NCBI RefSeq assembly: GCF_020463795.1
Contig: NZ_CP080025.1
Location: 375,001 to 439,000 of the forward strand
Source: Echinicola marina
GTDB taxonomy: Bacteria; Bacteroidota; Bacteroidia; Cytophagales; Cyclobacteriaceae
Reading direction: 5' to 3'
Length of the DNA stretch: 64,000 nucleotides
The notes beneath the pieces were generated by a model that saw nothing but the letters and a program-made list of their open reading frames with translations, was not told where the DNA came from and did no database searches. Position numbers and translations under genes: made by a program. This document shows, in pieces, positions 1 to 64,000 of the stretch (positions within the stretch are counted from its first letter, which is position 1; every line of letters begins with the position of its first letter).

Positions 1-360
1 ACCACCGAGCGTCTTTATGAGTTTGGGATTTTACTTTCCGTAGGAATGAGAAGGTACAAACTGCAATTGATTATCTTTGCAGAAATCATCATGCTGGCTA
101 TGATCGCTGTATTGGCAGGATTTGCCTTAAGCATCCCACTCATAAGTTATTTTTATCATCATCCCATCTCCTTATCTGAAGAATACAAGGCAGCATTTGA
201 AAAGTTTGGAATCGAAGCGGTTTATGTTTTCAGTCTGGAACCCGTAGTATTTACCAGTCAGGCATGGGTGGTGTTTTTTATGGCCTTGGTGCTGGGGGGA
301 TACCCGATATATAGCATCTGGAAACTGGAACCTGTAACTGCAATGAGAGAAGGAAGGTAA
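1..360 (+). CDS. ABC transporter permease, C-terminal fragment (FtsX/MacB type)
   Basis: The reading frame is open from the first base, so the gene starts outside the window and only its last ~119 codons are present. The translated start contains ERLYEFGILLSVGMRR, the cytoplasmic loop after the second membrane helix of FtsX-domain permeases. Two hydrophobic helices follow, and the tail ends KLEPVTAMREGR, the usual end of MacB/LolC-type permeases. The stop codon directly abuts the ATG of the next permease. With the following permease and ATPase it would form an inner-membrane ABC complex for lipoprotein release or efflux. The family assignment is firm; the substrate cannot be told. Confidence 0.85.
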   Translation, partial: TTERLYEFGILLSVGMRRYKLQLIIFAEIIMLAMIAVLAGFALSIPLISYFYHHPISLSEEYKAAFEKFGIEAVYVFSLEPVVFTSQAWVVFFMALVLGGYPIYSIWKLEPVTAMREGR

Positions 361-1581
361 ATGAATATGCTAATCAAAATCGCTTGGAGAAATGTATGGA
401 GAAACAAAGGCCGGAGCATGGTGGTCATTGGCGCTATTGTCGTGGGCATCTGGGCCTTGATTTTTATGTTGGGCTTTATGAATGGCTTCACTGTTTCCTA
501 TATCAATGGGGCCATTGAGCATGAAATCTCCCATATACAAATCCACCACCCAAAATTCAAAGAAGATTATAAAATAAGCTACAACATCCCAAATGGCACT
601 GCCTTGGAAAAAACCCTTTCTTCTGAGCCAGGGATAGCCGCGATTTCCCCCAGAAGCTTAACCAATGGCATGGTTTCATCCACCAGAAAAGCCAGCGGAG
701 TGCGTATATACGGCATCATTCCTGAACTGGAAAAAAGGGTCACCCACCATGACTCCTTATTAACAGAGGGCACTTATTTTGAATCCAAGCAGAAAAACCC
801 CGTTGTAATTGGAAATGAGCTGGCGGAGGATCTGAAGGTAAACATCAACTCAAAAATAGTCCTGACCTTTCAAGATGAAGAAAACAATTTGGTTGCAGGA
901 GCATTCCGAATAGTAGGCTTGATAGAAACCACCTCTCCCAATATCAACCAAGCTACTGCCTATGTAAAGAAGGAAGACCTGAACCGAATTGCCGGAATAG
1001 AGGATAACATTCATGAAATCGCCATTTTCCTTAACCATCCGGAAGATGAAACCATATTGGTGAAAGCACTTGAACAAAATCATCCAGCACTTCAGATAGA
1101 ATCTTGGAGAACCATCGCCCCGGAACTAGAACTCTTCCTTTCCATGACGGATAGTTTCCTCTGGGTGCTTTTTGGGATCATCATGACAGCGCTCATATTT
1201 GGCATTATCAATACCATGTTGATGGCTGTATTGGAACGTCATAGAGAACTGGGCATGTTGATGGCCATAGGGATGAACAAATGGCGGGTGTATATCATGA
1301 TCGTCATTGAAACAGTATTTCTATCCCTGGTGGGCGGCCCTTTGGGAGCTATTATTGGCCTGATTACCATGAATTGGCTGGGCATTCATGGTATTGATTT
1401 GAGTGCCTATTCAGCAGGACTAAAAGCCTATGGCTATGACAGCATCCTCTACCCTAGCATTGAAAACGACACCTATATATTGGTTACTATTGGAGTAATT
1501 ATCACTGCTTTGGCCGGAGCCCTTTATCCTGCCCACAAAGCCATTCAACTCAAGCCAAGCGAGGCCTTGCATATGACGTAA
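361..1581 (+). CDS. ABC transporter permease (FtsX/MacB-like, LolC/E type)
   Basis: 406-residue inner-membrane permease. It has an N-terminal membrane helix (about residues 20-45) preceded by AWRNVWRNKGRS, a periplasmic MacB-like core domain (about 50-255) and a C-terminal FtsX domain with three helices (about 265-400). The FtsX domain includes the loop LERHRELGMLMAIGMNK, and the end is QLKPSEALHMT. Its ATG touches the stop of the upstream permease, and the ATPase gene follows after 12 bases, so the three are one transcription unit. Paired half-permeases plus one LolD-like ATPase is the layout of lipoprotein-release or MacB-like exporters. The cargo is unknown. Confidence 0.9.
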   Translation: MNMLIKIAWRNVWRNKGRSMVVIGAIVVGIWALIFMLGFMNGFTVSYINGAIEHEISHIQIHHPKFKEDYKISYNIPNGTALEKTLSSEPGIAAISPRSLTNGMVSSTRKASGVRIYGIIPELEKRVTHHDSLLTEGTYFESKQKNPVVIGNELAEDLKVNINSKIVLTFQDEENNLVAGAFRIVGLIETTSPNINQATAYVKKEDLNRIAGIEDNIHEIAIFLNHPEDETILVKALEQNHPALQIESWRTIAPELELFLSMTDSFLWVLFGIIMTALIFGIINTMLMAVLERHRELGMLMAIGMNKWRVYIMIVIETVFLSLVGGPLGAIIGLITMNWLGIHGIDLSAYSAGLKAYGYDSILYPSIENDTYILVTIGVIITALAGALYPAHKAIQLKPSEALHMT

Positions 1582-1593
1582 ACAAAAGAGATT

Positions 1594-2298
1594 ATGGAAA
1601 CAACCATTGGGAAAAAAATTGTCATTTCAACTGAAGACTTAGCCAAGACCTACCATGAGTCGAAGATACCAGTTCAGGCATTAAAAGATGTTGACCTGAA
1701 GATCGAAGAAGGTGAGTTTACGGCAATCGTCGGTCCTTCTGGTTCTGGTAAGACCACTCTTTTAAATATCATTGGAGGCCTTGACTCTCCCAGTAAAGGG
1801 AAGGTCATTATAGGAGACACAGATATATCAAAGTTGAAAGAGTCCGCACTGATAGATTTCAGGCTGCACCATATTGGTTTTGTTTTTCAGCAATACAATC
1901 TTATTCCAGTGCTCACAGCCAAAGAAAACGTGGAGTTTATCATGTTGCTGCAAAAGAAATCAATGCAAGAAATGGAAGAAAGGGCCATGCAACTTTTAAA
2001 AGAGGTGGGCTTGGAAGACAAAGCCCAAGTCCGACCCGCAGAATTATCAGGGGGACAACAACAGCGGGTAGCGGTAATCAGGGCATTGGCCTCGAGACCA
2101 AAATTTATCCTGGCAGATGAACCTACTGCCAACTTGGACTCAGCTGCTGCTGGAAATTTATTGGATATGATGGCCCGAATGAACCGTGAAGAAAATATGA
2201 CCTTCATTTTCTCCACCCATGACCAAAGGGTCATTGACAAGGCCAGAAGAGTAGTCACCTTGGAAGATGGCAGGATCATAGAAGATGAAGTTCGTTAA
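1594..2298 (+). CDS. ABC transporter ATP-binding protein (LolD/MacB type)
   Basis: 234-residue nucleotide-binding subunit with every motif intact: Walker A GPSGSGKTT (about 47-55), Q-loop FVFQQYNL (about 97-104), signature LSGGQQQRVA (151-160), Walker B FILADEPT (171-178) and H-loop STHD (207-210). Sequence and size fit the LolD/MacB/FtsE group, which powers FtsX-type permeases such as the two encoded just upstream. The 3' end overlaps the start of the following outer-membrane protein gene by 14 bases, implying translational coupling. Confidence 0.93.
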   Translation: METTIGKKIVISTEDLAKTYHESKIPVQALKDVDLKIEEGEFTAIVGPSGSGKTTLLNIIGGLDSPSKGKVIIGDTDISKLKESALIDFRLHHIGFVFQQYNLIPVLTAKENVEFIMLLQKKSMQEMEERAMQLLKEVGLEDKAQVRPAELSGGQQQRVAVIRALASRPKFILADEPTANLDSAAAGNLLDMMARMNREENMTFIFSTHDQRVIDKARRVVTLEDGRIIEDEVR

Positions 2299-3478
2299 AC
2301 TCATATTGATTTGCCTTATATATGGCTTTCTGCAAGATCCTAGCTTTGCACAGGAAGACAAGGCCAAAACCTTCTTTGTCAATGGATATCTCAAAGAAAT
2401 GGTTTCCTTCAATGACCTTGAAGACAGCGCATTGGTAGACAATCTCATCCATAACCGGCTCAATTTTAAATGGTATCCAAATGAGAACATCAGGTTTTAT
2501 GGAGCTTTAAGATCCAGGTTATTTATTGGTCAAACCAGCAAATACCTTGAAAACTTTGAAGACTTCATCGATTATGACACCTACTACTTTGATCTAAACT
2601 GGACCATTATCAATGAAAATGGTGTAGTACTCCACACGATGATTGACCGGTTTTATATGGAATGGATCAAGGAAAAGCTAACGGTTAAACTTGGCCGGCA
2701 AAGGATCAATTGGGGCATCAATACCATTTGGAATCCAAACGATATTTTCAATGCCTATTCCTATTTTGATTTTGACTATGAAGAAAGGCCTGGGATCGAT
2801 GCCCTCCGAACAGAATATTACACAGGGACCAATTCCAGCCTTGAGATGGCTATCAGCCTTCCTTCAAAAACCATCAATCCGGACAGTACAGCAATGAATA
2901 TTTTTTCCTCTGCCTTAATGTACAAGACCAATAAATGGAATTATGACTTCCAGTTTATGGGAGGCTACAGCCGAGAAAACTGGGTTTTGGGAGCAGGCTG
3001 GGCCGGCAACTTGGGCAGTGCCAGCTTAAAAGGAGAAATGAGCTACTTTTATCCCAGAGTAAAAAGTAAAACAGATCCGAAGGCATTTGTGGGCAGTATT
3101 TCCCTGGATCATTCAATTGGAAATTTTTATTATAACGTTTCGTATCTTTTCAATGAAGCAGGCTATAAAGATCTGGGCGCAGAAGGATTGATCAGATTGA
3201 ATAGCCGAGCATTAACGGCCAAAAACCTCTCCCCCTATAAACATTCCGGATTCATTCAGGCCAGTTATCAAGCTCACCCTCTTATAAATGCTGGATTTGG
3301 AACGATGCTGTTTCCACAAAACAAAGCCATGTTCCTCTCCCCTTTTGCGACTTGGAATATTTTTCAGGATTTTGACATAGACTTTATTGTCCAGGCATTT
3401 TATGCAGAAGATACCTCAAGGGATAAATTCCGTTCTTATTCCACCTCTTACTTTCTACGGGGAAAATGGAGCTTTTAA
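2285..3478 (+). CDS. Outer-membrane beta-barrel protein, DUF1302-like
   Basis: 397 residues with a signal peptide (cleavage after about PSFAQ, residue 23). The rest is alternating beta-strand sequence with aromatic girdles, ending in KWSF as outer-membrane barrels do. The stretch GRQRINWGINTIWNPNDIF resembles the conserved motif near the start of DUF1302-like porins. The start codon lies inside the ATPase gene (14-base overlap), so it is co-expressed with the ABC exporter. It might be the outer-membrane partner of that exporter, but this is inference from position only. It is followed by a convergent gene, with 56 bases between the two stops and no clear hairpin. Confidence 0.7.
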   Translation: MKFVKLILICLIYGFLQDPSFAQEDKAKTFFVNGYLKEMVSFNDLEDSALVDNLIHNRLNFKWYPNENIRFYGALRSRLFIGQTSKYLENFEDFIDYDTYYFDLNWTIINENGVVLHTMIDRFYMEWIKEKLTVKLGRQRINWGINTIWNPNDIFNAYSYFDFDYEERPGIDALRTEYYTGTNSSLEMAISLPSKTINPDSTAMNIFSSALMYKTNKWNYDFQFMGGYSRENWVLGAGWAGNLGSASLKGEMSYFYPRVKSKTDPKAFVGSISLDHSIGNFYYNVSYLFNEAGYKDLGAEGLIRLNSRALTAKNLSPYKHSGFIQASYQAHPLINAGFGTMLFPQNKAMFLSPFATWNIFQDFDIDFIVQAFYAEDTSRDKFRSYSTSYFLRGKWSF

Positions 3479-3534
3479 GTTGAGGCATTAAAAATCATCA
3501 GATTGCTCCATACTCTTGACGCCATACTCAAAGA

Positions 3535-6500
3535 CTACCTCAACAAATACATCTTGCCATATCCCTTCTTGAAGGCCTTATCAGCAGCTGTCGCCCTATG
3601 CTCCACAAACTGCCCATCTTTCCTGACAAGTACACGATATATATAGACACCATTGGCCAATTGATCGCCAAACTCATCCTTTCCATCCCAAGCATATTCA
3701 GAGATATTATTTCCAATCTTAATCGGACCGAGTTCCTCCTGTAAGATTTCCCTAACCACCTTGCCTGTAACTGTCAATATTTGAATCTTGATTTGATCTG
3801 GCGGAGCCATTCCAGTTACCGTAAACACAAAGCGCACACTGGTACTAAAAGGATTGGGATATGGATAAAAATGGGTGATGGTAGATTCATTGATTACCTC
3901 AAAACTCACTTCATAAGGCTTCTCCCCGGCTTTATTACCGGAAGCATCCACTGCATTTACCCTCAAGGTATATATCCCATCCTCTAATGGTCCTGGCTGA
4001 TACTCCAGTTTAAAATCAGAATTATCAGATTCTTCAAACCACTTTAAGGCTGGATGGCTAAATGAAATCCTTTCAAAATCACATCCTTCACAACTTCGCT
4101 TTAAATACACTTCCATTCCAGTAGTATCCTGCTTGAGCAGTGCGCTATTTTCATCTTTCACCAATGCCGTAATCATCACATTTGGCGACACTATATCCCC
4201 GTCCATGATATAGGCCCCATCAAAATTCACATCCAAAACGGGATTTTGATCATCCTTTTCTACAATAAAATAATCTGCCAAGTCCAATATATTATTCTTG
4301 TACGATTGCTCCAGATACTCTCTTGGATTGGCAAAAACATTCATGGAGTTTTTTCCGACCTCTCCCAATGAAGAAAAAGTAATCTCAAAGGCATACCTTT
4401 CACCTGCTTTTACTGCCGGAATCTTGAATGTCTCTTTTTTGACCGTATTATTGGTTTTATTTTGAAGCCCATACTCCACCTTAAGTGAATCTGTAAAATC
4501 ATAGTTGGAGATATTGACAAATTCAAACTTAACGGTGGCCTCTTCGCCTTCCTGTAGCTGGAATTCATCTTCTTTAGATTGCAAAATCAACACCCCTTCC
4601 GGCACCCCGGTATAATTGACCTGCCAGCTCCTCAACTGTTGTGGGATTTCTGTTTCTGATTCCTTTACCTCATATTTTAAACGCAAATATGGATAAGCTT
4701 CCGCATTGATGTCCTGAAGCCTGAGCGCTTCCTCCCTAATATTATCAAACAAAACCTCTTCGTTTCCCTCCCTGCTTACACCTATCACATCGAACACAAA
4801 ATCCTCCACATTAATTGAACTACCCGGTACCGTATGATTATAAAATGTATCCCAAGAAGATGCCGGCCCAATTCTCTCTACTTCCACAGTGCCCTGATCA
4901 TAAAAGCCCTTCATTTGTGTCTGGAAAGTAATCACCTGCTCATCAGCAGGCAATGCAGCATCCTTATCGGCCAAAATTTCCTGAGCCTCACCGGGACGCA
5001 TCCCCTTTCTTCCAAATAGAATATAAGGCTCCCCATTTTTCATATTTCTTAAAGTTGCTTCATTGGCCCCGATTTCCTTCATTTTCAGAAATGCCTCATC
5101 TGGCCAGTTTTCAAAATCAACTGCCCCCACAGAAAAAATAATCACATAATCCCCTTCTTTTAGCCCATCTATATAGTCCAAGAGCATGGTTTGCCCTGCT
5201 CCTGTTATCCAAGAATTCCTAATATTTTGAATGATCTGCGGCGTCTTGCCACAGCTCTTTCCATCCAACACATCAAAATTGGTCAAGGGAATAACCAAAT
5301 AAGGAGACAGGCTTCTTTGATCAAAGGCCATCAAGCCAAAGGAGCCATTGGTACACCTTCTCAGGTTCATGTCAATATTATAGGCTGTCCCATTTAACTC
5401 TATCTGGACCTGCCCATAGCTCAGGCCCTCTGTCCTGGAACCAAAGGTCATCACATCCATATCCACCTTGGTGCCCTGATATCTCCACTGTCCCGCCTGC
5501 TGGTCCAAGTCCATATTTTTGATTTGATTTTCACCCAATTGGGCAAATTCCTGCTGGGTCCACCCTTCAGGTCCATTAGGTATATAAGTAAAACTACTGC
5601 GGGTCCATTCAGCACTTTCACCTTCCTTGCTTTCCAAAAACCTGGTTCGCCAATAAAAGGTAACAGAATCTGAACCACTGACTTTGTCTCCTAAATTTTC
5701 CTGCCAGGTAGCTATATTTCTAGTGGTCACTCGGGACTCTTTTCGCCATGCCGAATTAAAATCAGGAGCCGTATCCAATTGCATCACCAGTACCCTGTCC
5801 TCAGTGGACTTCCCAGGTACTTGGGCGATCATTTCTACCTGCTGTTGCTGATGTATGGCATAATTCAAAGGACTCAAATTTTGGGTACCACTGGATTCAA
5901 TAAACTTATTGATCACTATGGTATTGTTGGCAAAGGTCATTTCAGGAACCACTTTTTGGGAATTGACGGTAAGGCTGAACACATTTTCACCTGAAGACAC
6001 CAAGCCAATATTGGGCACCGTAAAATGTACTGTGTCTCTATAATAAATGGGGGCCAGTTCCACTGCATCATAAGGAATAACCGTCCCATCAGGCAGGGTC
6101 CTGCTGATCTTAAAATCCACCGTATCTAAATCCACCCTGCCAATATTCCTGATCACAAAAGAAAGATCGATGGAATCTGTCAGGGAATTAATCGGTTCTC
6201 CATTAAAATCCCGGAAAAACACCTCGTTTTCATCCAAAGAATAGTCCACCTTATCCGCTGGAAAAAGCTTTACTGCAGGATCTCCTAACATGACCATTTG
6301 ATTGGCATGTGATTGATTAATGGGGGAGGTACCGTATCGCTTGTAGAAATAATCCTCTACCTCACACTTTATGGTCCCGATAGCTTTATAGTTCATGGAG
6401 GAATCTGCCAATGCCTTTCGATAGAAGGATTCGGAATACCTTCTCAAATAGACATCTACTCCTACACTGGCATGGGCCAAAAAATTGGAAGCCCCACGAT

Positions 6501-8562
6501 CAGGCGTCAAAATCCAATCTTCGCCAAAGGTATAGGCTCCTCCAAAAGCATTACCGGCATCACAGCCATTCATCAGCAGAAATGGGTATTTTCCTTTATT
6601 GTCATAGCCCAATTCATCCACACTAACAAAGCCTACATCAATATCTGTGGTAGAGGTACCTGCATGGCCAAAAAAGGTCACCATACTCGCTCCTTCATTG
6701 ACCTTTTCTGAGATATTGATCAGCTCAACAGGTGTATTTGAGCGCTTCCTAAAAGTGGTCACATTGCCTCCAAAAAACACGCTTTCTGCTATGCTTTTAT
6801 AGCCCAAAAGAAAATTATAATACCTTTCAAGCTCGAAAGCGGATAAACCTCCGCTCAAATGTATAATCTCCTTTTGCCATGCTTCACTTGCACCCAAGGC
6901 ATCCTTTTCCTTTACTTTGGCCAAATAATCATTGACCTGCTCCGGGGTTCTGGCTGGAATCCGTCCCACACCAATCGTTTTCTTCAGCGGATCTTCAGGA
7001 TCAAAGCCCATGACAAACCGATTATCATTATAGGGATAACCATAAGTAGGCACCAGGTCCTGAATACTGAAAATCTCTGGCCTATCTCTATAAAAGTACC
7101 TTTGCCCGCCTGAGTTGGCAGCATTGTACATGCCATAAGCCCTCCCAAGCAGCAATAAGAATTTCGGTTCATATTTGGCCGAAAATTGTCTCATAAACTC
7201 TTTGATACCCAAAGGTGATTTTTCCCCGTAATTAAATTGATTATACAGTTCTTCTGCTGTGACCACCAAGGTATCATAAGCTCCACCCGCAGGGGAATGG
7301 CGGTACGCAGCATATGCTTTGACCGGATCAGTATTGATCGAAGTAGGCTGCATTAAGCTAGGGTGACTCAGAATAATATAGTCGGCACTTCGTGCCAATA
7401 GGTTCCTGAACCGTACTTTTTCCAGTACATTGGGCTCTATGACCTCCTTTTCAGAAAGCACCAATAGTTTTGCTTCCCCACTAACAGATCCGGCCGGAAT
7501 GCTCACTGTGCTAGCGGTCTCTTCTTTTTCCAGCTTTATGGGATGATATAAATCACTTATATCATAAGCCAGGACTTGTTCTCCTTCATGGGAAAAAGAA
7601 AGGGTACTTTCTCCCTGTCCCACCCAGATCGGCGTCGCATCCTGAGGGACTTGACTTACCTGTTTATCATAGGTCAACTTGACATAACTTATGGAGATAT
7701 TATCAGATGAACCTGAGGTTCCTACCGGTCTTGCCCGTACGACAAACCTTCCATCTTCCCCAATATCACTGCCCATCAAACCGGCAGTCAATTGATAAAT
7801 CTCAAAGGCCTCAAAACTCACCTTTTCCAAAAACCTTAGTTGATCGGTATTGGGCCCCACCATGATCTCCACTTCATGGGGAGCATCAGACCTACCCAAA
7901 ATCCCCAAGTCCAAACTAGGCTGGGAAGGATTGGCTACAGTTCCCAAATCTTTATAACTAAGGTCAATATTATTGTTCCGGGTCACTGCTCTTCCTGACC
8001 AACCTTGGCCTTTGTCGTAAATCCCGAGATGTACTCCCAAGGAATAGGTCTGTCCCAATGCATATTGATCTGCAAAAACTTGTACTATTTCGGTCCTGTA
8101 CGAACTTAATTCAGGAGCAAGGGAATTTATCACCCTTTCATTGACTCTTTTGCCTGATTGGCCATTGGACACTGTAAGAAAAAATGCAGTGGCATCACTG
8201 TGGTTATTATAATAAGGATTACCCATCTGATCGGGCTCTGGATATAATTTCACATCGGAACGCCCATCATTCCTTTCCCCAATCAATTCAATATAATCAC
8301 CTGCATCAAACCGGCCATCTTCTTGCCCATGCACATAGATCGCCACCTCCAAACCACGGTGAAAAACCTGAATATTCCTGGGGTCTATGGCTTCTACATT
8401 CATACCTGATGCAGACAGCGTGGTATAACTTAGTCGGTAAAGTCCATTTGTGGCTGTATTGATTTTATAATAGGTTTGGGAAAAGTTGATCCATTCACTT
8501 TGTCCAAAAGCGACCCGGGCACATCCCAGTAAAAGCGTAAAAACCAGTATAATTTTATTCAT
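3535..8562 (-). CDS. porU2: Type IX secretion sortase, PorU2-like (gingipain-family C25)
   Basis: 1675-residue secreted protein with a signal peptide ending near VAFGQ. It carries a peptidase C25 (gingipain) domain at about residues 390-770. The catalytic pair is visible as the His of TFFGHAGTS (about 632) and the Cys of LMNGCDAGNAFG (about 667). Several Ig-like stretches follow, then a FlgD-like C-terminal domain from about 1565 (FYPYPNPFSTSV...NGVYIYRVLVRKDG). PorU removes C-terminal sorting signals from type IX cargo and attaches it to the cell surface. Classical PorU is much shorter (about 1100-1200 residues), so the size fits the PorU2 subgroup better; that sub-assignment is from memory of the family. 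The porV-like gene is 10 bases upstream in the same operon. Confidence 0.85.
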   Translation of the reverse strand: MNKIILVFTLLLGCARVAFGQSEWINFSQTYYKINTATNGLYRLSYTTLSASGMNVEAIDPRNIQVFHRGLEVAIYVHGQEDGRFDAGDYIELIGERNDGRSDVKLYPEPDQMGNPYYNNHSDATAFFLTVSNGQSGKRVNERVINSLAPELSSYRTEIVQVFADQYALGQTYSLGVHLGIYDKGQGWSGRAVTRNNNIDLSYKDLGTVANPSQPSLDLGILGRSDAPHEVEIMVGPNTDQLRFLEKVSFEAFEIYQLTAGLMGSDIGEDGRFVVRARPVGTSGSSDNISISYVKLTYDKQVSQVPQDATPIWVGQGESTLSFSHEGEQVLAYDISDLYHPIKLEKEETASTVSIPAGSVSGEAKLLVLSEKEVIEPNVLEKVRFRNLLARSADYIILSHPSLMQPTSINTDPVKAYAAYRHSPAGGAYDTLVVTAEELYNQFNYGEKSPLGIKEFMRQFSAKYEPKFLLLLGRAYGMYNAANSGGQRYFYRDRPEIFSIQDLVPTYGYPYNDNRFVMGFDPEDPLKKTIGVGRIPARTPEQVNDYLAKVKEKDALGASEAWQKEIIHLSGGLSAFELERYYNFLLGYKSIAESVFFGGNVTTFRKRSNTPVELINISEKVNEGASMVTFFGHAGTSTTDIDVGFVSVDELGYDNKGKYPFLLMNGCDAGNAFGGAYTFGEDWILTPDRGASNFLAHASVGVDVYLRRYSESFYRKALADSSMNYKAIGTIKCEVEDYFYKRYGTSPINQSHANQMVMLGDPAVKLFPADKVDYSLDENEVFFRDFNGEPINSLTDSIDLSFVIRNIGRVDLDTVDFKISRTLPDGTVIPYDAVELAPIYYRDTVHFTVPNIGLVSSGENVFSLTVNSQKVVPEMTFANNTIVINKFIESSGTQNLSPLNYAIHQQQQVEMIAQVPGKSTEDRVLVMQLDTAPDFNSAWRKESRVTTRNIATWQENLGDKVSGSDSVTFYWRTRFLESKEGESAEWTRSSFTYIPNGPEGWTQQEFAQLGENQIKNMDLDQQAGQWRYQGTKVDMDVMTFGSRTEGLSYGQVQIELNGTAYNIDMNLRRCTNGSFGLMAFDQRSLSPYLVIPLTNFDVLDGKSCGKTPQIIQNIRNSWITGAGQTMLLDYIDGLKEGDYVIIFSVGAVDFENWPDEAFLKMKEIGANEATLRNMKNGEPYILFGRKGMRPGEAQEILADKDAALPADEQVITFQTQMKGFYDQGTVEVERIGPASSWDTFYNHTVPGSSINVEDFVFDVIGVSREGNEEVLFDNIREEALRLQDINAEAYPYLRLKYEVKESETEIPQQLRSWQVNYTGVPEGVLILQSKEDEFQLQEGEEATVKFEFVNISNYDFTDSLKVEYGLQNKTNNTVKKETFKIPAVKAGERYAFEITFSSLGEVGKNSMNVFANPREYLEQSYKNNILDLADYFIVEKDDQNPVLDVNFDGAYIMDGDIVSPNVMITALVKDENSALLKQDTTGMEVYLKRSCEGCDFERISFSHPALKWFEESDNSDFKLEYQPGPLEDGIYTLRVNAVDASGNKAGEKPYEVSFEVINESTITHFYPYPNPFSTSVRFVFTVTGMAPPDQIKIQILTVTGKVVREILQEELGPIKIGNNISEYAWDGKDEFGDQLANGVYIYRVLVRKDGQFVEHRATAADKAFKKGYGKMYLLR

Positions 8563-8572
8563 TTATATGCTT

Positions 8573-9700
8573 TTAATCCCAACCATTAAAAAGCCTGAAA
8601 CCTTCACCCAAAGGCTCAAGGCTTACCTTTAGACTAAATACATGCGAATAGGGTGTTTCTGATACACCTCCGATATCTGTCAATGCATAATCAATAGAGG
8701 CCTTTTCACTGAGCAATACACCTAGTCCAAAACTCGGCTTATAGGCGAGGGATTTCTTTCCATCAAAATCCCTGGTATACTGAAAATTGCTTATTCCCCC
8801 ACGTAAATAAGCCACAGACCTATACCCTATTTCCAAGCCTAAGCGGGGATCCATACTCATCAAGTCGGTTTGGATCAAGGTATTTCTTCGGCCATCAAAG
8901 GTCATGTCCAAGTCCAAAGCTGCCTGCAAAGTAATCATATCCTGTATATCCAGTTCCTTGGACAGGCTGATGATGGCCCGGGGCAATGTTAACTCAATGG
9001 TATTGGTAGGTACTTCATTATTTGTCCCTGCATATACCTCCCGTACCATTTCTGCATTATGGGACCAGGCATTGAAAGTAGTGGTGATATCTTTCAACAT
9101 GATCCCCAGCTTCCATTCCTCCAAAAAGAACATCCCTCCCACATCAAAACCAAAACCCCATGCCTTGGCAAACTTCCCTACATTCCTATGTATGATTTTC
9201 GTATTGATTCCTGCTTTAAACACATCACTGATATCCCTTGCATAAGAAAGCATCAGGGCATAATCAGCAGCATTGAAAAACTGGATATTATCATAATTAA
9301 GGGCGCCATTGGCATCATACAAAAAACGGGTATCCGGTATATCATCCACCCCAAAGCGGATCAGGGAAATCGCTATTTGATTATCTTCCTCTATATTGGT
9401 GGAAAAGCCTGCATAATCGTATTTCGCAATCCCCGCAAAATACTCAGCATGCATAAGTGAAAACTCATATTGATGCTGTATTCCCAAAAGGGCAGCGGGA
9501 TTCCAATAAGCAGCTGTAACATCCCTCACGGCCGACACCTGTGCCCCTCCCATTCCCAATGCCCTGGCCCCCACACCAATATTCATAAATTCATTGGAAT
9601 ACTTTGGAGTGATTCCCTGTGCTCTCCCTTCCACAATAGCCAAAAGTAATATCAGCCCCAAAAAACAATGCTGAAAACCTTTTTTTCTGTTTTTTTCCAC
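8573..9700 (-). CDS. porV2: PorV/PorQ-family outer-membrane protein (PorV2-like)
   Basis: 375 residues: signal peptide ending near GRAQG, then the family hallmark FMNIGVGARALGMGGAQVS and AAYWNPAAL, then a long barrel-forming region. PorV proteins are FadL-like outer-membrane shuttles. They take cargo from the type IX translocon and hand it to the sortase PorU. The gene is first in a two-gene operon with the sortase (10-base gap), a genetic link that matches the known physical partnership. As with its neighbour, PorV2 rather than PorV is likely but not proven; a second PorU/PorV pair elsewhere in the genome would settle it. Confidence 0.87.
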   Translation of the reverse strand: MEKNRKKGFQHCFLGLILLLAIVEGRAQGITPKYSNEFMNIGVGARALGMGGAQVSAVRDVTAAYWNPAALLGIQHQYEFSLMHAEYFAGIAKYDYAGFSTNIEEDNQIAISLIRFGVDDIPDTRFLYDANGALNYDNIQFFNAADYALMLSYARDISDVFKAGINTKIIHRNVGKFAKAWGFGFDVGGMFFLEEWKLGIMLKDITTTFNAWSHNAEMVREVYAGTNNEVPTNTIELTLPRAIISLSKELDIQDMITLQAALDLDMTFDGRRNTLIQTDLMSMDPRLGLEIGYRSVAYLRGGISNFQYTRDFDGKKSLAYKPSFGLGVLLSEKASIDYALTDIGGVSETPYSHVFSLKVSLEPLGEGFRLFNGWD

Positions 9701-10113
9701 CTATGCAAAGTAAAAAATAATTCAATATGAAACGAATCCAACTTTCAAATTTCTACCCTTAATCATCAGATGAACACTGTTCACGATCGAACAAGTTATG
9801 TTCATTAGATATACACATTATACTTGGTCAGGTAAAGTGAAAAAAATATTTTTTGTATATAAAAAAATCGCCCCACAAGGCTTCAACGCTCCAAAAAAAC
9901 CACTAAAGCCCTATTTAACAAATACTTAACACACAATCTATATATAATAAGAATCCTTATTTAACAAGGAAATAGGTATAACAAGGTAGCTTAGTTAACT
10001 TTGGTATTATTTTTCGGTATAGTAGAGAGAAGTTAAATGGATCATGCACATCATGAGATAGCAATGGTTAATCATCAATCATTCTTGTTTCATCTTTATA
10101 AAAACAAACATAG
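9701..10113. other. Divergent intergenic region between porV2 and padR
   Basis: 413 bases, AT-rich, without a credible gene. It must hold the promoters of both flanking operons. A nested inverted repeat lies at 9770-9805: ATGAAC...GTTCAT outside and TGTTC-acgatc-GAACA inside, about 70-105 bases from the porV2 start. It looks like a protein-binding site. TAACTTTG at 9996-10003 matches the Bacteroidota -7 box and could serve padR, but no TTG stands at the right distance upstream. Confidence 0.5.
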
Positions 10114-10443
10114 ATGAAAGCATCAAACACCCAAGTACAAATGCGCAAAGGAATTTTGGAATTCTGCATATTGCACATCATATCGAGAGGGGAAGTTTAC
10201 GCCTCCGACATGATAGAAGAACTTACAGAGGCTAAGCTGATAGTGGTGGAAGGCACACTCTATCCCTTACTGAACAGGCTCAAAACAGCTGCTTTGGTTT
10301 CCTACAAATGGGTAGAATCAGAGTCTGGCCCTCCGAGAAAATATTACTCAATCACCCCGGAAGGAAACGAGTTTTTGGGCAAGCTCAACGAAACCTGGCA
10401 CGACCTGGTTCAATCCACCACATTAATCACTTCCAAAAATTAA
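10114..10443 (+). CDS. PadR-family transcriptional regulator
   Basis: 109 residues, the usual length of the short PadR-s2 class. Features are MRKGILEFCILHIIS at the start of the winged helix, MIEELTEAKLIVVEGTLYPLLNRL for the recognition region, and SGPPRKYYSITPEG for the wing. PadR proteins are usually repressors of neighbouring membrane-stress or transport genes. The next gene, a tandem-PspC membrane protein, begins 4 bases after the stop, a pairing common in Bacteroidota. The pair probably senses or answers envelope stress; the ligand is unknown. Confidence 0.92.
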   Translation: MKASNTQVQMRKGILEFCILHIISRGEVYASDMIEELTEAKLIVVEGTLYPLLNRLKTAALVSYKWVESESGPPRKYYSITPEGNEFLGKLNETWHDLVQSTTLITSKN

Positions 10444-10447
10444 GATC

Positions 10448-12364
10448 ATGAAAAAAACTATCAGCATAAATATCAGCGGTATCCTTTTTCATATCGAGGA
10501 GGATGGCTATGACAACTTGAAAAGATACTTGGAGTCGATCAACAAGCACTTCTCGCATTATGAGGACAACCAGGAAATCATCAAGGATATAGAAAATCGA
10601 ATTGCCGAAATATTCCTTTCCAATCTCAAAAACAACAAACAAGTTATCACTGCGGAAAATGTGGACAAGCTCATTGAAAAGATGGGGACCATCGCTGATT
10701 TTAAAGCAGTAGAGGAAAACGAAATTGAAACGGAGGAGCATAATAGAGACAATTCCACAAGAGAGGAGGACCACAATGAATTTTACAAATACATCACTCC
10801 TCCAGATCAGGGCGCTGCCACAGGCTATAAAAAGCTGAGCCGTCTTGAAAAGAGTAAGATCTTGGGAGGCGTCTGTGCTGGCCTTGCCAATTACCTGGCC
10901 ATTGACCCGCTTTGGACCAGATTAGTGGCCATACTATTGCTCTTCAGTGGAAAATTCTCCTTCAGCAATTTTGATTTCTTTCCTTGGGAATGGGACTTCT
11001 CTATTTCCTTGGGTTGGTGGGCAGTTTTGGCCTATATAGTACTATGGGTAATTCTCCCTGTTTCTTATGAAGAACCAGAAGATAAAAAAATCAAAAAACT
11101 CTACAGAAATCCCGATGACCGGGTTATCGGAGGTGTTTGCAGTGGACTGGCCGCCTATTTCGACATAGAGGTACTTTGGGCCAGACTGGCATTTGTGGGG
11201 CTGATATTTGCAGGAGGTGCCGGTTTTGTGATTTATCTGATCCTTTGGATAATCACGCCTCTGGCCAAATCCATTACCGAAAGAATAAAGATGAAAGGAG
11301 GAGAAATCACCTTGAGCAATATAGAAAGCACCATCATACAGAATCGTCAGATTCCGGACATCCGTCCTGCCACAGAAAGTCAAAAGGCATGGTTAGCTCC
11401 CTTTCGTTTTCTAGGTAAAATCATCGATAAACTGGGAAAGGCCTTGGGCCCCTTCGGAAAGTTCATCCTTGATGTGATCCGAGTGGTCTTTGGGCTGATC
11501 ATCTTCTTTATCGGCCTGATCATTACTTTGGTACCACTGGCTTTTCTGGGGGCCTATTTCGAATTCTTCACCAATGATAGCTTCAGGCATTTGATTGACA
11601 ATGTACCCGTAGAACTGATTTCCGAACTGGCCCCGGTTTGGCTGGCCATAGCAGCAAGTACAGTGGTCTTGGTTCCCGGTATCGTGATCACGCTTTTGGG
11701 CATCAGTGTCTTGATAAGGAGAAGCTTGATAGATTCCAGATTTGGGCTGGTCACCTTTGGCATCTGGCTGCTCAGTATCATGATTTGTGCTTTCCAGATA
11801 CCTAAAACAATTGTGCAGTTTAAAAGTGAAGGAAGTCATACCGTCCAAACAAAATTGGATCTTCCCCCGTCCATTTGGGTCATAGGTGCCAATGAAGATG
11901 AAATGGACCTTAACGAGCTAGATTTGGTTCATATAGAATTAAAAGGCACACAGGATAGTCTCGCCTACCTGTCCCAAGACTTCAAGTCCCAGGGCAGGAG
12001 CAAGCAGGATGCTAACCAAAATGCCAAGGACATTCAATACAATTATGATATACAGGACTCAGTCATCAACTTCAACAGGTCTTTGGAATTTTCATCCATG
12101 AGCAAGTTTAGAGGACAAAACTTATGGCAAACCCTATATATCCCCTATAACCAGCCATTTATCATAGAAAAATCATTGATTTCCATGATCCGCAACACCG
12201 TTTATGCCAATGGTTATAAGCTGAAGGATATCAATGATAAAAATTATTGGGTATTCAATGAAGAGGGAATGCTATGCCTGACCTGTGAAAGCGAACATAA
12301 AAACACCCCAGCGGACAGCACCTCCAAAGAAAGGTTCAAACAGAAATTCTTTATGAATAAATAA
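10448..12364 (+). CDS. Tandem PspC-domain membrane protein
   Basis: 638-residue inner-membrane protein. A soluble N-terminal part of about 110 residues is followed by two PspC domains: first SRLEKSKILGGVCAGLANYL... (about 130-205), second NPDDRVIGGVCSGLAAYFD... (about 220-285). A hydrophobic region of several helices (about 335-460) and a C-terminal beta-rich domain that may face the periplasm come after. PspC proteins belong to the phage-shock/envelope-stress response; in Bacteroidota this long form regularly follows a PadR gene, as here. A strong terminator follows the stop codon. Confidence 0.85.
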   Translation: MKKTISINISGILFHIEEDGYDNLKRYLESINKHFSHYEDNQEIIKDIENRIAEIFLSNLKNNKQVITAENVDKLIEKMGTIADFKAVEENEIETEEHNRDNSTREEDHNEFYKYITPPDQGAATGYKKLSRLEKSKILGGVCAGLANYLAIDPLWTRLVAILLLFSGKFSFSNFDFFPWEWDFSISLGWWAVLAYIVLWVILPVSYEEPEDKKIKKLYRNPDDRVIGGVCSGLAAYFDIEVLWARLAFVGLIFAGGAGFVIYLILWIITPLAKSITERIKMKGGEITLSNIESTIIQNRQIPDIRPATESQKAWLAPFRFLGKIIDKLGKALGPFGKFILDVIRVVFGLIIFFIGLIITLVPLAFLGAYFEFFTNDSFRHLIDNVPVELISELAPVWLAIAASTVVLVPGIVITLLGISVLIRRSLIDSRFGLVTFGIWLLSIMICAFQIPKTIVQFKSEGSHTVQTKLDLPPSIWVIGANEDEMDLNELDLVHIELKGTQDSLAYLSQDFKSQGRSKQDANQNAKDIQYNYDIQDSVINFNRSLEFSSMSKFRGQNLWQTLYIPYNQPFIIEKSLISMIRNTVYANGYKLKDINDKNYWVFNEEGMLCLTCESEHKNTPADSTSKERFKQKFFMNK

Positions 12365-12390
12365 TCTTTTATGCGTTGATTTAATTTCAG

Positions 12391-12427
12391 AAAAGCAAGG
12401 TAGGGGTCTATCTTGCTTTTTCTATTT
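12391..12427 (+). terminator. Rho-independent terminator after the padR-pspC operon
   Basis: Twelve-base arms (12391-12402 and 12409-12420, one G-T wobble) with a GGGGTC loop, A-rich on the left and T-rich on the right, 26 bases after the PspC stop. It ends before the ATG chosen for the metallo-hydrolase gene at 12478 and overlaps any longer start of that gene. Confidence 0.75.
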
Positions 12428-12477
12428 TGGTTCTTTTTTGTGTTTTTTTAGTTATCTTAAGTAAATATTTAAGAACT

Positions 12478-13878
12478 ATGGATGTTAGGGTAAAATTTTT
12501 AGGCGGGGCACAAACCGTAACAGGGTCCCGGTATTTATTGGAGATTGATGACACGACTATTTTGGTGGACTGTGGTCTTTTTCAGGGAGTCAAGGAAATT
12601 CGAAAAAGGAACTGGGATGAATTCCCCATCGACCCAAAATCAATAGACATTGTTCTCCTGACACATGCTCATATAGACCATTCCGGCTATCTTCCCAAAT
12701 TGGTCAAAGAAGGCTTCAAAGGCCAGATCATATTAACCAAACCCAGCCTGGACCTGGTCAAAATACTCCTAATGGACTCTGGAAAACTCCAGGAAGAAGA
12801 AGCGGAATATGCCCGAAAAAAAGGCTATTCAAGACATGAAAAACCAGAGCCCTTATATACTGTAGAAGATGCTGAAAATGTTTTTGGTCAGCTACAGCCC
12901 ATAGAATTTGATGAAGAAGTAAGCCTAACGGGCAATGTCAGCTTAACAGCTTACAATGCCGGCCATATTTTGGGTGCTGCCAGTTTGAAACTCAAACTCC
13001 ATGGAGACACGCAGCGCAAAACAATTGTATTTTCAGGAGATATCGGCAGGTATAATGATCCCATCCTAAATCCTCCAATTGGAATTCCCAAAGCCGATAT
13101 ACTTTTTATTGAATCTACCTATGGAAACCGGCTTCATGTAGAAGGCAGCCCAGAATTGACCTTGGCAGCGGCCATTAATGATACCTATCAAAAAGGTGGA
13201 GTTTCAGTCATCCCCTCTTTTGCAGTGGGCAGGACACAATTGATCCTCTATTACCTTTTTAAACTTCAACAAAAAGGGAAAATACCCCAGATCCCTATCT
13301 ATGTGGACAGTCCTATGGCCATAGACGTCACCAAGCTCTACAAAGACTATATCCATTACCACAGGTTAGGTCCTTCTTTACAAGAGGAGAACTCCAATCC
13401 ATTTGCCCATAAAAACCTCCATTACTACCAAAGTCAGGAATCATCCATGTCCTTGAACCATTTCAGCGGTGATGCCATTATCATTTCTGCCAGTGGCATG
13501 GCTACGGGGGGACGTATTGTTCACCATTTATACAACCGCCTCCCCAACGAAAAGGACAGTTTTATCTTTGTCGGCTACCAAGCTGAAGGCACTAGGGGAA
13601 GAAAACTTTTAGATGGCAACAAGTATTCCCACATGTATGGGCTGGATGTAGAGGTAAGAGCATCTATCTATTATATCGAGGGACTCAGTGCGCATGCTGA
13701 TGAGAGTGAGCTCTTAAAATGGACGGATTGCATTGCCGAAAAACCCAAAATGACATTTGTCATTCATGGTGAAAAAGAATCTGCAGAAGCCTTTGCCACC
13801 ACCCTCCATGAAAATTATGGTTGGAACACCTTGGTCCCCGACTATCTTGAATCCTTTGAAATATTTAAGGGAATCTAG
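12478..13878 (+). CDS. MBL-fold/beta-CASP metallo-hydrolase (RNA-processing exonuclease-like)
   Basis: 466 residues from the ATG at 12478. An upstream TTG at 12427 would add 17 residues but lies in the preceding terminator, so the ATG is preferred. The start MDVRVKFLGGAQTVTGSRY is typical. The zinc-binding motif HAHIDH is at about 63-68, followed by GHILGAAS, SGDIGRY and ESTYGNR. The beta-CASP part has SASGMATGGR and the late histidine motifs LSAHADE and FVIHGE. Proteins of this type (YsH1/CPSF73-like, often called RNA-processing exonucleases) cleave RNA using two zinc ions. All key residues are present. It is monocistronic. Confidence 0.88.
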   Translation: MDVRVKFLGGAQTVTGSRYLLEIDDTTILVDCGLFQGVKEIRKRNWDEFPIDPKSIDIVLLTHAHIDHSGYLPKLVKEGFKGQIILTKPSLDLVKILLMDSGKLQEEEAEYARKKGYSRHEKPEPLYTVEDAENVFGQLQPIEFDEEVSLTGNVSLTAYNAGHILGAASLKLKLHGDTQRKTIVFSGDIGRYNDPILNPPIGIPKADILFIESTYGNRLHVEGSPELTLAAAINDTYQKGGVSVIPSFAVGRTQLILYYLFKLQQKGKIPQIPIYVDSPMAIDVTKLYKDYIHYHRLGPSLQEENSNPFAHKNLHYYQSQESSMSLNHFSGDAIIISASGMATGGRIVHHLYNRLPNEKDSFIFVGYQAEGTRGRKLLDGNKYSHMYGLDVEVRASIYYIEGLSAHADESELLKWTDCIAEKPKMTFVIHGEKESAEAFATTLHENYGWNTLVPDYLESFEIFKGI

Positions 13879-13941
13879 CATAAGGGCATAATTTATGTTA
13901 GTAATCATTCAACTAGCATTATTTCACATAACATATACCAC

Positions 13942-14424
13942 ATGAAAACCAAGCAAATTTTAAGAACCATGGCCTACTCATTTTTAACCCTTGGCCTTGC
14001 TTCATTTTTATTCGGATGTAAGGCACAAAGAGTAGATACCCAGGGCATCATGGGACAGGTCTATTGGGTGGAAGGTAACCTGATGCCTTCCATTTCAGAG
14101 GGCAACACCGTTCCGGAAAAACCTCCTAGAGAAAAGGTAAAGCGAAAAATAAGAATCTATGAACGAACCCATATCAATAAAGCAAAAATGGGGGACCTAC
14201 TTTTTACCGAAATTGAAACCCCAATGGTGGCTGAAATTGAAACCGACGAAGATGGCAGCTTTGTCATTGGACTTCCTCCGGGCACCTATTCCGTATTTAC
14301 AGTTGAAGAAGGTGGTTACTTTGCCAATGTATTTGACCTGGACACCTTTATCCAGCCAGTCGAAGTGGTCGATGGAGAATGGTCCCAAATGGAAATTTTA
14401 ATAAACTACAAGGCCACATATTAA
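13942..14424 (+). CDS. Small lipoprotein with carboxypeptidase-regulatory-like fold
   Basis: 160 residues with a lipoprotein signal peptide: MKTKQ start, hydrophobic stretch, lipobox FLFGC with the modified cysteine at about residue 26. The mature part is a single small beta domain; IETDEDGSFVIGLPPGTYSVF is the pattern of carboxypeptidase-regulatory/transthyretin-like domains. It probably sits in the outer membrane. No enzymatic motif is visible and the role is unknown. A terminator follows about 27 bases after the stop. Confidence 0.75.
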   Translation: MKTKQILRTMAYSFLTLGLASFLFGCKAQRVDTQGIMGQVYWVEGNLMPSISEGNTVPEKPPREKVKRKIRIYERTHINKAKMGDLLFTEIETPMVAEIETDEDGSFVIGLPPGTYSVFTVEEGGYFANVFDLDTFIQPVEVVDGEWSQMEILINYKATY

Positions 14425-14450
14425 CCTTCCCCTAACTGAAAAACAATTGG

Positions 14451-14486
14451 ATCGCATCTAGGATGATTCCTGATGCGATTTTTTTA
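14451..14486 (+). terminator. Rho-independent terminator after the lipoprotein gene
   Basis: ATCGCATC (14451-14458) pairs with GATGCGAT (14472-14479). AGGA/TCCT extends the stem inward past one unpaired T, and a run of T follows. It closes the single-gene lipoprotein unit before the ECF sigma operon. Confidence 0.8.
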
Positions 14487-14560
14487 TTGTTCTCACTCAG
14501 CCATTTTTAGCGACTGAAAATCCAAGATTTAAATTTTTGCGATTTTTTTCATAAAGCGGT

Positions 14561-14588
14561 GCAACCCTTTTTGCGTAAATTGTATCTA
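14561..14588 (+). promoter_or_regulatory. Candidate ECF-type promoter of the sigma factor operon
   Basis: GCAACC (14561-14566) and GTATCTA (14582-14588), 15 bases apart and about 105 bases before the sigma start, look like the -35 (AAC core) and -10 elements read by extracytoplasmic-function sigma factors. They would make the operon autoregulated. The untranslated leader contains CGGATT/AATCCG arms that could form a weak hairpin. Pattern-based only. Confidence 0.4.
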
Positions 14589-14693
14589 CCTTATTGAAAC
14601 CCGCACATTGGAGATAGCCTTGGTCAAGTGTTAGCAAAATGGCGGATTACCGGAGACCTCTAAATCCGTCTTTGTCGAAGGAAAACAAACATC

Positions 14694-15263
14694 ATGTTGA
14701 TAAGAAAAACTTTTACAACAGAAGCTGACATCATCAAAGCTTGCTTAAAGGGAAACAGAAATGCCCAGAAGCAACTATATGATCAGTATGCTGGAAAGTT
14801 TTTAGTGATCTGTCATCGCTATATCAAAGATAGGGACATGGCGGAGGATGTGATGATTGAAGGCTTTATGAAAATATTTGACAAGCTTCCACAGTTTGAG
14901 CACAAAGGCAGTTTTGAAGGTTGGATGAAACGCATCATCGTTACCCAATCACTGCTGACACTGAGAAAAAATCAAAAATTATCCATGGAAGTTCATCTTG
15001 AACATGATTTGGTTTCAGACAATACCCAGTACGAATTCGTGGACTTGGAAGCCAATGAACTCATGGACATGATAGGAGAATTACCCATAGGCTATAAAAC
15101 GGTTTTTAACCTCTATGCAATAGAAGGTTATACGCATGCCGAAATCGCTGCGCTTTTGGGAATCACCGAAAACACCTCCAAATCCCAATTGAGCAGGGCC
15201 AGGGCATTGCTCAAGCAAAAAATCGCCCAATTACAATTAAAAGAAAGGAGTATCAATGGATAA
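14694..15263 (+). CDS. RNA polymerase ECF sigma factor (sigma-70 family)
   Basis: 189 residues. Region 2 is at about residues 18-90 (QLYDQYAGKFLVICHRYIKD, then DMAEDVMIEGFMKIF). Region 4 is at about 118-175, including YAIEGYTHAEIAALLGITENTSKSQLSRAR, the helix-turn-helix that reads the -35 element. There is no region 3, as expected for the ECF group. The 3' end overlaps the next gene by 8 bases, the usual arrangement with an anti-sigma factor. It is the first gene of a five-gene operon ending in the terminator at 18894. Confidence 0.93.
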   Translation: MLIRKTFTTEADIIKACLKGNRNAQKQLYDQYAGKFLVICHRYIKDRDMAEDVMIEGFMKIFDKLPQFEHKGSFEGWMKRIIVTQSLLTLRKNQKLSMEVHLEHDLVSDNTQYEFVDLEANELMDMIGELPIGYKTVFNLYAIEGYTHAEIAALLGITENTSKSQLSRARALLKQKIAQLQLKERSING

Positions 15264-16059
15264 GCAAAAACACCCTATAGATGCACTTTTCAGCAATAAG
15301 CTGAAAGAACATCAAGAAAAACCTAGCACACTAGCTTGGGAAAAGTTAGATGCTCAGCTAAGCCCCCAAAAGAAATCCAAAAGGCCCATATGGATCAGCT
15401 TTGCGGCCATGCTTATTGCTCTATTTGTATTTACTATACTGCTCTGGCGTAGTGATCTAAGCCAAAGAAATGAAAATACGGTTCTGCTTACCGACACAAA
15501 CCCTGTTGTTCAAGAAGAAATCATTCCAGAACAAAACCTCCCTTCGACAGAAGTCCCCAAGCAAGAAGAAAAAGTAAACAACACGTCCAACAAAGACAAT
15601 GATGTTAGTAAATCAACCAGGACTCCAGATAAGAACATTCGATCAGTCATAAAAAAGGCTCCCCTTACTGCACAGCATGAACAAGAAACAGAAAAACATA
15701 AAGAAAGTCCTTTAGTGGCCGAATCAAAACAAAGAAGCTTTGAGGCTGCTCCTGAAATCAGCATTAATAAGGAACTTGATATGGTAGAGGGGCTTGGAGA
15801 AGAAGCGCCCAAAACGGAAGAATTAATTGTAGAAAACAGCCCTAAAGCTATTAAAAGAGAAGCAGTGACCTATACCGTAAAAATCAAATCCAGTGGAATT
15901 TCCGAAAAACCAAAAAAAGAAAAATTGGTCACAGAAATAGGTGACACCATCAATACCCTAGGAGGATTACTCGGCAAAGTAGACGAAGGTTATGCCAACT
16001 TACAAGATGCAAAAAACAATTTATTTGCCTCATTGATCAGTAAAAAAGAGGAAAACTAA
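15256..16059 (+). CDS. Single-pass membrane protein, putative anti-sigma factor
   Basis: 267 residues. A short cytoplasmic part with LKEHQEKPSTLAWEKLDAQL (about 15-34) resembles the start of Bacteroidota anti-sigma partners. One membrane helix follows at about 46-68 (WISFAAMLIALFVFTILLW), then a long, charged, low-complexity periplasmic tail. The start codon lies inside the sigma gene. Position, overlap and topology point to an anti-sigma factor, but no classical zinc anti-sigma motif (HxxxCxxC) is present, so the role is inferred. It might instead link the sigma operon to the envelope in another way. Confidence 0.6.
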   Translation: MDKQKHPIDALFSNKLKEHQEKPSTLAWEKLDAQLSPQKKSKRPIWISFAAMLIALFVFTILLWRSDLSQRNENTVLLTDTNPVVQEEIIPEQNLPSTEVPKQEEKVNNTSNKDNDVSKSTRTPDKNIRSVIKKAPLTAQHEQETEKHKESPLVAESKQRSFEAAPEISINKELDMVEGLGEEAPKTEELIVENSPKAIKREAVTYTVKIKSSGISEKPKKEKLVTEIGDTINTLGGLLGKVDEGYANLQDAKNNLFASLISKKEEN

Positions 16060-16082
16060 GCGAATACCTTAATTCAAAAGAT

Positions 16083-17099
16083 ATGAAGAGATATGTTTTA
16101 GCCATGATTTTAATGGCATTAGTGCAGACAGCTTTTGCTTTCAATGAAGGCTCCCCGGCTGCCAAGGACAGCATCATCGTGGAATATGGACATTCAGGAA
16201 AGATCGTCATCCTCGTGGATAACAAGGAGGATTTCGAAAAGCTGAAGGCTTTGGATGTGAACCAGATTATCCGAGAATTGGATTTAGAACTGGACGAAGA
16301 AACAGGTGAACTGACAGTGGTGGAAATAGGCAAAGGTGATAAGGAGGACAAAGAACTGGTCCGGGTAGAAGAGCATGGTGCTGAGACTACTGTTGCTTTA
16401 GGTAGGATAAAGGTCATCGTGGATGAATCGGGCCCGAGTACAAAGGTCAGGGTAGAAAAAAAGAAAAAAGAGGAGCCTCCATTCAGGACTTACTTCAATG
16501 TTGATTTGGGTATCAACAACTATCTGGAAGATGGCAGCTTTCCTACTTCAGATAATCCATATGCAGCAAAAGGCTGGGGAAGCTGGAATGTGGGATTAAA
16601 CTGGATGGCCAGCCAAAGACTCTCCAAGGGCTTTTACTGGGACTTTGGGCTAGGGATACAATGGTATAATTTCAAATTTGAAAACCGTGACTACCAAGCT
16701 GTCAGGGGGGACAACGGTGTGGAATTTATCCAGAGAACTGATGTAGATGGATTTAAGAGCAAAGTTTCCGCTTCCTATATTACTGCCATGACCTTGTTTA
16801 AATTGGATTTTGGAAGGATGAATGATAATGGCGAAAAAGGGCTTAAAATTGGCGCTGGACCATATTTCGGGTACAGGGTAGGAGGAAGAAGCAAATATGT
16901 CTACCGTGAACTAGACGGCTCAGGAAGACATAAGGACAAACTAAATACAGGAATCTATCTCAATAATGTCAGGTATGGCATCAGAGGGGAAATCGGTGTA
17001 GGCAGGGTCACATTCTTCTCCACCTATGACCTTAACGAGCTCTTCCAAGACGACAAGGGACCAGCCCTTAACCCTATTACCTTTGGCCTTGTTTTTTAA
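16083..17099 (+). CDS. Outer-membrane beta-barrel protein (first of two related)
   Basis: 338 residues with a signal peptide (cleavage near AFAFN). An acidic and basic N-terminal segment of about 110 residues follows, then a barrel-like domain beginning YFNVDLGINNYLED and ending LNPITFGLVF. Its barrel matches the next gene's product closely (AKGWGSWNVGLNW against IKPWGSWNIGLNY; GPYFGYRVGGRSKYVY against GPYIGYRLGGRGKFVY), so the two arose by duplication. Only this copy keeps the long N-terminal extension. Function unknown; location in the ECF operon suggests an envelope-stress target. Confidence 0.75.
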   Translation: MKRYVLAMILMALVQTAFAFNEGSPAAKDSIIVEYGHSGKIVILVDNKEDFEKLKALDVNQIIRELDLELDEETGELTVVEIGKGDKEDKELVRVEEHGAETTVALGRIKVIVDESGPSTKVRVEKKKKEEPPFRTYFNVDLGINNYLEDGSFPTSDNPYAAKGWGSWNVGLNWMASQRLSKGFYWDFGLGIQWYNFKFENRDYQAVRGDNGVEFIQRTDVDGFKSKVSASYITAMTLFKLDFGRMNDNGEKGLKIGAGPYFGYRVGGRSKYVYRELDGSGRHKDKLNTGIYLNNVRYGIRGEIGVGRVTFFSTYDLNELFQDDKGPALNPITFGLVF

Positions 17100-17125
17100 T
17101 TTATGGAACCGCTAATTATTGAATA

Positions 17126-17920
17126 ATGAAAAAACTATTTTTATCTATTATCCTTTCGGTCTTTATCGCTACGGTATCTCTTGCGCAGGACAGCAATGAA
17201 AAGATTGTAGTGAAAGAAAAAACATTCCAGCTTTTTGGAAACCACTGGATTTACCAAAAATACTCAGATAAATCATGGACTGTAAATACCGAGGAATGTT
17301 CCCATGTTATCGTCGAAATAGAGGGTGCAAAAAAAAGGAGATACGAGAAAAGCCTCAATATAGATCTTGGAATCAACACTTGGGCAAATGCCCCTTCATT
17401 GCCAGCTATAAAACCTTGGGGAAGCTGGAACATAGGCTTGAATTATCAGCATATTTATTCCATGGGCAAAAACTTCACCTTCAACCCTGCTTTAGGCGTA
17501 AGCTGGTATAATTTCAAACTTGAAGATGCAGACCTTATCCCTATAAAAACCGATGATGGAATTCTTTTTGAATCCTTTGAAGATGGAGAGGGTACCAAGT
17601 CCAAAATATCTGCTTCCTATGCCAATCTCAGCCTTATCCCGAGCTACCATAGTGAAAATGGAAAAATCAGAATAGGACTGGGCCCGTATATAGGGTATAG
17701 ACTTGGTGGAAGAGGCAAATTCGTCTATAAAGATGCAGAAGGCAAATCCCATAAAAAATATGAGAAGTCTAATATGTATAGTAATGATCTCAGGTATGGT
17801 GGAAGATTGACCCTTGGAGTTGGCGAAGTTGACTTCTACCTTAACTATGACCTCAACCCTGTATTCCAGACTGGAAAGGGTCCTGAAGTAAATGCACTCA
17901 GTTTCGGGTTGATCCTTTAA
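17126..17920 (+). CDS. Outer-membrane beta-barrel protein (second of two related)
   Basis: 264 residues: signal peptide ending near SLAQD, a short linker, then a barrel domain from about residue 70 (LNIDLGINTWANAP) ending NALSFGLIL. It is a paralogue of the preceding gene's product but lacks that protein's charged extension. The gap between the two genes is 26 bases and the gene belongs to the ECF sigma operon. No enzymatic motif is seen. Confidence 0.75.
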   Translation: MKKLFLSIILSVFIATVSLAQDSNEKIVVKEKTFQLFGNHWIYQKYSDKSWTVNTEECSHVIVEIEGAKKRRYEKSLNIDLGINTWANAPSLPAIKPWGSWNIGLNYQHIYSMGKNFTFNPALGVSWYNFKLEDADLIPIKTDDGILFESFEDGEGTKSKISASYANLSLIPSYHSENGKIRIGLGPYIGYRLGGRGKFVYKDAEGKSHKKYEKSNMYSNDLRYGGRLTLGVGEVDFYLNYDLNPVFQTGKGPEVNALSFGLIL

Positions 17921-17957
17921 TACTCAAAAGCTCCCAGATAATTCCTTGAACATAAAC

Positions 17958-18890
17958 ATGAAAACCATGAACACTCCATTCCGTATTATCGGCCTCTTGC
18001 TATTCCTTTTTGGGCTTAGCCTTGGTTTTGGACAGGCCCAATCAAAAATTGAAAAATCTTTTGACCATATCGAAAAGCTGGAAATACAAGGCGGAAGTAT
18101 TTCCTTAAGCTATGAAGGAAACCCCTCCCAATCATCAATAGAAGTCACTGCTGATCTGGGTGATGATCAGAATGCAGACAAAAACCTGATCTTTGTCACA
18201 GTGGGAAATACCCTTAAAATCTCTTACCAAAATACAGGTAACTGGAATAACAACCATAATAAAAGGTATATCCATATCACAGGTCCTGAAGTCATTGTGC
18301 TTAAAGCTGTCAATTCTTCCGGTAAAATGCATATAAAGGGTGTCGCCTCTGAACTTACCATGCTAACTGCAAGTTCAGGAATCATTCAAGTTGAAGACAT
18401 CTCCGGTAATTTAAAACTTGCAGGTTCCTCAGGAAAAATAGAAGCCTACAATGTGGAGGGGGACGTGGACTGTAAAATGACCAGCGGAATCATGGACTTG
18501 GAATATATTAAAGGAAATACTTCTTTGAGCTCTAGCAGTGGTAAGATCACAGCCAAACATGTTGCGGGTGAATTAAATGTAAAAATCACTTCTGGAAGTG
18601 TGGACCTGGAAGATATATCTACTTTAGGAGAGCTAAAGTTATCTTCCGGTATGATGAATGCCAAAAAGGTCGGCTTTGGCCCCAACACCTCCTTTTCAGG
18701 CTCTTCAGGAATGTTCAAAGTCAAAGCCAATGCCTTGCTCGACAATTATAACTATGACATGAATGCAGGAAGCGGCATGGTCAAAGTCGGCAAACAGTCT
18801 TCAAGTGACCATTTGCTCATTGACCATGGGGCTGCCTATACCATTAAGGGGAATATTGGTTCAGGAATGATCTCCATAGAAAAATATTAA
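17958..18890 (+). CDS. DUF4097 / head-GIN-type beta-helix protein
   Basis: 310 residues from the ATG at 17958; a TTG 12 bases earlier is less likely. The signal peptide ends near FGQAQ. The rest is a run of short beta repeats rich in the pattern SSGxIxAxxVxGDVxxKxTSG, typical of DUF4097 and the related putative auto-transporter adhesin head-GIN domain, which fold as right-handed beta solenoids. It is exported, probably to periplasm or surface. It is the last gene of the ECF sigma operon, followed 3 bases later by a terminator stem. Such proteins often accompany Bacteroidota ECF sigma genes; their molecular role is not known. Confidence 0.82.
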   Translation: MKTMNTPFRIIGLLLFLFGLSLGFGQAQSKIEKSFDHIEKLEIQGGSISLSYEGNPSQSSIEVTADLGDDQNADKNLIFVTVGNTLKISYQNTGNWNNNHNKRYIHITGPEVIVLKAVNSSGKMHIKGVASELTMLTASSGIIQVEDISGNLKLAGSSGKIEAYNVEGDVDCKMTSGIMDLEYIKGNTSLSSSSGKITAKHVAGELNVKITSGSVDLEDISTLGELKLSSGMMNAKKVGFGPNTSFSGSSGMFKVKANALLDNYNYDMNAGSGMVKVGKQSSSDHLLIDHGAAYTIKGNIGSGMISIEKY

Positions 18891-18893
18891 TAC

Positions 18894-18930
18894 AAAAAAG
18901 GCATCGGAAATTATATCTGATGCCTTTTTT
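18894..18930 (+). terminator. Strong terminator closing the ECF sigma operon
   Basis: AAAAAAGGCATC pairs with GATGCCTTTTTT around a 13-base loop, a perfect 12-base stem directly after the DUF4097 stop. The A/T flanks make it usable in both directions, so it may also end transcription of the convergent 18962-20562 operon. Confidence 0.85.
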
Positions 18931-18961
18931 GTAGCCGAATTTCTAGACTTGAAATCCTGTT

Positions 18962-19453
18962 TTAATCATCTCTTCTGCCAAACTCAGCAACGGTTGCCCT
19001 TTGTTCTCCCTTGAGTTTCAGCAATCTGATAATCCTATCCGGGGTAGGCTTACCAAGGGAAACAAAACCCAAAGTAAGTGCATAGCCGATGGTATAACCA
19101 GGACTATCAAACAGCAGTAAGCCCGCTCCACATAGTAGCCCCGAAACAAATAGCATCCAAAACCTAAGCATGGTGAGCTCACCATATTTTTCCAGTTTAG
19201 TCTCCAAAGGCATATCAGGGTTTCTCAGTTTTTTTAAGCCTTGATTAAACTGTACAAATTGCGCAATGATAATTACACCTACTAAGCCCAGCCCTACCGC
19301 CTTTATATTTTCTGGCAGCTTAGGCAGGTCCAGTTCCATATTGCTACTGCTCGTATACAAATAGGCAAAAGCGAACATGGGCAGCGGGATAGCAATAAGT
19401 ATCAAAACATTTCGCTCAAGTAACCTAAACTTTTTCTTCATCACCTCTAGCAT
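18962..19453 (-). CDS. Four-helix membrane protein of unknown function
   Basis: 163 residues with about four hydrophobic helices (residues 15-33, 48-66, 96-114, 120-135) and charged ends. Its start codon shares one base with the stop of the ferredoxin reductase gene (TAATG), so the two are co-translated. No domain is recognised. It could help anchor or regulate the reductase, but that is only a guess from coupling. Confidence 0.6.
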   Translation of the reverse strand: MLEVMKKKFRLLERNVLILIAIPLPMFAFAYLYTSSSNMELDLPKLPENIKAVGLGLVGVIIIAQFVQFNQGLKKLRNPDMPLETKLEKYGELTMLRFWMLFVSGLLCGAGLLLFDSPGYTIGYALTLGFVSLGKPTPDRIIRLLKLKGEQRATVAEFGRRDD

Positions 19454-20562
19454 TAACCTATCTCTACTTTTACATCACCTGTTGTTGGGTGGGAAACACA
19501 GCAAAGGATATAGCCTGCTTCTTTTTCATTTTTGCTCAACCCAGCATCCTGATCCATACTTACCTCACCACTGATCAGCTTACCCCTGCAGGCAGTACAT
19601 AAGCCACTTTGGCAACTATAAGGCATATCGTACCCTTCATCCAGGCCTGCCTCTAATATTGTTTTTCCAGCTGGCACTTCAAAGCTATGCTCCTCTCCTT
19701 CCAAATGAATGCGCACCTCCCTGGTCAGGGCAATATTTGCATTTTCTGCTTCATGTGCTTTTTCTGCCTCTTCAGAAGATGAGGTATAAAAACTCTCCCT
19801 GTGAATATTATCATGGGGCACATTCATTTTGAGCAATGCCTCCACACTTCCTTCCATCAATCCTTCAGGACCACATAAGAAATAAATTTCCTTGTCTGCA
19901 TCAGCATAATGTTTCTCTTTCAACACATCTGCTATCATTTGCTCATTTAACCTCCCTTTCAATCCAGACCAATCCTCCTTGGGCTGGGAAAGAGTATGGA
20001 CCACCTCAAATCGCCCCTCATATTTTTGACCAAGGGACTCTAGTTGTTGATCAAAAATAACCTGCTCTTCAGAACGGTTACAATAAATCAAGGTCACCTT
20101 GGATAAGGGCTCATTAACCAATACAGACTTACTGATGCCCATAATTGGCGTGATGCCACTTCCTCCTGCAATCATCACATAATGGTGCTTATTCTTGGAA
20201 TGAAAGTCCGTGGTAAAATGTCCCATCGGCTTCATGACCTCTATGGTCTTCCCTGGCTTGATATGATCATTCAAATAATTGGACACCAGGCCTCCATCAA
20301 TTTTTTTTACGGTTATTCCCGGATGTGGATCCACATAAGGTGATGTGCATAAGCTATAGGACCTGCGTTCCTCTTTACCGTTTACCTCCAAGATCAAGGT
20401 CAAAAACTGGCCCGGTTTATAGTCCAAATAAGGTTCTGGCTGTTCGAAATATATGCTGATGGCCTCTGAAGTTTCCCTCACGACTTCCCTCACCTTCAGT
20501 GACAAATACTGACTCCCTCTTTTTTGCTCTCCTTTATTCTTTTTAAATAAGCTAAATAACAT
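19453..20562 (-). CDS. Ferredoxin-NADP reductase with C-terminal 2Fe-2S domain (PaaE-like)
   Basis: 369 residues in three parts: an FAD-binding barrel (about 20-115, with RRSYSLCTSP), an NAD(P)-binding domain (about 120-250, with MIAGGSGITPIMGI and FLCGPEGLMEG), and a plant-type 2Fe-2S ferredoxin domain (about 285-369). The iron ligands of the last are CQSGLCTACRG plus the late C of YILCCVSH. This is the class IA reductase layout of PaaE. No paaABCD genes are nearby, so phenylacetate oxidation is not implied. It passes electrons from NAD(P)H to an oxygenase, desaturase or similar partner not seen here. Confidence 0.87.
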   Translation of the reverse strand: MLFSLFKKNKGEQKRGSQYLSLKVREVVRETSEAISIYFEQPEPYLDYKPGQFLTLILEVNGKEERRSYSLCTSPYVDPHPGITVKKIDGGLVSNYLNDHIKPGKTIEVMKPMGHFTTDFHSKNKHHYVMIAGGSGITPIMGISKSVLVNEPLSKVTLIYCNRSEEQVIFDQQLESLGQKYEGRFEVVHTLSQPKEDWSGLKGRLNEQMIADVLKEKHYADADKEIYFLCGPEGLMEGSVEALLKMNVPHDNIHRESFYTSSSEEAEKAHEAENANIALTREVRIHLEGEEHSFEVPAGKTILEAGLDEGYDMPYSCQSGLCTACRGKLISGEVSMDQDAGLSKNEKEAGYILCCVSHPTTGDVKVEIG

Positions 20563-20778
20563 TCCTTCTACTGAGTTTATCTACTTCGTATAATCGTCCT
20601 CAAAATTAAGGCTGATTTTTTTAAAATCCCCTTATTCCCAAGCTTTAAATCCCTTTAAGAACATTTAAATCAAAAAGATGTTCCCGAGTCCAACAATAAT
20701 AACTCAAAAACCAGTCCTTTTTCTATAAATAATAACAGCAGTCGCTTTGGTAAAAATTCACAAAAAAATTTCAAGGCC

Positions 20779-20809
20779 TTGTAGCGTTTCTTTGTGACCT
20801 TACGTTTTG
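20779..20809 (+). promoter_or_regulatory. Candidate Bacteroidota-type promoter of the DUF4397 gene
   Basis: TTG at 20779-20781, 19 bases, then TACGTTTTG at 20801-20809: nearly the TTTG-N19-TAnnTTTG pattern, about 50 bases before the start codon. The remaining intergenic bases back to 20563 are AT-rich and show no gene. Confidence 0.5.
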
Positions 20810-20858
20810 GGGGAAAGCAAAGAAAAAACAACAAAAAATAGATTAAACCAACAGGATT

Positions 20859-21608
20859 ATGTTAACGCAAATTATGAATAGCAGACTGTTCAACAATTGG
20901 AAAAAAGGTCTGGGACTTTTTTTCCTAGCCCTATCACCCCTATTGATCACCAGCTGTTTGGATGATGATGACGTAGATTACTATGATGGCCCTGTAGCCT
21001 ATGTAGCCTATTACCATGGCTCTCCAGAAACAGGAAATGTGAGTATTTATGCTGATGGCAGACTCGATAACAACAATAATTTTGAGTACACGGATTACTT
21101 CAATTACGGTCGTTATTTTACCGGAGAAAGAACACTCTCTTTTAAAAGCGGAAATGCCGCCAATTCATTATTGGACACTACTGTGACACTGGCCGAGAAT
21201 CAAGCGTATTCTTTCTTCTTTATCGATGCTGAAGAAGATGCTGACTCAGATATGGGTACCCTTATTGCAGAAGACAATTGGGATGAACCCAGTGAGGGGG
21301 ATGCCATGATCAGACTGGTACACCTTTCTCCTGATGCACCAGCCGTTAATCTTACGATCAACGACAGTGAAACACCACTGTTTTCAAACGGCACCTATAC
21401 CGATATCACCGATTTTGAAGAGATCGATGCAGAGATGAGTGATTTCACTTTAACCGATGCCAGCACCGGAGAAGTGCTTTTGACCGCCAACGATCTTAAT
21501 CTCCGCAGTCAAAGGGTCTATACGGTAGTGGTAAGAGGTTATGTAAATGCCTCCGAAACAGACAAAGGACTTAGCCTTCAGGTGATAAGAAATTATCCAA
21601 ATTATTAA
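20859..21608 (+). CDS. DUF4397-domain lipoprotein
   Basis: 249 residues from the ATG at 20859; an ATG five codons later (20874) is equally possible. The lipobox is LLITSC with the cysteine at about residue 33, followed by an acidic LDDDDVDYYD stretch. The mature part is a DUF4397 beta domain with the characteristic MIRLVHLSPDAPAVNLTIND. These proteins are surface or periplasmic lipoproteins of unknown function. It is monocistronic between its own promoter and terminator. Confidence 0.82.
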   Translation: MLTQIMNSRLFNNWKKGLGLFFLALSPLLITSCLDDDDVDYYDGPVAYVAYYHGSPETGNVSIYADGRLDNNNNFEYTDYFNYGRYFTGERTLSFKSGNAANSLLDTTVTLAENQAYSFFFIDAEEDADSDMGTLIAEDNWDEPSEGDAMIRLVHLSPDAPAVNLTINDSETPLFSNGTYTDITDFEEIDAEMSDFTLTDASTGEVLLTANDLNLRSQRVYTVVVRGYVNASETDKGLSLQVIRNYPNY

Positions 21609-21632
21609 AACCGACTATTACCGCATAATCGG

Positions 21633-21664
21633 AGGGGATTTCCAGAAGGGAGATCCCCTTTTTT
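21633..21664 (+). terminator. Rho-independent terminator after the DUF4397 gene
   Basis: AGGGGAT (21633-21639) pairs with ATCCCCT (21653-21659), followed by TTTTT. Confidence 0.8.
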
Positions 21665-21727
21665 AATGCATTACCTCTCCTTTTGGTAAAAAAATTCCAA
21701 ATCAAAGACTTTTACACTTTAATAAAT

Positions 21728-21735
21728 TATTTTTG
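21728..21735 (+). promoter_or_regulatory. Candidate -7 box of purB
   Basis: TATTTTTG fits TAnnTTTG exactly and lies 31 bases before the ATG at 21766. The in-frame TTG at 21733 sits inside this box, which argues against the longer start. No good TTG stands 19 bases upstream. Confidence 0.4.
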
Positions 21736-21765
21736 TGGCGTCATTCAAATCAAATAGAAATCATC

Positions 21766-23109
21766 ATGAATTTAAATACGCTGACCGCAGTATCCTCTGT
21801 GGATGGAAGATACGGAAGCAAAACAGCTCCTTTGAGAGCTTATTTTTCTGAATATGCCTTGATCCTTTACAGGGTGAAGGTAGAAGTGGAATACTTCATC
21901 GCTCTCTGTGAGATGCCTTTGCCTCAGTTGAAGGGCATTTCTAAGGATATCTTCCCTAAACTCCGCGCTATTGTGGAAGAGTTCTCTGAAGCTGATGCTG
22001 CTGCGATCAAGGAAATAGAGAAAACAACCAATCATGATGTTAAGGCCGTTGAATATTTCTTGAAAGAAAAATTTGACCAACTTGGACTGGAAGCACAAAA
22101 GGAATTTATCCACTTTGGTCTTACCTCTCAGGATATTAATAATACTGCCACTCCCCTTATGCTTAAGGAGGGACTAAATGAGGTAATGCTACCTGTTCTT
22201 GAAGAAGTGATGGCTAAGCTAAAAAGCCAAATAGCTGAATGGAAGGACATCTCTATGTTGGCTAAAACCCATGGGCAACCAGCCTCCCCTACTCGCTTGG
22301 GCAAGGAATTTCAAGTCTTCCTCACAAGACTGGAAAGCCAATTGACATTATTGAACCAAGTGCCTCATTCCGCGAAGTTTGGTGGTGCTACAGGTAATAT
22401 GAATGCCCACAAAGTGGCTTACCCTGATCAAGAGTGGAATGTATTTGCCAATAACTTTGTCAGTCAGTACCTTGGCTTGGAAAGAAGCTTCCCAACCACT
22501 CAAATTGAACATTATGACAATATTGCGGCCCTTTTTGATGGATTGAAGAGAATCAACACTATCCTTTTGGATCTTTCTAAGGATGTTTGGCAATATGTGA
22601 GCATGAATTATTTCAAACAAAAAATCAAAGCTGGTGAAGTAGGTTCTTCAGCCATGCCACATAAGGTAAACCCTATTGATTTTGAAAATGCTGAGGGCAA
22701 CTTGGGCATTGCCAATGCACTATTGGAACACCTCGCGGCCAAACTACCGGTCAGCAGACTACAAAGAGACCTTACTGATAGTACTGTTTTGAGAGTGATC
22801 GGTGTACCATTGGCACATATGCTGATTGCATTTGAGTCTTTGAAAAAAGGTTTGGGCAAATTGGAGCTCAACCAAGCGGCCATTGATGCTGATCTTGAAG
22901 AAAACTGGGCGGTGGTGGCTGAAGCCATTCAGACCATATTGAGACGGGAAGGCTATCCAAAGCCTTACGAAGCACTTAAGGACCTTACCAGAACCAACAG
23001 CAAAATCACTGAAGTTTCCATCAAGGAATTTATCGATACTTTAAATGTGTCGAATGAGGTAAAAGCCGAATTGAAGGTAATCACTCCATTCAACTACACT
23101 GGGATTTAA
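21766..23109 (+). CDS. purB: Adenylosuccinate lyase
   Basis: 447 residues from the ATG at 21766 (MNLNTLTAVSSVDGRYGSK). It is a member of the fumarase/aspartase superfamily with the signature SSAMPHKVNPIDFENAEGN (about residues 295-313), the TSQDIN motif near 120 and KTHGQPASPT near 165. This is the long, E. coli-like form of PurB. It catalyses two fumarate-releasing steps: SAICAR to AICAR and adenylosuccinate to AMP in purine synthesis. It is a housekeeping gene in its own unit and a hairpin element follows it. Confidence 0.95.
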   Translation: MNLNTLTAVSSVDGRYGSKTAPLRAYFSEYALILYRVKVEVEYFIALCEMPLPQLKGISKDIFPKLRAIVEEFSEADAAAIKEIEKTTNHDVKAVEYFLKEKFDQLGLEAQKEFIHFGLTSQDINNTATPLMLKEGLNEVMLPVLEEVMAKLKSQIAEWKDISMLAKTHGQPASPTRLGKEFQVFLTRLESQLTLLNQVPHSAKFGGATGNMNAHKVAYPDQEWNVFANNFVSQYLGLERSFPTTQIEHYDNIAALFDGLKRINTILLDLSKDVWQYVSMNYFKQKIKAGEVGSSAMPHKVNPIDFENAEGNLGIANALLEHLAAKLPVSRLQRDLTDSTVLRVIGVPLAHMLIAFESLKKGLGKLELNQAAIDADLEENWAVVAEAIQTILRREGYPKPYEALKDLTRTNSKITEVSIKEFIDTLNVSNEVKAELKVITPFNYTGI

Positions 23110-23123
23110 ACCATAGACCATAG

Positions 23124-23268
23124 AAACAGGCTGTCTCATAAGTCGGAAATACGTCATCACGAGTGAAGCGAAGTGATCTCGAAGTACTTACATTGTACAT
23201 ATAGGGAGATTGCTTCTCTTCGCTATCGCTACAATCGCAATGACGTGGATTTATGAAACAGCCTGTTT
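23124..23268. repeat. Long imperfect-palindrome intergenic repeat element
   Basis: The ends are 18-base inverted arms (23124-23141 and 23251-23268, one mismatch). Inside are further complementary blocks, ACGTCAT against ATGACGT and GCGAAG... against ...CTTCGC. The whole 145-base unit can fold into one long hairpin. It lies between the convergent purB and CtlX-like genes and its right arm runs into a T stretch, so it may also terminate transcription. The build resembles mobile palindromic intergenic units found in many copies in Bacteroidota, but copies cannot be counted from this window. Confidence 0.75.
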
Positions 23269-23270
23269 TT

Positions 23271-24212
23271 TTATTTCTTCACCCTTGGCAAAAATATCTC
23301 CGCCATCATACAGCGGACACTGCCACCACCCAATTTCTCAATGGTGGGAATATCAGAAACAATCAGGTCCGTATATTTTGAAATGATTTGCTTTTGTCCT
23401 GCCTTAAGACTTTTGAAGGCACTGGCAGACATTACTGTAAAATGTTTTCCTTCCATATTTTTTAACTCCAACATATTTCCGGCAAAAGCATTCTTTTGGT
23501 GCAGGGTGATGGGAATGATTTTCTTGCCATGCTTTTCCAAGCTCTCTTTCACAGCCATCTTTTCCGCTTCCCTTTCAATACTATCCAAACAAACAACGGC
23601 CATCTTCGTCCCTACATGCATCATTACATTGGTATGATAAACCGGCCTCTTAGGGTATTTTAATTGCTGTACAGCATGAAACATCAATACTTGATAGCCT
23701 TTTAATTGCTGGAAATAATGCAGGGGAACAGAATGTGTGCGCTCTGAAGCACAGGCATAAACTATTTTATTCTCCCTGTCCAGCACCATACTCCCTGTAC
23801 TTTCCAAGTACTGTCCATCATCTTCAAAAAATATCAAGTCAACTACCTCCTCGGTTCTAAAACCAAACTCAAAAAGTTTATCTACCAAATCCTTTCTTCG
23901 CTCAGCCCTTCTTAACCTAGACAACATCGGATAAAAAACTATACTTCCATCTTCATGGGTACTGAACCAGTTATTAGGAAATACAGCATCCGGCTTAGCT
24001 GGTGAAACGGAATCCTCTAATACAAGCACCCTGATCCCTTGCTCCTGAAGCATAGCTACCATATGATCAAATTCTGCAAGTGCCGTCTCCTGAATAGCTG
24101 AGCCTGTCCTGTCATCCTTAACTTGATACAAGTTATCCTTAGCAGTCTCTGGATTAAAACCAAAAGCAGCCGGTCTCACCATCAAAACCGTTGACGTAAC
24201 TTGGGAATTCAT
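23271..24212 (-). CDS. Arginine-deiminase-family hydrolase, CtlX-like (citrulline hydrolase)
   Basis: 313 residues of the guanidine-modifying superfamily with the usual catalytic set: acidic residues in PDAVFPNNWFSTHEDG (about 74-89) and FFEDDGQYLESTGSMVLD, the His of YHTNVMMHVG (about 193-202) and the Cys of GGGSVRCMMAEIFL (about 300). The start VLMVRPAAFGFNPETA is characteristic of proteins named CtlX, reported to hydrolyse citrulline. Related members act on arginine or dimethylarginine, so the substrate remains uncertain. Monocistronic. Confidence 0.78.
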   Translation of the reverse strand: MNSQVTSTVLMVRPAAFGFNPETAKDNLYQVKDDRTGSAIQETALAEFDHMVAMLQEQGIRVLVLEDSVSPAKPDAVFPNNWFSTHEDGSIVFYPMLSRLRRAERRKDLVDKLFEFGFRTEEVVDLIFFEDDGQYLESTGSMVLDRENKIVYACASERTHSVPLHYFQQLKGYQVLMFHAVQQLKYPKRPVYHTNVMMHVGTKMAVVCLDSIEREAEKMAVKESLEKHGKKIIPITLHQKNAFAGNMLELKNMEGKHFTVMSASAFKSLKAGQKQIISKYTDLIVSDIPTIEKLGGGSVRCMMAEIFLPRVKK

Positions 24213-24263
24213 CAGATTACTATCTTTTAATAAAGTCCAATAATGCTTTGAGCCGTATTGACT

Positions 24264-25187
24264 TTATGGTTTCTTGTAATATTGATATAGGATTGGTTTT
24301 ATCCGAAACCTTTGCTCACTTAGGCTAAAGTACCGTTTTCCATCTTTTCCAAAAGTCAAGGCCTCACCTTGAGGTTCTGGAGCATAAGGCAACTGAACTG
24401 GTTTACGAGAAAGGGCTTCCACCAAAGACTCCCCTTCCTCTCTTTCCCAATGGTAAATCACCCAATAATTCTTGATGATGATCTCCTTTCCATCTGGGGA
24501 AATGTCCCCAGCTACAGACATAGTGATCGGAAGTTCAAGAACCTTTTCAAGTTCTGCTTGGTCCTTTTCTACATCCTCGGCTTTCAAACGGTATAACACA
24601 TTACTGGAATCCCGCTTGCTCACAATATAAACATCCCCATTCCAAGGATCTACCATCAAAGTCTCCGCGTCTTTTGGCCCATCTGGATACCCCAGCTCAA
24701 TCACCTCAGGATTTACCGCTATATTCTCCTTCCCCATTGAGGGCTCTTCGAACCGAAATAATTTTATAGAGGGGTAAACTCCCTTATTATCACCAATTTC
24801 CCCAATATAAATATAAGACCTTTCTTTATCCATCCCCGGCCCTATGGCAATATCCTCCCAATCTCTATTTTCTACTCCCTTGACCGCTATTTCTCTCACC
24901 ATCTTTCCAGTACTGTCTACCTGATAAACCATCGGCAAGCCACCACTATCATTGTGCACATACAAAACATTCTCTTGCTTTCTGGATGATGCCATTCCAC
25001 TCGCCTCATCAATCAGCCGATGATCTACCGAGCCCATTTCCTTTCCACTAGTATAAAGAGAATCCTCCACCATAGGATTGAGCCTGATCTCAAACTTTTC
25101 AAAAACCTTTTCTGATATCAAATAGGGCATTAAAGAGGCCAGAAAAGATAATTTCAATAGGAATTGCATGACAAATTTCATATGCAT
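24264..25187 (-). CDS. Secreted beta-propeller-like protein of unknown function
   Basis: 307 residues with an N-terminal signal sequence or membrane anchor (MKFVMQFLLKLSFLASLMPYL). Repeated short beta blades follow: EASGMASSRKQENVLYVHND, YIYIGEIGDNKG, DAETLMVDPWNGDVYIVSK, PITMSVAGDISPDGKEIII. This resembles esterase/SdiA-regulated-like beta propellers. No catalytic motif can be picked out with confidence. It lies 51 bases downstream of the CtlX-like gene's start on the same strand; no partnership is evident. Confidence 0.6.
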   Translation of the reverse strand: MHMKFVMQFLLKLSFLASLMPYLISEKVFEKFEIRLNPMVEDSLYTSGKEMGSVDHRLIDEASGMASSRKQENVLYVHNDSGGLPMVYQVDSTGKMVREIAVKGVENRDWEDIAIGPGMDKERSYIYIGEIGDNKGVYPSIKLFRFEEPSMGKENIAVNPEVIELGYPDGPKDAETLMVDPWNGDVYIVSKRDSSNVLYRLKAEDVEKDQAELEKVLELPITMSVAGDISPDGKEIIIKNYWVIYHWEREEGESLVEALSRKPVQLPYAPEPQGEALTFGKDGKRYFSLSEQRFRIKPILYQYYKKP

Positions 25188-25266
25188 GACTTTTGCAAAT
25201 TAAAGGCCAAGAACACCTTATCCGCTGTAGTTGATATTTAAAACTTGTTAATTTTTTAATCCACTC

Positions 25267-25299
25267 AAAAAAAAAGAGGCCCAAACCAGGCCTCTTTTT
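25267..25299 (-). terminator. Terminator downstream of clpC
   Basis: AAAAAGAGGCC (25271-25281) pairs perfectly with GGCCTCTTTTT (25289-25299) around a 7-base loop. Read on the minus strand the stem is followed by nine T, ending the clpC transcript 19 bases after its stop. Confidence 0.85.
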
Positions 25300-25317
25300 A
25301 ATCCGTCTATTATTTAG

Positions 25318-27846
25318 TTAATCTGCTTTTTCTTTCTTCTCCACAGTAATATCGAGTTCATCTCCTTTTCCAGAGTAATCAGCTTTGATAATATCACCAT
25401 CAGAAAGCTCTCCTCTTAGGATTTCCTCAGCAATTGAGTCCTCCAAGTACTTCTGTATGGCCCTGTTCAATGGACGAGCACCATACTGTTGGTCGTAGCC
25501 TTTATCCGCTAGGAAGTCTTTGGCCTTATCGGTCAGCTCAATATGATAGCCCAAATCGGTGATTCTACTGAACAGTTTTTCCAAACTGATATCGATGATC
25601 TTGTGGATATGCTCCTTGTTCAGGGAATTGAATACCACTACATCATCCAACCTGTTCAGGAATTCAGGACTAAAAGCCTTTTTAAGAGCACTTTGAATAG
25701 TGGTTTTCATCACCTCATCCATATTTTCCTCTTTGGCCTTGGAGGCAAATCCAATACCCGCTCCGAAGTCTTTCAAGTCCCTAACACCAATATTGGATGT
25801 CATGATGATCACCGTATTTCTGAAATCGACCCTTCTTCCCAGTCCATCTGTAAGGATACCGTCATCCAAAACTTGCAACAACAAGTTGAACACATCAGGA
25901 TGAGCTTTTTCGATCTCATCAAGCAATACCACTGAATAAGGCTTTCTTCTCACCTTTTCAGTCAACTGACCACCTTCTTCATAGCCCACATAACCTGGAG
26001 GTGCTCCCACCAAACGGGAAACACTGAATTTCTCCATATATTCGGACATATCGATTCTCACCAAAGAATCTTCCTTATCGAACAGATAGGTAGCCAAGGT
26101 TTTGGCCAATTCCGTTTTACCGACACCTGTTGGTCCCAGGAATATAAATGAACCGATAGGCTTCTTAGGATCTTTCAAGCCTACCCTGGTTCTTTGGATC
26201 GCTTTGGTCAACTTCTTAATGGCATCATCCTGACCGATCACCTTGCCTTGAAGTTCTGCCCCCATATTGAGCAGCTTATTTCCTTCATTTTGGGCGATAC
26301 GCTTGGCCGGGATACCGGTCATCATCGCAATTACCTCTGCCACATTATCCTCCTCTACGGTATAACGCTTGGTTTTGCTTTCCTCTTCCCACTTGGCTTT
26401 GGCATTTTCCAATTGCTCTAGCAATTTTTTCTCACGGTCTCTCAACTGGGCAGCCTCTTCATACTTCTGGCTTTTCACCACCCTGTTTTTCTCCACTTTG
26501 ATGTTCTCCACTTCTTCCTCTAGTTTGAGGATTTCATCAGGAACATGGATATTGTTGATGTGAACACGAGCACCCGCCTCATCCAAGATATCAATGGCCT
26601 TATCTGGAAGGAATCGGTCAGAGATATATCGGTCAGACAATTTCACACAGGCTTCAATCGCCTCAGGAGTATAGTTCACATTATGGTGATCTTCGTATTT
26701 GTCCTTGATATTATTAAGGATCTGCATGGTTTCCTCTGGAGAGGTGGCGTCCACCATTACCATCTGGAATCTCCTTGCCAAAGCACCGTCTTTTTCAATA
26801 TACTGTCTGTACTCATCCAGTGTAGTGGCTCCGATGCATTGAATTTCTCCTCTTGCCAAAGCCGGTTTAAACATATTTGAGGCATCCAAAGAACCACTGG
26901 CACCACCAGCACCTACGATGGTATGCAACTCATCAATGAACAAAATCACATTGGGAGATTTTTCCAGCTCATTCATCACAGCTTTCATTCTCTCCTCAAA
27001 CTGCCCCCTGTATTTGGTTCCTGCCACCAAAGATGCCAGATCCAAAGTCACCACGCGCTTGTTGAACAATACACGGGAAACTTTTTTCTGTACAATTCTC
27101 AAAGCAAGGCCTTCAGCGATAGCCGTCTTACCTACGCCAGGCTCACCTATAAGTATTGGGTTGTTTTTCTTTCTTCTGGACAAGATCTGCGCTACTCGCT
27201 CGATTTCCTTTTCCCTACCAATAATAGGATCAAGCTTGTCGTCTTCAGCCATGCGGGTCAGGTCCCTGCCGAAATTATCCAAAACCGGAGTCCTGGATTT
27301 CTCTGCAGCACCTTTTCCCCCACCTCCTGATGATCCACCAGATGAACCGAATAGTTTGCTGCTTTCCTCATCTGTATCATCCGCCTCGGCTCCTGAGCGT
27401 GGGCTTTGATCCGTTTGGAATTCCAACATTTCTTTTACGGTATCATAAGTAGTATCGAATTTATGCAGGATTTGGGTAGCTATATTATCTTCATCCCTTA
27501 GGATAGACAGCAACAAATGTTCTGTCCCGATAAGCTGGCTTTTAAATATTTTAGCTTCCAAATAAGTAATTTTAAGCACTTTTTCGGATTGCCTTGTCAA
27601 AGGAATATTGGCCAGATTTTTCACATTGTGATTGGCCGTTCCTTTTACTGCACGCTCCACGGAATTGCGAAGCTCATCCAATGGCACTCCTAATTTCTTT
27701 AATATGGAAACAGCGACACCTTCCCCCTCACGGATCATGCCCAGCAAGAGGTGTTCGGTCCCAATGTAATCGTGCCCCAGACGCAAAGCTTCTTCACGAC
27801 TTAGGGAGATCACCTCCTTGACTCTATTTGAAAATTTTGCTTCCAT
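25318..27846 (-). CDS. clpC: ATP-dependent Clp protease ATP-binding subunit ClpC
   Basis: 842 residues. The Clp N-domain repeats are at about 1-145 (EALRLGHDYIGTEHLLLGM and SQLIGTEHLLLSI). The first AAA+ module has Walker A GEPGVGKTAIAEG and Walker B LFIDELHTIVGAGG. A UVR-like middle region follows (about 430-465, QLRDREKKLLEQL), then the second AAA+ module with GPTGVGKTELAK and LLDEIEKAHPDVFN. The middle UVR motif marks it as ClpC rather than ClpA or ClpB. It unfolds proteins for ClpP and shapes stress protein quality control. Glycine/serine-rich linker at about 170-180. All motifs are intact. Confidence 0.95.
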   Translation of the reverse strand: MEAKFSNRVKEVISLSREEALRLGHDYIGTEHLLLGMIREGEGVAVSILKKLGVPLDELRNSVERAVKGTANHNVKNLANIPLTRQSEKVLKITYLEAKIFKSQLIGTEHLLLSILRDEDNIATQILHKFDTTYDTVKEMLEFQTDQSPRSGAEADDTDEESSKLFGSSGGSSGGGGKGAAEKSRTPVLDNFGRDLTRMAEDDKLDPIIGREKEIERVAQILSRRKKNNPILIGEPGVGKTAIAEGLALRIVQKKVSRVLFNKRVVTLDLASLVAGTKYRGQFEERMKAVMNELEKSPNVILFIDELHTIVGAGGASGSLDASNMFKPALARGEIQCIGATTLDEYRQYIEKDGALARRFQMVMVDATSPEETMQILNNIKDKYEDHHNVNYTPEAIEACVKLSDRYISDRFLPDKAIDILDEAGARVHINNIHVPDEILKLEEEVENIKVEKNRVVKSQKYEEAAQLRDREKKLLEQLENAKAKWEEESKTKRYTVEEDNVAEVIAMMTGIPAKRIAQNEGNKLLNMGAELQGKVIGQDDAIKKLTKAIQRTRVGLKDPKKPIGSFIFLGPTGVGKTELAKTLATYLFDKEDSLVRIDMSEYMEKFSVSRLVGAPPGYVGYEEGGQLTEKVRRKPYSVVLLDEIEKAHPDVFNLLLQVLDDGILTDGLGRRVDFRNTVIIMTSNIGVRDLKDFGAGIGFASKAKEENMDEVMKTTIQSALKKAFSPEFLNRLDDVVVFNSLNKEHIHKIIDISLEKLFSRITDLGYHIELTDKAKDFLADKGYDQQYGARPLNRAIQKYLEDSIAEEILRGELSDGDIIKADYSGKGDELDITVEKKEKAD

Positions 27847-27928
27847 TTATTTCCTTTCTGAATTGTGATAATTGCTATATCTAATGTTACCGAATTTGTT
27901 TTAAAAACACAATCCTTTTAATGATTGT

Positions 27929-28564
27929 TCAATTGTTTTTTTTTGATCGTCGGATAAGTTCTAAAGAACCAGGTCCTTCACAAAACAACAAATCAATAAC
28001 ACTTAAATTAGGTGCAAAGTCCAGGCCAAACAATTGACTGTAAGGCTCCGGTGAATAAATATCCCTGGCCTCATAAGACTGTTTGGCTACTATTTTGCCC
28101 CTTAGGTCTTCCATTTCTGGACTTTCCTCATATTTCACGCTAACTTCTACTTTTGCCTTTATTTGCAGTAATTTCAGACAAAGTGTCAGCAACTTCTGAT
28201 TCAACTCGAACAAACTGTCAATTTGTTCATTGAATATATCTTCAAAATAGGGATAGTAATATTCGAAATAAGGGGCCTTGCCATAAGCACTTTTTATTCC
28301 CCTCAAATGAACATTTTGCCATTTCTGCCTATAATCAATTTTGACCTTACCGTACTTTACTTTTTTGTTTCCGCCTACTACGGGTATACTCAAGGTCTCT
28401 ACTTTATTGGACAGGTGTACTTGTGCCCTGTTTCTATATGTCTGTTTTTGATAGTTCCCCTCTTTCTCCAAGATGATCTTATCATAACCTTCAATTGCCA
28501 CAAAAAATTCTATTGGAGGCAGATAAAACAAATCAACTAACAATGCTTTTTTTTCCATGCCCAA
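27929..28564 (-). CDS. WbqC-family protein
   Basis: 211 residues; an internal ATG two codons later (28558) is an equally good start. The family features are visible: DLFYLPPIEFF near the start, GNYQKQTYRNRAQV, the repeated LSIPVVGGNKK, and KWQNVHLRGIKSAYGKAPYFEYYYPYFEDIF. WbqC-like proteins occur near polysaccharide genes and some are thought to act on amino sugars, but no activity can be deduced here. The 82-base gap to clpC has no gene. Confidence 0.82.
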   Translation of the reverse strand: MGMEKKALLVDLFYLPPIEFFVAIEGYDKIILEKEGNYQKQTYRNRAQVHLSNKVETLSIPVVGGNKKVKYGKVKIDYRQKWQNVHLRGIKSAYGKAPYFEYYYPYFEDIFNEQIDSLFELNQKLLTLCLKLLQIKAKVEVSVKYEESPEMEDLRGKIVAKQSYEARDIYSPEPYSQLFGLDFAPNLSVIDLLFCEGPGSLELIRRSKKNN

Positions 28565-28663
28565 AAATAAGCATTTGAGCTTTAAAGCCTATTACGAACT
28601 GCTTTTACCTTTGGCCGTTATTAGAATTTCCAACTTTCCGACCGATCATCCTTTACAAACTGA

Positions 28664-29293
28664 TTAAAGCACTTCCTCAATATCCCCAAGCCCTTCTCGA
28701 AGCACTTCTATCTCCCCTCCTGTACAATCAACGACAGTAGAGGCTACATTGTTTCCATATCCTCCATCAATCACCACATCTACCAAATCCCGGTATTTTT
28801 CATAGATCAATTCCGGATCAGTACTGTACTCCAACACATCATCCTCATCCCTAATGGAAGTCGTAACAATGGGCTGCCCCAGTTCTTTCACCAATATACG
28901 AGGAATATTATTATCAGGGATCCTTATCCCCACCGTCTTCTTCTTGCTATGCAATAGTTTGGGCACTTTATTGTTGGCCTCCAGAATAAATGTATAGGGA
29001 CCTGGCAAAGCCTTTTTCATGAGTTTAAACACAGGGGTACTCAGCACCCGGGTATATTCAGAAATACCACTCAAGTCATGGCAAATAAAGGAAAAGTTCT
29101 GCTTTTGTGGCTTAACGCCCTTGATCAAACAGATCCGTTCGATGGCTTTGGAATTATGAATATCACAGCCCATCCCATAAATGGTATCAGTAGGATAAAT
29201 GACAATCCCTCCTTGCCTTAGCACTTCCACGACGCGGTTGACCTGACGTGGATTGGGGTTTTCGGGGTATATTTTAATAAATTCAGCTGCCAT
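28664..29293 (-). CDS. L-threonylcarbamoyladenylate synthase (YrdC/YciO type)
   Basis: 209-residue single-domain protein of the Sua5/YrdC/YciO family. GGIVIYPTDTIYGMGCDI (about 29-46), the KGVKPQKQNFSFIC loop, LPGPYTFIL, KTVGIRIPD and QPIVTTSIRDEDD are all present. The family makes threonylcarbamoyl-AMP, the donor for t6A37 of ANN-decoding tRNAs. It has no C-terminal Sua5 domain, so it is the short form. A YciO-like side role cannot be excluded. Confidence 0.87.
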   Translation of the reverse strand: MAAEFIKIYPENPNPRQVNRVVEVLRQGGIVIYPTDTIYGMGCDIHNSKAIERICLIKGVKPQKQNFSFICHDLSGISEYTRVLSTPVFKLMKKALPGPYTFILEANNKVPKLLHSKKKTVGIRIPDNNIPRILVKELGQPIVTTSIRDEDDVLEYSTDPELIYEKYRDLVDVVIDGGYGNNVASTVVDCTGGEIEVLREGLGDIEEVL

Positions 29294-29395
29294 AAAAATC
29301 TCATTTTAATACCGAAAAGTAATCATTAACACGCAAACAACCATCCTTTTCAGCTATTCAACAATAAAGCTAGTACCTAATCATGAGAATTCTAA

Positions 29396-29442
29396 GCCTA
29401 ATGGGAGATTAGGCAAGGTTTAATTTTATTTAACTATTTTTG
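29396..29442 (+). promoter_or_regulatory. Promoter region of the mltG operon with perfect hairpin
   Basis: TATTTTTG at 29435-29442 matches the -7 consensus 32 bases before the mltG start. Just upstream GCCTAAT-gggag-ATTAGGC (29396-29414) is a perfect 7-base inverted repeat that would cover the -33 position and could be an operator. No regulator is assigned. Confidence 0.4.
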
Positions 29443-29474
29443 CCCAAGCAAAAATCAGAGCCGTATTTAAACAT

Positions 29475-30521
29475 ATGATCACCAAAAAGAATCAAAAATA
29501 TTATATGATAGGCATGGTGGCGATTTCCGTCATGATCTCATCATTCGCTTTCTATTTCTACCAGGTATTTTTCAGTCCTAACACCCTGACAGAGTCCCAG
29601 CAGCCTGTCAGCCTTAAAATCCCTTCCAATGCCAACTTCAAGCAAGTTTCAGATATCCTGACCGAAAATAAGATTATCACAGACGTGATATCTTTCAGTT
29701 TTGTCTCCAAAATCATGAAATACCAGGACAATGTCAAACCCGGTCTCTACACCATACAGCCCAAAATGTCCAATAAAGACCTGGTAAGCTTACTGAGATC
29801 CGGCAAGCAAACTCCCGTACAGCTCACCTTCAATAATATCAGAACCAAAGAAGATCTTGCTGAAAAGATTACCAATAAGCTAGAAATGAAGGATGAGCAG
29901 TTCTTACGTCTACTAAAAGACAGCTTATATATCAGGAAGTTTGAATTTGAGGAAGAAACGATCATGAGCATGTTCATCCCTAACACCTACGAGGTCTACT
30001 GGAACACCAGCCCCGAACAGCTTTTTGATCGTATGTACCGGGAATACAATAATTTCTGGAATGATGAGCGCAAGGAAAAAGCCAGGGTACTCGGCATGAC
30101 CCCTGAAGAAGTTTCTACCTTGGCATCCATAGTACAAGCAGAAACTGCAAAAAGAGATGAACGCCCAAAGGTGGCTGGGGTATATATCAATAGACTGGAA
30201 AGAAATATTCCCCTTCAGGCAGACCCTACCTTGGTTTTTGCCCTTGGAGACTTCACCATCAAAAGGGTGCTCAATGTACACAAGGAAATAGAAAGCCCCT
30301 ATAATACCTACAAATATGCTGGCTTACCTCCAGGCCCTATCAACTTGCCCGAAATCTCATCCCTAGACGCTGTCCTCAATTATCAGGACCATAATTACCT
30401 TTATTTCTGCGCCAAAGAAGATTTTTCAGGCTACCATGTGTTTTCGACCAATCTGAGAGACCACCTTAACCAGGCCCGCAAATATCAAAATGCCTTAAAC
30501 GCCGCCAAAATCTACCAATAA
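29475..30521 (+). CDS. mltG: Endolytic transglycosylase MltG
   Basis: 348 residues: a single N-terminal membrane anchor (about 10-32), a LysM-like region, then the YceG domain with the catalytic glutamate in ASIVQAETAKRDERP (about residue 222) and the family signature YINRLERNIPLQADPTL, followed by SPYNTYKYAGLPPGPINLPE. MltG cuts nascent peptidoglycan and limits glycan strand length. It is the first gene of a three-gene unit with the thioesterase (3-base gap) and the YihY protein. Confidence 0.93.
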   Translation: MITKKNQKYYMIGMVAISVMISSFAFYFYQVFFSPNTLTESQQPVSLKIPSNANFKQVSDILTENKIITDVISFSFVSKIMKYQDNVKPGLYTIQPKMSNKDLVSLLRSGKQTPVQLTFNNIRTKEDLAEKITNKLEMKDEQFLRLLKDSLYIRKFEFEEETIMSMFIPNTYEVYWNTSPEQLFDRMYREYNNFWNDERKEKARVLGMTPEEVSTLASIVQAETAKRDERPKVAGVYINRLERNIPLQADPTLVFALGDFTIKRVLNVHKEIESPYNTYKYAGLPPGPINLPEISSLDAVLNYQDHNYLYFCAKEDFSGYHVFSTNLRDHLNQARKYQNALNAAKIYQ

Positions 30522-30524
30522 GCT

Positions 30525-30929
30525 ATGTTTACCGCCAAAACACAAGTACGTGTAAGATACGCTGAAACCGACCAAATGGGCTATGTCTATTATGGCAACT
30601 ATGCCATGTACTTTGAAGTGGCCAGGGTGGAAGCTTTAAGAAGTATAGGCTTCAGCTATAAAAGGATGGAGGATGAAGGTGTCATGATGCCCGTTTTGGA
30701 AAGCTTCAGCAAATATTTAAAACCGGGCAAATATGACGAACTACTCACCATTACTACCCATATCGCCAAGGTACCAGGAGTGAAGATCCGCTTTGATTAT
30801 GAAATCCACAATGAACAACAGGAGCTGATCCATCAGGGACACACGATTTTGACCTTCTTAAAAAAAGACAGCCATAGACCGTGTAGACCTCCACAGGATT
30901 TACTAGATTTATTACAGACTTACTTTTAG
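30525..30929 (+). CDS. Acyl-CoA thioesterase, YbgC/4HBT family
   Basis: 134-residue single hot-dog domain with RVRYAETDQMGYVYYGNYAMYFEVARVE near the start; the aspartate of ETDQMG is the catalytic acid of the 4-hydroxybenzoyl-CoA thioesterase class. Length and motif fit YbgC, a Tol-Pal-associated thioesterase in other bacteria, though no tol genes are nearby. The tail is short and basic. The gap to mltG is 3 bases and to the YihY gene 14 bases. Confidence 0.88.
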   Translation: MFTAKTQVRVRYAETDQMGYVYYGNYAMYFEVARVEALRSIGFSYKRMEDEGVMMPVLESFSKYLKPGKYDELLTITTHIAKVPGVKIRFDYEIHNEQQELIHQGHTILTFLKKDSHRPCRPPQDLLDLLQTYF

Positions 30930-30943
30930 CAAAATAAGCACTG

Positions 30944-31882
30944 ATGGTCAAAAAGAAAGTGCATAGCCTTTTACAGCAACTGGACAAGCAGGCCCAAAAA
31001 CTGCGCAGGATCCACCTTAAAAATCCAGACCAAAATCTTTATGATGTGGGCAAGATATTCATCCACCAACTTCATAAGGATGAGATTGACGACAGAGCAA
31101 ATGCCGTAGCTTTTAATTTTACAGTGGCATTATTTCCACTGATGCTATTCCTGTTGAATCTACTGCCTTTTATTGAAATATTCTTTCCTGAGCTTACCCC
31201 GGAAAACATCCTTATCTTCATCAAAGAGGTCATGCCCGGCCCCTTATACGAAGGAACAGAAGCCACCATCCTGGACATCATTAGCAGGCCTAGACAAGGC
31301 ATGCTTTCCTTTGGCTTTTTCTTGGCCTTATACTTGGCCACCAATGGCGTGGCCTCACTGATGAGCGCCTTTAATGCCTGCTATCGCACCAAGGAGAACA
31401 GGAGTTTTTTCCAAACCCGCGCCATCGCGGTGGGCATCATTGTATTTTTGGTTTTGGATATCTGTGTAGCTGTATTGGTGATGATATTCGGCAATAAGAT
31501 GCTGACCCTATTGACAGAGTATGGCGTGGTATCCAATAATATCCTTTATTTACTGGTGGCCACACTGAGATTTACGGTGCTATTGATCCTCTTTATGTCC
31601 GCAACAGCCTTTATCTTTAGGATTGCCCCAGCCGTACATGACAAATGGCATTTCTTCTCCATAGGCTCCCTTACGGCGGGATTACTGATCACCTTAGGCT
31701 TTTTCCTATTCTCCTATTACCTGATCAATTTTGCGTCCTATAATAAGCTTTATGGCTCCATAGGCACCATGATAGCCTTGATGCTTTGGCTGCTGATCAC
31801 CTCTTATATTATCTTGATTTGTTTTGAAATCAATGTCAGCCTGGACAAAGCCGCCCAGCGCAAACATTTGCCCAAAATTTAG
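30944..31882 (+). CDS. YihY/virulence factor BrkB family membrane protein
   Basis: 312 residues with six hydrophobic helices after a basic N-terminal segment of about 45 residues. Family landmarks are DDRANAVAFNFTVALFPLMLFLLNLLPF, LYLATNGVASLMSAFNACYRTKENRSFF and YGSIGTMIALMLWLLITSYIILICFEINV. The protein sits in the inner membrane; despite old names (RNase BN, BrkB) its function is not settled. It is the last gene of the mltG operon. Confidence 0.9.
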   Translation: MVKKKVHSLLQQLDKQAQKLRRIHLKNPDQNLYDVGKIFIHQLHKDEIDDRANAVAFNFTVALFPLMLFLLNLLPFIEIFFPELTPENILIFIKEVMPGPLYEGTEATILDIISRPRQGMLSFGFFLALYLATNGVASLMSAFNACYRTKENRSFFQTRAIAVGIIVFLVLDICVAVLVMIFGNKMLTLLTEYGVVSNNILYLLVATLRFTVLLILFMSATAFIFRIAPAVHDKWHFFSIGSLTAGLLITLGFFLFSYYLINFASYNKLYGSIGTMIALMLWLLITSYIILICFEINVSLDKAAQRKHLPKI

Positions 31883-31936
31883 TCTCCAAACAATCAGCAA
31901 GTTAAGATTTTTATACAAATTTTATTTAGCAAAGTA

Positions 31937-31966
31937 TTGTACATATCAAACTTAGTAGTACCTTTG
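31937..31966 (+). promoter_or_regulatory. Bacteroidota-type promoter of tRNA-Ser
   Basis: TTG at 31937-31939, a 19-base spacer and TACCTTTG at 31959-31966 match TTTG-N19-TAnnTTTG. Transcription would begin about 120 bases before the mature tRNA. Confidence 0.65.
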
Positions 31967-32022
31967 CAAACCGTAAGACAAACATAAACGTCTTCAAATA
32001 ATACGCTACAGACCCAGAGGAT

Positions 32023-32040
32023 CTGCCTGACGGCAGGCAG
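32023..32040. repeat. Short palindrome CTGCCTG-acgg-CAGGCAG
   Basis: A perfect 7-base stem with a 4-base loop inside the tRNA-Ser leader. A related CAGGCATGCCTG palindrome with GCAG/CTGC flanks lies at 43892-43903. They may belong to a family of short dispersed palindromes. Confidence 0.5.
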
Positions 32041-32091
32041 GGTGGCAGGAAGTAATACTGCTGCTATCTTGAAAACCTCGGCTCATTATAT

Positions 32092-32176
32092 AGAGGAGTG
32101 GCAGAGTGGTCGAATGCGGCGGTCTTGAAAACCGTTGTACCGCGAGGTACCGGGGGTTCGAATCCCTCCTCCTCTG
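32092..32176 (+). tRNA. tRNA-Ser(UGA)
   Basis: 85 bases. Acceptor stem AGAGGAG (32092-32098) pairs with CTCCTCT (32169-32175), discriminator G at 32176. The D arm starts GCAGAGTGG, the anticodon loop CTTGAAA (32124-32130) holds anticodon TGA for UCA codons, there is a long class II variable arm (TGTACCGCGAGGTAC), and the T loop is TTCGAAT. The CCA end is not encoded. Its 3' end borders the accessory island, as often seen where integrases use tRNA genes. Confidence 0.96.
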
Positions 32177-32183
32177 CATAAAC

Positions 32184-32228
32184 AAACCCTAACTCGCTTA
32201 AAAGCAATGAGTTAGGGTTTTTGTTTTT
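32184..32228 (+). terminator. Terminator of the tRNA-Ser transcript
   Basis: AAACCCTAACTC (32184-32195) pairs with GAGTTAGGGTTT (32209-32220), then TTTGTTTTT. A perfect 12-base stem. Confidence 0.85.
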
Positions 32229-32483
32229 AATCCAGGGTCCTTTTCAGGGTCTTGAAGATTATTTTATGCCTTATTTCAGGTAATTGACATGGCAATAACT
32301 CTGACAAACTATCACGCCCCTCAAACTTTTATAATTTACAGAAATCTGCCGTTCTTAATTTCCGATCAGTTCAAATACTTTTCTATTGTATTTACTAATT
32401 GACCTAAAAAAAGAGTTAGGATTTCAAGAATTTATGATTTATCAGGAATATCTCAAATTCATTCAAACACACGGCAAAATTCA
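32229..32483. other. AT-rich region between tRNA-Ser terminator and reverse transcriptase
   Basis: About 255 bases downstream of the leftward reverse transcriptase gene. No gene, tRNA-end duplication or clear hairpin was found. Confidence 0.4.
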
Positions 32484-34085
32484 TTATTTCTTAACATTAT
32501 CGATATCTTTATATTTAGCTCGCTGACTACTTCCTTTTTCGATTTCTTGTTTTAGAATTCTCATATGTGTAGCAATTTGTCTTTTTATGCTAGGGGAATC
32601 CAAACCTTCTTTTATTTTATTCTGAGAGTTCTTGTAATACTTCTTAGAGGCGTTAGTTGCATACCATAGGAAATTCCGCTTACCAAGGTGGGAATACCTG
32701 CTATAAATCTGCTGTTTGAAAATTGTATTTGATTTCGAATTTTCACTATAGGCCATCGAAACCGATTTACCGATTCTTGCTTTCATTTTTCTAAAGAATC
32801 TTGATAAACTACCAGGACGGATGTATACATTTTCTCCATTAAATTCAAAACCTAAATATTGGAGGTTTCTATAGTTTTTTTCGTCATTGGATAGAGAATT
32901 AAAGGTTCCTGAAGTTTTATCATACTCTCTCTTGAATGACCTAATTTTTCTATTTGGAGTCGGTCTAAAGTCGATTACGTCTGTTTTCCGGTCCTGGATA
33001 GTAAGTCCATAGTTGCTATTTATTAGATCCATTAAGTAATCTTTCAGTCTATTTACCTGTTCTGGTTTACAGATAATAAGGAGATCATCGCAATATCTTC
33101 GATAGACAAAGCCTTCTTTTTTTCCCTTTTCAAAAATTTGTTTGTCAAATTCTGCTAAGTAGATATTTGAAAGAACAGCACTCATAGCTGATCCCTGTGG
33201 AATTCCCTTGCTTTTTAAAATTCGCTTTTTTATTTTTTTATCTATCTCGCTATTAACTGTAACCAATTTTCGATTTCGAAGTAACTTCATTTTATCATGA
33301 AAAGTAACTCCATAAATGTCATTAGGAACCAGATCAAAAAGAGATTGATAGCCTTTGGGGACTTTCTTTTTACCTTTGTATTTCTTTTTTTGTTCCTTTT
33401 CTATCTTCTTTAGATTAATGTTGAAATGCTTTAAAAAACTAGAGTAGTTAACATAGCTATATTTGGTCAAGGATCGATATACCTTATATTGGTCAATCGG
33501 TAAAACATTTTCACCAATAACTTTACACCAAGTTTTCTTTAATATGGAATGATCGATATGGTCGAAATAACCCTTGATATCCAGGGTAATCACGGAGCAC
33601 TTTCTATTTTCTGAGTATGATCTAATGACCTGATCAAATGCCTCTTTTGTAAATTGAATATTACACTTGCCATCTAAGTCGCTCCTATATGCTAATACAA
33701 CTTCTTGAAATCCATTTGCATGTATATAGGCTTGATATGTCTTGTTCAGAGCATAAGCATAAAATCCATAGATATAAGAATCGAAATGTGAGGCAAAAGA
33801 AATGGGGCGGATTTTTGTCTCTAAATCATATTTCCCTCCAGCTGCTAGTTCCTTATCCTCTTGCCATTTGTAACGAGGAGTCTTTTGGAGGATTTTTAGA
33901 AGTGGAATGAAATCATGATTTTCCATCCGTTTCAATGATGGATCAGATAAAAGCTGGAAAAGACGTTTTTTTTCTTTTGGGAAATTAAAATACGGATCAA
34001 ATTGTGGATATGTTTTTAGTTTAAATCCATCTTCAACTTTCTCAACATACTCTTCCCACAATTCTTTGGTAAAAATCTTTTTCAT
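32484..34085 (-). CDS. Stand-alone reverse transcriptase, candidate defence-associated (UG/DRT-like)
   Basis: 533 residues from the ATG at 34085; an in-frame start 27 codons earlier would run through the structured RNA upstream, so it is rejected. Reverse transcriptase blocks are clear: IRPISFASHFDSYIYGFYA, VITLDIKGYFDHIDHSIL (catalytic Asp), GIPQGSAMSAVLSNIYLAEFD, and the active site YRRYCDDLLII. A lysine-rich insertion of about 100 residues separates the second and third blocks. No maturase X, HNH, integrase or protease domain is present, so it is not an ordinary group II intron protein. The AT-rich sequence, the neighbouring restriction operon and the upstream structured RNA resemble the UG/DRT anti-phage group, but the exact class cannot be assigned by eye. 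Confidence 0.8.
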   Translation of the reverse strand: MKKIFTKELWEEYVEKVEDGFKLKTYPQFDPYFNFPKEKKRLFQLLSDPSLKRMENHDFIPLLKILQKTPRYKWQEDKELAAGGKYDLETKIRPISFASHFDSYIYGFYAYALNKTYQAYIHANGFQEVVLAYRSDLDGKCNIQFTKEAFDQVIRSYSENRKCSVITLDIKGYFDHIDHSILKKTWCKVIGENVLPIDQYKVYRSLTKYSYVNYSSFLKHFNINLKKIEKEQKKKYKGKKKVPKGYQSLFDLVPNDIYGVTFHDKMKLLRNRKLVTVNSEIDKKIKKRILKSKGIPQGSAMSAVLSNIYLAEFDKQIFEKGKKEGFVYRRYCDDLLIICKPEQVNRLKDYLMDLINSNYGLTIQDRKTDVIDFRPTPNRKIRSFKREYDKTSGTFNSLSNDEKNYRNLQYLGFEFNGENVYIRPGSLSRFFRKMKARIGKSVSMAYSENSKSNTIFKQQIYSRYSHLGKRNFLWYATNASKKYYKNSQNKIKEGLDSPSIKRQIATHMRILKQEIEKGSSQRAKYKDIDNVKK

Positions 34086-34097
34086 AAGCATTTTCAA

Positions 34098-34240
34098 TGG
34101 GAGCTTGGGCCATGGACATATCGGAACACCGATACCGTGTATAATGACACGTCTCCCAATCCACAAAGGAGTTTCACCTTACTAGGACCCTATCTCCATC
34201 CCTTGGCAGGATCATATTTCTATGCCGCACTCCTGATCGC
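34098..34240 (-). ncRNA. Candidate structured RNA upstream of the reverse transcriptase
   Basis: On the minus strand, directly before the reverse transcriptase ATG, there are several nested stems. The outer stem TGGGAG/CTCCCA (34098-34103 with 34153-34158) encloses two perfect hairpins, TATCGG-aaca-CCGATA (34119-34134) and CGTGT-ataatg-ACACG (34136-34151), a three-way junction. Further up are AAGG...CCTT (34166-34180) and CAGGA/TCCTG enclosing CATA-GAAA-TATG (34207-34235). Such dense pairing in non-coding sequence suggests an RNA template or regulatory leader. The 5' end is unknown and may reach 34,300 or beyond. Confidence 0.5.
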
Positions 34241-34562
34241 AACTCAGTGTTCCCACTTACAACAATCAAACCCAGATTCACATCTGCGGTATTAAACCTT
34301 ACAAATTGCAAGGGTTAGGGAGAAAATTGAACAAACGAAAGTCTATGAAGTCAATCTTGCTAATAATCAACTTGCTACCTTGTATACTCCTGTTTATTGG
34401 AGTAGTTTCAGTAGACAATCTGTCAGCAATCCTGTCCACCTTGGCATCCTTATTGAGGATTGTCAGGCAACAGTTTAACTTAAACCTTTCACCAACAGGC
34501 CTTCTAAAATTTTCATAAAGATACCCTGAAGCGTTTTGTTTTATTTCAATAACTTTGCCATC
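34241..34562. other. Non-coding stretch between the candidate RNA and the SIR2-like operon terminator
   Basis: About 320 bases. On the minus strand it must hold the promoter and perhaps the 5' part of the reverse transcriptase RNA; no convincing TAnnTTTG box with spacing was found. A plus-strand frame of 70 codons (34306-34518) is hydrophobic but has no start context and is not called. Confidence 0.4.
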
Positions 34563-34584
34563 AAAAAAAACGCGCCATATTGGC
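34563..34584 (-). terminator. Candidate terminator of the type I R-M/SIR2-like operon
   Basis: On the minus strand GCCAATATGGC (short 4-base stem) is followed by GCG and a run of eight T, 50 bases after the DUF4917 stop. It would separate that operon from the reverse transcriptase transcript. Confidence 0.5.
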
Positions 34585-34634
34585 AGTCATCTAAAGTCAA
34601 TGGTAATGAATTATTCTCTTATTGATTGTTTAGA

Positions 34635-35687
34635 TTACCCCCATACATTCACTGTTTTTGCATCAAATAAATTCACTTTACATTTAAATTTATCTTCAAT
34701 TGATTGAATATGTTTCAAATCTTTTTCAGTATAGACTCCGATATAAATGCTAAAGAGTTTATAAAAAGTGCCATTTTCATCTTTTCTTCCTTTGGCTGCT
34801 TTATTTATCGCACCAATTATATGTTCATCATATGGACCAAAGCCAAAGCCAAAACAAATTAGTGAACCCGAAATTGATGAAAGCTCGTCATAGCAATAGG
34901 ATAAATAATTGTTGTGTCTAATATGACTTAACTTTTCGGTACCGTTTCCAGCAGTTACAAATATGGGATACTCCTTTTGTTTCATTCGTGCCTTAACATT
35001 TTCCAAAAGGACATGTTCATTTGTATATTCCTCCTTTATAATATTAATTCCCGCATCAAATAGATGCAATGCACCATGAACATAGTAGATGGATTGTGAT
35101 TCTTTATTCTTACCCCATCTTAACTCGGACCATTGAATTTCCTCTTCAGGAATCCATTCCTCTGATTCTTCTGCCTCCCTTCCAAAACCATCACCTTTTT
35201 TATCCAAATTATTTCGCATCAAAACCCAGTAGAGAAGCAAATCATAATTGGTGGTAAAAACATTTCCATCTCCTTCTAAATAGGAGTTTAGAAAATTTGC
35301 ACAAGCCTTACTCTTTTCTTCAGAAACAGCAAAAACATGTTCTGGATGTAGTTCTTTAATAGCCTCAATCAAACTCTGTTTTAAGGATGATGAGGCTTCA
35401 TTTATTTTGTCAACTACATTTTTATCGGCCCCGAAAACATTAGCTATTTTAGCAACATTCTCCAGTTGCTCCATAAGTAATTCAAAATTGCTTGTTTTGA
35501 TAATTTCAAATAACTGCTGAAGAACTGGGTTATCAAGGTTTTGAAGAAACTCAGCTAATTTATTGTAGGAAAATATGCTAGCGTCATATGACATACTGAA
35601 GCCATTGCCAAGTAGCAAATGTTTTTCCCTGTTCTTTTTGTAAAGGGATTCTATGACTTCCTGATATGTGGATAATTTATCAGACAT
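34635..35687 (-). CDS. DUF4917 family protein (SIR2-like fold)
   Basis: 350 residues with the SIR2-like landmarks: HLLLGNGFSMSYD (about 24-36, nucleotide-binding loop), VFTTNYDLLLYWVL (about 138-151) and YVHGALHLFD (about 202-211), matching DUF4917. SIR2-like domains in anti-phage systems degrade NAD+ to stop infected cells; whether this one does is inference. The start lies 2 bases after the hsdS stop, so it is the last cistron of the type I restriction-modification operon rather than a separate gene. A terminator-like hairpin follows. Confidence 0.75.
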   Translation of the reverse strand: MSDKLSTYQEVIESLYKKNREKHLLLGNGFSMSYDASIFSYNKLAEFLQNLDNPVLQQLFEIIKTSNFELLMEQLENVAKIANVFGADKNVVDKINEASSSLKQSLIEAIKELHPEHVFAVSEEKSKACANFLNSYLEGDGNVFTTNYDLLLYWVLMRNNLDKKGDGFGREAEESEEWIPEEEIQWSELRWGKNKESQSIYYVHGALHLFDAGINIIKEEYTNEHVLLENVKARMKQKEYPIFVTAGNGTEKLSHIRHNNYLSYCYDELSSISGSLICFGFGFGPYDEHIIGAINKAAKGRKDENGTFYKLFSIYIGVYTEKDLKHIQSIEDKFKCKVNLFDAKTVNVWG

Positions 35688-35689
35688 AA

Positions 35690-37024
35690 CTATATTATTT
35701 GGTGTTCCTTTTCCTTAGGCTCCAATGCCTCCCTCAAAACCTGCTGCAAAAGCAATTCATTCTGCACTTGGCTTTCCATGATACTGGCCTCCAACTGATC
35801 ACAATACCCCATCAACTTATCTAGCTTGGCGACTATCCGTTGTTGTTCAGAAAGCGGGGGGATGGGAACATCTATGTCTCGAATTGTGCCCATTGACAAA
35901 CTGGGCTGCGCTGTTGCTTTAACATGCTTAAAAATTTCATTTCTTCCATAAGGTGAGCTAAGAAAATAGTTCAAGAATTTTAAATTGTAAAAATCTTCAC
36001 ATTCCTCGAATGGCTCTAATTTAGAAACATTGGGAGCTAAATGCCACCTTTCTTTCTCCCTGAACCTTGCAACATCACCAATACCAGCGCCTATAAAAGT
36101 CACCAATAGGGATTCTTTTGTCAAAGCACACCTCCCTAATAGAAGACTTGTTTCCTTATCGATAAATAGTAGGTTTGTTTTATCTAATTCGAACGGTCGA
36201 ACATTTTGAGCACGGACCACAGGAATTTCTCCAATCGTCTTGAAATTAATGTATTTAGTATATTCAAAACCCGCAAGTTTAGTTACAAAAAAAATATCGC
36301 CAACCTTAATTGGCACCCATGAATTTGGTATTTCCCATTCATTAGCTTTTGAAACCGATTGACTTGATGCTTTCCCTTTTTTTAGTTTCTTCTCCCTAAT
36401 CAACCTTTCTTTTTCCATCTTGATCTTCTCCAAAAGCACCGAAGCAGGTTCTTCATTTGGATCTTGTGGCACCAATTTACCTTGCATGGCTTCCCGCAAA
36501 AAGGCTTGACGGAGTTGCTTCACCAAATCAAGTTGGTGTGTGAGTTCATCACTAAGATTTTTGCTTTTAGCCTCTAGAATCCCATATTGTTCTACAAATT
36601 CTATTTGAACCTCAATAGGTGGAACAGGAATTTCAATTTTGGCAATTTCTTTCAATGGTAAGGTCACATTGGCCATACCTTTCATTCTACTCACCAATTC
36701 ATTTTCTCGATTCAGATCTAGATATCGAAATAGAAAATCTGCCCTAAGAATATCTTCATCATTTGGAATTACTGCACAGAGAATGTTGCCCACGGCAAAC
36801 TTTCCGGATTGAAAATGTATCCGCTTTAAGCTTTTGTGACCATGTCCTGTTGATGAAACCAGAGGAATGATAACTGCATTCCCCTCAAAATGGAATTCAT
36901 TATGTGAAAGCCGTTCTTCCGCTGTTACCACTAAAGGATATTTACCTGGAACAGCTTTTTGAATTCCAATTTTGCCTTTTTGAATATTACAAAGCTCTCC
37001 TAATGTCTTCTTCGTCCAACTCAT
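35690..37024 (-). CDS. hsdS: Type I restriction-modification specificity subunit HsdS
   Basis: 444 residues with the two target-recognition halves expected. TRD1 is at about 1-150, ending IAKIEIPVPPIEVQIEFVEQY. A coiled-coil spacer follows (about 160-225, LVKQLRQAFLREAMQGKLV). TRD2 runs to about 400, ending IRDIDVPIPPLSEQQRIVAKLDKLM, with a closing coiled coil. HsdS selects the DNA target for the methylase and restriction complex. Its ATG overlaps the hsdM stop by four bases (ATGA). Both TRDs look intact. Confidence 0.92.
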   Translation of the reverse strand: MSWTKKTLGELCNIQKGKIGIQKAVPGKYPLVVTAEERLSHNEFHFEGNAVIIPLVSSTGHGHKSLKRIHFQSGKFAVGNILCAVIPNDEDILRADFLFRYLDLNRENELVSRMKGMANVTLPLKEIAKIEIPVPPIEVQIEFVEQYGILEAKSKNLSDELTHQLDLVKQLRQAFLREAMQGKLVPQDPNEEPASVLLEKIKMEKERLIREKKLKKGKASSQSVSKANEWEIPNSWVPIKVGDIFFVTKLAGFEYTKYINFKTIGEIPVVRAQNVRPFELDKTNLLFIDKETSLLLGRCALTKESLLVTFIGAGIGDVARFREKERWHLAPNVSKLEPFEECEDFYNLKFLNYFLSSPYGRNEIFKHVKATAQPSLSMGTIRDIDVPIPPLSEQQRIVAKLDKLMGYCDQLEASIMESQVQNELLLQQVLREALEPKEKEHQII

Positions 37025-38457
37025 TTTATCGCAGATCTTATATGACTTAGTAGTTCATGGCTTCTATCAAAAGAATCATCCAACATGGTCATTAATTCAG
37101 AACTTGAATGTTCGATTTCTTCTTCCTGCTTGGTAGGGTTCTTAATATCTAAATCATAATTTCTGTCCTTAACAGTCTGAATATCCACCTTCCAACTCAC
37201 CTCGCTTTCCTGTCGATCATTCCACCATTTTTTAATGGGGTCAAATTCCTTTACTTGAAGTGGTTTTGTTTTACTATAGCTTTTTTGCCCTTCCGGCAAG
37301 CGATGCTCATAATACCATATCTCTTTGGTCGGCTCACCTTTGGTAAAGAACAATAAATTCGTTGCCACAGTAGCATAAGGCTTAAACACGGAATTGGGTA
37401 ATCGGATGATGGTGTGCAGATTACAATCGGTAAGCAGTTTTTCACGTACCCTTTGCTTTACACCATCCCCTGTCAAGGAACCATCAGGCAATACAATCCC
37501 AGCTCTACCACCCTGCTTCAGTAAATGCACCATCAGCACCAAAAACAGGTCGGCACTTTCCTTGGTCTTAAAATTCTGCGGAAAATTATTTTCGTTATTA
37601 TTGGCCACGATACCGCCAAAAGGAGGGTTGGCCAGGATCACGTTAACCCTGTTTTTTTCGGTATAATTGCTCAGTGGCTGATCCAAACTATCACGGAAAG
37701 TGATATTGGGCACCTCCATATCATGCAAAATCAGGTTGGTAGTGGCCAGCAAATAAGGAAGCGGCTTGTACTCCCATCCAAACACGTTCTTTGCTATACT
37801 CTCCCTTTCTGCTACACTATTGGCCTGGCTTTTCAAATGTTCAATAGCTGCTGTCAAGTAACCACCTGTTCCACAGCTAGGGTCTAAAATCTTTTCCCCC
37901 AATTGTGGATTCATCATTTCACAGATAAACTCCGTAATGGCTCTTGGTGTGTAGAATTCCCCGCTTTTACCCGCACTTTGCAGTTCCTTCAAAATGGTTT
38001 CATAGAGTTCGCCAAATGCGTGGCGGTCTTTGGCAATATTGAAGTCTATTTCATTGAGCTTGTTCAATACCTTGCGGAGATTGATCCCGCTTTTCATGTA
38101 ATTGTTATTGCCCTCAAACACCTCACGTACCAATAGTGCCCTTTGGTTGGCCAGGTCTTCGCTCATTCCCACCTTTAGGTTTCGAAGTGTAGGAAAGAGT
38201 TTCTGATCCACAAAAGCCTGTAATTCATCACCCGTAATCCCTTCATCATCCCCAGCCCATTCGTCCCAGTGAAACTCAGCAGGAATAGGGCTTTCGTAAT
38301 CGTCCTTAATGACTTCCAGCTCCTTGTCCTTATCGGAGAAAATTTTCAGAAACAGCATCCACCCCAACTGTTCAATGCGCTGTGCATCACCATTCAGTCC
38401 GGTGTCCTGCCACATGATCTTGCGGATGCTATCTAATATTCCTTTTAAGTTGGCCAT
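37021..38457 (-). CDS. hsdM: Type I restriction-modification methylase subunit HsdM
   Basis: 478 residues: an N-terminal helical HsdM domain (about 5-130), then an N6-adenine methylase domain. SGEFYTPRAITEFI (about 165-178), the SAM-binding motif DPSCGTGGYLTAAI (about 193-206) and the catalytic NPPFGG (about 279-284) are all intact. It methylates adenine at the site chosen by HsdS. The stop overlaps hsdS and the start follows the RhuM stop without any gap. Confidence 0.95.
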   Translation of the reverse strand: MANLKGILDSIRKIMWQDTGLNGDAQRIEQLGWMLFLKIFSDKDKELEVIKDDYESPIPAEFHWDEWAGDDEGITGDELQAFVDQKLFPTLRNLKVGMSEDLANQRALLVREVFEGNNNYMKSGINLRKVLNKLNEIDFNIAKDRHAFGELYETILKELQSAGKSGEFYTPRAITEFICEMMNPQLGEKILDPSCGTGGYLTAAIEHLKSQANSVAERESIAKNVFGWEYKPLPYLLATTNLILHDMEVPNITFRDSLDQPLSNYTEKNRVNVILANPPFGGIVANNNENNFPQNFKTKESADLFLVLMVHLLKQGGRAGIVLPDGSLTGDGVKQRVREKLLTDCNLHTIIRLPNSVFKPYATVATNLLFFTKGEPTKEIWYYEHRLPEGQKSYSKTKPLQVKEFDPIKKWWNDRQESEVSWKVDIQTVKDRNYDLDIKNPTKQEEEIEHSSSELMTMLDDSFDRSHELLSHIRSAIK

Positions 38458-39444
38458 TTATTTCTTCTTGTTTTTTAGCTGCTTGGCAGTCTTGTCAATA
38501 TTTTCAATAAAATCTTTCTCGACTTGAGAAAGCTCATTTTTAGTTTTTTCTTTGAACTTCTCATACTCCGAATGGGCTTTACCCAGTGCCTTTTGATGGC
38601 TGATCTTACCCGCATGGGTCAATATTTCATTCCCAGTCATGGTCAAAAAATCATCCAGCCTGGATACCCAGTCCTTCATATACATGGGCTTTCGGTTCAT
38701 CGCCTGTAATTCTGCCATTTCGAGGTAAGCCGTAACGATCCTGTTTAGAATTTCCAATTCCTGCTCGTTCAGGTAATTCTTGGCTACCTCGGTCTCCTTT
38801 TTTGTGGGCTTTGCCCCCTTAAAATTAGTAAGCCCAAGATTTTTTTTACCGGCATCTATCCTTTTGTAAATTACTTCTGCCGCTGTGTTTCCATGTGCAG
38901 CCCAGTGCATTTTATTTTGTACCGTTTTGAAAAAAGTGGTAGAAATTTCGGTGTTGGGATCGTAGTCTATACTGGTAGCATAGATATCCAGAACCTTTCT
39001 CCAAAACACCTTCTCGGAAGATCTAATGTCCCGAATTCTGGCAAGAAGTTCATCAAAGTAGTTACCACCTCCGGCCTCTTTTAGGAGCTCGTCATTCATG
39101 GTAAATCCCTTAACGATGTACTCTTTGATTCTCGAGGTGGCCCATTTTCTAAACTGAACACCCCGATGAGATTTCACCCTGTATCCCACAGAAATGATGA
39201 CATCCAGGTTATAGAACTTAACTGGACGGTCTGAACCACTAATGTGCAAAATCTGCACATTGCTTTTTTCGTCCAATTCTCCTTCTTTAAAAACATTCCC
39301 TATGTGCTTGGTGATCACACTTCTGTCCCGCTGAAAAAGGTCACTGATTTGTTCTTGGGTCAGCCAAACGGTTTCATTCTCTAATCGGGTTTGAATTTTG
39401 GTCTGCCCGTCTTCTGTTTGGTAAATTAGTATTTCCGAACTCAT
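38458..39444 (-). CDS. RhuM-family protein embedded in the type I operon
   Basis: 328 residues matching the RhuM family: an N-terminal DNA-binding-like part (ETVWLTQEQISDLFQRDRSVITKHIGNVF), then FYNLDVIISVGYRVKSHRGVQFRKWAT and a long helical C-terminal part with NRKPMYMKDWVSRLDDFL. RhuM was named as a Salmonella virulence gene but is very often found within type I restriction loci. Its role there is not established; interference with restriction or phage sensing are guesses. Its start shares one base with the hsdR stop and its stop abuts hsdM. Confidence 0.87.
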   Translation of the reverse strand: MSSEILIYQTEDGQTKIQTRLENETVWLTQEQISDLFQRDRSVITKHIGNVFKEGELDEKSNVQILHISGSDRPVKFYNLDVIISVGYRVKSHRGVQFRKWATSRIKEYIVKGFTMNDELLKEAGGGNYFDELLARIRDIRSSEKVFWRKVLDIYATSIDYDPNTEISTTFFKTVQNKMHWAAHGNTAAEVIYKRIDAGKKNLGLTNFKGAKPTKKETEVAKNYLNEQELEILNRIVTAYLEMAELQAMNRKPMYMKDWVSRLDDFLTMTGNEILTHAGKISHQKALGKAHSEYEKFKEKTKNELSQVEKDFIENIDKTAKQLKNKKK

Positions 39445-42194
39445 TAAGCTCCTGTATTATATAATTCTTGTTCCAATTCTTTTACGGCTTCTAAATATTT
39501 GGCTTTGCTTCCAAACTGCTTGATAATCTCCAAGGGGGAACCGTAATCCGTAAGCGGTTTGACCTTGAGGATATCCATGCTCTCAATATTGGTCACTCCT
39601 TCGTCTGCATACTTGTCCAAAAGCGTCTCTAAGACTTTCCTGGCTTGGTCACCATATTTAGTGAAATAATCCCGCTTTTTAACATTATTGGCACGTTCCT
39701 TACGTGTGAGTGGGGGCTGCTCAAAAGCAACATGGCATATAAGATCAAAAAGATCAACTCCCGCCTGTCTGCCGTTTAGATTGTCTAATAATTTTTGATC
39801 TTGCAACCAAATTCTGCCTCGACCAGATTTCAAGTATCTTTCTCTTTTAACCGCTTCACTTTCAGAATTAAATACCTCATAATGAATTAATTCAATCGGC
39901 TTATGGTTTTTGGTCCATTCAGCTCCCTCCCCATTCTTATGTTGTCTCCATCTATTTTTAAGATCAGTTGTCATGCCTTTATAGAGGCTACCGTCTTCAC
40001 ATTCGATTACATAGACATACCATTTTCCTGGGCTTTTGGCGGGCAGGTCCCTGTTTACTGCATCTCGCAAAGCTTCCACCAAAACACCTTGTTCTTCCAG
40101 TTCCTTGATGATGATTTCTTTTTTGTCCGTACTGTTCCATCGAGCTAGGAAATCATCCAAGGATGCGTACTGACCTTTGATCAATTCTTTGGTATGGTCT
40201 TTTAGGCTGGTGGTAATGGGCTTTCCATTGGTGTCAAAATACATTTCACGGCTGATCAACACCGATACATCCACCCCATTCACGTACACTTTCTGACGGG
40301 GCTCATTGACTTTGCTGGTTCTTGTCTGCGGTTCGGGATAGCGAATCTTTGTTCCGATTTCTATCTCTTCCCCTGTCTCCTCGTCTATGATCAGGCTGTC
40401 AATGCTTTGTTCTTCATCAACGATATTGGTCAAATCGGTATCCTCTGAAACAGGTTTTACTCTTATAGGGTCTCCATCAAAGTCCTTGTCGGCAAAAAGA
40501 TCAGTAACATTTCGAAAATCCAGAATAGTAAAAAACATTTTGCCAAATTCCTCATTGATCCTGGTTCCTCTTCCTACTATTTGCTTAAACTTGGTCATGG
40601 ATTTGATTTCCGCATCCAATACGATAACCCTACAAGTTTGGGCATCCACTCCGGTGGTCATTAATTCGGATGTAGTGGCTATCACGGGATATGTTTCTTC
40701 TGGATTGATAAAGTTGTCAAGCTCTCTTTTCCCTTCATCATTGTCTCCCGTAATCTGCATGATATACTTGTGGTTCTTGGCCACTAAATCAGCATTCAGA
40801 TTGGATAGGGCAAATCGCATCCGCTCAGCATGATCAATGTCCGAACAAAAAACAATGGTCTTGGCAAATCGGTCATAACCTTTCAAAAACTCAGTAAGCT
40901 TTCTAGCCACTGTTTGGGTTCGCTCATCGATGACCAGTGTTTTATCAAAGTCCTTCCGGTTATATACACGGTCTTCCACTTCCTTGCCATCCTTATCCTT
41001 TTTCCCTTGCTCCGGCCGCCAGCCTTCAGCATCAACGTTCAGGTTGACCCGAACCACCCGATAAGGAGCCAAAAAACCATCATCAATCCCTTGTTTAAGG
41101 GAATAGGTATAAATCGGATCTCCAAAATATTCAATATTGGATACCTCTTTGGTTTCTTTGGGAGTAGCTGTCAAACCAATATGGGTCGCTTTATTGAAAT
41201 AGCGAAGTATCTCCCGCCAGGCACTGTCCTCTTTGGCACTTCCTCTATGGCACTCATCTATGACTATGAGATCGAAGAATTCAGGTGAAAAATCCTTATA
41301 CGCATCTTCTATATCGCTGGCATTTGTCAATCCCTGATAAAGGCCCAGGAACACTTCATAGGCCTTATCCTCTGTATCTATTCCCCTCTTATTATTACTT
41401 ACAAGCTCTTCCTTTCCATCTGCCCTGCTCACCACCTTTTTTTTGATGATGGTCATCTTGTCTTTGAAATGTTTGAAATCCCCCCTTCTGGTTTGATCTA
41501 TTAGGGCTGTTCTGTCTGCTAAAAACAGAATTCTCTTCTTTGCCCTACTTTTCCAAAGTCGGTGGATGATCTGAAAAGCCGTGTAAGTCTTTCCCGTTCC
41601 GGTTGCCATGACCAGTAAAATCCTTCCTTGTCCATTTGCAACCGCCTCTACCGTTCGGTTTACAGCAATTTGTTGATAATATCTAGGTGACCTACCACTT
41701 CCGTCAAAATAGTAATCCTGTAATGCTACTTCTTGAGCCTCGCTTGTATGGATTCCTTTGTATTGTTTGTACTTTTTTAAAAGTTCTTCAGGACTTGGAA
41801 AGCTATCAATATCAAGTTCTGTCTCAATATTTCCGTCAGTGGCCGTCCGGTCATGGAAAACAAACCCGTCACCATTGCTACTAAAAACACATGGTATATC
41901 CAGGATTTCGGCATAGTCCAAAGCTTGTTGCAGTCCTGCCCTTACTGAATGTCTATTGTCCTTGGCCTCAACAATTGCAATAGGGATATTGGGTTTGTAG
42001 TATAGGATATAATCTGCTCTTTTTCTTTTTCCCCTTGCGGTAAGCCTTCCCCTAACATAGATTTTACCATCTGTAAATGATACTTCTTCAAGTAACTGAG
42101 TGGTCTTGTCCCAACCCGCCTTTTCTATGGCAGGTGTGATGAATTTGGTACAAATATCACGTTCAGAAAGGGTTTTCTTGTCAATCATAATCAC
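39444..42194 (-). CDS. hsdR: Type I restriction endonuclease subunit HsdR with inserted GIY-YIG domain
   Basis: 916 residues. The N-terminal PD-(D/E)xK nuclease has D61 and E76-A-K78 (IVEAKDNRHSV). The SF2 translocase has Walker A ATGTGKT (197-203), DECH (313-316), TATPKE and QIVGRGTRINEEFG. The C-terminal EcoEI-type domain includes DLFDLICHVAFEQPPLTRKERA. Between two parts of that last domain, at about 725-800, sits a complete GIY-YIG nuclease domain absent from ordinary HsdR. All motor and nuclease motifs look intact and the frame is unbroken. It is the second cistron after an Xre regulator gene (35-base gap). Confidence 0.9.
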   Translation of the reverse strand: MIMIDKKTLSERDICTKFITPAIEKAGWDKTTQLLEEVSFTDGKIYVRGRLTARGKRKRADYILYYKPNIPIAIVEAKDNRHSVRAGLQQALDYAEILDIPCVFSSNGDGFVFHDRTATDGNIETELDIDSFPSPEELLKKYKQYKGIHTSEAQEVALQDYYFDGSGRSPRYYQQIAVNRTVEAVANGQGRILLVMATGTGKTYTAFQIIHRLWKSRAKKRILFLADRTALIDQTRRGDFKHFKDKMTIIKKKVVSRADGKEELVSNNKRGIDTEDKAYEVFLGLYQGLTNASDIEDAYKDFSPEFFDLIVIDECHRGSAKEDSAWREILRYFNKATHIGLTATPKETKEVSNIEYFGDPIYTYSLKQGIDDGFLAPYRVVRVNLNVDAEGWRPEQGKKDKDGKEVEDRVYNRKDFDKTLVIDERTQTVARKLTEFLKGYDRFAKTIVFCSDIDHAERMRFALSNLNADLVAKNHKYIMQITGDNDEGKRELDNFINPEETYPVIATTSELMTTGVDAQTCRVIVLDAEIKSMTKFKQIVGRGTRINEEFGKMFFTILDFRNVTDLFADKDFDGDPIRVKPVSEDTDLTNIVDEEQSIDSLIIDEETGEEIEIGTKIRYPEPQTRTSKVNEPRQKVYVNGVDVSVLISREMYFDTNGKPITTSLKDHTKELIKGQYASLDDFLARWNSTDKKEIIIKELEEQGVLVEALRDAVNRDLPAKSPGKWYVYVIECEDGSLYKGMTTDLKNRWRQHKNGEGAEWTKNHKPIELIHYEVFNSESEAVKRERYLKSGRGRIWLQDQKLLDNLNGRQAGVDLFDLICHVAFEQPPLTRKERANNVKKRDYFTKYGDQARKVLETLLDKYADEGVTNIESMDILKVKPLTDYGSPLEIIKQFGSKAKYLEAVKELEQELYNTGA
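39795..40022 (-). other. GIY-YIG nuclease domain inserted in HsdR
   Basis: Residues 725-800 of HsdR: the paired strands WYVYVIE and LYKGMT (the GIY and YIG positions), the arginine of LKNRWRQHKN, and the catalytic-type glutamate in SESEAVKRERYLKSGRGR. This is the full length of the small free-standing UvrC-like GIY-YIG proteins common in Bacteroidota. It follows DAVNRDLPAK and is followed, after a 13-residue linker, by the normal HsdR sequence. Confidence 0.85.
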
Positions 42195-42229
42195 GCAATC
42201 AAAAAGGTCAAGTCAAACAAGGAAAATAA

Positions 42230-42514
42230 TTACTTGGCCAATTCCCCTTGTACAAAATTTAAGGCATTCAAACCTTGTGGCTCTTGGTCAATATCATCTA
42301 TAATCTTATCAGCCAACCAAAGCAGTTCCAGTTCTTTTTCATCTACCTCCAAAAAAGCTGCGATTTTTTTTAGCTGATTCTTTTGAGCCTTTCTCTCCCC
42401 TCGCTCCAGTTTACTGACCAAAGCTGTATCCGCTTCAATATAGGCCGCTACTTGTCTAAGTAGAAAACCTTTAGCTTCTCTTAGCTCACGAATTCTTCTT
42501 CCCAAATAGGTCAT
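42230..42514 (-). CDS. Xre-family regulator upstream of hsdR
   Basis: 94 residues: a helix-turn-helix of about 60 residues (LGRRIRELREAKGFLLRQVAAYIEADTALVSKLERGE broken into helices 1-4) and a short acidic C-terminal helix. Size, position at the head of the operon and same orientation suggest a controller protein timing restriction expression. The intergenic region upstream has inverted repeats it could bind (42562-42584). Confidence 0.82.
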   Translation of the reverse strand: MTYLGRRIRELREAKGFLLRQVAAYIEADTALVSKLERGERKAQKNQLKKIAAFLEVDEKELELLWLADKIIDDIDQEPQGLNALNFVQGELAK

Positions 42515-42907
42515 AGGATACAGATTTAGGTTCTAAAATCCTTTACAAATCTATTATTATTTCTGAGACTTGTCAGAATTAGTCAAATATAAAAAATACC
42601 ATGAAAATTAAACGTGTCACATTGGCCTTTTTCATATTTCAAGCTTTTTTAACGCTTAATAAATAATTGACTGATTCAACAGAATAAACGAAAACTGTAT
42701 TTGTTATATGAATTTTTAATTGATGGTTCTTCCGCTTTCAATCAAACTTAAAGAGAAATAACAAAACCCATCATTTATCTGGGATCTTAATAAAACAGTA
42801 AATAGTTTTTGTACTACAAAGGAATTTCTATCAGCGAAGATGAAGCCTTTTAAATCCACCTCAACTTCTCACAAAATTTGGTAGGTAAAAAGTTATTTGA
42901 ATTATAT
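42515..42907. other. Promoter region of the type I operon; no gene
   Basis: About 390 AT-rich bases. At 42562-42584 there are overlapping inverted repeats, TCTGA-gacttg-TCAGA and GACT-N10-AGTC, about 50-70 bases before the Xre start. Their GACT/AGTC halves recall controller-protein boxes. A 21-codon frame at 42601 resembles a signal peptide only and is not called. Confidence 0.35.
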
Positions 42908-43258
42908 TTACTGGTCATTTTCACTTTGACTTTTCAAATAAAACAGCTTGTTCAACCCCTCATAACCCTCCTCCGCCAACACCCTCAACTCTTCACCTAA
43001 ACTGGAAATAGGATAATCCAGGCATCTATCCATATAGCCCATATAAGTATCTAAAAAATCATTCTCCAAATGCTCTGGTACTTCCATCAGCCGCTTGACC
43101 AAATCCATAATACCCAGATGATGTCGATGGCCGGCATCCAAGTCCAAATTATCCAAGCCCTTAACCAGCTGGTTATGCTTGAGATCTTGACGGATCAATT
43201 CTCTGATAAGCTCGTCATTTTGAATATTGATCATAATGTTCTTATTAAGTTTAAACAA
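42908..43258 (-). CDS. Hypothetical protein coupled to an Xre regulator
   Basis: 116 residues (a shorter form starts at 43234, MINIQNDE). Helical and acidic, with LDAGHRHHLGIMDLVKRLMEVPEHLENDFLDTYMGYM in two parts and no recognised domain. The start overlaps the 3' end of the Xre gene upstream by 8 bases, so they are made together. The pair has the look of a regulator plus a small partner such as an antirepressor or toxin-antitoxin unit, but nothing proves this. Confidence 0.55.
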   Translation of the reverse strand: MFKLNKNIMINIQNDELIRELIRQDLKHNQLVKGLDNLDLDAGHRHHLGIMDLVKRLMEVPEHLENDFLDTYMGYMDRCLDYPISSLGEELRVLAEEGYEGLNKLFYLKSQSENDQ

Positions 43259-43637
43259 TAGCCTCCTTTATCAGGCTTTTTAAAGTATCATTGCTGTCTT
43301 TGAGTTCTCGGAGTATCTCGATTAAGGTATCAAACTGGCTACCATCCATGAGAACTTTCCTTTTTTCGAGTTCATCAAAATACTCAATCAGTTGCCCTGG
43401 CCTTATGGTCAAAATATGAATGGGATCAACCTGCACATAATCGGCATATTTTTTAATCAGGTCCACCGTGATTTTGGTTTCTCCACGTTCATATTTGGTA
43501 TAGGCGGCCTCGCTGATTCCTAAATGAAAAGCCAGCTCCATGGCCTTAAGACTCCTCAGTTTTCTAAAGGTCATCATATTATGTCCTATTGATTGATTAT
43601 CAAGGAGCGCTTCTTTAAACTGGCTTGGATCACTCAT
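43251..43637 (-). CDS. Xre-family helix-turn-helix regulator
   Basis: 128 residues. The HTH_3 domain is at about 20-75 (FRKLRSLKAMELAFHLGISEAAYTKYERGETKITVDLIKKYA in segments), then an acidic helical tail. It is coupled to the hypothetical gene that follows (8-base overlap). A regulator within the accessory island, presumably controlling its own small operon. Confidence 0.82.
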   Translation of the reverse strand: MSDPSQFKEALLDNQSIGHNMMTFRKLRSLKAMELAFHLGISEAAYTKYERGETKITVDLIKKYADYVQVDPIHILTIRPGQLIEYFDELEKRKVLMDGSQFDTLIEILRELKDSNDTLKSLIKEAIV

Positions 43638-44214
43638 ATCTAAATATTAAGTAGTTCTAAATGACGCTTTATCCTAGTTGACTTTATTTGTGATAGCATA
43701 ATTACTCTGTTATAATCAATGCATTCTTTGTTACTTTTTTTCTGCAGGTAAAAAAAGTAACCAAAAAACCCCGCCGCTATACATCTATTGGGTTAAAATA
43801 AAAGCCTTCCCTCATGCAGGCAAACTCCTCCTGTAAAACTGCCAGCCAACTTTTTAATCGGCAATTCGTCAAATCTACCTTTGGCGGCAGACAGGCATGC
43901 CTGCCTTTCTGCTTACCCTCTTCTTTAATTTCTTAACACCCAATATCTGCAAGGCGGACCAGCATATTTGTTTGTTTTACCAAATTAATAATAGGCCCAA
44001 GTTATTCTTTCTAAACTAAGGCGAACCTATTTTAAAGGTATCATCCTCAAAATTAAGAACTGCAATAATACAATTTATCCACCCTCCCAATTCTAAACTA
44101 TTCCTACAGGAATAAAATATTCCTTGATTCACCTAACCACCATTTATAAAAACCATTTCCCAAATTCCACCAATTTCCTTAACTTGTCTTTTAGTTTTTT
44201 AATAGCCAAGAGTT
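43638..44214. other. Divergent intergenic region of the island, with two palindromes
   Basis: 577 bases without a gene. It contains a perfect 12-base inverted repeat at 43730-43761 and the palindrome CAGGCATGCCTG at 43892-43903 within GCAG...CTGC flanks. It should hold divergent promoters for the two Xre genes on either side; no exact consensus was found. Confidence 0.45.
43730..43761. repeat. Perfect 12-base inverted repeat
   Basis: GTTACTTTTTTT (43730-43741) pairs with AAAAAAAGTAAC (43750-43761) around the 8-base loop CTGCAGGT. The pattern resembles hairpins repeated in many Bacteroidota genomes, a recollection that needs a genome search. Confidence 0.7.
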
Positions 44215-44637
44215 ATGACCAATTCAGCTGCACGAAATATCCATCAGGGACGCAACATCAAACGCTTTAGGGAAATGCTGGGCATCAAGCAAGACGCCTT
44301 GGCCCACGAACTGGGAGAAGACTGGTCCCAAAAGAAAATCAGCCTACTAGAGCAAAAAGAGAGCATAGAGGAAAATATTCTAAAGGAGGTAGCAGAAATC
44401 CTTCATATTCCTGTTGAGGCCATCCAAAATTTTGATGAGGAGCAAGCGGTGAATATTATTTCGAACACTTTTAATGAAGGATCATTTTTAAATACTGGGC
44501 ACACCCCTACATTTAATGTTAACCCAATTGACAAATTGCTTCAACTTCATGAAGAAAAAATTGCGCTATACGAGAGGATGTTGAAGGAAAAAGATGAAAT
44601 GATGGCTAGGTTAGAACGTTTGATTGGAGGTAAATGA
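44215..44637 (+). CDS. Xre-family helix-turn-helix regulator
   Basis: 140 residues: an HTH at about 10-65 (GRNIKRFREMLGIKQDALAHELG, WSQKKISLLEQKE) and a C-terminal helix rich in Glu/Lys (LLQLHEEKIALYERMLKEKDEMMARLERLI) that could form a coiled coil for dimerisation. It is divergent from the other Xre gene and 115 bases before a hypothetical gene on the same strand. Common in Bacteroidota conjugative and mobilisable elements. Confidence 0.8.
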   Translation: MTNSAARNIHQGRNIKRFREMLGIKQDALAHELGEDWSQKKISLLEQKESIEENILKEVAEILHIPVEAIQNFDEEQAVNIISNTFNEGSFLNTGHTPTFNVNPIDKLLQLHEEKIALYERMLKEKDEMMARLERLIGGK

Positions 44638-44752
44638 TTTTATTTAGCCCCTAAGTAATCTCTACTTTTCCAATTCTAAAATATCCCCCTCAAGAATACT
44701 TCATCCCATCATCAGACCCGACCTTAAATGGCGTAACATAAAATGTACTGCC

Positions 44753-45217
44753 ATGAAAAAGAAAAAATCTAAAGTGATTGTAGTTGACAAATACAAAAAA
44801 TACACTGAGATAGGAAACATGTATTCTTCCCGCTGGAGAAAGTTGGACCTATTTATCCCCAGTAACTTCCGGTTACTATGTGCCATTCTAAAAGTAAAGC
44901 CAGAAGACATCTTAATGGATTTTATGTGGATGGTATGTTATGGAAATAAGGATGCTACCAACAAGCAAGCCAAATCTGCTCAGAAATACTTTCTGACGGC
45001 TCAGTTTGGTCAACCCTCTTATTCTAAAAAAGAAATCAAAAAGATGTTTAAGGAATTAAAAGCTGTCAGAACACTCATTAACACCACCGATAAAATGAAT
45101 GAAGAAGACCAAGAGCTATTCTGGAAAAATAAGCATATGTATCTAGAATTCTGGTATAAAAGGTGGTTTGAGAAAAACACGAGGAAGGAGGATTTTTCCG
45201 TTTTGGAGAAATTCTAG
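44753..45217 (+). CDS. Hypothetical protein of the mobilisable element
   Basis: 154 residues, strongly basic at the N-terminus (MKKKKSKVIVVDKYKKY) and helical, rich in Lys, Trp and Tyr near the end (FWYKRWFEKNTRKEDF). No domain is recognised. It lies convergent to the relaxase gene with 185 bases between them, in which nothing else was found. Basic character fits a nucleic-acid-binding accessory protein, but this is only a possibility. Confidence 0.6.
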   Translation: MKKKKSKVIVVDKYKKYTEIGNMYSSRWRKLDLFIPSNFRLLCAILKVKPEDILMDFMWMVCYGNKDATNKQAKSAQKYFLTAQFGQPSYSKKEIKKMFKELKAVRTLINTTDKMNEEDQELFWKNKHMYLEFWYKRWFEKNTRKEDFSVLEKF

Positions 45218-45402
45218 GCTACAATGCATGGTCTGAACTTTTGCCAACATCAAGCGGATTGTTAGGTTTTATGCGGGAGTTATATGGTCTTATTAGGGAG
45301 CTTAAACGAAGGTTGAGTTTACACTGGTTATTAAAACAAGGGTAAAAAAATGATCTAATTTACCCTCGTTAATTATGTAAACCATTACCTAAAATTACTA
45401 AT

Positions 45403-46578
45403 TTAAATACTTCTACCCTTTTTCCGTCTCTTTTTTTTCTTCTTAGGAATTTGACCTACCTCCCCAGTATCAGGAACAGGCCTAAGCAGCAGATCAAGAA
45501 TATCAATGGTACCACCAACAATTTGATGACTAAGGTAAATTTCTTTTCGATCTTTTGTTGCTGTTCGTGCTGGTATTGAAGCTCCATCTTTATCACCTCG
45601 AGTTTGGAATTCATTTTGATCCCGCACTGATAATTGGTCTCGATCTGATCGTTCAGTCTGTCCTGCTTTCTGCTGATGTGCAGGAGACTGTCCTGCATCT
45701 TGGGAATGTACCCCATGAACTCGAGTTGTTTTTTCATCATTTCCTGATAGCCCTCTTGGGTATTTTGATGTTGTTCTTGCGTTTGCCTGGCCAATTGCTT
45801 GGCGATCTCTAGTTTGCTCATAGTGTAAGGTATTTGCGATGTTCTTCCATTTGAATTGGTTACCCAAGGATTGTCCTTTGGCCTTGAAGCCATCATAGCA
45901 ATAGGCTACTCCTGATACCCTGCCGGTACTGGCCTGGTTGAACAACAGGTTGGCTCCTGAAGCCTCTACTTGATGGATAAAATCCTCAATGGTATTGGTC
46001 CGCTTTAAGGCCTCTGATATTATTTGCTGTAGCACCATTTTCTTTGAGGGTTTACCGGTTCTCATTACCATTTCGATTTCATCCTTATTGGGCGCCTTGA
46101 CTTTGGCCTCCTTGCTGCTCTTTACTTGCTGCAATCCATATTTCTTTTCCAGTTTTCGCACCAGGCTTTCACTCCTTCTGTAATTGTTGCTGTCCGAGAC
46201 CACGGTTCCATCAAATCGGTTTCTCAGTGCCAACAAATGGCAATGGGGATGGTCGGCATCATGATGTCTGAAAATAAAATAGGCATTGTCATCGAATCCC
46301 ATGCCTTTCAGGTATTCATTGCCTATGGCCAACATTTTATCATTTGATATTTTTTCCTCCTTGCCAAAGCTTAGACTGACATGATAAGTGTTCCGTTTTA
46401 GCCTGGGATTCATACTCTTCATCAGCTCTACTTCTTTCTTTACCATTTCCCTGTCCAAACTGGTGAAGTTGGTTTCCAGTACTTCCGCCCGTTTGCTTTC
46501 ATCACTGGTCAGCATCTTTTTGAGATTATAATCCAGTGCTCCCATAAAGTTTTTGCCGATGGACTGTTTAGCGATCAT
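45403..46578 (-). CDS. Relaxase/mobilisation nuclease (MobA/VirD2-like)
   Basis: 391 residues from the ATG at 46578 (MIAKQSIGKNFMGALDYNL, the normal start of this family); an upstream start 16 codons earlier has no homology-like sequence. The metal-binding histidine motif HHDADHPHCHLLALRNRFDG is complete. The N-terminal tyrosine near residue 19 (DYNL) is the likely nicking residue. The C-terminal third is low-complexity and basic and overlaps a different gene in another frame. It nicks and pilots DNA at oriT during mobilisation. The start overlaps the mobC stop by 11 bases. Confidence 0.87.
   Translation of the reverse strand: MIAKQSIGKNFMGALDYNLKKMLTSDESKRAEVLETNFTSLDREMVKKEVELMKSMNPRLKRNTYHVSLSFGKEEKISNDKMLAIGNEYLKGMGFDDNAYFIFRHHDADHPHCHLLALRNRFDGTVVSDSNNYRRSESLVRKLEKKYGLQQVKSSKEAKVKAPNKDEIEMVMRTGKPSKKMVLQQIISEALKRTNTIEDFIHQVEASGANLLFNQASTGRVSGVAYCYDGFKAKGQSLGNQFKWKNIANTLHYEQTRDRQAIGQANARTTSKYPRGLSGNDEKTTRVHGVHSQDAGQSPAHQQKAGQTERSDRDQLSVRDQNEFQTRGDKDGASIPARTATKDRKEIYLSHQIVGGTIDILDLLLRPVPDTGEVGQIPKKKKKRRKKGRSI
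45456..45821 (-). CDS. Membrane-anchored coiled-coil protein nested out of frame in the relaxase gene
   Basis: 121 residues from the ATG at 45821 (MSKLEIAKQLARQTQEQHQ). It is read on the same strand as the relaxase, shifted by one base, and lies wholly inside the relaxase 3' end. It has a long Gln/Glu/Lys-rich coiled coil (about 1-95) followed by a strong membrane helix (TLVIKLLVVPLIFLICCLG). The regular protein architecture is unlike a chance frame, whereas the relaxase frame there is low complexity. A small membrane partner of the relaxase is plausible. The alternative is that one of the two frames is untranslated. Confidence 0.6.
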   Translation of the reverse strand: MSKLEIAKQLARQTQEQHQNTQEGYQEMMKKQLEFMGYIPKMQDSLLHISRKQDRLNDQIETNYQCGIKMNSKLEVIKMELQYQHEQQQKIEKKFTLVIKLLVVPLIFLICCLGLFLILGR

Positions 46579-46912
46579 GAAGCAGCAGTTTGATGACCTG
46601 GTCCAGTTTTGTAGAGATGGCGTCAATTGCCTTCATCCTGTCCGCTGGCACCTCAAATTTTGAATTGAGTTGTTTGGCTATCTGGTTGATATTATTACCA
46701 ATTCTTTTGAGCTCCACATAAGTCTGTTTGTCCAGTTTGGGGACCTTCGCCTTGGGCAACCTGTTTTTGAACACGCAAGCCCTGACCACGTCAGCGGCCG
46801 GCATCGCTGCCACCTCGCATAAACTCCCCAGCAGCCGGACCTCTTCTTCGGTCATCCGGAAAGTAAACTTTATATTTCTCTTCTGGTCTGCGGGTTTCTT
46901 TGGTCTTCCCAT
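46568..46912 (-). CDS. Mobilisation protein MobC (plasmid mobilisation relaxosome protein)
   Basis: 114 residues: basic ribbon-helix-helix-like N-terminus (GRPKKPADQKRNIKFTFRMTEEE) and the MobC signature YVELKRIGNNINQIAKQLN (about 71-89). MobC proteins bind near oriT and help the relaxase open the DNA. The relaxase start is inside its 3' end. The oriT-like hairpin is 34 bases upstream of its start. Confidence 0.88.
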   Translation of the reverse strand: MGRPKKPADQKRNIKFTFRMTEEEVRLLGSLCEVAAMPAADVVRACVFKNRLPKAKVPKLDKQTYVELKRIGNNINQIAKQLNSKFEVPADRMKAIDAISTKLDQVIKLLLHDR

Positions 46913-46945
46913 GAGTGAAATGAACGGAGTGAATTTCAGCCTGAG

Positions 46946-46998
46946 CGGAGCGAAGCAAGCCGTTTTGGTCTGACCAAAACATGGCTTGCTTCGCTCCG
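46946..46998. other. Candidate oriT: long perfect hairpin upstream of mobC
   Basis: CGGAGCGAAGCAAGCC (46946-46961) pairs with GGCTTGCTTCGCTCCG (46983-46998), all 16 bases. Inside, GTTTTGGT pairs with ACCAAAAC around a 3-base loop, with a 2-base AT bulge on one side. It fills most of the 101 bases between mobC and the primase gene. Inverted repeats just upstream of mobC-relaxase genes are the usual setting of oriT. A transcription terminator for the primase gene is the alternative, but no T run follows. Confidence 0.5.
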
Positions 46999-47013
46999 AC
47001 TTGTAAAACGTTC

Positions 47014-47553
47014 CTACCTTCGCATGCCAACGCTTTTTGACTTTCGATGGTAATCGTTTAGATCCTTATGCCCCAAATAGTTGCCCGATTGGTCAGTGCA
47101 TTGGCTGAAGTCTTTCAACAATCTTTTTGTCCAGGCCTTGCCTTGTATATCGTTGTCAAGGTAAAGGTTGACCCGTGGAAATCCTGCCAAAATCTTCTTT
47201 GCCGCATCCATATTAGACAGGGAATTGAGAACTAAGAAGTCATCTGGCTTCACTTCTTTTTGGTTGCGCTCGTAGAAACTGAGCAGGTCAAAAATTCCTT
47301 CGAACATATGAAGGTTGTTGCCTTCTCCTGGATAGTAGCTAATACCCTGGGCACTGCTTCCTTTCCAATAGGCATTCCGAATGGCCCAGCCGTTCTCGTT
47401 CCTATTTCCGATCCCGAAATACTTTTTGTCCCCTATGGAATAATACACTTCCATACAGAATCTGGATGCGGTCTCGACACTTACCTTCCGGTGAAGAAGG
47501 TAGTCCGTTAAGGTCGGATTGCTTCCAATGGCTTTTACCGACCGGATGGTCAT
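47014..47553 (-). CDS. Toprim-domain part of a split DNA primase
   Basis: 179 residues. The toprim features are the Glu of HMFEGIFDLLSF (about 91-102) and the paired acids of VNLYLDNDIQGKAW (about 132-145). The related one-piece primases of Bacteroidota mobile elements begin with a CHC2-like domain, which is here encoded separately just upstream. The start overlaps that gene's stop as ATGA. The two together have about 287 residues, the normal size of the whole protein. It would prime replication of the excised element. Confidence 0.75.
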   Translation of the reverse strand: MTIRSVKAIGSNPTLTDYLLHRKVSVETASRFCMEVYYSIGDKKYFGIGNRNENGWAIRNAYWKGSSAQGISYYPGEGNNLHMFEGIFDLLSFYERNQKEVKPDDFLVLNSLSNMDAAKKILAGFPRVNLYLDNDIQGKAWTKRLLKDFSQCTDQSGNYLGHKDLNDYHRKSKSVGMRR

Positions 47554-47876
47554 TTTGGATCCTGTTCCTTTTCCATGGGTTCCTGTGGGTGAAAAGAAAA
47601 AGAGTTACCAGTAATATCTTCGATGTAATGAAGGGCATCGGAAACCGAAATGCCCGGTTTCAATTTCATGACCAGATCAAGGACCTTTCCGCCATAATTA
47701 TTGTCCCCAAAATCAATCCATAGATTCTTGGAGGCACTGACCTTAAAGGAAGGTGTGTTTTCTTTCCTGTATGGGGAATGATAGAAATAACTGTCCCCTG
47801 AAATCTTTGATGGTTTGATGCCAAGCTTTTCCAGAAAACCAATAATGGAAAGGTCATTGGCTTGTTTGATGTTCAT
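47550..47876 (-). CDS. N-terminal (CHC2-like) part of a split DNA primase
   Basis: 108 residues like the N-terminal domain of mobile-element primases: ANDLSIIGFLEKLGIKPSKI, YFYHSPYRKENTPSFKVSASKNLWIDFG, GGKVLDLVMKL. The usual zinc ligands are not seen, as in many of these elements. The frame ends in the linker region, and the toprim part continues in another frame with a 4-base overlap. Either a frameshift broke one gene, or a working two-gene form exists. Confidence 0.72.
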   Translation of the reverse strand: MNIKQANDLSIIGFLEKLGIKPSKISGDSYFYHSPYRKENTPSFKVSASKNLWIDFGDNNYGGKVLDLVMKLKPGISVSDALHYIEDITGNSFSFHPQEPMEKEQDPK

Positions 47877-48021
47877 GGTAAGGTTGTTAAATGGTGAAAA
47901 TGTAAAACATGATTACTACGGATACTACCAGTGCGGGTGTGGTAGGCTTTATTAATTTTCTTATTAGTTGCCCATCCTATCTAATAGCTATAATCTTTGA
48001 AGTAGGAAGTACCCTGAATTT

Positions 48022-48303
48022 CTATTTTTTAAAGCCGTTCTTTTGCCTGCCCGCATTCATGACCTCCGACTTTTTGAAATAAACCCTGGTATTAAAGACA
48101 TGCTCCTTTAAAAACCCTTCCTTTCGCCAATTATTGATCGTCGTTCGGGACCTACCCAAAAGCTTCATAACTTCAGGGATTTGGATCAATTCATCATCCG
48201 GCTCTTGAGCAGGTAAAACGTCCGAAAGCCGAGAGGCAACCGCATCGGCGATTTCATCTACCAATACCTCCTTTTCAATTTGTGTTAAGATTACATCGTT
48301 CAT
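48022..48303 (-). CDS. Helix-turn-helix DNA-binding protein (excisionase/MerR-like)
   Basis: 93 residues. The C-terminal half has the small winged helix of this class: LIQIPEVMKLLGRSRTTINNWRKEGFLKEHVFNTRVYFKKSEV (in pieces, about 40-83). In Bacteroidota mobile elements this gene regularly precedes the primase and mob genes and acts as an activator or excision factor. A palindromic site lies upstream at 48348-48374. Confidence 0.82.
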   Translation of the reverse strand: MNDVILTQIEKEVLVDEIADAVASRLSDVLPAQEPDDELIQIPEVMKLLGRSRTTINNWRKEGFLKEHVFNTRVYFKKSEVMNAGRQKNGFKK

Positions 48304-48347
48304 GGCATAACTGTTTGATTACACTCCAAACTTGCCAAAACTATCTT

Positions 48348-48374
48348 TTGGGTAGTTAATCCGGGTATACCCAA
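48348..48374. promoter_or_regulatory. Palindromic operator-like site upstream of the HTH gene
   Basis: TTGGGTA (48348-48354) and TACCCAA (48368-48374) are perfect inverted arms. The second overlaps the 10-base palindrome GGGTATACCC (48363-48372). The site lies 45-71 bases before the HTH start, suitable for autoregulation. Confidence 0.4.
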
Positions 48375-48510
48375 GTTTTCAAAAAAGTTAGGTTTCTACC
48401 TAGATCCCTATCTCATGCTTGATCCTCTTTTGAAAGTTCCCTTTAAGTTTTTTGAACAGATGGTATTAAAATTTTGGAAAGAGAATTCATGACACGAAAA
48501 AAAAGGGCCA

Positions 48511-48981
48511 TTAAAGCCCTCCTTCATCAGCATAGGAATAATAGGATTCACTGGTAACAATTATATGATCCAGAACCGGCAATTCCATCAATTTACCCAG
48601 TTTGACCATTCGTTCAGTCAAATTGTTATCGGCATTACTTGGGAATCTATTTCCAGAAGGATGGTTGTGGACCAAAATCATTCCTGAGCTATTCGATTTT
48701 ACCGCAGCTGCAAAAATGATTTTTGGATCAGCAACAGTTCCAGAGGTTCCGCCCGTCGAGACATCAACGACTCCAAGAACCCTGTTGGAACGATTAAGCA
48801 ACATCACTTTAAACTGTTCTACGAACTGCAGTTTTGACTTATCCCAGTTTTCCAAAAGGACATCATAGGCTTCTTTGGAAGAGGTGATTTTAGGGACTTG
48901 GGAGAGCTTGACTTTGGGCCGGTAACTAAGGACGATTTCGGCTACTTTGTTGGAAACGATATTTTTGCTTTGGGTATCCAT
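48511..48981 (-). CDS. RadC/JAB-domain protein
   Basis: 156 residues. The JAMM metal motif is present as HNHPSGNRFPSNAD (about 101-114), with GVVDVSTGGTSGTVADPK before it and DHIIVTSESYYSYADEG at the end, the classic RadC C-terminal. The N-terminal helix-hairpin-helix of chromosomal RadC is missing, as usual for the short form carried by mobile elements. Its role is unknown; DNA repair function was not confirmed for RadC. Confidence 0.9.
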   Translation of the reverse strand: MDTQSKNIVSNKVAEIVLSYRPKVKLSQVPKITSSKEAYDVLLENWDKSKLQFVEQFKVMLLNRSNRVLGVVDVSTGGTSGTVADPKIIFAAAVKSNSSGMILVHNHPSGNRFPSNADNNLTERMVKLGKLMELPVLDHIIVTSESYYSYADEGGL

Positions 48982-49342
48982 AACATTTCATTTTTAAGGT
49001 TAGAAATTAATTTGGATACCATCCCAGCTTGAGGGCAATCAAGGCCAAGTGGCAACGGAATAAATGAAGGCCTAGCGGGCAGCCCAGTGTTTATGCCGAA
49101 CGCTCTTGGCACGCTACAGCAGCCCGAAAGCTAACTTTGTATCTGATTAATGAATAAATTATGCCCCTAATCTTTTGAAATTGTCCTATAAGTATCTACT
49201 CTTAACATTGAATTCTAAACTTTTTTACCTATTAGTGCATTTGTAAACGAAGCCATGCCCACAACAAAAAGTAGGGCTTCCTAAAATGCCTTTATAAATT
49301 AAACTTTTGGACCAAATAATGAAGGGAAAACTAAATCAATCT
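48982..49342. other. Right end of the island; no gene
   Basis: 361 bases between RadC and the GntR gene. The place where an integrase or attachment site could be expected shows neither; a short G+C-richer stretch lies at 49,020-49,130. No copy of the tRNA-Ser 3' end was found here. Confidence 0.4.
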
Positions 49343-50389
49343 TCATATAGAGCTCCTCTTTATAAAAGAAAAGTCATTTTTATATTGAATAATTTTTCTT
49401 TCAGAAACACATCTTGCTGCTAACTCTCCCATTTTTTTAAAGTCTGTTGACAATACCGAAACATTAAACAATTTTTTAATTGGAGTATCATTATAACTGA
49501 TTACACCTATGTCTAGCCCCAAGGCATATTTTTTTGATTTTACTCGAATCATAACTTCTAAAAAATCATTTTCACTAATCACGACATAAGCCTGGCCAGC
49601 ACTAAAACAACTATCCAGAGATGAGACATCAAACACTTCGAAAGCCAAATCATTTTTTTTACAAAAAGTGATAAAGCCTTGTTTCACTTCTATGGGATAG
49701 CTATGAAAATAGCTTTTTGGGTATATAAGATTGATCTTTCCATATCGCTTGATTTCATTAATCGCTTGAGTAAGGGCCAAATTGATATCCTTTTCAAAAT
49801 CCTGATAGATGCAACTATAATTTTCTTTTAGATCAGGAATTTTCTTTTCTAAAACAATCAACTTTTCCCTTGGGATATTTTCTATACGTTCAAGGATTTG
49901 TTTAGGTAGCCCATAATGTTCTTTCTTAGGAACATGAAATAATGGTATAACCACTACATAATCATAGTTTTCGAATGAAGTTCCTAATTGGTCCATAAAT
50001 ATATGGACATCATTAAAAAAGAGACGAAATTCAATATCATAATCTTTATTTAGAGCTTCCTGCATTGTTTTAAAAACCTCTAATTTATAAGGACTTACTT
50101 TATTGACTAAATAGAGTATTTTCCCCACTTGATGTAGGACTTTCTTTTTATTCACATAGTAACCTTTTGAAGGTTCAGCCATCACTACGCCTTTCTTCCG
50201 GAGCCAATTATAGGCCTTCTCAATTGTGTCCCTTGATAGATATAACCGCTCACTCAACTCGTTTATTGAAGGAAGTTTATCCCCATTGGATATTTCTTCA
50301 ATGTAAATAAGAGAATAAATTCTATTGGCTACTTGTTGATATTTAGGAACTCTTGAACCTTCATCGATTTTGATATCAAAGTTCTTCAT
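49343..50389 (-). CDS. GntR-family regulator with sugar-binding-like effector domain
   Basis: 348 residues: an N-terminal GntR winged helix (about 10-78; YQQVANRIYSLIYIEEI, LPSINELSERLYLSRDTIEKAYNWL) and a C-terminal LacI/periplasmic-binding-protein-like domain (about 85-345), the form common in Bacteroidota carbohydrate loci. It is AT-rich, unlike the enzyme genes next to it. Its place directly downstream of the polysaccharide-utilisation genes suggests it controls them; the ligand is unknown. Confidence 0.83.
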   Translation of the reverse strand: MKNFDIKIDEGSRVPKYQQVANRIYSLIYIEEISNGDKLPSINELSERLYLSRDTIEKAYNWLRKKGVVMAEPSKGYYVNKKKVLHQVGKILYLVNKVSPYKLEVFKTMQEALNKDYDIEFRLFFNDVHIFMDQLGTSFENYDYVVVIPLFHVPKKEHYGLPKQILERIENIPREKLIVLEKKIPDLKENYSCIYQDFEKDINLALTQAINEIKRYGKINLIYPKSYFHSYPIEVKQGFITFCKKNDLAFEVFDVSSLDSCFSAGQAYVVISENDFLEVMIRVKSKKYALGLDIGVISYNDTPIKKLFNVSVLSTDFKKMGELAARCVSERKIIQYKNDFSFIKRSSI

Positions 50390-50453
50390 AAAGTCCTCTA
50401 TTTTCCATTAATTAATATAAACAAAATTTATTATTTGATCATTTTCAAACCTT

Positions 50454-50565
50454 GACCCGTGTTTTCACTGCACCTTACCACGGACCGAATGAAAGGTCAC
50501 GAGTAGAGAAACTCTGCCCCAACGAATAATAGCCACCTTAAGTTCTTATCCTGTGAGTACGGGTC
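50454..50565. repeat. 112-base element with terminal inverted repeats (MITE-like or structured)
   Basis: The ends GACCCGT (50454-50460) and ACGGGTC (50559-50565) are perfect inverted repeats, with imperfect extension inward (TTCAC against GTGAG). Inside are GACC...GGTC and AGAG-AAA-CTCT hairpins. It occupies the gap between the GntR and GH140 genes. It may be a small deleted transposable element or a terminator-like structure of the locus. Confidence 0.4.
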
Positions 50566-50578
50566 GAATTTGACTTTT

Positions 50579-51946
50579 TTAATAAGCCCTTTTTACATCG
50601 TCCATGATCAGCACCCAATCGTGCTCGTTGCCCTGAGAAGGTGGAGTGAATTTTCTAACGCCTTTGTTTTTGTAAACTCCGGCGATGGTTGTTTCGCCGG
50701 TTCTGGGGTTGTACCAACTGGCCTTTACTCTTTTTCCCGATATTCTGCCCATGACAACTTCAAAGGGATGTCCTGAAGAGGAATAGATAAAGGCGTAGTC
50801 GTTTCCTCGTGTAGCCATAACGCGCTCCCGGTAATGATCAGAACTGCTCACGATCATAGATGGATCAGGTATGCGGTCCAGCATCGGGCGCGACTCCATC
50901 AGCTTTCTTACAAAAGTCATAGAACTGGCACCAGGCAGATCCAGCGATTCATACCAGGGTCTGGTAGCGGAAATGTGGCGTTTGCGCTCTGGGGCATACA
51001 TTTGCCAGACGTTGTTGCACCCATAAGTATGACCGTGTGCTCCTGCGAATAAGCTGAGATAAGCCTTTCTTCTTACATCGTTCGGATCGGAGTAACCATT
51101 TTTTTCCAGATCAAAGCAGACAGGGATCTCTTCATACATCGGTTCTCCATCCATCGTAGGTTTTACTGGCTTCAGGTTGTAGTCGTGGCTTATCTTTTCC
51201 CATACTTTTGTGTCGGCACAATGGCTGGTCTGGAGCATATTAAAGTCCAGCCATTCGTCTTCATGAAACCAGGTCGACGACGCGGTCTGCGGGTGAAATG
51301 TCATTAATGCCTTGTCATTTCCGCCCACAGTTTCCACAATCCCTCTGGCCATCGCCCGCCAGATCTCTACATCGTCGCTGTCTTCTCTGGGATTTCTATC
51401 CCCGCCTATTACCCAAATGATATTGCGATTGTGCTTGTACCGGTTGCCGATGAACCTGCCATATTTATAAGCATTTTCCGGATTAAAAATTTCAGGACCT
51501 ACACCCCACTTGTTTTTGAAGACTTTATCTCCCCAGGTGGGCAACAGCGCAATGTGCAAATTCAGCTCAGCCGCCTTTTCAATGACAAAATCCACGTGCT
51601 TGAAATACGCTTCGTTGGGCTTTGCGGGATCATTGTCAGTCAAAGGAAGCTCTCCGTAGGCGTTTGGTTCTTCCAGTCCGTTATGCTCGGCAAGCACTAC
51701 CGCCTGAATTACCGTAAATCCTTTGCCAGCTCGGTCTTTCAGGTACAGGTAAGCCTCTCCCCTGTTCAGCCGGTGGAAAAGTTCCCAGGCCGTGTCGCCA
51801 AGATAGAAAAAAGGTGTCCCATCCTGGTAGACAAGAAAGCGGCCATTGTCGCTCACCGTCAGATTCGATTGGGCGAGACTGCAAAGAGAAAGAAGAAGGG
51901 CCGAAAAGGTGAAAAATAACGTTTTCATAAACCTGTTGATCATCAA
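50579..51946 (-). CDS. GH140-type glycoside hydrolase (apiosidase-like, DUF4038)
   Basis: 455 residues; the signal peptide ends near LCSLAQ, and an ATG at 51928 is an alternative start. The TIM-barrel landmarks of the DUF4038 group are present: TPFFYLGDTAWELFHRL, GFTVIQAVVLAEHNGL, WVIGGDRNPRED with an acid (D), and PTMDGEPMYEEIP with a conserved E. The small C-terminal beta domain has SWYNPRTGE. The characterised GH140 enzyme removes apiose side chains of plant pectin (RG-II). The exact sugar here cannot be read from sequence. Last gene of the locus. Confidence 0.85.
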   Translation of the reverse strand: MMINRFMKTLFFTFSALLLSLCSLAQSNLTVSDNGRFLVYQDGTPFFYLGDTAWELFHRLNRGEAYLYLKDRAGKGFTVIQAVVLAEHNGLEEPNAYGELPLTDNDPAKPNEAYFKHVDFVIEKAAELNLHIALLPTWGDKVFKNKWGVGPEIFNPENAYKYGRFIGNRYKHNRNIIWVIGGDRNPREDSDDVEIWRAMARGIVETVGGNDKALMTFHPQTASSTWFHEDEWLDFNMLQTSHCADTKVWEKISHDYNLKPVKPTMDGEPMYEEIPVCFDLEKNGYSDPNDVRRKAYLSLFAGAHGHTYGCNNVWQMYAPERKRHISATRPWYESLDLPGASSMTFVRKLMESRPMLDRIPDPSMIVSSSDHYRERVMATRGNDYAFIYSSSGHPFEVVMGRISGKRVKASWYNPRTGETTIAGVYKNKGVRKFTPPSQGNEHDWVLIMDDVKRAY

Positions 51947-51966
51947 TGGTTGCTTACAAATTTTCT

Positions 51967-54291
51967 TTATTTCCTTTTGAACTCCGATATTTTTTCCTGC
52001 GGAACAAGCACTTTGTGCACTTTTTCCACCGTCAGTTCTTTTTCAAGATCGAAACCGGCAGATTTCCTGATATCTCTGGAAGAAGCCCCCACATGGACGG
52101 TATATTTTCCAGCTTCTGCTATCCATGCGCTTCGTTCCGAAACGAAAGAAGCAAGTGAGCGTGCATCCAGCACGAATGTAATGGTTTGCGATTCGCCGGG
52201 CGCCAATAATTTCGTTTTTGCAAAATTCTTCAATTCTTTCACCGGCTTGTCCATAGCTTTGCCGGGGGCAGCCAGATACAACTGTACCACTTCCCGTCCC
52301 GCCTTGTTGCCTGTGTTTTTGACATCTGCCGTTACTTCAATCTCATTTTCAAAAGTTTCTGAACTCAGCTTCAGGTTGTCATAAGAAAAATCGGTGTAAG
52401 ACAATCCAAACCCAAATTCATAAGCCGGATTAACTGCAAACGAATCGTAATAGCGATAGCCCACGTAAATTCCCTCCTCGTGCACCACTTTCTCCGGATT
52501 TTCAGCGGGTGTGCCGGGAAAATTCTTCGCGGTGGGAACGTCGGGGTAATCCAGAGGAAACGTTGTAGCTAATTTTCCAGAAGGATTTACTTTTCCGGTG
52601 AGGATATCCGCCATAGCATTGCCACCCTCCTGCCCCGGTTGCCAGGCCAGCAATATCGCATCCGCCATATCTCTCCAACTTGCAGTCTCAATCACTCCGC
52701 CAATATTCAGGACTACCACTACTTTCTTCCCTTTTGCCCTAAATGCTTCCGACACATTCTTCAGCAGGTTCTTTTCCCCTGCCGTCAGGTAAAAGGTTTC
52801 CAGCTTCCGGTCGCCTCCTTCGCCAAACACCCGCATTATGCTAACCATGGCAATATCGCATTCCTCCGCTTTCTGTCGGATCATGCTCGCATCTAGCGGC
52901 AATTCACCCAGTATGCTATCGGGTTTTGGCATAGCGGTAATCAAACTATCCGCTTCAAGGTTCTGCGGTTTTCCTTTTTTCAAGTAGTCGATGTACTGTT
53001 CGCGAAGGGTAGCATCGATCTCGTACCCCGCATTTTCCAGTCCCTGAGCTAAGGATATGCTGTACTCGTTGTTGACCATTCCGCTGCCCGTGCCCCCTAC
53101 GGTCAGTTTGTAGGAATAATTTCCGAAAGGCGCTACCTTTTTAATATCCGGTTCTAATGGCAGAATATCAGTATCATTTTTTAACAATACCATGGATTCT
53201 CCTGCAGCTTCACGGGCAATTTTTATACTTTCTTTAAAATTTGGTTTATTGGAGTAGGAATAATCTTTATAAGTAGAGGTGCGGGTGATTACATCCAGAA
53301 TACGGGCGATATTTCTGTCCACCGCCTCCATCTCAAGGCTACCGTTTTCCAGCGCTTCGGCGATGGCATCTGACCAGTCCTGCAACCCCGGCATCAGCAG
53401 GTCGTTGCCGGCTTTCATTTGCTCCACCGGATCATCACCGCCGTACCAATCGGTAAGTACAAATCCATCAAACCCCCATTCTTTTCGCAAAATGATTTCC
53501 AGCAATTCTTCGCTTTGCGGCGTATAGGTGCCATTCACTTTATTATAGGACGACATTACCGTCCAGGGATCACCTTCTTTCACGGCTATTTCAAAACCCC
53601 GCAGATAAATCTCCCGCAATGCCCTTTGGTTTACAACTGCATCTATGGTTCTCCTGTTTGTTTCCTGGTTATTCGCTACAAAATGCTTGACGGCCGTGCC
53701 AATTCCCTGCGACTGTATCCCCCGTACCAATGCGGCTCCCATTTTTCCGGAAATCAGCGGGTCTTCGGAATAGTATTCAAAACTTCGCCCTCCCAGCGGA
53801 TCGCGGTGAATGTTCATGGCCGGCGACAACAAAATATCCACGCCGTATTCCAGCGCTTCATGGCCCATAGCGTTCCCCACCTTTTCCACCAACTGCGGAT
53901 CCCAGCTGGAAGCTACCAAGGTCCCCACGGGAAATGCCGTGCAATAGTAAGTTTCAGGATCTTCCGGGCGGTGTGGGGCTATTCGAAGTCCCGCAGGACC
54001 ATCCGACAACATAATGGAAGGGATGCCCAAATGAACAAACGGATAGGTGTAACCGCCCACTGCTGTTATATTTTTCTGTTTTCTTCCCGGCAGGGGCACT
54101 GGCACTACCTCCCTCCTTTTGGCGCCGGTCACTATCAGCGATTTTTCTTCTATGGTCATAGCATCTATAACTTCCTGTACCGGGCTTTCGCCCAGCCTGG
54201 GGTGTTTATCCGTTGTACAGGATAGATTTATAGTGAGGAAAGAAGAGAGAAGTAAAAGGGTTGAGTATTTAATATGATTAGAAAATTTCAT
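51967..54291 (-). CDS. GH3-family beta-glycosidase, secreted lipoprotein
   Basis: 774 residues with a lipobox (TINLSC, cysteine at about 25). It has the GH3 N-terminal barrel (about 35-330), in which GFDGFVLTDWYGG carries the aspartate nucleophile and HFVANNQETNRR follows the family pattern. The GH3 C-terminal domain (about 365-620) and a fibronectin-III-like end (about 670-745, VTADVKNTGNKAGREVVQLYL) follow. Likely exo-acting on beta-linked glucose, xylose or similar. The gap to the SGNH gene upstream is 290 bases, the largest within the locus. Confidence 0.92.
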   Translation of the reverse strand: MKFSNHIKYSTLLLLSSFLTINLSCTTDKHPRLGESPVQEVIDAMTIEEKSLIVTGAKRREVVPVPLPGRKQKNITAVGGYTYPFVHLGIPSIMLSDGPAGLRIAPHRPEDPETYYCTAFPVGTLVASSWDPQLVEKVGNAMGHEALEYGVDILLSPAMNIHRDPLGGRSFEYYSEDPLISGKMGAALVRGIQSQGIGTAVKHFVANNQETNRRTIDAVVNQRALREIYLRGFEIAVKEGDPWTVMSSYNKVNGTYTPQSEELLEIILRKEWGFDGFVLTDWYGGDDPVEQMKAGNDLLMPGLQDWSDAIAEALENGSLEMEAVDRNIARILDVITRTSTYKDYSYSNKPNFKESIKIAREAAGESMVLLKNDTDILPLEPDIKKVAPFGNYSYKLTVGGTGSGMVNNEYSISLAQGLENAGYEIDATLREQYIDYLKKGKPQNLEADSLITAMPKPDSILGELPLDASMIRQKAEECDIAMVSIMRVFGEGGDRKLETFYLTAGEKNLLKNVSEAFRAKGKKVVVVLNIGGVIETASWRDMADAILLAWQPGQEGGNAMADILTGKVNPSGKLATTFPLDYPDVPTAKNFPGTPAENPEKVVHEEGIYVGYRYYDSFAVNPAYEFGFGLSYTDFSYDNLKLSSETFENEIEVTADVKNTGNKAGREVVQLYLAAPGKAMDKPVKELKNFAKTKLLAPGESQTITFVLDARSLASFVSERSAWIAEAGKYTVHVGASSRDIRKSAGFDLEKELTVEKVHKVLVPQEKISEFKRK

Positions 54292-54444
54292 TTTTTAATA
54301 TTTAGAATCTCCTTATTAGAAGAAGATGTAAGTTGCTATTTATCGTTTGTCCTCAAACCCGACAGGCTTTCCTTTTGTCTTGATAAAAAAGGAATAAGTC
54401 TCGAAGTGATTCTTCTGGGAAAATCTAGGCTGTGAATTAAAATG

Positions 54445-54591
54445 CTAACATTTGAACGTATTCAATTCAAGGCCGGAGTATATGTCGTTAGTCCATCCTT
54501 CGAAAACTACATGTTGGTATTTCTTGTTGATGGTGACATAAGCAGCAAATTTTGAAGCCAATTTTGCTGTTGCCGGCACATTCAAAACCAT
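54445..54591 (-). CDS. Small open frame overlapping the SGNH gene, possible remnant
   Basis: 48 codons from ATG at 54591, shifted by one base against the end of the SGNH gene. The peptide (MVLNVPATAKLASKFAAYVT..., ending NTFKC) has ordinary amino-acid composition and the frame runs through the otherwise empty gap before GH3. It could be a short coupled gene, a readthrough tail of a longer ancestral SGNH protein after a frameshift, or chance. No homologue recognised. Confidence 0.25.
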   Translation of the reverse strand: MVLNVPATAKLASKFAAYVTINKKYQHVVFEGWTNDIYSGLELNTFKC

Positions 54592-55292
54592 TTTACAATT
54601 TCACCGGCGATCAGTTCGTGCCCACGGCGATTGGGATGATTTACATGCGACATATAGGCTTTAATATCTCCTTCTTCACGAGCCTTCTTTTGAAACTCCG
54701 CAAACGGATCTGCCAGGCCTACGCCATATTTGGCCGCCAGTTTTCTGATCTGCTCCGCATGCTGCTCCAGCTGATTGCCCGGCGCCAGGATATCGTGCCG
54801 CTGGTCGGGCGACGGCGTAACGAGGATCACCTTTAAGTTTGCTTCCAAGGCTTCCCCGATCATCTTTTCCCAGGCCACTCCGGACCTTTCCAGACCAATA
54901 CCCAGATCGTTCAGCGCGTAATCGATAAACAGCACATCGGGTTTGTGAGACAGCACATCAGTGGTGACCCGCGGCTGCCCTTTTTCGGAATACTCCCCGC
55001 CAATGGCCGTCACGATGACATTCACCACGGCATGCGGATACATTTGTTTTACTTTACCAAGTACAATATTAGGGTAAGAATCAAGGGTGTGCACCTCAGA
55101 ATTGTGCCAATAACCTGCCGGCACAGAATGCCCGTGAAAGACCAGGTTGATCGTCCTGTTATTGGGCCAGCGGGTGGTCAATTCCTTTTTAAGGTCTGAA
55201 AGATAAGTAGCAGTATCTGCCACATTCAGGTTCTGTGCCACGGAACATGTGGACATCAGGAAAATCGAAAACGCAAAAATTATAACTCTCAT
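54582..55292 (-). CDS. SGNH/GDSL-type esterase, secreted
   Basis: 236 residues, signal peptide ending near CSVAQ. SGNH blocks: FHGHSVPAG (about 51-59, Ser nucleophile; the usual GDS is GHS), the Gly of AIGGEY, the Asn of YALNDLG and the His of NHPNRRGH. The Asp normally three residues before that His is replaced by His (HVNHP), as it appears in some polysaccharide-esterase relatives. It probably removes acetyl or similar esters from the glycan. It is followed by 290 bases before GH3. Confidence 0.8.
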   Translation of the reverse strand: MRVIIFAFSIFLMSTCSVAQNLNVADTATYLSDLKKELTTRWPNNRTINLVFHGHSVPAGYWHNSEVHTLDSYPNIVLGKVKQMYPHAVVNVIVTAIGGEYSEKGQPRVTTDVLSHKPDVLFIDYALNDLGIGLERSGVAWEKMIGEALEANLKVILVTPSPDQRHDILAPGNQLEQHAEQIRKLAAKYGVGLADPFAEFQKKAREEGDIKAYMSHVNHPNRRGHELIAGEIVKWF

Positions 55293-55303
55293 TTTAAAAT
55301 TAT

Positions 55304-57859
55304 TTACCAGGATACCAACAGCTCGCCGGTCACTCCTTCCGCTACATAACTGTTACCAAACTCTTTTTCTCCTTTTTTAGAAGATATCTTTCCTGTTTTC
55401 CAGGGATATCCGCTATTCAGGTAGAAATTGATCTCATCTTCTGAAATTCCTTCGTCGGGATATATCCTTACAGTCGCATTTTCAAGTCCCGAAACCTGCA
55501 ACCTCCGGGTAATTCCCAGTTCGCCGGAATGCATTTCTTTGCAGGAAACTATGCCGTTTTGCTGTTCCACAAATACACGGCACTCGCGATTCCAGGCCGT
55601 AGGAAAAGAATAGGTCGCAAAACCATCTTCCAATTCCGTGTCGTAGCCCAACAACACTGGCGCTCCCTGACCAAATTTAAACCGGTGATCCACCGTAGTG
55701 TTCGGCACGTATCCGGCAAAGAAAAACCCATTGTTGCTGCGCGAAATGCTCAGCACCGGACTTTTTACCGCAGGATCGCGTTTGTCCACGGCATATTCCA
55801 ACCCGCACTCTTTGAGCGCATAGCGCAAATAAGAAGGCCCGGTGAAATATTTTGCGGGATCGTCGGGCTCCAGCAACCGCTCCCCTTCAAAATGGCTGGA
55901 ATTTGTGCCGCGCAAATAAATGACCTTCCCGTCTTTCCAACCGGGATGCTGCCTCACCCAGAGCGCATCGCGCGAATGATTTCCCTGCGACATTTTTACC
56001 AAAACACGCGTGTAAGGATCCTTCCGGTCTTTTACCTGGCTTCTCAAACCGCCGCCTGAAAACAAGGCGTCGTGCCGGATCGTTTTCGGATATTTCTTTT
56101 TCAAAATATCGTTTTCATAATTCCCTGTAATGCTAAACTCTCCCTCCAGCGGGTCATCATTCCTGAGATTAACTAGCGAAAGAAACTCCTCGCCTGCACG
56201 ATCCGACGGCCCATAGATGATCACTTTTCCACCACTTTTCACAAATTCCATCAATTGTTTTTCATACTCCGATCCGGCATCGGGAACAATGGTCATCAGC
56301 ACCGATTCGTCGAATAGATCCGGCTGATTTTGTAAAGCAGACTTAAAATTTCCGGTGGAGATCACTGTATTCAGTGGCAACCCATTGTTGATGGCCTGGC
56401 GGATAAACCAATCGCCATAGTAAATTTCTGACAGGCGATCTGGCTGCATACGTGCCCACTGATGGTATTCTTCAAAGGGATATACCCAGACCAGGGGACC
56501 CGGAGCCGTGGGGGCATCGTACCTGGCTTTCAGGATATGCGGTATTACCTCGTCCGGAACCTGGGTGGGCATATTCCCATAAGAATCATCTATCGTTAAA
56601 AAGTTCAAATGTGTGGGTAGCGCCACTTCTCCCTTCCCGTTGATGCGGGCCACCGACATGGGCAGGTAAATATCGTGAGGCTCACGGCCATAGCGATCAA
56701 GCCATGGGCTGTTGAGCCACCAGGGATCGTGTGTATAGTACCGGAAAATATAACGGTCATCGGGCAGCTCTGCCATTCGCGACAGGTATCCGACCAGCTC
56801 CAGTCCGAAATCGCCGTCGAGCGCCGCCCAGGGAGAATTGGGCGGCGGCAGTATGTTGAAATCACCTTCATAAATGGCCTTTAGGTCAACGCCGTCCTTG
56901 GCCAGGTCGACCCCTGTGGAGAGGTTTGTGCCGCGGGTTTCAATCCTGAAACCAGGACATTCCTTGCGAAACAGGCTCCAGAAGTCGATGATCTTTTTGC
57001 GGGTATCTTCCAGCTTATCCGCATTGAAACCAGTACCGGTGAAAATAGTTCCTGTAGACGCCCAGGGCTCCATGCCAAACCCGAATCCATTGCTGAACCA
57101 GATATAATCAAAATCCAGGTCTGACAGGAAATGCTGGCTCTGGCGGCCAAAGAAAGTGCCAAAAGGCGTACCCCCGGGGATACCGTTCGGAAACCCAGCG
57201 TATGCAGCGTCATCGGCATTCAGCGTAGCATAGCTAAACACAAATGATTTGTGCCCCATAGCACTGCCTTCCAGTATTTCCGGATGCTTTTCATACTTGA
57301 AAGGCGATTTGGCAAATTCAGGCCCGGGATCGAAAGTAGCCCCGATCCTCACTGGCTTTCCGGTAATCGCCTCTCCTGTTTCTTTCAGTGTATTGACAAT
57401 AAGTTTAAGATCTTTGTAGGTAAAATCCGGCGGATTCTCCATGTACAAATAGGCCCGCTCGTGAAGCGACAGCTCTTTAGGACCGGAGCCCACTTCATGT
57501 TCTGTGTTTGGATTTCCGATATATTTGGACCATTCCAGCGGCTGGTTGAGATCTCCCGAATAATCGAGTATTTCCGAGCCATCTGCCGTCCAGAGCATCA
57601 CCGAAACGGTATCGGCGTGCCTGAGCAAAGAATGCCACTGGGTAAACATTTCCGACGCTACTTTTTTAAAGTAGGCTTCATCGTTTTGCTTGAAAGGCTT
57701 CAAAGAGGCTTCCAGTGTAATGTTGTGGAACGGTTTTCCTTTTAATGATGTTTCCACCAACGGACGAGGATCCTGCCCGGGTGTTTTATTAGAAATGCCG
57801 CTGCATCCCTCCAGTACCAGCAGCAGCGAAATCAACACTAAAATTTTACTTTTAAACAT
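55304..57859 (-). CDS. Large surface lipoprotein of unknown function in the polysaccharide locus
   Basis: 851 residues from the ATG at 57859, which gives a proper lipobox (LVLEGC); an ATG 14 codons earlier would spoil the signal peptide. The N-terminal half looks like a barrel-type carbohydrate-active domain (FHNITLEASLKPF, VRIGATFDPGPEF, YIWFSNGFGFGMEPW, FRIETRGTNLS, RYYTHDPWWLNSPW). From about 560 there is a Rossmann-like domain (LMTIVPDAGSEYEKQLMEFVKSGGKVIIYGP) like the trimerisation domain of GH42-type enzymes, then beta-rich ends. It may be an unclassified glycoside hydrolase; catalytic residues cannot be assigned by eye. Confidence 0.6.
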   Translation of the reverse strand: MFKSKILVLISLLLVLEGCSGISNKTPGQDPRPLVETSLKGKPFHNITLEASLKPFKQNDEAYFKKVASEMFTQWHSLLRHADTVSVMLWTADGSEILDYSGDLNQPLEWSKYIGNPNTEHEVGSGPKELSLHERAYLYMENPPDFTYKDLKLIVNTLKETGEAITGKPVRIGATFDPGPEFAKSPFKYEKHPEILEGSAMGHKSFVFSYATLNADDAAYAGFPNGIPGGTPFGTFFGRQSQHFLSDLDFDYIWFSNGFGFGMEPWASTGTIFTGTGFNADKLEDTRKKIIDFWSLFRKECPGFRIETRGTNLSTGVDLAKDGVDLKAIYEGDFNILPPPNSPWAALDGDFGLELVGYLSRMAELPDDRYIFRYYTHDPWWLNSPWLDRYGREPHDIYLPMSVARINGKGEVALPTHLNFLTIDDSYGNMPTQVPDEVIPHILKARYDAPTAPGPLVWVYPFEEYHQWARMQPDRLSEIYYGDWFIRQAINNGLPLNTVISTGNFKSALQNQPDLFDESVLMTIVPDAGSEYEKQLMEFVKSGGKVIIYGPSDRAGEEFLSLVNLRNDDPLEGEFSITGNYENDILKKKYPKTIRHDALFSGGGLRSQVKDRKDPYTRVLVKMSQGNHSRDALWVRQHPGWKDGKVIYLRGTNSSHFEGERLLEPDDPAKYFTGPSYLRYALKECGLEYAVDKRDPAVKSPVLSISRSNNGFFFAGYVPNTTVDHRFKFGQGAPVLLGYDTELEDGFATYSFPTAWNRECRVFVEQQNGIVSCKEMHSGELGITRRLQVSGLENATVRIYPDEGISEDEINFYLNSGYPWKTGKISSKKGEKEFGNSYVAEGVTGELLVSW

Positions 57860-57939
57860 ATGTAATCTTAAATTTATCTGCTCTCTAAAAATCTTCCTCA
57901 TCGGGATTTGATCCCGGTGAGGAACATATCATTAACTGA

Positions 57940-59361
57940 TTAATATCCGGGGTTCTGTTTCATTTCAGGATTGATCTCAATTTCCCTTTGCGGGATTGGC
58001 ATTATCAACTCGTGATCTTTTACTGAGAAATTTACACCTTTATTTTTAAAGTAGTCGTCGATCTCTTCCTGCGCGCGCGCTGTCCGCACCAGGTCAAACC
58101 AGCGGTGGGCCTCAAAAGCCAGCTCCACCCTTCGTTCGTGTGCTATCGCTTCCCGCATGTCTTCCTGGCTAAGCCCAAGGTGCGGTGATAAATCAACCCT
58201 GTCCCTCACCGCATTTATATATTCTTCGGCATCTTCCGGCTTGCCCTGCTCATTGAGCGCTTCGGCGTACATCAGCAAAACATCGGCATACCTCAAAACC
58301 GTAAAATTGATAGAACCATCCCGGGGATTTTCCAAGTTCAGGTCCACAAATTTCAACCCGTGACGAGCGTAAAATTTCTCTTCTGAAGCCGGGGCGATCG
58401 TATCGCCTACGGATGCTCTTTTTCTCTCTCCTTCTTCATAGGCATTCATCAGATCGAGTGTCGGATTGATCCTGCCGGAGCCCTGCTGGTTGTTGGCCAA
58501 CAAGCCTACCGTGGCCGGTGTAAACAACACTGAATATTGATTGCCCAGGTTATCTCCGGATATAAATTTCAGTTCAAAAATTGATTCAGAAAGATTTTCG
58601 TTGCCCGCGGAAAACAGGCTTTTGTAATCGTCTACCAGAGAATAATCCTTGGAATCGATCACTTCCTTAAGCTTTGGTGCGGCCAGATCGTACTTCTTTT
58701 GGGTAAGATAAACTTTTCCCAGGAGCGTTTTCACCGTACCGACCGAGACGTATCCTTTGTCGGGATTCATGGCTTCCGGCAACAACGATTCCGCATCCTT
58801 CAAGTCGATTTCGATCATCGTGTAGACCTCCTCCTTGGATTTCAGCGAAAGATCAGAGGCATAAATTTCTTCCGGACTACGAAATTCCACGTCGGCAACG
58901 GGAGCTTTCCCAAAAGTCTGCACGAGGAAGAAATAGCAGAAAGCCCTGATGAACCTCGCCTCGCCCATTATCCGGTCGTTTACTTCCTGATCAATGTTAG
59001 CCGTATTCAGCCGGTTGATGATCACATTGCACCGGGCAACTGTATAAAGCGCCTTGTTCCACGCATTTTCAATGATCGGGTTTTCGGAAGTGATGATCAT
59101 TTCGTCAAATTCCACTTCGGCTGCAGACGATGAAGAAATGGAAATCTCCGCATTGTCTGACGTCAGCTCACCGATATAAAACATCTCGGACGTATACAGG
59201 CCTTTGAAAGAGGCGTATATTCCCAACATCGAGGTTTCAAAATCATTTTCCGTAAGGTAATAATTCTTGTCATTGATCTGGTTTTCCGGCTCCAGCTCCA
59301 GGAAATCTGCGCAGGAAGTGAAGGCAAGCAAGAGGAGCAGTATGAATATGTAATTCTTCAT
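57940..59361 (-). CDS. SusD/RagB-family glycan-binding lipoprotein
   Basis: 473 residues, lipobox AFTSC (cysteine at about 17), then the SusD signature FLELEPENQINDKNYYLTENDFE and the usual end LIMPIPQREIEINPEMKQNPGY. Four TPR-like helical pairs with inserted loops are expected. It forms the lid of the SusC channel and captures oligosaccharides on the cell surface. It lies 18 bases after the SusC gene, the standard pairing. Confidence 0.93.
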   Translation of the reverse strand: MKNYIFILLLLLAFTSCADFLELEPENQINDKNYYLTENDFETSMLGIYASFKGLYTSEMFYIGELTSDNAEISISSSSAAEVEFDEMIITSENPIIENAWNKALYTVARCNVIINRLNTANIDQEVNDRIMGEARFIRAFCYFFLVQTFGKAPVADVEFRSPEEIYASDLSLKSKEEVYTMIEIDLKDAESLLPEAMNPDKGYVSVGTVKTLLGKVYLTQKKYDLAAPKLKEVIDSKDYSLVDDYKSLFSAGNENLSESIFELKFISGDNLGNQYSVLFTPATVGLLANNQQGSGRINPTLDLMNAYEEGERKRASVGDTIAPASEEKFYARHGLKFVDLNLENPRDGSINFTVLRYADVLLMYAEALNEQGKPEDAEEYINAVRDRVDLSPHLGLSQEDMREAIAHERRVELAFEAHRWFDLVRTARAQEEIDDYFKNKGVNFSVKDHELIMPIPQREIEINPEMKQNPGY

Positions 59362-59379
59362 GATCTTAATATTTTGTGG

Positions 59380-62300
59380 TTAAAATGACACCCTCAGTCC
59401 TAAAGTGAATATCCTCGGTATGGGATAGGAGAAATAATCTATACCGCTGGCTGCAATGTTGTCGCCGGTAGAGCTGGCCTCCGGGTCATAGCCGGGATAG
59501 TCTGTGAAGGTATAGACATTGGAGATATCTCCGTACACAGACAGTCCGGAGAGGTTAATTTTTTCCAATGTTTGCCGCTGAAATGTATAGGAAAGATTAA
59601 TGTTCTTGATCCTGACATAAGATCCGTCAAACAAATACCGCGAATTGGAGCTTATCCCTTTCGCGTAATCACTCCTGATGGCACGGGGCGTGAAACCGTT
59701 GCCGGGGTCGTCCAAAGATTTCCAACGCTCATCGGTAACGGCCAATTGATTTTGTACGCCTGCCGCATTGAGGATGATCTCGCCGCCCTGGAAGTACACG
59801 TCATTGCCCTGAGACCCCGTCACACTTATGCTGAGTGCGAAATTGTCATACTCCAACCGGTTATTGAACCCAAAGGTATAGTCGGGCCAGGGATCGCCTA
59901 CAAAGGTTTTGTCGTCGTTGGTGATCACCCCATCACCGTTGACGTCTTCAAACTTCAGGTCTCCCGGTTGCACGTCGGGATGTTGTTTCGGATGGGCATC
60001 CACATCGTCCCAATCCTGAAATACACCAATAGCATGCAGCATGTAAAAGCTGGAAATCGGCCTTCCTACTTCTGTAAACTGGTAGGCAGAATTTTCAATT
60101 CTGGCATTATCTGAATTGAGTACCAACACTTTATTTTTGTTTACCCCGATATTGAAATTGGAGTTCCAAGAGAAATTCCCTGTGTTGACGACAACGGCAT
60201 CCAATGTGAATTCCAACCCTTTGTTTTCCAGCTCGCCAATGTTTTGGGTGGACGCTGAAAACCCTGAAATCGCTGGCAAAGAGGCGTTAAGCAGCAGATC
60301 TTTTTTATGATTTTTATAGGCATCAACAGAAAGTGTGAGGCGATTGTCGAACAAAGCGACATCCAGCCCGATGTTGGTTTGCAGCGATCTTTCCCAGGTG
60401 AGGTTTTCATTTGCCAGGCTTTGGGGAATGATCCCTAGGGCTGCCTGGTTGCTTGAAACATACCGCGTAGTGCCCAACAACCCGATGTGCGCATAATTTC
60501 CGATAAGGTTATTTCCAGAAACTCCGTAGCTGGCCCTTATTTTCAGATTATCGATAAAGGTGACAGATTGCATAAAAGGCTCTTCAGATATCCGGTACCC
60601 CACCGAAAATGAAGGGAATGTACCCCATCGGTTATTGGGGCCAAACCTCGAGCTTCCGTCGCGGCGCACGGTACCGGTAACCAGGTATTTCCCTTTGTAA
60701 GTATAGTTTACCCTGGCCAACAAAGAAAGCATGGACCATTCCGAAACATAGTTGGTTCCGGCGTTTACGTTTCCTCCTGCGAGGTATTCGATATGGTCGG
60801 TGGGAAAATCAGTGGCGCCTGCCTGTAACCAATCCGTTTTGTCTTTTTGCGCAGTGAAACCGACAATGGCATCCACATCGTGAACTCCATTGATCGATCG
60901 ACGGTAGTTAAGCACATTTTCGTTTAACCAGTTCAGATTTGTTCTTTGGTGAACACCCGCTGTGGCCAAACTGGTCTTGGCACCCCATTCACCAATTTCA
61001 GAAGATTTCCATAGCCTGGTATGGTCGGCTATGTAGTTTATCCCTATGGAAGATTTAAGCGTTAAGCCTTCGACAATTTCATATTCCAGATAGTTGTTGG
61101 TAAATACATTGGTAGAACTGCGCGTGTCACTAAACTCATCAATGATCAACAGTGGATTTTCCACCGGCACGCCCAACGGGTCCAGCAGCTCTGAAGTATA
61201 GTTTCCGTTTTTATCATAAACCGAAAGCGCTGGGGAGCTGGCCAATGCTGCCGATATTAGTCCGCGCTGGCCCAGATGCCCCTCCGCTCTGGCAAACTTA
61301 CCCCAGGAATGCGATCCAGCTATAGAAATCCCCAGCTTGAGCCTTTTGGTAAGGTAAGCGTCAATATTGGATCGCAGGTTGAATTTCTTAAAATCCGATC
61401 CTTTAATGATTCCCTCCTGATTAAAGTATCCACCGGAAACATAATAGTCAACCCCTTCCTTACCTCCACTAGCCGAAAGCTGGTAACTTTGGACAACCGA
61501 CGGACGGAAAATAACATCCTGCCAGTTGGTGTTTACGGTGATGGCTTCCGGGTTTCGGAATTCAGGTTTTACTCTTGTACCGGCAGATCTTACTTCATTG
61601 GGATCTGAAGCGTTGCCACCCGAAAGCACCCAGGCATTATCCCTTCCATCAGCCACAAATTCAGCAAATTGGCGGGCATTTAGCATGTCCAGCTTATTGG
61701 CTATCATTTGTACGCCATTGCTAACATCGAAGTTAATTTTAGATTGTCCCTGCTTTCCTCTCTTCGTGGTAATAATGACCACTCCATTTGCCCCCCTGGA
61801 TCCGTAAATGGCTGTTGCTGAAGCATCTTTCAGTATCTCTATGGATTCGATATCCGCAGGGTTTATATTGGTCAGGGGATTTATCTTGCTGGCCGTGTTT
61901 TGTGCCATCCCCCCGGAGGAAAATGAATTCCCATTGAAACTGCTGACATCCGAACCTGATCCGCCTGCGCCCATGGCAAAACCGTCAATCACATACAGCG
62001 GTTGGTTGCCACCGGTAATCGAGCTAACACCCCTGATGACAATGTTTACATTACCGCCAGGAGCTCCTGTTGTTTGGGTGATCTGTGTTCCCGCAATTTT
62101 TCCCTGCATCATCTGATCGAAACTTGGAGAAGGTATGGATAAAAGCTCCTTTCCGGAAATGGTACCTACGGCACCGGTAAGATCGCTTTTTTTCTGCGTT
62201 CCATACCCAACCACCACCACTCCTTCCAGGCTCTTAAGATCTTCCTCCAACGCAACATCCACGGTAGTCTGGTTCCCGATCTGTACCTCCTTGCTAAGGT

Positions 62301-62553
62301 ATCCGATATACGAAAAGATCAGAGTGGCATTCGCGGGAACGGAGATGCTGAATTCTCCTGAATCATCTGAGACCGTGCCATTCGTGGTTCCTTTCTGCAC
62401 TATGGTGGCCCCAATGAGCGGCTCTCCTTCAATAGCGTCGGTTACCCTGCCGCGGACAGTAGGTTGCGCGGCGAGCTGATGTGACAATACCGCAAAGCAA
62501 AGAGTTATCCAACCCCATCCTAAGATTTTTTTTCTATTCTTTATTGATAACAT
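59380..62553 (-). CDS. SusC/RagA-family TonB-linked outer-membrane transporter
   Basis: 1057 residues: signal peptide ending near QLAAQ, a carboxypeptidase-regulatory-like domain (about 32-110, TVRGRVTDAIEGEPLIGATI), TonB-box region EGVVVVGYGTQKKSDLTGAV, plug domain and a long TonB-dependent barrel ending PRIFTLGLRVSF. It imports oligosaccharides with its SusD partner using TonB energy. The upstream secreted enzyme gene ends 4 bases before its start, so they are one operon. Confidence 0.95.
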   Translation of the reverse strand: MLSIKNRKKILGWGWITLCFAVLSHQLAAQPTVRGRVTDAIEGEPLIGATIVQKGTTNGTVSDDSGEFSISVPANATLIFSYIGYLSKEVQIGNQTTVDVALEEDLKSLEGVVVVGYGTQKKSDLTGAVGTISGKELLSIPSPSFDQMMQGKIAGTQITQTTGAPGGNVNIVIRGVSSITGGNQPLYVIDGFAMGAGGSGSDVSSFNGNSFSSGGMAQNTASKINPLTNINPADIESIEILKDASATAIYGSRGANGVVIITTKRGKQGQSKINFDVSNGVQMIANKLDMLNARQFAEFVADGRDNAWVLSGGNASDPNEVRSAGTRVKPEFRNPEAITVNTNWQDVIFRPSVVQSYQLSASGGKEGVDYYVSGGYFNQEGIIKGSDFKKFNLRSNIDAYLTKRLKLGISIAGSHSWGKFARAEGHLGQRGLISAALASSPALSVYDKNGNYTSELLDPLGVPVENPLLIIDEFSDTRSSTNVFTNNYLEYEIVEGLTLKSSIGINYIADHTRLWKSSEIGEWGAKTSLATAGVHQRTNLNWLNENVLNYRRSINGVHDVDAIVGFTAQKDKTDWLQAGATDFPTDHIEYLAGGNVNAGTNYVSEWSMLSLLARVNYTYKGKYLVTGTVRRDGSSRFGPNNRWGTFPSFSVGYRISEEPFMQSVTFIDNLKIRASYGVSGNNLIGNYAHIGLLGTTRYVSSNQAALGIIPQSLANENLTWERSLQTNIGLDVALFDNRLTLSVDAYKNHKKDLLLNASLPAISGFSASTQNIGELENKGLEFTLDAVVVNTGNFSWNSNFNIGVNKNKVLVLNSDNARIENSAYQFTEVGRPISSFYMLHAIGVFQDWDDVDAHPKQHPDVQPGDLKFEDVNGDGVITNDDKTFVGDPWPDYTFGFNNRLEYDNFALSISVTGSQGNDVYFQGGEIILNAAGVQNQLAVTDERWKSLDDPGNGFTPRAIRSDYAKGISSNSRYLFDGSYVRIKNINLSYTFQRQTLEKINLSGLSVYGDISNVYTFTDYPGYDPEASSTGDNIAASGIDYFSYPIPRIFTLGLRVSF

Positions 62554-62557
62554 AACT

Positions 62558-64000
62558 TTATTGTAATCGTATCATGAACTTTTTACTAACCTTTTCTTTT
62601 CTCTTGTTGTTATAAAAGGTGACAATATAAAATCCGGGAAGACTACCTTCTATCCCTATTTCAACAGCTTGTTGCCCTTTTGTAAAAGAGCGAGATTCGT
62701 CCGCAAGCTTTTTACCAAACATATCAGTAACCGTAATCCTACCCTGGGTATCTTCCGGAACCTCTACGGCCATGGACATGTTTCTTCCTTCATTTTTGTA
62801 AACTGTCAGTTTGCTTTCCGTGCTGTCATCGAACATCGCCGTAATCACAGGATTCAAAAGCACACTGTCCTGAGCGATCTTCGGGTTGTCCGGTGACAGG
62901 GTGATACAATCTATCTCTACCACATTACCAAAAGAAGCCTGACTCACCGGGCTGGGCACATCGAACCGGATAATCCTAATATGGCTGTTTCCCGTCCATG
63001 ACGCTTCCTGGCTCAGGTCCACGGTATATTCCTTATAATCTGTATCGTTTGCTAAAATGTCGAACTCAACAAAATGGGCAACATTGTCACCTACTGGCCC
63101 CCACCAATAAAATCTGGCTTTCGAATCACCAGTTCCGTTTTTCATTTTAATGGTGGCATATTTGTAAACACTAGGATCTATCGGTTCCGCAACCGGCACA
63201 TCAAACCGGATGTTGTTGTAGGTTTGCGCAGTTGTGAGCGAAAGTACACTGTTGGAGGTGCTGGCATTCGTATAATTCACAATATTCCAGCCCTCTACCT
63301 TGTTGTTTACCACCGGTTCGTCAAAATGCCAGGTATAAGTCTGAATTTGCGGAAGCGAGGAAAGCAATTTCACCTGGTCTATGCGTACATTTTCACCTAA
63401 AGAGGCGGCGCCCGCCAAAGCCGGAACATCGAAACGGATGATACGGATATTGCTCTTGCCGGTCCAGGCCGTATTTTGGCTCAGATCGACTACGTATTCT
63501 TTATAATCGGCGTCATTAGCCGAAATGTCGAATTCGATAAAATTGGCTACATTGTCGCCAACCGGCCCCCACCAGTAAAACCTGGCTTTGGTTTCAGGGG
63601 TCTCGTTCTTTAACCGAATTACCGCATACCTACTGTGGGTGGGATCTATTGCGTTGCTGGCAGGAACATCGTATTTGATATGCTGGTAGGTTTGCGAGAC
63701 CGTCAGGTTTAAAATTCCGTCTGCGGAATTGGCGTTCGTGTAATTAACGATCGTCCAGCCATCGATCCGGTTGTTTTCTACCGTTCCGTTAAACTCCCAA
63801 ATGTGCGTTTGCGGGTCTGTCTCTGCCACACATTCCGAGTTGGCTGTTTTGTATTGCTCCAGTACCGCCATCTGCGGCCGTTCGGAGCCGCCTATAGGCT
63901 CTACTGCCAGCCGGTAGCTTCCCCACCAAGGACCCGCTGCCCAGTAGGTGCCGTTGACACAATTTTCCTTTAGATATGCCAGCATGTTGTCGAGCGTAAC
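62558..64000 (-). CDS. GH5-like secreted enzyme, C-terminal part, with tandem modules and type IX sorting domain
   Basis: The frame is open to the window end, so the 5' part is missing; 480 codons are seen. The first ~50 residues (NGTYWAAGPWWGSYRLAVEP) look like the end of a GH5 endoglucanase-type barrel. Two near-identical beta-sandwich-like modules of about 147 residues follow (about 61-206 and 217-362, counting from the first Met), both with ARFYWWGPVGDNVA and DLSQ...WTG. The last ~90 residues (ITAMFDDS..., VTDMFGKKL, FYIVTFYNNKRKEKVSKKF) fit a type IX (type A) sorting domain. It is probably a surface or released enzyme starting glycan breakdown. The GH5 assignment rests on a short fragment. 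Confidence 0.72.
   Translation of the reverse strand, partial: VTLDNMLAYLKENCVNGTYWAAGPWWGSYRLAVEPIGGSERPQMAVLEQYKTANSECVAETDPQTHIWEFNGTVENNRIDGWTIVNYTNANSADGILNLTVSQTYQHIKYDVPASNAIDPTHSRYAVIRLKNETPETKARFYWWGPVGDNVANFIEFDISANDADYKEYVVDLSQNTAWTGKSNIRIIRFDVPALAGAASLGENVRIDQVKLLSSLPQIQTYTWHFDEPVVNNKVEGWNIVNYTNASTSNSVLSLTTAQTYNNIRFDVPVAEPIDPSVYKYATIKMKNGTGDSKARFYWWGPVGDNVAHFVEFDILANDTDYKEYTVDLSQEASWTGNSHIRIIRFDVPSPVSQASFGNVVEIDCITLSPDNPKIAQDSVLLNPVITAMFDDSTESKLTVYKNEGRNMSMAVEVPEDTQGRITVTDMFGKKLADESRSFTKGQQAVEIGIEGSLPGFYIVTFYNNKRKEKVSKKFMIRLQ
62900..63337 (-). repeat. Second copy of the tandem carbohydrate-binding-like module
   Basis: Residues 217-362; matches the first copy at an offset of 156 residues with most aromatic residues kept (W at the start, IVNYTNA, RFYWWGPVGDNVA, RIIRFDVP). 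Confidence 0.7.
63368..63805 (-). repeat. First copy of the tandem carbohydrate-binding-like module
   Basis: Residues 61-206 of the partial enzyme. About 147 residues of beta-rich sequence without a family recognised by eye; the resemblance to CBM beta sandwiches is from pattern only. Confidence 0.7.

Follow-up and report, generated by a model that had tools for sequence, protein, structure and literature searches.

The window, by which we mean the whole stretch of 64,000 nucleotides of Echinicola marina analysed here, contains a type I restriction-modification (R-M) operon read from the minus strand. Its hsdR gene carries an inserted GIY-YIG domain, and the genes and the parts of the insert are as follows.

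35690..37024, minus strand: hsdS, in the same operon as hsdR
37021..38457, minus strand: hsdM, in the same operon as hsdR
38458..39444, minus strand: RhuM-family gene, between hsdR and hsdM
39444..42194, minus strand: hsdR, 916 aa with a GTG start as listed; HSDR_N nuclease, ResIII/helicase, inserted GIY-YIG and EcoEI_R_C
39760..40047, minus strand: inserted cassette, 288 bp (96 codons), entering after the GA of a GAN codon and reading D-LPAK...NGRQAG
39825..40025, minus strand: GIY-YIG catalytic domain, aa 724-790 (Pfam PF01541)
40038..40047, minus strand: left cassette end, CCTGCCCGCC
39760..39774, minus strand: right cassette end, CGGCAGACAGGCGGG, forming a weak inverted repeat with the left end in the window copy

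The inserted domain and its ends

The hsdR frame is uninterrupted from 42194 to 39444, with Pfam domains in the order HSDR_N, ResIII, Helicase_C, GIY-YIG and EcoEI_R_C. An HSDR_N nuclease, an SF2 helicase and EcoEI_R_C, in an operon with hsdM and hsdS, identify the product as an EcoEI-type type I HsdR. The PF01541 match (E 3.3e-17; 63 bits, cut-off 22.6) lies between Helicase_C and EcoEI_R_C, confirming the complete in-frame GIY-YIG domain that a preliminary description had reported. The same description held that HsdR keeps its own nuclease, and the residues D61, E76 and K78 as well as the helicase motifs are indeed present, the three residues being invariant across 43 aligned HsdRs (in that alignment, numbering begins three residues later than in the numbering used here). 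One polypeptide thus contains two nuclease folds. An AlphaFold2 model of HsdR (mean pLDDT 54, pTM 0.35) was too poor to judge domain packing.

Within the insert, Y728, Y738, R748, H752 and E785, the presumed active-site residues by analogy with I-TevI, occupy invariant columns in seven aligned cassettes. With its conserved Tyr, Tyr, Arg and Glu, the domain belongs in the GIY-YIG superfamily and is UPF0213-like, and the nearest solved sequences are PDB 1ywl (E 2e-16) and 1zg2 (E 1e-15). These small GIY-YIG proteins are chains of 96 and 107 aa, whereas the present domain is embedded in a 916-aa HsdR, and the eleven close relatives found here, the window copy included, are likewise embedded in long open reading frames.

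The extent of the insert was defined by comparison with the empty hsdR genes of two congeneric genomes (G169 and G234), and the same ends recur in a Saprospiraceae metagenome-assembled genome (locus L041) and in other genes. The preliminary description had placed the domain at 39795-40022, a shorter span than that of the whole insert. At the insertion point, the sequence is AACAGGGAG-GTTGATC when empty and, when filled, AACAGGGA, then CCTGCCCGCC...GGCAGACAGGCGGG, then A-GTTGATC. In the simplest reading of this comparison, 288 bp entered cleanly behind the GA of a Glu codon and one base changed at the junction; an insertion of 289 bp with the loss of one base fits the sequences equally well. 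Because the cassette enters after the GA of an Asp or Glu codon, the nuclease is read in the host frame. The window and G773 cassettes have none of ATG, GTG and TTG among their first 14 codons, which makes it probable that the nuclease is translated together with the host protein.

Inteins with homing endonucleases and intron-borne GIY-YIG enzymes such as I-TevI place a nuclease at conserved sites of host genes and show presence/absence polymorphism. Unlike either, the cassette has no splicing domain and no intron was found. Specifically, Pfam detected no splicing (Hint) domain in HsdR, and the insert starts with LPA after Asp and ends with Gly before Val, lacking the Cys, Ser or Thr junction residues of inteins (a rule taken from the passages on intein junctions in Arsenault et al. 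2025, PMC11855218). A search of 39500-40300 against Rfam gave no intron family up to E 1 and one weak sRNA match below cut-off, and the frame is open throughout; the intron RNA structure of group I or II introns was thus not found in the HsdR insert.

Filled and empty hsdR genes

The hsdR genes of G169 and G234 are without the GIY-YIG domain. In nucleotide identity to the window gene, that of G169 reaches 100% on the 5' side of the site and 99.7% on the 3' side, and that of G234 98.6% and 98.1%, respectively. The similarity to G169 extends far beyond hsdR.

35706..59467: stretch nearly identical to G169 (99.9% and 98.9% in two pieces flanking the cassette); the right end is the end of the compared G169 DNA and not a boundary

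Left of 35706 identity falls to 66-80%. The shared stretch measures at least 24 kb, and its near identity implies that it was shared recently. Between 36262 and 43743, nothing differs except the cassette and the base at its junction, so the insertion is either very young here or was precisely lost in G169. Since nearly all relatives are empty at this site, gain is favoured over loss, and the sequences of the paired alleles document what would be a recent gain in the window lineage. Presence and absence at one site between near-identical alleles is a behaviour of homing elements. No co-conversion of flanking DNA was visible at the hsdR site of the window and G169.

A DNA search of the window's own genome returned the cassette alone (the next match was 23 bases long, E 0.12), by which a recent copy from elsewhere in the same genome was rejected. 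As no second copy was found in this genome, the donor was probably external.

We then have, for comparison, 109 HsdRs more than 50% identical to that of the window: 106 are empty at the site, one is the window's own (L011), one is filled (L041) and one (L032) is unreadable, lacking residues where the others align. The L041 cassette is 82% identical, sits at the identical codon and has the same ends; its catalytic residues, like those of other relatives, are conserved. The insertion is therefore not confined to one assembly, and misassembly was rejected because this second organism has identical junctions. Between the window and L041, cassette and host protein are 82% and 85% identical and, in nucleotides, about equally diverged (76% and 75%), a pattern that either long co-inheritance or old homing would produce. 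The pN of 0.11 against a saturated pS of 0.76 between the two cassettes shows that the nuclease is under purifying selection.

Related cassettes in other restriction-modification genes

Relatives of the cassette were sought by a protein search of 395 genomes of the phylum and by profile searches of 391, 244 and 295 genomes of three classes, the sets overlapping. Nearly all named relatives belong to Bacteroidota, from which the phylum of the window and its relatives was deduced. Scores above 115 bits were obtained for G551, G824 and G773 (twice) in the first class, for G422 in the second and for G000 (the window's own genome), G1234, G1126 and G1257 in the third, with the next among the matches listed at 81.5, 82.9 and 80.5 bits, respectively. 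The genome of L041 (G681) is the tenth place above 115 bits, and a third G773 copy, cut by a contig end, scored 75 bits. Some strong matches (e.g. G551, G422 and G000) went into the profiles that found them; G824, the G773 copies, G1234, G1126 and G1257 were absent from the profiles that first found them. The remaining matches listed reached at most 83 bits and lay mostly in open frames of roughly 70-200 aa.

Each strong match sits in a long open reading frame identified by Pfam as an R-M gene. Among the matches listed, 14 frames were at least 500 aa long, and 13 were R-M proteins by Pfam; the fourteenth (L258, G1091) was long and GC-rich. The inserts fall into five host and site classes.

Site A: EcoEI-type HsdR (window, L041)
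Site B: HindI-type HsdR (G551, G824, G1126, G1257)
Site C: EcoEI-type HsdR, helicase region (G401, G780, G902); in frame, from a different GIY-YIG branch
Site D: HsdM (G422, G1234)
Site E: type ISP enzyme (three G773 copies, of which the cut third shows N6_Mtase, Eco57I and MmeI methyltransferase matches)

Elsewhere, 169 genomes of another phylum (that of L087, titled Bacillota) gave no match above 76 bits, the 73 pattern matches in viral contigs included no cassette relative, and the matches listed for 42 plasmid and 26 phage records were all below 60% identity.

A 97/91 branch in a tree of 80 columns has all eleven cassettes on one side, where one free row (L156) also falls, its own branch being very long. 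One change each is needed for sites A, C, D and E, and two for site B. The site C inserts fall among free-standing GIY-YIG genes; their three loci (L205, L207 and L209) appear twice in this tree. In most pairs sharing a site, cassette and host have diverged about equally; for G551 and G824, they are 78% and 87% identical.

Seven of the eleven cassettes, those of sites A, D and E, start GAC-CTR-CCY-GC. The six that are complete have CGGCAG near the right end, with GG as the last letters, and are 285, 288 or 297 bp long, every one a multiple of 3. Empty relatives locate the entry points at VP-D|A in HsdM and TP-E|G in the type ISP enzyme. In HsdM, the empty Persicobacter protein reads PHVP-D-AWIDESKT against PHVP-D-[LPA...RQAG]-VWVDESKT in G1234, and in the type ISP enzyme the empty Agrobacterium protein reads LHGNTKKKEVTP-E-GKPDKNVFDI against LHGNSxKKExxP-D-[LPA...RQAG]-G(S/G)KDENVFDI in G773. 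Taken with the EcoEI-type HsdR comparison, these show that the cassette enters at an Asp or Glu codon in all three host families. The site B cassettes of the four HindI-type HsdRs do not have the DLPA ends, and a few residues upstream of them lies a separate stretch coded by a palindrome: where the empty Myroides HsdR reads RFMAW-KTTDGISE-ASKQ, the palindrome-coded stretch runs from PVCV after W, and the GIY-YIG domain stands just before AS. The G551 HsdR also carries a DUF559 nuclease insert.

In G773 the cassettes occupy the same motif in three type ISP paralogues, two being complete. The hosts are 55, 37 and 38% identical in amino acids, and the cassettes 95-98% in amino acids and 94-98% in nucleotides, with a dN of 0.007-0.027 against a dS of 0.08-0.18. 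Next to the cassette, the host flanks show a nucleotide identity of 0.67-0.78 over the first 60 bp, and bins further out range from 0.32 to 0.80, with 22 of 36 between 0.45 and 0.60; no co-conversion was visible around these copies either. If the assembly is right, near-identical cassettes in such diverged hosts were not inherited vertically with them. The sequences document what would be a precise spread of the cassette between diverged paralogues at one motif, and spread to homologous sites in diverged genes is again the behaviour of a homing element.

Movement of the cassette and its possible basis

We consider it probable that the GIY-YIG domain is a selfish, unspliced, homing-endonuclease-like cassette, some 290 bp long, whose targets for invasion are conserved motifs in R-M genes. 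The cassette would enter hsdR in frame and remain in the protein rather than being spliced out. The nuclease, carried in the whole host protein or in a piece of it, would cut the conserved motif where no cassette is present, and repair with a filled copy as the source would insert the cassette with little or no flanking DNA. The host protein would tolerate it at a permissive junction, R-M genes being presumably dispensable and often transferred; these two properties, together with the many diverged paralogues, may plausibly explain the choice of these genes. Several points weigh against the proposal. The absence of co-conversion, unusual for classical homing, is a real difficulty. Orthodox GIY-YIG homing enzymes have NUMODs as a separate DNA-binding region, as described in the passages of Dunin-Horkawicz et al. 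(2006, PMC1564403) that concern them, whereas a Pfam scan of the insert gave PF01541 alone and neither a NUMOD nor any other known DNA-binding domain. The equal divergence of cassette and host in most pairs sharing a site is explained by plain co-inheritance as well. The differing ends at site B, the short tree with L156 on the cassette side and two changes for site B, and the strong matches that helped to build the profiles by which they were found also count against it.

The main rival, which we regard as unlikely, is that the cassette moves by its ends, in the manner of REP/MITE or transposon-like elements: CCTGCC...GGCAGG arms would be recognised and joined to GA targets by the GIY-YIG or another enzyme, and bare palindromes would be non-autonomous copies. 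One such palindrome lies in the window.

32023..32040, plus strand: bare palindrome CTGCCTGACGGCAGGCAG, resembling joined cassette ends, beside tRNA-Ser

Identical ends in three unrelated host gene families and flanks without co-conversion speak for this rival. The terminal arms of the two complete G773 copies form an inverted repeat that only 1 of 5000 random pairs equalled (23 of 5000 for L041), but those of the window, G422 and G1234 are weak, 269, 327 and 418 of 5000 random pairs reaching their scores. A bare palindrome with the window cassette's own arms, CCTGCCCGCC and GGCAGACAGG, stands elsewhere in the window's genome, at G000:C1:2322816, and this genome has three bare-palindrome places with at most one mismatch plus two of different spacing; G169 also has bare palindromes, one of them read in frame within a long open reading frame that is hydrolase-like by eye. 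A reversed control pattern gave 0 matches in every genome of these searches. Such palindromes may be non-autonomous relatives of the cassettes in some genomes, yet bare copies are few, and the pattern search found none in G551, G401, G255 and G681. The cassettes also stay at homologous motifs, which free transposition does not favour. Around 77 GIY-YIG loci (a set meant for free-standing genes that includes the site C loci L205, L207 and L209), 12 hairpins lay upstream and 12 downstream (0.82 per kb each), against 17 (0.13 per kb) far away. Most of those listed near free-standing relatives resemble terminators by eye, for which reason we claim no general association of palindromes with free-standing GIY-YIG genes.

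Returning to the homing-like cassette, its proposed selfish character is opposed to the view, offered in the preliminary description, that the domain could alter how HsdR cuts or counter phage defences against restriction. That it benefits the R-M enzyme as a second nuclease now seems highly improbable to us. Purifying selection between copies at the same codon, the R-M nature of every host and the invariant active-site residues would fit such a role; however, an otherwise identical hsdR is empty in G169, as are nearly all HsdRs compared, the position varies by host family, and the G773 cassettes move independently of their hosts. Related domains at differing positions in unrelated R-M proteins, one of them a methyltransferase subunit, show no common architecture that would point to a shared accessory function. 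Least probable of all is an ordinary fusion or insertion that cannot move by itself and spread by the transfer of hsdR. It would account for the equal divergence of most pairs, but the G773 trio contradicts it unless the G773 genome is misassembled, and recurrent insertion in five host and site classes, with site C on a different branch, and the empty twin in G169 also speak against it.

Rickettsia palindromic elements and REP/RAYT systems have short palindromes in frame in coding genes or tied to an enzyme; here, in contrast, palindrome-like arms flank a GIY-YIG reading frame. In the literature searched, which included no bioRxiv preprints and few subscription journals, we found no publication on this cassette family. 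Two single relatives of the idea have been published. The passages on HsdR MCA0838 of Methylococcus capsulatus in the 2006 survey (PMC1564403) describe an insert at about position 800, termed unique, with a GIY-YIG domain of the Slx1 cluster and a close homologue without it; the authors suspected that the domain takes no part in restriction, and asked whether other GIY-YIG members are molecular parasites. The present case resembles it in having a GIY-YIG domain inserted in HsdR and an empty homologue, and goes beyond that account, in a comparison by description alone, in its defined ends, its relatives in other R-M genes and its movement. The ShiLan domain, in the parts of Arsenault et al. (PMC11855218) devoted to it, is an unspliced homing-like insertion in an actinobacteriophage DNA methylase whose HNH nuclease is read out of frame. 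It is likewise unspliced, open in the host frame, placed in a DNA-modification gene and associated with a nuclease and a homing-like distribution; here, unlike in those phages, the nuclease is of the GIY-YIG type, is read in the host frame and lies in bacterial R-M genes of several families. The cassette family joins these two cases as an unspliced homing-like insertion, and its many hosts, its ends and its spread within a genome appear to be new.

The parasite question, as it stands in the relevant passage of the 2006 survey (PMC1564403), is now directly testable with a near-isogenic pair, the filled window hsdR and the empty one of G169, and with the three G773 paralogues. Confirmation would demonstrate that selfish nucleases are able to survive within proteins with neither intron nor intein and that they settle preferentially in bacterial defence genes; domain insertions in R-M enzymes should then not be taken by default to add function. 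More tentatively, and as a possibility to which we give well below even credence, the cassettes could form a new class of protein-embedded mobile element, in which nuclease cassettes with fixed palindrome-like ends invade conserved R-M motifs in frame, stay unspliced and travel with R-M systems across Bacteroidota. The site C GIY-YIG lineage and the DUF559 insert of the G551 HsdR suggest that several nuclease families have adopted an embedded life.

A second inserted nuclease-like domain in an HsdR

The HindI-type HsdR of genome G551 (locus L187, 1339 aa) was found to contain, in addition to its GIY-YIG insert, an in-frame DUF559 nuclease-like domain at residues 443-547, the two inserts being present in one and the same protein. 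Repeat-like peptides lie on both flanks of the DUF559 nuclease-like domain, which is missing from all four aligned relatives of this HsdR. The DUF559 insert is apparently a second nuclease family with the same behaviour as the GIY-YIG insert.

Palindromes, repeats and tandem units

Further palindrome-coded stretches were observed, in frame, in the cassette-bearing HsdM of G422 (L133 / L188), one being AAGACGCAGCATGCTGCGTCT, translated as VKTQHAASP. In the EcoEI-type HsdR genes of site C (L134, L205 and L207), TTCGACAAGCTCA-like and TGAGCYTGTC-like repeated sequences are located close to the GIY-YIG inserts; their in-frame translation gives STSSPT repeats and, in L134, PELVDS repeats too.

In G169, a relative with a near-identical stretch but an empty hsdR, reading by eye of G169:C1:1550787-1551122 (L169 / L181) revealed units in tandem, spaced by about 318 bp, the unit combining, also by eye, a tRNA-like 5' piece with a CCTGCC...GGCAGG palindrome and with the first part of a free GIY-YIG frame. 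Among the matches listed, genome G1214 has 10 GIY-YIG copies at a regular 457-bp spacing.

The surroundings of the restriction-modification operon

To the left of the operon, the window carries:

32092-32177, tRNA-Ser
32484-34166, reverse transcriptase with a match to Drt2, a defence family
34635-35687, DUF4917/SIR2-like gene

The Drt2-matching reverse transcriptase, the DUF4917/SIR2-like gene and the restriction-modification operon form a defence cluster adjoining the tRNA-Ser. Alignment of 40048-59467 with G169 gave 207 differences (206 mismatches and one gap), and 187 of these are concentrated within 4 kb, at 52000-55999, a clustering that suggests local recombination there.
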